17,317 bases of DNA from Bacteroides sp. CAG:144 (GTDB taxonomy: Bacteria; Bacteroidota; Bacteroidia; Bacteroidales; UBA11471): the NCBI GenBank assembly GCA_000434215.1, contig HF999745.1, positions 76,672 to 93,988 of the forward strand. The letters run 5' to 3'. How positions within the stretch are numbered: the first letter of the stretch is position 1; every line of letters begins with the position of its first letter. The notes beneath the pieces were generated by a model, which did no database searches, was not told the origin of the DNA, and saw only the letters and a program-made list of their open reading frames with translations. Shown here piece by piece: positions 1 through 17,317 of the stretch. The translations under genes were made by a program, and so were the position numbers.

Positions 1-1410
1 GTATTGGCAGCTCACGCTCAAAAAGGAATCCCCGCATTCGGAATCTACGGGCACGATGTGCAAGATCTTGACGACAACACTATCCCCGAAGACGTAGCCG
101 AAAAGATTCTCCGCTGGGCTCGCTCCGCCATTGCCGTCGCACAAATGCGCGGTGAAAGTTACTTGTCGATAGGCAGCCAGTGCATGGGTATAGCAGGCAG
201 CATCATCGATCAGGACTTTTTCCAAGAATACCTCGGTATGCGCAATGAAAGCGTGGACGAAGTGGAAATACTCCGCCGTATGGACGAAGGTATTTATGAT
301 AAAGAAGAATATGCAAAAGCAATGGCATGGGTAGAAAAATATTGTAAACCCAATGAAGGATGGGACAAAAATCGTCCTGAAAAACAAAAAGACCGCCCCG
401 CCAAAGACGCCGACTGGGAATTTGTTGTAAAAATGACGCTCATAATACGCGACTTGATGATCGGGAACCCCAGATTGAAAGAACTCGGATTCAAAGAAGA
501 GGCTATCGGGTACAATGCTATTGCCGCCGGTTTTCAAGGCCAACGCCAATGGACAGACTGGAAACCCAACGGCGATTTCAGTGAAGCTCTTATGTGTAGT
601 ACTTTCGATTGGAACGGCATTCGTGAATCATATGTATTGGCAACCGAAAACGATGCTTGTAACGGCGTTGCCATGCTATTCGGTAAGCTCTTGACCGGCT
701 GCGGACAAATGTTCTCCGATGTACGTACCTATTGGAGTCCCGAAGCCGTAAAACGTGTTACGGGCAAAGAACTTACCGGTCTTGCCGCCAACGGTATCAT
801 ACACCTCATCAACTCGGGTGCCACGACCCTCGACGCAACCGGAGCCAGTATCAATGCAGCCGGGGAAGCTTGTATGAAACCTTGCTGGGAAATGACCGAT
901 GCCGACGCCGAGGCCTGTTTGAAAAATACCAGTTGGTTACCTGCCGATCGGGATTATTTCCGTGGTGGAGGTTATTCTTCTCATTTCTTGTCGAAAGGAG
1001 GTATGCCGGTTACCATGTCCCGCCTCAATCTTGTAAAAGGCCTCGGCCCTGTATTGCAAATTGCCGAAGGTTGGACTGTCGATGTAGCTCCCGAAATTTT
1101 CGAGGTCATCAACAAACGCACCGATCCTACTTGGCCTACCACATGGTTCGCTCCCCGCTTGTGCGATAAACCGGCATTTAAAGATGTATATTCGGTAATG
1201 AATAACTGGGGAGCCAACCACGGCGCGATTTCTTATGGTCATATCGGAGCCGATCTCATCACATTGGCATCAATGCTTCGCATACCTGTATGCATGCACA
1301 ATGTCGAGGAAGACAAGATTTTCCGTCCCTCGGCATGGAATGCATTTGGTATGGACAAAGAAGGTGCCGACTATCGCGCTTGTGCCGCTTACGGACCTAT
1401 CTACAAATAA
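1..1410 (+). CDS. fucI: L-fucose isomerase, C-terminal part (cut by left window edge)
   Basis: Cytoplasmic aldose-ketose isomerase converting L-fucose to L-fuculose, the first intracellular step of fucose breakdown. The reading frame is open from base 1, so the visible 469 codons are the C-terminal part of a protein that is about 590 residues in E. coli. The start shown by a TTG at 4 is not a real start. The three active-site residues known from E. coli FucI (Glu337, Asp361, His528) have clear counterparts at the same distance from the C-terminus: Glu in ATEND (codon 646-648), Asp in FSDVRTYW (718-720) and His in NHGAIS (1219-1221). The conserved block STFDWNG precedes them. Expression is probably coupled to fucO, which starts 31 nt downstream; upstream fucose genes are outside the window. 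Nothing suggests damage other than the edge. Confidence 0.96.
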
Positions 1411-1441
1411 TATTTAACCCCAAAACCATTATTAAAAAACT

Positions 1442-2596
1442 ATGATCAACAGATTTGTTCTCAACGAAGTTTCATACTTCGGCCCCGGTGCCCGAGAAGT
1501 ATTGCCCAAAGAAGTAAAACGATTGGGACTGCACAAAGCATTTGTCGCCACAGACAAGGATCTCATTAAATTCGGAGTGGCCGATAAAGTTCTCAACGTA
1601 CTGAAAGAAGCCGGTATTCCTTATGAAATATTCAGTGATATAAAACCGAATCCGACCGTAGCAAACGTAAAAGCCGGAGTAAAAGCATTTGCCGAATCGG
1701 GTGCAGATTTTATTCTGGCTATCGGTGGAGGTTCGTCCATCGACACATCGAAAGCGATCGGAATTATTACCAACAACCCCGAATTCAGCGATGTCGTTTC
1801 TCTCGAAGGCGTAGCTGATACAAAAAAGAAATCGGTACCTATCATCGCCCTGCCCACCACCGCCGGTACAGCAGCAGAGGTAACCATCAACTATGTGATT
1901 ACCGACGAGAAAAACGAAAAGAAAATGGTATGTGTCGATCCTAACGACATACCCGCAATCGCCATTATCGATGCCGAACTCATGTACACTCTTCCCAAAA
2001 GCCTTACAGCGGCAACCGGTCTCGATGCATTAACTCACGCTATCGAAGGGTTGATTACCAAAGGGGCTTGGGAAATGAGCGACATGTTCGAAATAAAAGC
2101 CATTGAAATGATCAACCGTTATCTGGAAACAGCCGTCAACGAACCTCAAAATCCAGAAGCTCGCAACGGTATGGCCGTAGCTCAATATATCGCAGGTATG
2201 GCATTCTCAAATGTCGGCCTCGGCGTCGTACACGGTATGGCCCACCCGCTCGGAGCGATATTCGACATTCCTCACGGCGTTGCCAATGCTTTGTTACTGC
2301 CTACCATCATGGAGTTCAATGCCCCGGCAGCTCTCGACAAATATGTAACCATTGCAAAAGCCATGAATGTTTACAAAGACGGTATGAGCAAAGAAGAAGC
2401 TGCTCAAGCAGCCGTAGACGCAGTCAAATCCTTGGCTGTACGGGTAGGAATACCCCAGCATTTGAGTGAACTAGGAATCAAAGAGAGCGATCTGCCCAAG
2501 TTGGCCGATTCGGCTATTGCCGACGTTTGCACTCCCGGTAATCCGCGCGAAGTAACCCGGGATATTATCCTTGATCTCTATCGCAAGGTCCTCTAA
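1442..2596 (+). CDS. fucO: Lactaldehyde reductase (1,2-propanediol-forming), iron-dependent alcohol dehydrogenase
   Basis: Reduces L-lactaldehyde, the product of fuculose-1-phosphate aldolase, to (S)-1,2-propanediol with NADH, regenerating NAD+ during anaerobic growth on fucose or rhamnose. The 384-residue protein has the usual length of group III (iron-activated) alcohol dehydrogenases. The nucleotide-binding motif GGGSSIDTSKAIG lies at residues 95-107. Metal ligands are seen as Asp195 and His199 (LDALTHAIEG), His264 (GVVHGMAHPLG) and His278 (FDIPHG), matching the D/H/H/H set of E. coli FucO. The ATG at 1442 is the only sensible start and sits 31 nt after fucI. A strong terminator follows the stop codon. 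The family is certain; FucO rather than another group III dehydrogenase rests on placement inside the fucose operon and overall similarity. Confidence 0.93.
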   Translation: MINRFVLNEVSYFGPGAREVLPKEVKRLGLHKAFVATDKDLIKFGVADKVLNVLKEAGIPYEIFSDIKPNPTVANVKAGVKAFAESGADFILAIGGGSSIDTSKAIGIITNNPEFSDVVSLEGVADTKKKSVPIIALPTTAGTAAEVTINYVITDEKNEKKMVCVDPNDIPAIAIIDAELMYTLPKSLTAATGLDALTHAIEGLITKGAWEMSDMFEIKAIEMINRYLETAVNEPQNPEARNGMAVAQYIAGMAFSNVGLGVVHGMAHPLGAIFDIPHGVANALLLPTIMEFNAPAALDKYVTIAKAMNVYKDGMSKEEAAQAAVDAVKSLAVRVGIPQHLSELGIKESDLPKLADSAIADVCTPGNPREVTRDIILDLYRKVL

Positions 2597-2606
2597 TAGA
2601 ATCCAC

Positions 2607-2642
2607 AGATTGTTAAGGCCTTAGGCCTTAACAATCTTTTTT
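2607..2642 (+). terminator. Intrinsic terminator after fucO
   Basis: A perfect 14-bp inverted repeat (2607-2620 with 2624-2637) with a TTA loop and a GGCC-containing top is followed by a run of T to 2642. This is the classic form of a rho-independent terminator. It lies between fucO (stop 2594-2596) and the mutarotase gene (start 2664). The stem is self-complementary, but there is no matching T-run for the minus strand that would serve a convergent gene, and none is nearby. Confidence 0.9.
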
Positions 2643-2663
2643 CTCTTAAATCTTAAAACACAC

Positions 2664-3050
2664 ATGGAAACACCGCACACAGGATATAGGGTACAGTCAT
2701 ATAGCCAACCCGTTAAAAGATATTGTCAGACCCTCAATCTTAAAGAAAATCCCGAACTGATTGCTGAATATCGCAAACGGCACCTTAAAGAAAACGCCTG
2801 GCCCGAAATATTGGAGGGTATCAGAGAAGTAGGAATACTCGAAATGGAAATCTATATTTTAGGAAGCCGTCTATTCATGATTGTAGAAACGCCTCTCGAT
2901 TTCGACTGGGACGAGGCCATGCAACGCTTAAACACGCTGCCCCGCCAGCAAGAATGGGAAGATTATATGTCTATTTTCCAACAAGCCAAACCGGGAGCAT
3001 CATCGTCAGAGAAATGGCAGCAAATGGAGCGTATGTTTAAGCTCTACTAG
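2664..3050 (+). CDS. RhaM-family sugar mutarotase (probable L-fucose mutarotase)
   Basis: Small cytoplasmic protein of the L-rhamnose mutarotase family (RhaM, formerly DUF718), which interconverts alpha and beta anomers of 6-deoxy sugars so that the downstream isomerase is supplied with its preferred form. Visible family marks in the 128 residues are KRYCQTLNL near residues 18-26, the YRKRH segment with the putative catalytic His40, the following AWPEI (45-49), the EMEIYILGSRLFMIVET strands and a C-terminal W-x-x-M-E-R-M-F block. The first 15 or so residues extend beyond the shortest RhaM proteins, but no other start is available. The gene sits between fucO and fucP, so fucose is a likelier substrate than rhamnose; this is inference from context. 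It is not of the FucU fold family found in E. coli. It begins only 21 nt after a strong terminator. Confidence 0.88.
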   Translation: METPHTGYRVQSYSQPVKRYCQTLNLKENPELIAEYRKRHLKENAWPEILEGIREVGILEMEIYILGSRLFMIVETPLDFDWDEAMQRLNTLPRQQEWEDYMSIFQQAKPGASSSEKWQQMERMFKLY

Positions 3051-3210
3051 CATATCCAGACGAAAAACTATCAACACACGAAAAAGAGGCTGCAAAGAAA
3101 TTATCGGCCAACACATAGAACTCGTGTCATGAAAGAAATTTTCGCAGCAAAAATAAATTCCTGAATGACGGGGATTTCTTTAATGTTAAATCCTTTCAAA
3201 AAACAAATGA
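3051..3210. other. Intergenic region between mutarotase gene and fucP
   Basis: This 160-nt gap holds no supported gene. No clean TTTG / TAnnTTTG promoter pair is visible on the + strand. It contains an imperfect inverted repeat, CATGAAAGAAAT at 3128-3139 against ATTTCTTTAATG at 3174-3185 (11 of 12 positions pair), enclosing about 34 nt and ending about 25 nt before the fucP ATG. It could be a leader structure or chance; no T-run follows that would make it a terminator. Confidence 0.4.
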
Positions 3211-4437
3211 ATGAAACAAAAAACAAGTTTGGTACGAATGGCAGACGGGAGAAATTTGCTAGTACCTTTTCTATTGATAACAACACTCTTCTTTCTATGG
3301 GGATTTGCTCATAGCATTTTAGATGTCTTGAACAAACACTTTCAAGATGCATTGGGTATCAATAAAACAAAATCGGCTTTGGTGCAAGCGGTCGTATATA
3401 GCGGATATTTTCTAATGGCTCTACCGGCTGGAGAAATCATACGACGATTCGGATATAGAGTTGGAGTACTGACGGGTTTACTTCTTTATGGGTGCGGAGC
3501 ATTGTTATTCATTCCGGGCGGAGAAATAAAATCATTCGAATTTTTCTTATTTTCACTCTTCGTCATCGGCTGTGGATTGACCTGTCTGGAAACGGCAGCA
3601 AATCCATACGTAACGGTTTTGGGAGAAAAAAATTCCGCCGAACGTAGAATCAACTTAGCTCAGTCTTTCAATGGATTGGGCTGGATATGCGGTCCTCTGG
3701 TCGGAGGCTATTTCCTCTTCGGAAACGGTACCGGAGGAAACATTTCGATGCCATACGCTATTATCGGAGGAGTAGCTTTACTAGTAGCCCTCCTATTTTC
3801 GCGGGTAAAGTTGCCCGAAATCACACCTGAGGTCGATTCTACGGAAAAGAACGCAGACGGGGAAACTACCATACATAAAAGTTTATGGAAACATAAAAAC
3901 TTCACATACGGGCTTTTAGCATTATTTTTGTATATAGCAGCTCAAACCGGTATCAATAGTTTTTTCATCAATTATGCTACGGAAAATGCCGGCATATCGG
4001 CCCAAGAGGCATCTCTTTGGCTTTCGTTCGTCGGTATGGGGTTATTTACGGTAGGGCGTATGGGAGGTAGCTGGATCATGAGCAAAATACGTGCAGAAAA
4101 AGTATTGATCGTATGTGCTCTCGGTGCTACATTGGCTATGATACTGGCAATCTTTACATCGGGAATGGCTGGTGTAAGCAGCTTTTTCTTATGTTTCTTG
4201 TGCGAATCGATCATGTTCCCGACTATTTTTGCTTTATCCATTAGAGGATTGGGCGAACAGACCAAAAGAGCCTCTTCATTCTTGATCATGTCGATTGTCG
4301 GCGGTGCTATCGCACCTGTTCTAATGGGGTATATTGCCGATACTGTATCTATGTCTTTGGCTTTTCTCATTCCATTGGGCTGTTTCTTATTTATCTTAGG
4401 ATTTGCATTAAGTTTCAAAAAACTTTTACAAGCATAA
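3211..4437 (+). CDS. fucP: L-fucose:H+ symporter
   Basis: Inner-membrane sugar/proton symporter of the major facilitator superfamily, FucP branch, importing L-fucose. The 408-residue protein consists almost wholly of hydrophobic segments, consistent with 12 membrane helices and a charged loop near residues 205-230. The family start motif FFLWGFAHSILDVLNKHFQ lies at 27-45. The two acidic residues needed for transport in E. coli FucP (Asp46 and Glu135) have counterparts here at Asp38 and Glu127 (CLETAANPYVTVLG), with the same 89-residue separation. The ATG at 3211 is chosen; an ATG at 3207 is out of frame and closes at once. It is the last gene of the fucose unit, and its stop codon lies inside the stem of a strong terminator. 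Confidence 0.94.
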   Translation: MKQKTSLVRMADGRNLLVPFLLITTLFFLWGFAHSILDVLNKHFQDALGINKTKSALVQAVVYSGYFLMALPAGEIIRRFGYRVGVLTGLLLYGCGALLFIPGGEIKSFEFFLFSLFVIGCGLTCLETAANPYVTVLGEKNSAERRINLAQSFNGLGWICGPLVGGYFLFGNGTGGNISMPYAIIGGVALLVALLFSRVKLPEITPEVDSTEKNADGETTIHKSLWKHKNFTYGLLALFLYIAAQTGINSFFINYATENAGISAQEASLWLSFVGMGLFTVGRMGGSWIMSKIRAEKVLIVCALGATLAMILAIFTSGMAGVSSFFLCFLCESIMFPTIFALSIRGLGEQTKRASSFLIMSIVGGAIAPVLMGYIADTVSMSLAFLIPLGCFLFILGFALSFKKLLQA

Positions 4438-4482
4438 AAGAAAGAGGGGTATCAAAGATGATACCCCTCTTTCTTTTATGCT
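4431..4482. terminator. Bidirectional terminator between convergent fucP and M13 peptidase genes
   Basis: A perfect 24-bp inverted repeat (4431-4454 with 4459-4482) with loop AAGA. The top of the stem is GC-rich (GAGGGGTATCA) and the base is A-rich on one arm and T-rich on the other, so on either strand a stable hairpin is followed by a TTTCTTTT tract. It lies between fucP (+, stop at 4435-4437, inside the stem) and the M13 peptidase gene (-, stop at 4493-4495), and so fits a shared terminator for both transcripts. Confidence 0.92.
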
Positions 4483-4492
4483 AATTACTAAA

Positions 4493-6520
4493 TTACCAAA
4501 TCACAACCCGATCTTCGGGAGCCATATACATAGGCTGTTCGGGTGTAATTCCGAATGCCTGATAGAAAGTTTCGATATTCCGAAGTGCGGCATTCACACG
4601 CCATTTTCCCAATGAATGCGGATCAGTTTTCGTCCGACGTAGTATTTCCTCATCTCGAATGTTTGACGCCCACAAGTTTGCGTATGCCAAGTAAAAACGC
4701 TGCTCGGGAGTAAATCCGTCAATAATAGGCAACTTCTCTCCTTCCGTGGCATTTTCAAAAGCTGTGTATGCGACACGTAAACCTCCCTGATCGGCAATAT
4801 TCTCTCCCAAAGTGAAACGTCCGTCGGCATGTACTGTATCAATAACAATAATGCTACTATACTGATCGGCCAAAATATCGGCTCGGAGATTGAACTGACG
4901 CGTATCTTCGGAAGTCCACCAATCACTAAGGTTGCCATCTTTATCGAATTGACGTCCCATATCATCGAAACCATGTGTCATTTCATGTCCGATAACAACA
5001 CCGATAGCTCCGTAATTGACGGCATCATCGGCATCGGCATAAAAGAATGGTGGCTGCAAAATACCTGCTGGAAAACAGATTTCATTGGTAGTCGGGTTAT
5101 AATAAGCGTTCACGGTCTGCGGGCTCATATACCATATCGACTTATCGACCTCCTTGCCTACTTTTTCGAGCATATAAGCCGTCTCGAATTTAGAGGCGTT
5201 TTTAAGATTTTCCCAGTAACTTTTCTCGGGAGATATTTCAAGGGCCGTATAATCGCGCCATTTGTCGGGATACCCTATTTTGACCGTTATCGCCGCCAAT
5301 TTTTCAAGAGCACGAGCTTTGGTTTTTTCGCTCATCCAATCGAGATGTTCGATGTGTTGTTGTAGCGCCTTCTGCAAATTCGCGACCAATTTCAACATAC
5401 GATTTTTCGACTCCTGCGGAAAATATTTTTTTACATATATCTCACCCAATGCCTCACTCAAAACAGCATCGGTTGTCGCAAGCGAACGTTTCCATCGTAA
5501 CCGGGGTTCTTGTTGACCGGATAAAGTCCGTCCGTAAAAATCGAATTTGGCCTCATAAAACTCATCGCTCAAATACGACGCGGCACTATTCAATACCGTA
5601 AACGCCATATAGTCTTTTACTTCCTGTAATGAAAGCCGAGTATATAACTTGTCTACTCCATCGATAAATGCCAATTGTCCGGCATCGATGTATTGTAAGC
5701 TATCCACTCCCAACGATGTAAAAAAGCCATTCCAGTCAAAACCTTTTTCTCGCCTCAGAAAATCGGTATACGACATTCTATTGTAATTTTTCTGCGGATC
5801 CCGTAATTCCACCCGGGTATAAGAAAGGCGAGCCAATTCGGTTTCTATTTTCATAACCGATTGAGCCGCTTTTCGGGCCGATTCGGGAGAATACCCTGCT
5901 AATGTAAACAAGCGCTCTATATATTTTATATAAGATTCCCTCAAAGCGATATTCGTACTATCTGCCGACAAATAATAATCACGGTCTCCCATAGCAATAC
6001 CGCCTTGATTAAGGCTCAACAAATTCACGCTGCTATTCTTGCTATCCGGCCCGACATATACAAAAAAGAACGGATATACCCCTTCGGCATGAAGCCGACC
6101 GATAACAGACGACATATTTTTCATATCCGTAATCCCATTTATCTCTTCCAAATCGGCAACCACGGGTGCAAATCCTTCGGCATTGAGGCGTACACTGTCA
6201 AGCCCCAAATTGTACAAATCACTTACTTTGGCGGCAATACTTCCATCAATTTGTTTCTTCTCTGATAATTCTGTAACCAAAGTGTGCATTTGCTCCTCGC
6301 ACAAATCGGCCAATCGATCGAATGAACCATAACGGCTATATTCGGGTTTCAACGGATTATTGGCAATCCAACCACCACAAGCATACTGATAAAAATCGAC
6401 TCCGGGCGCTACACTCAAATCAAAATTAGACTGGGATAGCGGTTTCTCTTTCTCTTGTTTTCCCGAGCAAGCCGAAAAAGTCAGTGCTGCCATTAACGAT
6501 AACATCATTGTTTTTTTCAT
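4493..6520 (-). CDS. M13-family zinc endopeptidase (neprilysin/PepO type), lipoprotein
   Basis: Cell-envelope zinc metallopeptidase that cleaves peptides. The 675 residues match the full length of the family. The N-terminus is a lipoprotein signal (MKKTMMLSLMAALTFSAC) with lipid-bearing Cys18. The M13 N-terminal domain starts with PGVDFYQYACGGW (39-51). The catalytic domain holds NAYYNP (471-476), the zinc motif HEMTH (512-516) with catalytic Glu513, and the third ligand Glu573 in GENIADQGG, with Asp577. The protein ends in Trp, as is usual for the family, although the common Cys four residues from the end is absent (VVIW). It starts 30 nt after the ABC-F gene, so the two are probably co-transcribed, although no functional link is evident. 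The start ATG at 6520 gives the intact signal peptide. A pepO label is possible, but the physiological substrate is unknown. Confidence 0.95.
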   Translation of the reverse strand: MKKTMMLSLMAALTFSACSGKQEKEKPLSQSNFDLSVAPGVDFYQYACGGWIANNPLKPEYSRYGSFDRLADLCEEQMHTLVTELSEKKQIDGSIAAKVSDLYNLGLDSVRLNAEGFAPVVADLEEINGITDMKNMSSVIGRLHAEGVYPFFFVYVGPDSKNSSVNLLSLNQGGIAMGDRDYYLSADSTNIALRESYIKYIERLFTLAGYSPESARKAAQSVMKIETELARLSYTRVELRDPQKNYNRMSYTDFLRREKGFDWNGFFTSLGVDSLQYIDAGQLAFIDGVDKLYTRLSLQEVKDYMAFTVLNSAASYLSDEFYEAKFDFYGRTLSGQQEPRLRWKRSLATTDAVLSEALGEIYVKKYFPQESKNRMLKLVANLQKALQQHIEHLDWMSEKTKARALEKLAAITVKIGYPDKWRDYTALEISPEKSYWENLKNASKFETAYMLEKVGKEVDKSIWYMSPQTVNAYYNPTTNEICFPAGILQPPFFYADADDAVNYGAIGVVIGHEMTHGFDDMGRQFDKDGNLSDWWTSEDTRQFNLRADILADQYSSIIVIDTVHADGRFTLGENIADQGGLRVAYTAFENATEGEKLPIIDGFTPEQRFYLAYANLWASNIRDEEILRRTKTDPHSLGKWRVNAALRNIETFYQAFGITPEQPMYMAPEDRVVIW

Positions 6521-6550
6521 AACATCGGTATTTAGTTATTTTGCTTATAT

Positions 6551-8518
6551 TTATTTCTCACTTACAGATACTTCTTTTCGCATTTTTTCCAGTATATCTG
6601 TCTGCTCGACCCATAATTCCGTTAAAGCTTCGGCATCTTTCTTCAAAGTTCCGTGTTTCATACATAAATCTATATCGGCCATACCCTCTGGAGTAGCCAG
6701 ACGAGCTTCGATAGCAGAGATTTCTGTATCAAGTTTTGCCAAACGCTGTTCGGTATCGGCAATAGCACGTTCCTGACGTTTCAATTTCCTCTGCCACTCT
6801 TTACGGGCTTCAAACGACAACTTATTTTCTACGGTAGAAGTCGATGTCTTTTCAGCCGGAATTTGAGATCGATCCTGTGATCTCGATTTTACTTCCAACT
6901 CTTTTAACGAAGCCATTTTTTTCGCCGCCAAAAAATCATATATCCCGCCTAAATGTTCTCGAACTTTCTGCTGCCCGAACTCGTACACTTTCGATACCAA
7001 TCCATCAAGAAATTCCCTATCGTGCGATACGACGATAAGAGTCCCGTCAAAATCTTTCAGAGCCTGTTTCAGAACATCTTTTGTACGCATATCGAGATGG
7101 TTGGTTGGTTCGTCGAGAATCAACAGATTGACAGGTTCGAGCAACAAACGAATCATGGCAAGCCGCGTCTTTTCTCCTCCTGACAAAACTTTCACCTTTT
7201 TTTCCGAAGCCTCTCCACCAAACATAAACGCCCCCAATATATCTCGTATTTTGGTACGAATATCACCGACAGCCACTCTATCTATCGTATCGAATACCGT
7301 TACAGATTCGTCAAGAAGCTGAGCTTGATTCTGCGCAAAATATCCGATTTTCACATTGTGTCCTATTTTCAACTCTCCATCATAAGGAATCTCTCCCATG
7401 ATACATTTTACAAGTGTAGATTTTCCCTCGCCGTTCTTCCCGACAAAAGCGACTTTTTCTCCTCGCTTGATTGTAAAATCGGCATGTGCAAAAACAACAT
7501 GGTCGCCATAACTTTTCCCCATATTCTTAGCAATAACAGGGTAATCACCCGACCGAGGAGCTGGAGGAAATCGTAAACGCAATCGGGAATTGTCTACTTC
7601 GTCGACCTCTATGCGTTCTATTTTTTCCAGTTGTTTGATACGCGACTGTACTTGCACCGACTTTGTGGCTTTATAACGGAAACGTTCGATAAATGCCTCG
7701 GTATCCTGTATCTGCTTCTGCTGATTCTCAAAGGCCCGCTGCTGCTGTTCAAGACGCTCGGCTCGTAACTGCACATATTTAGAATAATTCACCCGATAAT
7801 CGTAAATATGCCCGAGAGAAATTTCGATCGTACGATTGGTTACATTATCGATAAACGCCCGGTCGTGTGAAACCAATACAACGGCATTGGCCCTTGTGGA
7901 AAGAAACATTTCAAGCCACTGTATCGATTCTATGTCCAAATGGTTAGTAGGCTCGTCGAGCAACAATACATCGGGGCGTTGCAAAAGCAATTTGGCCAAT
8001 TCGATACGCATACGCCAGCCGCCACTGAACTCGGAAGTCGATCGGTTAAAATCACTCCGCAAAAAACCAAGTCCCAATAGCGTTTTTTCTATTTCGGCCT
8101 GATAATTACCGTTGCCCGACAGTGCAAGTTGTTCGCTTACCTGAGAAATACGGTCGATCAATTCCTGATACGAATCACTTTCATAATCGGTACGTTCGGC
8201 CAATTCTGTATTCATTTGATCAAGACGTTCCTGCATCTCCTGAATATGAGAAAACGCCAATGCTGCCTCCTCGGTAACCGTACGGCTATCAGAAAGTTGC
8301 ATTTGCTGCGGCAAATACCCAATGGTTATATCTTTGGGCATATTTACCGATCCTGCCGACGGTTGTTGAAGCCCCGCTATGATTTTGAGCATAGTAGACT
8401 TGCCGGCACCGTTTTTACCGACCAATGCTATACGGTCTTTTTTATTAATGACATACGTTATCTTATCGAGCAATGTAAACCCACCGAATTCTACGGTCAG
8501 ACCCTCTATTGAAATCAT
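6551..8518 (-). CDS. ABC-F family ATPase (Uup/YheS-like ribosome-associated)
   Basis: Soluble protein with two ABC ATPase domains and no membrane segment, typical of ABC-F translation factors that bind the ribosomal E site. From the ATG at 8518 the protein has 655 residues. Domain 1 has Walker A GKNGAGKS (34-41), a signature FSGGW and Walker B LLLDEPTNHLD. An arginine- and glutamine-rich linker follows. Domain 2 has Walker A GKNGEGKS, signature LSGGEKTRLA and a second LILDEPTNHLD. A charged coiled coil of about 85 residues closes the protein, as in Uup and YheS. The longer frame to 8554 would use a TTG and adds 12 residues absent from the family, so ATG 8518, giving MISIEGLTVEFGG, is preferred. 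It is likely housekeeping; acquired antibiotic-protection ABC-F proteins usually lack this C-terminal tail, but that role cannot be excluded by eye. Confidence 0.93.
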   Translation of the reverse strand: MISIEGLTVEFGGFTLLDKITYVINKKDRIALVGKNGAGKSTMLKIIAGLQQPSAGSVNMPKDITIGYLPQQMQLSDSRTVTEEAALAFSHIQEMQERLDQMNTELAERTDYESDSYQELIDRISQVSEQLALSGNGNYQAEIEKTLLGLGFLRSDFNRSTSEFSGGWRMRIELAKLLLQRPDVLLLDEPTNHLDIESIQWLEMFLSTRANAVVLVSHDRAFIDNVTNRTIEISLGHIYDYRVNYSKYVQLRAERLEQQQRAFENQQKQIQDTEAFIERFRYKATKSVQVQSRIKQLEKIERIEVDEVDNSRLRLRFPPAPRSGDYPVIAKNMGKSYGDHVVFAHADFTIKRGEKVAFVGKNGEGKSTLVKCIMGEIPYDGELKIGHNVKIGYFAQNQAQLLDESVTVFDTIDRVAVGDIRTKIRDILGAFMFGGEASEKKVKVLSGGEKTRLAMIRLLLEPVNLLILDEPTNHLDMRTKDVLKQALKDFDGTLIVVSHDREFLDGLVSKVYEFGQQKVREHLGGIYDFLAAKKMASLKELEVKSRSQDRSQIPAEKTSTSTVENKLSFEARKEWQRKLKRQERAIADTEQRLAKLDTEISAIEARLATPEGMADIDLCMKHGTLKKDAEALTELWVEQTDILEKMRKEVSVSEK

Positions 8519-8574
8519 AATAGTCGTGTTCTTAAATTTTGCCTGTTTCCACAATAGGCATTCTCAAAACACGG

Positions 8575-8582
8575 CAAAGGTA
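8575..8582 (-). promoter_or_regulatory. Candidate -7 promoter box TACCTTTG for ABC-F gene
   Basis: On the minus strand this reads TACCTTTG, an exact match to the Bacteroidota -7 consensus TAnnTTTG. Transcription would begin close to 8568 and give a leader of about 50 nt before the ATG at 8518. No clear TTTG -33 box is seen at the usual distance upstream, so the call is tentative. Confidence 0.45.
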
Positions 8583-8656
8583 CACATTTTTACCCGAAGA
8601 GCATATATCCGTTTTCGTATTAAAAAAATCAGGGAAGAATCCTTACCAATTTTATG

Positions 8657-8664
8657 CAAAGTTA
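8657..8664 (-). promoter_or_regulatory. Second candidate -7 promoter box TAACTTTG
   Basis: On the minus strand this reads TAACTTTG, again an exact TAnnTTTG match, preceded by a T-rich CTTTTC at the rough -33 distance (8680-8685). Transcription from here would give a leader of about 130 nt for the ABC-F gene. The rest of 8519-8811 holds no supported gene, and I see no convincing intrinsic terminator for the transglutaminase gene upstream. Confidence 0.35.
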
Positions 8665-8811
8665 CAAAAGACCTCCGGAGAAAAGCTGCCTCATTCAGCC
8701 ATTCCTCATACAATACCTTGCACACCATCTGTAAGGCAAAGTTGTAGCGCCATCTCCTCATGCGTCGCCAACCCGTACTTTAAGGACACTCTCCCCATAT
8801 TTAAAAGAGAT

Positions 8812-10755
8812 CTACCACCACTGTTGTATACCGTTTTTATAAATAAAGATCCGTTCTTCTGCCCCTCCGCTCAAATTATGTAATATATACAATTTTCCTG
8901 CCGGAACTTTTTGAAAATCGAGATAATAATCGGTAGCGGTCTTTTCTCCCACACATTGCCAAGAAAAACCGTCCCAATACTCCAAACGATAATGATTCCC
9001 CGGAATAATAAAGTTTGTATCGCTTCGGGGTACATAGCGTATCCGCGTCAATGTGTGATCATTTCTTTCACCCAAATCAAGTGCTACATACCCTTCTACT
9101 TTCTTATCTTTTCTAAAATAGGTACTATAATCACCATCGACAGCTTGTTCCCAACCTGTTTCTATTTCATTCTCCGGGACGCCAAATGCAAATCCGTTCA
9201 AAGCCTGTTCTTCTTCCGTACCTTGTTTCCGACCATAAAAAACTATTTCTGCCAAATTACCCTCACGATTATCATCAAATTTCATTCGAACATATCTATA
9301 TGGACGAGTAACATTTAAGATAGAATCGACTATATCTTGTGCATCTCTATCCAAAACAGTCATTACAATTTCCGAGTCTGAAAAATCTGGATTGTCCGAG
9401 ACCTCCACTGTTGCTCCTAAAAGAGCCTTCGAAAACGAGGTAATACGTGTAAATTTCGGATATTTACGAGTCAGATGCATATCGACAAAACCGGACGTAT
9501 CGGATCGGATATATTCTATTCTGCCTTCCTTGTCGAGAATAAAGGGCGGTGTCGCTGGGACAAAGGTACTCTCATCGTAATAACCAGCCATATAGCAAAC
9601 ATCGCCTATCATATTTTTGAAATAGAACTTGCCCTCGGACACCTGCCCGTAATCGACCGGCTGCCACTCCTTGTTATCGAACACGCAGATTACGCCATAC
9701 GGGAACGATCTATATCTATCAGTAACCTCAGGATCACCGGCAACATCTACATCGAATGTCGGAAAATAAAGATGCGATACATCGATTCTATCCGACGCCA
9801 ATAAATACCCGGGAACATACTCGGCAGCATTTTCATTCACATCTTGTATCTCAAAAGTCTGGCGAAATATTTTAGCCGGTTTATAGGTAAAAAAATACCG
9901 TTTTCTATCCAAGGCATCGAAAGGAAGAAACTGGCCACTATCTTTCAAAACAACCACCCACTCGTGCCCCTGACTACGGTTTCCCCAATGATTGACATAA
10001 TCTATCGTTGCCGGAATCCCACATGCTCTCAAAGTAAGTACATAATATTCGCTCATGTGCCGGCACGATCCACGTCGAGCCTGTTCCACCTTACTCCTCG
10101 GCAAAGAGATGGGATATCCCCACATCAATCGGCTATTTTTATACTTACGTACTCTATCGAACTCATGATACAACTCCTTGATAAGACGGTCATCGTTGAT
10201 AATAAGCGAATCTCGGATTCTCCGGAATTGCTCGAAATGCCTTTTACGATACGGTTCCAAAGGTTCATTTCCTATACGGTACGGCAACACGTACCGGCAA
10301 AAAAGGTCGAAATCTCGGGATATGAAATCCGGAACTGTCTGCCACGCCTCAAAAGCCGTCTCTATCTCCTCTATCAAAAACTCTGCCGAAACGGTTTCCG
10401 TATCATACTGTCGTCCTAAATACAAAGGTTGCAGTCGTCCGTATTTGTGCAACAGATTCCACCAACATTGCTCGACAAGAGCAGGATCGGATTCGGAATT
10501 ACCACTCCTATATAATCTTTCATATAGCGAAAATATTGTATCATAGCGTTCTATCTGTTTATCCCTATACCCAAATTTCCCGGGCATATTTTCTATTAAA
10601 AATTCCGCAGCCACCCTCTTCAAAGAATCATTGGCGTAAAAATCCAACACTTTTTCCACCTCATCATTTGGTAAAACCGGAGCTTCCAATACATTACAGC
10701 TCCATAAAATTTGCATCAAAAGCAAAATCGAAAAAATACATCTTGATATACTCAT
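8812..10755 (-). CDS. Transglutaminase-like lipoprotein with C-terminal discoidin-like modules
   Basis: Predicted lipoprotein of 647 residues. The signal MSISRCIFSILLLMQILWSC gives lipid-bearing Cys20. A transglutaminase-like (papain-fold) core carries the triad Cys231 (RRGSCRHMSEY), His264 (QGHEWVVV) and Asp280 (LPFDA); such domains act as proteases, transglutaminases or amidases, and the substrate here is unknown. Residues of about 430-510 and 520-625 resemble discoidin (F5/8 type C) beta-sandwiches (VDGDYSTYF, VALDLG, YRLEYWDG), suggesting glycan or surface binding. The protein ends in NGIQQWW. The start is fixed by a strong Shine-Dalgarno before the ATG at 10755; the longer frame to 10815 would need a TTG and would overlap the upstream gene. 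It lies 25 nt after the Wzy-like gene and is thus probably the last gene of the RiPP-like operon. Similar proteins also occur outside such clusters, so a role in peptide maturation is only an inference. Confidence 0.87.
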   Translation of the reverse strand: MSISRCIFSILLLMQILWSCNVLEAPVLPNDEVEKVLDFYANDSLKRVAAEFLIENMPGKFGYRDKQIERYDTIFSLYERLYRSGNSESDPALVEQCWWNLLHKYGRLQPLYLGRQYDTETVSAEFLIEEIETAFEAWQTVPDFISRDFDLFCRYVLPYRIGNEPLEPYRKRHFEQFRRIRDSLIINDDRLIKELYHEFDRVRKYKNSRLMWGYPISLPRSKVEQARRGSCRHMSEYYVLTLRACGIPATIDYVNHWGNRSQGHEWVVVLKDSGQFLPFDALDRKRYFFTYKPAKIFRQTFEIQDVNENAAEYVPGYLLASDRIDVSHLYFPTFDVDVAGDPEVTDRYRSFPYGVICVFDNKEWQPVDYGQVSEGKFYFKNMIGDVCYMAGYYDESTFVPATPPFILDKEGRIEYIRSDTSGFVDMHLTRKYPKFTRITSFSKALLGATVEVSDNPDFSDSEIVMTVLDRDAQDIVDSILNVTRPYRYVRMKFDDNREGNLAEIVFYGRKQGTEEEQALNGFAFGVPENEIETGWEQAVDGDYSTYFRKDKKVEGYVALDLGERNDHTLTRIRYVPRSDTNFIIPGNHYRLEYWDGFSWQCVGEKTATDYYLDFQKVPAGKLYILHNLSGGAEERIFIYKNGIQQWW

Positions 10756-10763
10756 ATTCAATT

Positions 10764-10770
10764 CTCCTTT
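10764..10770 (-). promoter_or_regulatory. Strong Shine-Dalgarno sequence deciding the transglutaminase start
   Basis: The minus strand reads AAAGGAG, eight bases upstream of the ATG at 10753-10755. The other genes in the window show no comparable motif, as is common in Bacteroidota, so this site is both unusual and decisive for choosing the start that yields an intact lipoprotein signal. Confidence 0.8.
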
Positions 10771-10780
10771 AAACGTACGA

Positions 10781-12787
10781 TCAAATCGCCAATGACTTTT
10801 TATACCAAACTTCAAATAAAAAACGATATTGCTTCCATATCAAATCCTCTATATTTTTCTCCTCTGCCGGCTTATAATCATTTCCTGTAAAAATTCCCTG
10901 TGCCGTTACTCTTCCCATACGATTATATTGGTACGCCTTATCTACTAGACCTTTTCTCTCATATATACACGCCAAGTTAAACCACACTCTCGACAGATTT
11001 GGCAATTGTTCATTCGAGCTAAACAAATAAAATTCGGCCGTTTCAAAATCGCCAAGCTGCATAGCAATACTTCCATATTTAGCCAAATCAATAGGATTAG
11101 AAGGCTTCTGCGAAATATGTATCAACAAAAAATTTACAACTCGTTCAGTAAATTCTTTGTCGTAAAACCGAAGTTTTTCCCAATAGGTCGTTTTTAAAAT
11201 ATTCGGTTCTTGCAATACGACAGAAACAAACATTTCTATTGCTTTATCTACAAATCCTTTCTGCCGATATATTTTATATAATTCCCATTTGAAAATAAGT
11301 TTATCAGGATAAACTGATATCCATTTTTCCAGTTCTTTTAAAAACGTATTTTCCGCTTCCTTAATGGAATATAAGCGCACATAAAATGATAAGTGAATAT
11401 CCAATGGGCTTTTCTTTAAGGCTTTTTCAAAATAACAAAGAGATCTTTCAACATTTTTATCCCGCAAAAAAATTGCTCTGTTGACCATAAAAGAAAAACA
11501 TTCCTTACTATTCCTGTTATAAAGAACCAGTCCAACCACATATGTCATCACTATACAAGGCAAGAAACAAAGTATGACTGGAAAATTCTTCTTCTCTCTT
11601 TCACATTCTACCCTTTTACTTTGTAAAAAAGCTACAAGGAAAAGGGTTGATAATTGTATAACCTTCGAATCGAACATTGTCGAAAAGGTCTGCTCCCTAA
11701 CAAAAAAAGCCATTAAAAACAACGATATTATCCATAATTTCCGTTCTTTTCTCTTTATCAATAAAAAAACAATAGACCAACAAAGTATCAAATATATACA
11801 CACACCACAATAACCATACTCAATAAAAAGTTTTGAAATTGTATTGGGTGCATATGTAGTGTAAGAATCAACCCTTTTATCACCAACCTGATAATAATCT
11901 TTCGCCAAAGTATAGTTATTCAGACCTACACCCCAAGGATATTTTTTCAAGATATCGGAGGTAATTGACATGGCCTTTACTCTCCCATCTATACTTCTTT
12001 GTTGAGAAACAGTCTTATTTATTTCAAAAACTTTTTTCGTTTCATGAGGAAATAAGAAAAAAATTCCTATTATAAAAATAGCACAACTACCCAACAGAAA
12101 TTTTTCCCGATCTACAAATAATCTCTTTCTTTCCAGTATAAACAAAACAATGGCAAACACCAGTGCCGATAAATATATTCCTCTCGAAAATGACAATAAC
12201 AATTGACACAATACCATACAGCCAGTTATAGCAGCAAGAGCCTTGACTTTTCGATTCTCAACATAAAAATATGCGATTGCCAATATGCCCCCGAATAACC
12301 ATTGTAAACTACTCCATACATTATTGGAAATTCCCAATGGAGCATACAAAAACCTGAAATCATACAACGAAGAAGAACCCGCATTATGGACAGTCTCGGA
12401 AAACAGATAATATATATAGAAAGATATAGTTAACAAAACAAAAATGCATACGGTAAATATAGAAAGAAGGTAACCCGCAAATTTTCCATAATAGGTAAAA
12501 ACATACCTCAAAATAAAGTAAGCAAATATATTTGTTATCAAATAAACGAGCATCACATTAGTATTTATCGTATTAACTGATGGTAAAAAAAGCCCGTACG
12601 CTCCTAACAAAATAATACAAATATCACAAACACCCACTTTCAAAGGCCGTATAAATATGAATATCATTAAGCTAAAAACCAATAACAACAATTGTACAAA
12701 ATACGTATCCTTGATATAAAAAAAATCAGCAAGGAACACAAATGTCAATAAACAGCAACTCGATATGCAAACCAACTGTTTCATCAT
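10781..12787 (-). CDS. O-antigen ligase/polymerase-like (Wzy_C superfamily) membrane protein with TPR tail
   Basis: A 668-residue inner-membrane protein. Residues of about 5-425 form a string of hydrophobic helices. The Wzy_C marks are LSFSRGIYLSAL (198-209, Arg202), a large periplasmic loop with GRVKAM (268-273) and YPWGVGLNNY (283-292), and PNTISKLFIEYGYCG (314-328), where WaaL-type enzymes usually have His-Asn in place of Pro-Asn. Residues of about 430-640 are helical repeats of TPR type, for instance ERSLCYFEKALKKSP and AIEMFVSVVLQEPN. The superfamily includes O-antigen ligases, Wzy polymerases and PglL-type protein O-glycosyltransferases, all of which move a lipid-linked glycan in the periplasm. 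It overlaps the M50 gene by four bases (ATGA), so the two are translationally coupled. No other polysaccharide gene is in the window, which argues for a role tied to this cluster rather than to LPS. Confidence 0.86.
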   Translation of the reverse strand: MMKQLVCISSCCLLTFVFLADFFYIKDTYFVQLLLLVFSLMIFIFIRPLKVGVCDICIILLGAYGLFLPSVNTINTNVMLVYLITNIFAYFILRYVFTYYGKFAGYLLSIFTVCIFVLLTISFYIYYLFSETVHNAGSSSLYDFRFLYAPLGISNNVWSSLQWLFGGILAIAYFYVENRKVKALAAITGCMVLCQLLLSFSRGIYLSALVFAIVLFILERKRLFVDREKFLLGSCAIFIIGIFFLFPHETKKVFEINKTVSQQRSIDGRVKAMSITSDILKKYPWGVGLNNYTLAKDYYQVGDKRVDSYTTYAPNTISKLFIEYGYCGVCIYLILCWSIVFLLIKRKERKLWIISLFLMAFFVREQTFSTMFDSKVIQLSTLFLVAFLQSKRVECEREKKNFPVILCFLPCIVMTYVVGLVLYNRNSKECFSFMVNRAIFLRDKNVERSLCYFEKALKKSPLDIHLSFYVRLYSIKEAENTFLKELEKWISVYPDKLIFKWELYKIYRQKGFVDKAIEMFVSVVLQEPNILKTTYWEKLRFYDKEFTERVVNFLLIHISQKPSNPIDLAKYGSIAMQLGDFETAEFYLFSSNEQLPNLSRVWFNLACIYERKGLVDKAYQYNRMGRVTAQGIFTGNDYKPAEEKNIEDLIWKQYRFLFEVWYKKSLAI
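12784..12787 (-). promoter_or_regulatory. ATGA start/stop overlap (translational coupling)
   Basis: The TGA stop of the M50 protease gene and the ATG start of the Wzy-like gene share four bases (ATGA on the minus strand). Such overlaps usually mean re-initiation by the same ribosome and balanced amounts of the two membrane proteins. Confidence 0.85.
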
Positions 12788-13992
12788 GATTCTTTATATA
12801 CACGTATCTTCTTGTAAAATGGATATATGATCCGGTACAACATATAAAATGCCAATACCAAGAATAATAATTGAAGAACAATTTGTTGTACATTCGACCA
12901 GTCCGGAGTTTGGCGATATGACAATTCTCTTATCAATAGACTGAAACGATCAGGAAAAGTTTCATAAAACCGTACGAAAAACAAAGGTAAAACATAGAAA
13001 AAGTAAAATCCAAAAAACAAATTGACTACAACCGTATAAACTACTAATCCAGATTTTGCTCCCCGGGATAACGCAAATAAATAGGGTCGATGCTCTACTT
13101 TTTTATTCTTTATTTTACTCAAAACATATCCAACCCATTCTGTCCCCTTTTTTCGTAAATTGGCAACCCCCAAAACATCTGACAAAATCCAATATCCGTC
13201 AAATTTGAAAAATGGATTCAATGTAATAACAAAATTCATATTCATCACCACAATTATATATTTGAAAAATGGGTAATGAAAGAAAAAATAAGCTATAAGA
13301 AACGGTATTAATAAAACCATCTGAAAATACACACCACCTATATTGATCAGAAAACGCTCCCTTCGAGGAAGTTTCCATGCCTGAGAAACATCGGTATAGA
13401 AAACAGGAATATTAAGATATAATCCGAAGCCAATATTTCCATGAGGAATCTGAAAATAATGACAAGCTGATGCATGCCCCAATTCATGTATCAACGACGA
13501 AAAAATAAAAAACAGGAATAATCCTATTACTGTATAGATACTCAGATCAACGTGTATAGTTTCAGTATAAAATTCTGTAAAATGAATAAAATCCAGAATA
13601 ATAAATATACCGACAATCGCCATCATCACACGGCTATCGAAAAGTATTTTCAGAGAAGAAGCGCACTTTCTTACTTTCTCGGACGAAATCAAATCGTGCC
13701 GATAAAGAAATACTCCCTTTTTAGTCGAGGATACCTTTCCCTCCGCAATTTTCGACGACAGCATTTCCAAAAATTCGATGACATCGTCTTTCGACGGATG
13801 TCCATCATGACTTTCTACATAAGTATCCACTGCCACTTCATCGCAACCATTTTCTTTGAGGTAATTCAGCAACTCCGCCGCATCTTTTCCTATTTCAAAG
13901 AAATGATTATTAAATTCCATCAAAAAAGTTGTATGCAACGACGAAGTAGAAAAAGGTCCCACTGTTATACGCATCAAATCAAAATTATCCAT
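12784..13992 (-). CDS. PqqD-like domain fused to M50 membrane metalloprotease
   Basis: A 402-residue protein. Residues 1 to about 95 look like a PqqD-type RiPP recognition element: a beta-rich start (TTFLMEFNNHFFEIGKDAAE, 21-40), then helices ELLNYLKENG and DVIEFLEMLSSKI. The rest is an M50 intramembrane zinc protease with about six membrane helices, motif HELGHASACHYF (169-180) and the third-ligand motif NPFFKFDGYW (259-268) with Asp265. Related putative peptide zinc metalloproteases sit in peptide-maturation operons, for example YydH in the YydFGHIJ epipeptide locus. The expected role is binding the leader of the modified peptide and cutting it at the inner membrane; this is inferred from family and context. 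The ATG at 13992 follows the outer-membrane protein stop by 6 nt. No HlyD-like adaptor domain is present. The gene is AT-rich. Confidence 0.88.
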   Translation of the reverse strand: MDNFDLMRITVGPFSTSSLHTTFLMEFNNHFFEIGKDAAELLNYLKENGCDEVAVDTYVESHDGHPSKDDVIEFLEMLSSKIAEGKVSSTKKGVFLYRHDLISSEKVRKCASSLKILFDSRVMMAIVGIFIILDFIHFTEFYTETIHVDLSIYTVIGLFLFFIFSSLIHELGHASACHYFQIPHGNIGFGLYLNIPVFYTDVSQAWKLPRRERFLINIGGVYFQMVLLIPFLIAYFFFHYPFFKYIIVVMNMNFVITLNPFFKFDGYWILSDVLGVANLRKKGTEWVGYVLSKIKNKKVEHRPYLFALSRGAKSGLVVYTVVVNLFFGFYFFYVLPLFFVRFYETFPDRFSLLIRELSYRQTPDWSNVQQIVLQLLFLVLAFYMLYRIIYPFYKKIRVYKES

Positions 13993-13998
13993 AACCGA

Positions 13999-16311
13999 CT
14001 ATTCTAGAATTGTTGACTGATTAATATCTTTTATTTCTGTACTATGGAATTTGTGTTTTTTCTTACCAAACGTAAAACGATAGTTGACCGTCAACTGGAA
14101 CATATTGTCATAGGTGCGTTCATAACGCATCGCATTGATTTTTGAATATGACAATCTTTCATACCAACCTTTAAACGTTGTTTTCATAAAAGGACTCAAT
14201 GTCCTGAATTGGATATTCCAACCTTTTATGGAGTAACCGACATTCAAATCAAAACCTCCCGACGATTGAATTTTCGTCCCAGATTTTTCTATATAAGAAC
14301 GTTTAGGGGCATACCCTGCCGAAACCGACCAGCCTTTATGAAAAAAATAACAATCGATTGACACATTATACGAATCACCATATATCGTTTTCCAATATGC
14401 TAACTTTTCATGCTTATAGTTTCCATATACCTCAACCATCAATTTTTGGGGTATAATACTATATTGCAACTGTAATTCATAACTTTGCGATATAGAATTA
14501 CCACTACTTCGCTGCTGACAGACAAACATATCTCTGTCAGCAGCGTATTCGATATTGGTATAAGGTGAACGGTAATCTCCTCCGAATATAAAACCCGCAC
14601 CCACAAAGAATCGATCTACTACCCAAGTATAAATAGCTCCGGCTTGATATTTTCGCCAATCTTTCAACCCGGGATTTCCTACGGAAATTTCATAAATATT
14701 ACGACGGTACTCCGTAGCCGTGAGGTTGGTAATACTGGGCGAAGAACCTGATGTTTCGGCAACTATCTGTAACATATGTGTTTTATACATATATGTCATT
14801 TGCAATGATGGTACAAACATATGATCGAAATAGGTATCAGCACCTGTTTGGCTGAATGATAAACGTTCTGCTAATCGCAAACGCAAATTCAAACGATTTT
14901 TTACCTTGTAATTATAGGTAAGATATAATTGTGTGTTGCCTCGGTTCAAATATACGTCGGATACCACACCTTCACGCGCGTTGCGATCGTCGGTGCGGGT
15001 AAAGTCCTGATTGGCTTCTACATTAAATGACGAACGATTCTTGAATGTTTTGGTATAATTGATTTTAAACCGTCCATACCAACTCGATTCGTCGGTTGCA
15101 TTATCATAGGCCGAAGCTATTACATCATCGATTCGATAAACATACCAACGTTTGTAGTCGTTATTACCATAACTGCCATACCAATCCATACGCAAACGCT
15201 GGTCGTTTTTCAACGCACATTCATACCAAAACGACAATGCCGGAGACAAACCGGTCGAATGCCGGTTTTCTTGCATAGTATAGGTTTCGGGGGTATTGCT
15301 GAATGTCTGACTATTCCATACATCATTCTCTCTCAAGTTTTGATTCAAACGAAAAGAAGAATAGACACTCTGTTTTTTATCTTTATATATGTAATTGAAA
15401 TAAGAACGCAAATTATTACTGTTTTTTTGTGAAGGTAGTTCTTGGGTCGTATTCACATTCGTTCCATCAGGAAAACCGTAAGCCGTTTCTGTATAATTTT
15501 CGCTATTGTAGTTACTAAAACAATCATAGCTGTCGGCCACAGAAAGGGCAAATTCCGACTTCCCTTGAAAATATTGAGCCGTCCCCCGAGCACTACCTGT
15601 AGGTTTATTTAAGTTATGCTGACCATTGACTGCAACCGTACCGGCATAGTCCCGCTCTTTCAGTACATAGTCAAACACAACATCAGCTTTGGGATAGTCG
15701 GTATTACCATTGGTATAGAAATCGATTCGCTTGATATCTCGCGGATTCAAATTGTTTACCTCGTCTTCGGTGGCTTCCCGTCCGTCAATGCAGAACAATA
15801 TCTCTCGTCCCATATAAGTCGGTTTCTGGTCGTATATGCCGATGCTCACACCGGGTATGGTCATTGTTCTCAACAAGCTGTTTCGGTCATACACATGACG
15901 TAACTGTTCACGAGTAGGGTATATCATCGTTTTTTCAGCAGTGTGCACCGTATGATTACCCGTAACAATAACCTCCTGTATGAGTGCAGAACTCCGGCTC
16001 AAAGTAATATCGCCAAGCCGCACCAACTTTTCTTCGGTAGGATTCAATATAAGGGTCATCTCTTTATAACCGAGATAGCCTATTTGCAGACGAAACGCCT
16101 GTTTCCCCCCCGATAGTTTCAATCTAAAATCTCCTTTACTGTCAGTTATCATACTAGCAACAAGAAGAGTATCGGAAGTAAAACAACATACCGTTGCCCC
16201 TATCAGGTCATTCCGCTCACTATCCCGCACATGACCTTCCACCTCGATGGTCTGTGCCATAACAGATGGAATAGTTGTAAATATGACGATAAAAAAAACG
16301 ATATATTTCAT
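13999..16311 (-). CDS. Outer-membrane beta-barrel protein with carboxypeptidase-regulatory-like N-domain (TonB-dependent-receptor-like)
   Basis: A 770-residue outer-membrane protein. It begins with a Sec signal peptide, MKYIVFFIVIFTTIPSVMA, and then a carboxypeptidase-regulatory-like domain (about 20-95, with VEGHVRD, LIGATV and GDFRL). A plug-like segment follows (VQEVIV-type IQEVIVTG, LLRTMTIPGV, ILFCIDGREAT, IKRIDFYTN). The remainder shows alternating hydrophobic and aromatic strands typical of the OMP_b-brl family, closing with LTVNYRFTFGKKK about 20 residues before the end. The ATG at 16311 is chosen because it starts the signal peptide; the longer frame to 16335 would begin with TTG within the T-run of a hairpin. 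No clear TonB box is seen. Barrels of this class are often found beside peptide-maturation genes in Bacteroidota and may export, receive or sense the product. The gap to the precursor gene is 108 nt. Confidence 0.9.
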   Translation of the reverse strand: MKYIVFFIVIFTTIPSVMAQTIEVEGHVRDSERNDLIGATVCCFTSDTLLVASMITDSKGDFRLKLSGGKQAFRLQIGYLGYKEMTLILNPTEEKLVRLGDITLSRSSALIQEVIVTGNHTVHTAEKTMIYPTREQLRHVYDRNSLLRTMTIPGVSIGIYDQKPTYMGREILFCIDGREATEDEVNNLNPRDIKRIDFYTNGNTDYPKADVVFDYVLKERDYAGTVAVNGQHNLNKPTGSARGTAQYFQGKSEFALSVADSYDCFSNYNSENYTETAYGFPDGTNVNTTQELPSQKNSNNLRSYFNYIYKDKKQSVYSSFRLNQNLRENDVWNSQTFSNTPETYTMQENRHSTGLSPALSFWYECALKNDQRLRMDWYGSYGNNDYKRWYVYRIDDVIASAYDNATDESSWYGRFKINYTKTFKNRSSFNVEANQDFTRTDDRNAREGVVSDVYLNRGNTQLYLTYNYKVKNRLNLRLRLAERLSFSQTGADTYFDHMFVPSLQMTYMYKTHMLQIVAETSGSSPSITNLTATEYRRNIYEISVGNPGLKDWRKYQAGAIYTWVVDRFFVGAGFIFGGDYRSPYTNIEYAADRDMFVCQQRSSGNSISQSYELQLQYSIIPQKLMVEVYGNYKHEKLAYWKTIYGDSYNVSIDCYFFHKGWSVSAGYAPKRSYIEKSGTKIQSSGGFDLNVGYSIKGWNIQFRTLSPFMKTTFKGWYERLSYSKINAMRYERTYDNMFQLTVNYRFTFGKKKHKFHSTEIKDINQSTILE

Positions 16312-16333
16312 TATATTATCATATAATGTATAC

Positions 16334-16412
16334 AAAAATTGAGGGTAATCAAGATTTATACTGAATATAATACCATATATAATTTAAAAATATAGATCTC
16401 TCACACCCTCAA
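16334..16412 (-). terminator. Possible leaky terminator/attenuator after the precursor peptide gene
   Basis: On the minus strand an 8-bp stem (TTGAGGGT at 16405-16412 pairing with ACCCTCAA at 16339-16346) can be extended at its base by AAAA/TTTT across one bulged G. The 3' arm is followed by five T (16334-16338). The 58-nt loop is long and AT-rich, which weakens the call. Its place between a highly expressed type of gene (precursor) and its accessory genes fits a partial terminator that adjusts stoichiometry. Confidence 0.4.
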
Positions 16413-16419
16413 CTTTTAT

Positions 16420-16641
16420 TTATAAATCAAATTCTTGGCAATATTCTGAACAGTATTGCTTACATTTTCCATTACATATACAAATGCATTCATCCGAAGA
16501 ATCAGAACTATCCATATTCAACAACGCCGCTATTGCTAACGGGTCTGTTTCCAATCGTTGTTCCAGCTCATCTAAATAAAAAGCTGGCAACTCTTCGTTC
16601 AGAGAACGAAGTTCATTTTTCTTCTCTTTCATAATTTTCAT
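16420..16641 (-). CDS. Cys-rich RiPP precursor peptide (putative radical SAM substrate)
   Basis: A 73-residue peptide, Lys/Glu-rich at the start, without signal peptide or double-glycine motif. Residues 1 to about 43 look like a leader, with an amphipathic helix ELPAFYLDELEQRLETDPLA (17-36). A Ser/Asp stretch DSSDSSD (44-50) leads to a tail ECICICNGKCKQYCSEYCQE (51-70). Six Cys stand at 52, 54, 56, 60, 64 and 68; five of them (52, 56, 60, 64, 68) are exactly four residues apart, and Asp72 continues the register. This CxxxC pattern recalls CXXX-repeat peptides and thioether-forming ranthipeptide substrates of radical SAM/SPASM enzymes. The gene lies 15 nt after the maturase gene. ATG 16641 is used; ATG 16632 is also possible. 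A plain metal-binding peptide is the main alternative. I do not recognise an exact named family. Confidence 0.8.
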   Translation of the reverse strand: MKIMKEKKNELRSLNEELPAFYLDELEQRLETDPLAIAALLNMDSSDSSDECICICNGKCKQYCSEYCQEFDL

Positions 16642-16656
16642 TTTTAAGTTAATAAA

Positions 16657-17317
16657 TCAGTTATTTAATTGCAGATCTGCATACGCTTTATTGACAGCAT
16701 AACGCACAATATCTTCCATACGAAGACAATGATGTCGTTTCAGATTATGAGCCGGACATCCGCATCCGCATAACAAAGCATATTTGCACACGGTACAAGC
16801 CTGAATCTCTGATATATGCGCCTTATGCCAATTGTCGAGAGGTTCCTGACTCCAAGAAACACCGCCAGCACTCGCATAATGACCTATGCAGTGTTCGGGC
16901 CGGCCTACGACTTCCCAGCAAGGATAGATATTACCATATGGATCAAAAACAAAGCTTCCAGTCTGCGCTCTACAAAAAATAGGATGAAAAGACAGAGGTT
17001 TTTTCCTCATAATGGCTTGATAAAGTTTATCAAACACGCCATAATCCTGATATTCAAATTGAGATTTAGAAACACTATGCTTTTGAATAAATTCTCGTTG
17101 CGTCAAGTAATGATAAGTATTGTCCGTTTCGGATTCAGAATAATCAACCAACAATGCCGAATTCATTGAAAAAAGCGGATTTTCGACATACTGTAAACGC
17201 TCGAAAATCGCTTGTAACTCTTTCAAATCTTCGATATTCTCCCTATCTGTATTAACCCGTACAGAAACCTGAACACCTCTCTTCAAAGCCAAACCGATAT
17301 TATCCAAAATACGGTCG
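16657..17317 (-). CDS. Radical SAM/SPASM peptide maturase, C-terminal part (cut by right window edge)
   Basis: The frame is open to the right edge, so this is the C-terminal part of a longer protein; the CxxxCxxC cluster motif of the SAM domain would lie outside the window. Counting from the codon at 17305-17307, the end of the TIM barrel is seen as VQVSVRVNTDRENIEDLKEL (13-32). A complete SPASM domain follows: Cys112, G125-x4-Cys130, C171-x2-C174-x5-C180-x3-C184, and Cys194, the seven-cysteine pattern that binds two auxiliary iron-sulfur clusters. Two additional Cys (140, 182) are also present. Such enzymes install thioether or carbon-carbon crosslinks, or other changes, on peptides. The precursor gene begins 15 nt downstream, so the Cys-rich peptide is its likely substrate. 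Identity as radical SAM rests on the barrel end and the SPASM domain. Confidence 0.87.
   Translation of the reverse strand, partial: DRILDNIGLALKRGVQVSVRVNTDRENIEDLKELQAIFERLQYVENPLFSMNSALLVDYSESETDNTYHYLTQREFIQKHSVSKSQFEYQDYGVFDKLYQAIMRKKPLSFHPIFCRAQTGSFVFDPYGNIYPCWEVVGRPEHCIGHYASAGGVSWSQEPLDNWHKAHISEIQACTVCKYALLCGCGCPAHNLKRHHCLRMEDIVRYAVNKAYADLQLNN

Follow-up and report, generated by a model that had tools for sequence, protein, structure and literature searches.

Modified peptides made by Gram-negative gut bacteria have two membranes to cross, and the locus described here raises the question of how one of them might be matured and brought across both. The stretch of DNA analysed, which we call the window, comprises 17,317 nt of Bacteroides sp. 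CAG:144 (GCA_000434215.1, contig HF999745.1, positions 76,672 to 93,988, forward strand). Six minus-strand frames of the ORF listing occupy window positions 8812..17317 (Table 1). An initial annotation of this DNA had placed six genes on a common strand, separated (from the radical SAM gene to the lipoprotein gene) by gaps of 15, 108, 6, -4 and 25 nt, and all five values match the frame coordinates exactly. It had also described the genes as a RiPP-like operon with a radical SAM enzyme, a precursor and an M50 protease, which is borne out by the loci of relatives. In our judgement the chances are evenly balanced that the locus is a RiPP cassette in which the radical SAM enzyme modifies the precursor, the M50 protease cleaves it, the Wzy_C protein and the lipoprotein finish or conjugate it, and the TonB-type barrel exports the product.

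Table 1. Features of the cassette, in window coordinates
Feature	Position	Strand	Remarks
Radical SAM/SPASM maturase, C-terminal part	16657..17316	-	5' part beyond window edge; TIGR04085
Precursor peptide, 73 aa, 6 core Cys	16420..16641	-	Conserved leader ELRSLN...LEQRLETDPL
RNA hairpin immediately 3' of precursor stop	16332..16419	-	16-bp outer stem; folding z -3.63
TonB-dependent-transporter-type outer-membrane barrel	13999..16311	-	N-terminal carboxypeptidase-regulatory-like domain + plug; predicted structure
M50-type intramembrane metalloprotease	12784..13992	-	HExxH + NPxxxxDG
Wzy_C (WaaL-fold) membrane protein, C-terminal TPR domain	10781..12787	-	PF04932
Transglutaminase-like lipoprotein, C-terminal carbohydrate-binding-type (discoidin) domains	8812..10755	-	PF01841

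The initial annotation had proposed a check of co-occurrence across relatives. All six genes are present in 12 of 38 fetched loci, within the Bacteroidales; these 38 were selected by their M50 gene, and in L001 (Xylanibacter rodentium) and L033 the M50 row is hidden behind longer frames that overlap it or are fused with it. Among eight further genome stretches, the six with strong M50 matches all have the cassette (four with all six genes, one with a MacB-type exit and one without the Wzy_C and lipoprotein genes), and the two with distant M50 matches contain no other cassette gene. The independence of these stretches is limited, as L142 and L143 are close kin, L145 resembles L021 (Bacteroides acidifaciens DSM 15896), and L141 is from the same genome as P0055, whose M50 protein was already in alignment A2. 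The cassette is a sporadic, recurrent set in the Bacteroidales and no chance arrangement. That six genes of separate pathways became neighbours by chance has scarcely any probability left when the same set is found in those 12 loci and in four of the six further strong matches, recurs in different surroundings, and is tightly spaced with a 4-nt overlap, even though genes are missing in L009, L013, L032, L041 and L144.

The exact six-gene set of the initial annotation is nevertheless not a fixed unit. L032 (Saprospiraceae, 21 kb seen) and L041 (Ignavibacteriales, 8 kb seen) have the radical SAM-precursor-M50 trio without barrel, Wzy_C or lipoprotein, and in L144, another genome of the genus, a cassette-type Wzy_C is absent from the whole genome and a lipoprotein from the 20 kb around. 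Together with the loci in which the barrel is replaced (8 of 38, type B, see below), these reject an obligatory set of six. L009 (Phocaeicola coprophilus An818) keeps barrel, M50, Wzy_C and lipoprotein, and neither its genome nor that of L014 contains a radical SAM enzyme or precursor of the cassette families; in L013 (P. coprocola), a radical SAM gene and a precursor with internal stops are located on a different contig. The trio-only loci, L009 and L014 without radical SAM enzyme and precursor, the separate contig in L013 and the gaps in L144 all weigh against the proposed pathway, as do the membership of the barrel in a mostly importing type, the small number of exit changes, the variable third residue of the transglutaminase-like domain and the failure to find a PqqD-type leader-binding domain (all below). 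Plasmid carriage was rejected, the best plasmid match being only 31.5% identical over 71%. Upstream of the radical SAM gene, beyond what the window shows, several relatives encode a TPR protein and a DUF3244 protein.

The search for precursors returned 25 proteins, counting window-like copies and pieces. Across relatives, the leader is near-invariant (ELxSLN...LExRLETDPL) and the core is hypervariable and Cys-rich (alignments A1 and A7). For 39 precursors, the leaders contain one Cys in 1411 residues and the cores 175 in 1549, with at least two core Cys in 38 of the 39; these peptides thus combine, as RiPP precursors do, a conserved leader and a variable core beside a maturase. No NCBIfam model matched the precursors scanned, and no Pfam model matched that of the window. 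Our own precursor model gave 28 matches in 18 of 22 genomes, all of which had been chosen for having the cassette or its M50 gene; 27 matches are at the M50 locus, and the 28th, which has internal stops, lies beside a cassette-type radical SAM gene on another contig.

The window radical SAM enzyme carries a SPASM domain (TIGR04085, 54.4 bits, cut-off 27), and its full-length relatives have both the CX3CX2C motif and the SPASM Cys (alignment A8). By sequence, the nearest solved enzyme is 5wgg (1.4e-25). The window enzyme is incomplete, and the comparison with named Cys-rich families was made with relatives: three full-length enzymes have TIGR04463, Clo7bot, CefB, PapB and SCIFF among their best NCBIfam neighbours, yet stay under the cut-offs of all five models (best TIGR04463 score 149.6 of 525 bits; best 25 models considered for each). 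The enzyme is predicted to crosslink the precursor core, presumably after docking of the leader. A spacing of 4 is the commonest between core Cys (43 of 137 intervals) and Tyr is 5.3-fold enriched at Cys+3, a pattern that is only suggestive of thioether crosslinks of the ranthipeptide or sactipeptide type. One Rikenella locus combines a C-methyltransferase-type radical SAM enzyme with a Cys-free core. It is the sole locus with a B12-type radical SAM enzyme (TIGR03975, 197 bits, under the cut-off of 282), and no SPASM enzyme of the cassette family is found in that genome. Maturase and core thus appear to co-vary, in this one locus.

The folding z of the hairpin behind the precursor was obtained against 200 shuffles, and z is -3 or lower in 9 of the 11 relatives in which the barrel comes after the precursor; the other two, L001 and L015, have no strong hairpin. 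A simple scan for intrinsic terminators showed no enrichment (4, against 5.5 in shuffles) and does not list the window hairpin, and few relatives have a clear T-rich run 3' of the stem. The hairpin may be a terminator, or else a processing or stability element, and would let a single transcript give more precursor than enzyme.

HExxH and NPxxxxDG are invariant in all 24 aligned relatives of the M50 protein. PF02163 is matched by 20 of these 24 at E up to 1; the window protein has no Pfam match of note, and reaches 86.6 bits with NCBIfam daptide_HExxH and 46 bits with YydH/LiaK, short of the cut-offs of 300 and 225. The initial annotation had called it a PqqD-M50 protein, a label that finds no backing: PqqD is not among the 16 Pfam families listed for the 24 members at E up to 1. 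Comparison of the N-terminal part with solved structures gave nothing convincing. In the Gram-positive epipeptide systems (YydFGHIJ/Epe), which have an ABC pair, precursor, radical SAM enzyme and M50 protease also adjoin. The same three lie side by side in our cassette, and the M50 protein EpeP is thought, in excerpts of PMC10885120, to be responsible for cleavage and export alike. By analogy, the M50 protein of the cassette is predicted to remove the leader and set the product free in the periplasm, so that cleavage and inner-membrane passage would fall to one protein. The cassette differs from the epipeptide systems in its leader and its Cys-rich core, and in having an exit module for the outer membrane and the Wzy_C/lipoprotein pair.

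The barrel, as putative exit, is recognizable mainly from its predicted structure. The Pfam scan of the barrel gave CarboxypepD_reg models only, all below cut-offs, and the predicted structure is that of a TonB-dependent transporter, with a plug and a large barrel; a conserved EVxV segment precedes the plug. We were able to score 32 of the 38 loci: 21 have a barrel, as the window does, 8 have MacB-type permeases, 3 have neither and none has both, giving an exit module in 29 of 32. The count leaves out four loci with a short view (L018, L035, L036 and L027, the last of which breaks off in a TolC-type piece), L030, whose barrel piece has the opposite orientation, and L037, which has a different TonB-type barrel (PF14905); it scores L010 as barrel despite 76 bits at a threshold of 80. 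In the eight type B loci, a MacB/ABC/TolC-type set stands in the place that the barrel has in type A loci, and Paraprevotella clara has one locus of each type (L023 and L031). The swap corresponds to about two changes on the M50 tree (Fisher 1.2e-5, treating kin as independent), which rules out many independent swaps; it is real, and the sample is small. In L033, M50 and barrel are fused in one open frame. As the initial annotation had supposed, the locus has an outer-membrane protein instead of the peptidase-containing ABC exporter that one might look for. No C39 peptidase was matched in the six proteins of the window, whose edge falls within the radical SAM gene, nor among the matches listed at E up to 0.01 for the type B ATPase of L022.

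TonB-dependent transporters are importers for the most part, and the barrel could be an importer or receptor by which the producer retakes a secreted metal-binding or signalling Cys-rich peptide, as methanobactin receptors do. Importers of siderophores, copper and B12 do have the predicted fold, the EVxV segment lies before the plug and the core is rich in Cys. We nevertheless find retaking rather unlikely, since it would leave type A loci without an exit protein and type B loci without a receptor, the barrel and the MacB-type modules replace each other, and the cassette as seen in the window, up to its edge in the radical SAM gene, has no inner-membrane uptake partner. The barrel differs from other TonB-dependent transporters in lying in a RiPP cassette and in having a MacB/TolC-type set in its stead in relatives, and likely carries the peptide outward across the outer membrane. 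There is precedent for a secretion role in Oar of Myxococcus, which has the plug-barrel fold in common with it: a TonB-dependent transporter is necessary for PopC secretion (excerpts of PMC6434023).

The Wzy_C protein matches PF04932 with 48.1 bits (cut-off 31.7), and its residues 3-396 are predicted to adopt the WaaL fold. In Foldseek searches with the full model, TPR chains were within the top 50 and WaaL emerged on further look; rows missing from such lists were not counted as absence. The protein keeps the two conserved arginines of the WaaL family. The catalytic histidine of WaaL and PglL/PglS, placed by alignment to HN of 7tpg and 9rmk, is present in none of 31 Wzy_C proteins, which have Pro, Gly or Ser at the site, and a TPR domain is added. 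For PglS this histidine has been proposed as the base, with H324A as an inactive control (excerpts of PMC12800693). The want of this ligase histidine weakens the glycan-transfer function suggested by the initial annotation, although the WaaL fold and the arginines stand. Loss of the histidine is no hallmark of the cassette, being shared by further Wzy_C proteins of the Bacteroidales: HN is absent at the motif from all 10 cassette frames and from all 17 non-cassette Wzy_C frames that could be scored in the same genomes (3 of 30 loci unscored, alignment loose for about half the others), and occurs elsewhere in the sequence in one non-cassette frame.

Cassette members are rather set apart by score. 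A cassette Wzy_C model gives more than 400 bits for 10 members and less than 36 bits or no match for the remaining Wzy_C frames of the 30 loci, a separation that is partly circular because most of the 10 went into building the model. Cassette-type Wzy_C is present in 35 of the 38 M50-selected loci. This frequency, the separate scores and the missing histidine make it improbable that the operon simply happens to include an ordinary polysaccharide ligase or polymerase, as the PF04932 score and fold of the protein would allow, and as would the second, broken copy of the family that G491 carries away from its M50 locus.

The lipoprotein matches Transglut_core (PF01841, 28.9 bits, cut-off 23), and catalytic Cys231 and His264 are present in 19 of 19 lipoproteins; for the third transglutaminase residue (Asp/Asn), no conserved acidic column was found at positions 265-291. 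The discoidin label of the initial annotation holds in part: the window protein has no F5/8C match, two relatives match F5/8C under the cut-off, and the family profile matches the carbohydrate-binding chain 2yb7 (1.1e-32). Of 37 lipoproteins in 13 genomes, 29 have a Wzy_C gene within 10 kb, against 0.88 expected, and 17 are paired with Wzy_C outside the cassette, some of them in the company of a signal peptidase and NVEALA peptides. Wzy_C and lipoprotein therefore form a pair that is wider than the cassette. Together, the WaaL-fold and transglutaminase-like proteins likely finish or conjugate the peptide in the periplasm. Cell-surface attachment of the peptide is possible, and the pair might fix it to an envelope glycan or protein, close to what the initial annotation had envisaged; we consider this rather unlikely, given the absence of the proposed catalytic base in 31 of 31 Wzy_C proteins and the exit module in nearly all loci with enough view.

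Of 50 NVEALA peptides (PF14055), 20 are encoded no more than 10 kb from a Wzy_C gene. NVEALA loci resemble the cassette in having small Cys-containing peptides and, in some cases, the same lipoprotein type; unlike cassette precursors, the NVEALA peptides that were read open with a hydrophobic stretch, and signal peptidase I is near some of them. No cassette-type radical SAM or M50 gene was matched near the Wzy_C genes inspected in this comparison. That lipoprotein and Wzy_C also accompany small peptides of an unrelated family suggests that short peptides of both kinds share an envelope machine. We tentatively propose, without expecting it to hold in full, that Bacteroidota possess such a machine, consisting of a histidine-less WaaL-fold/TPR membrane protein and a transglutaminase-like, glycan-binding lipoprotein. 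It would receive Sec-type NVEALA peptides, cleaved by their own signal peptidase, as well as radical SAM-modified RiPPs released by M50 proteases, and would be coupled to interchangeable outer-membrane exits, among them the TonB-type barrel as exporter.

The open-access literature covered, with subscription papers and preprints outside its scope, yielded no description of the cassette and no paper on NVEALA peptides. The RiPP clusters described for the Bacteroidales in excerpts of PMC10352776 come from the same taxonomic order and are likewise rich in radical SAM enzymes; 7 of 9 have C39 peptidase transporters, and most have GG-type leaders. The words 'M50', 'O-antigen', 'ligase' and 'transglutaminase' each occur 0 times in the main text of that paper.

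The cassette couples one leader family to either of two exits, and in a single locus to a different maturase. It is a ready test of possible RiPP export by a TonB-type barrel. The Wzy_C/lipoprotein pair offers a first point of entry to the function of NVEALA peptides and to that of the Wzy_C TPR proteins of Bacteroidota, many of which, although of the 'O-antigen ligase' type, may have peptides instead of O-antigen as substrates.

The six genes (radical SAM (rSAM)/SPASM maturase, Cys-rich precursor, TonB-transporter-type barrel, M50 protease, Wzy_C/TPR protein and transglutaminase-like lipoprotein) lie on the minus strand of the window with gaps of 15, 108, 6, −4 and 25 nt, and their coordinates agree exactly with the initial annotation. 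The maturase gene crosses the window edge, and only its SPASM end lies inside. The left flank (1–8521) is ordinary and encodes L-fucose isomerase, lactaldehyde reductase, a fucose permease, an ABC-F protein and a peptidase whose resemblance to PepO is under cut-off.

An alignment search with the M50 protease gave 62 loci, one genome per species. Among the 38 nearest, for which counts are lower bounds because contig ends cut many views, all six genes occur in at least 12, the cassette-type Wzy_C gene in at least 35, the lipoprotein in at least 22 and MacB-type permeases in at least 8; in none of the 38 are MacB-type permeases found together with the barrel. The co-occurrence of the six genes is therefore supported, although the exact set is not obligatory. 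The gene order of the window is kept in five loci (L001, L002, L004, L005 and L006); in others the lipoprotein gene is found either upstream of that for the rSAM or on the opposite strand. Neither cassette-type Wzy_C nor lipoprotein is present in the 24 more distant M50 loci. A leader-like peptide accompanies rSAM and M50 in an Ignavibacteriales locus (17 bits), is recognised by eye in a Chloroflexi locus and lacks Cys in a Blastocatellia locus (22 bits), where no rSAM matched in view. Loci L009, L013 and L014 are possibly decaying or split cassettes; the genomes of L009 and L014 contain neither rSAM nor precursor of the cassette families, and in that of L013 both lie on another contig, where the precursor is interrupted by stops.

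The cassette is rare in the order and genus sampled. M50 matches at 1e-30 were found in 4 of 393 genomes of the order (up to four candidates scored per genome), two of them strong and one of these the already known centre genome; at 1e-60, 8/149 genomes of the genus matched, three already known. Eight further stretches were fetched, from genomes not fully independent of the search models. The complete set of six is present in four of them, and a fifth has the MacB-type exit. Another has only rSAM, precursor, barrel and M50 (with no cassette-type Wzy_C genome-wide), and in the two with distant M50 matches every other cassette gene is absent.

Among 5.8 billion proteins searched, 25 relatives of the 73-aa precursor were found, a count that takes in window-like copies and pieces. 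Their alignment reveals a near-invariant leader, ELRSLN...LEQRLETDPL, followed by differing cores. Across 39 precursors, Cys accounts for 1/1411 leader and 175/1549 core residues (median of 5 per core), the most frequent Cys spacing is 4 (43/137 intervals) and Tyr is 5.3-fold enriched three residues after Cys. Two Prevotella cores (L004 and L006) repeat the seven-residue unit Cys-x-x-Asn-x-x-x. The precursor model matches 28 places in 18 of 22 genomes selected for having the cassette or its M50; 27 are at the M50 locus, and the other, with internal stops, adjoins a cassette-type rSAM on another contig. Three precursors occur in L029 and two each in L019 and L031.

Folding places a hairpin with a 16-bp stem directly 3′ of the precursor stop (z −3.63). 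Nine of the 11 relatives have an equally strong fold (z ≤ −3) of different sequence at this position; the two exceptions are L001 and L015. The predicted hairpin would likely serve to bias the transcript towards the precursor.

In the Rikenella microfusus locus (L037), the SPASM enzyme of the cassette family is absent, as it is from the whole genome. The rSAM found there adjoins a divergent Wzy_C gene; its closest model is the RiPP C-methyltransferase TIGR03975 (197 bits, cut-off 282), and its B12-binding match is also under cut-off. The precursor keeps the cassette leader, and its core lacks Cys and ends in ITVTVTVKF. Maturase type and core vary together in this one case, which is consistent with the leader acting as a common docking handle.

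Coordinates of features in loci of relatives
Feature	Location	Strand
B12-type rSAM replacing the SPASM enzyme	L037:2950-4806	-
Precursor with Cys-free core and cassette leader	L037:9700-9900	+
Six different tandem precursors between rSAM and M50	L020:8241-9864	+
M50 protease and TonB-type barrel as a single open frame of 1094 codons; junction resembles a signal peptide	L033:2552-5836	+
MacB-type permeases as three tandem pairs in one cassette	L028:1890-9270	+
Second, broken cassette-type Wzy_C copy, away from the M50 locus (genome G491)	G491:C3:2344788-2346754	-

A TPR protein lies near the rSAM in L001, L004, L005, L006, L012, L021, L038, L141 and L145 (the one scanned has a weak resemblance to the models for FimS and BT3442), and a small DUF3244 protein does so in three scanned cases, L004, L005 and L012. 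Both are possibly regulatory.

Wzy_C/TPR proteins of Bacteroidales often have a transglutaminase-like lipoprotein nearby, within 10 kb in 18 of 45 cases. Some of the non-cassette Wzy_C loci taken from 13 genomes (L093–L112) also carry NVEALA peptides, a signal-peptidase-like gene and DUF1573 proteins. In three genomes (L101, L104 and L106), Wzy_C genes adjoin genes that resemble an RND-type pump set (clusters k9–k11).

The open-access literature searched yielded no description of the cassette and no account of its exits, the Wzy_C/lipoprotein pair or the NVEALA link. We conclude that this is a genuine, recurrent RiPP cassette whose core logic is already known. A bolder and rather doubtful reading is that the Wzy_C/lipoprotein pair and the NVEALA link may belong to a wider envelope-peptide machine.
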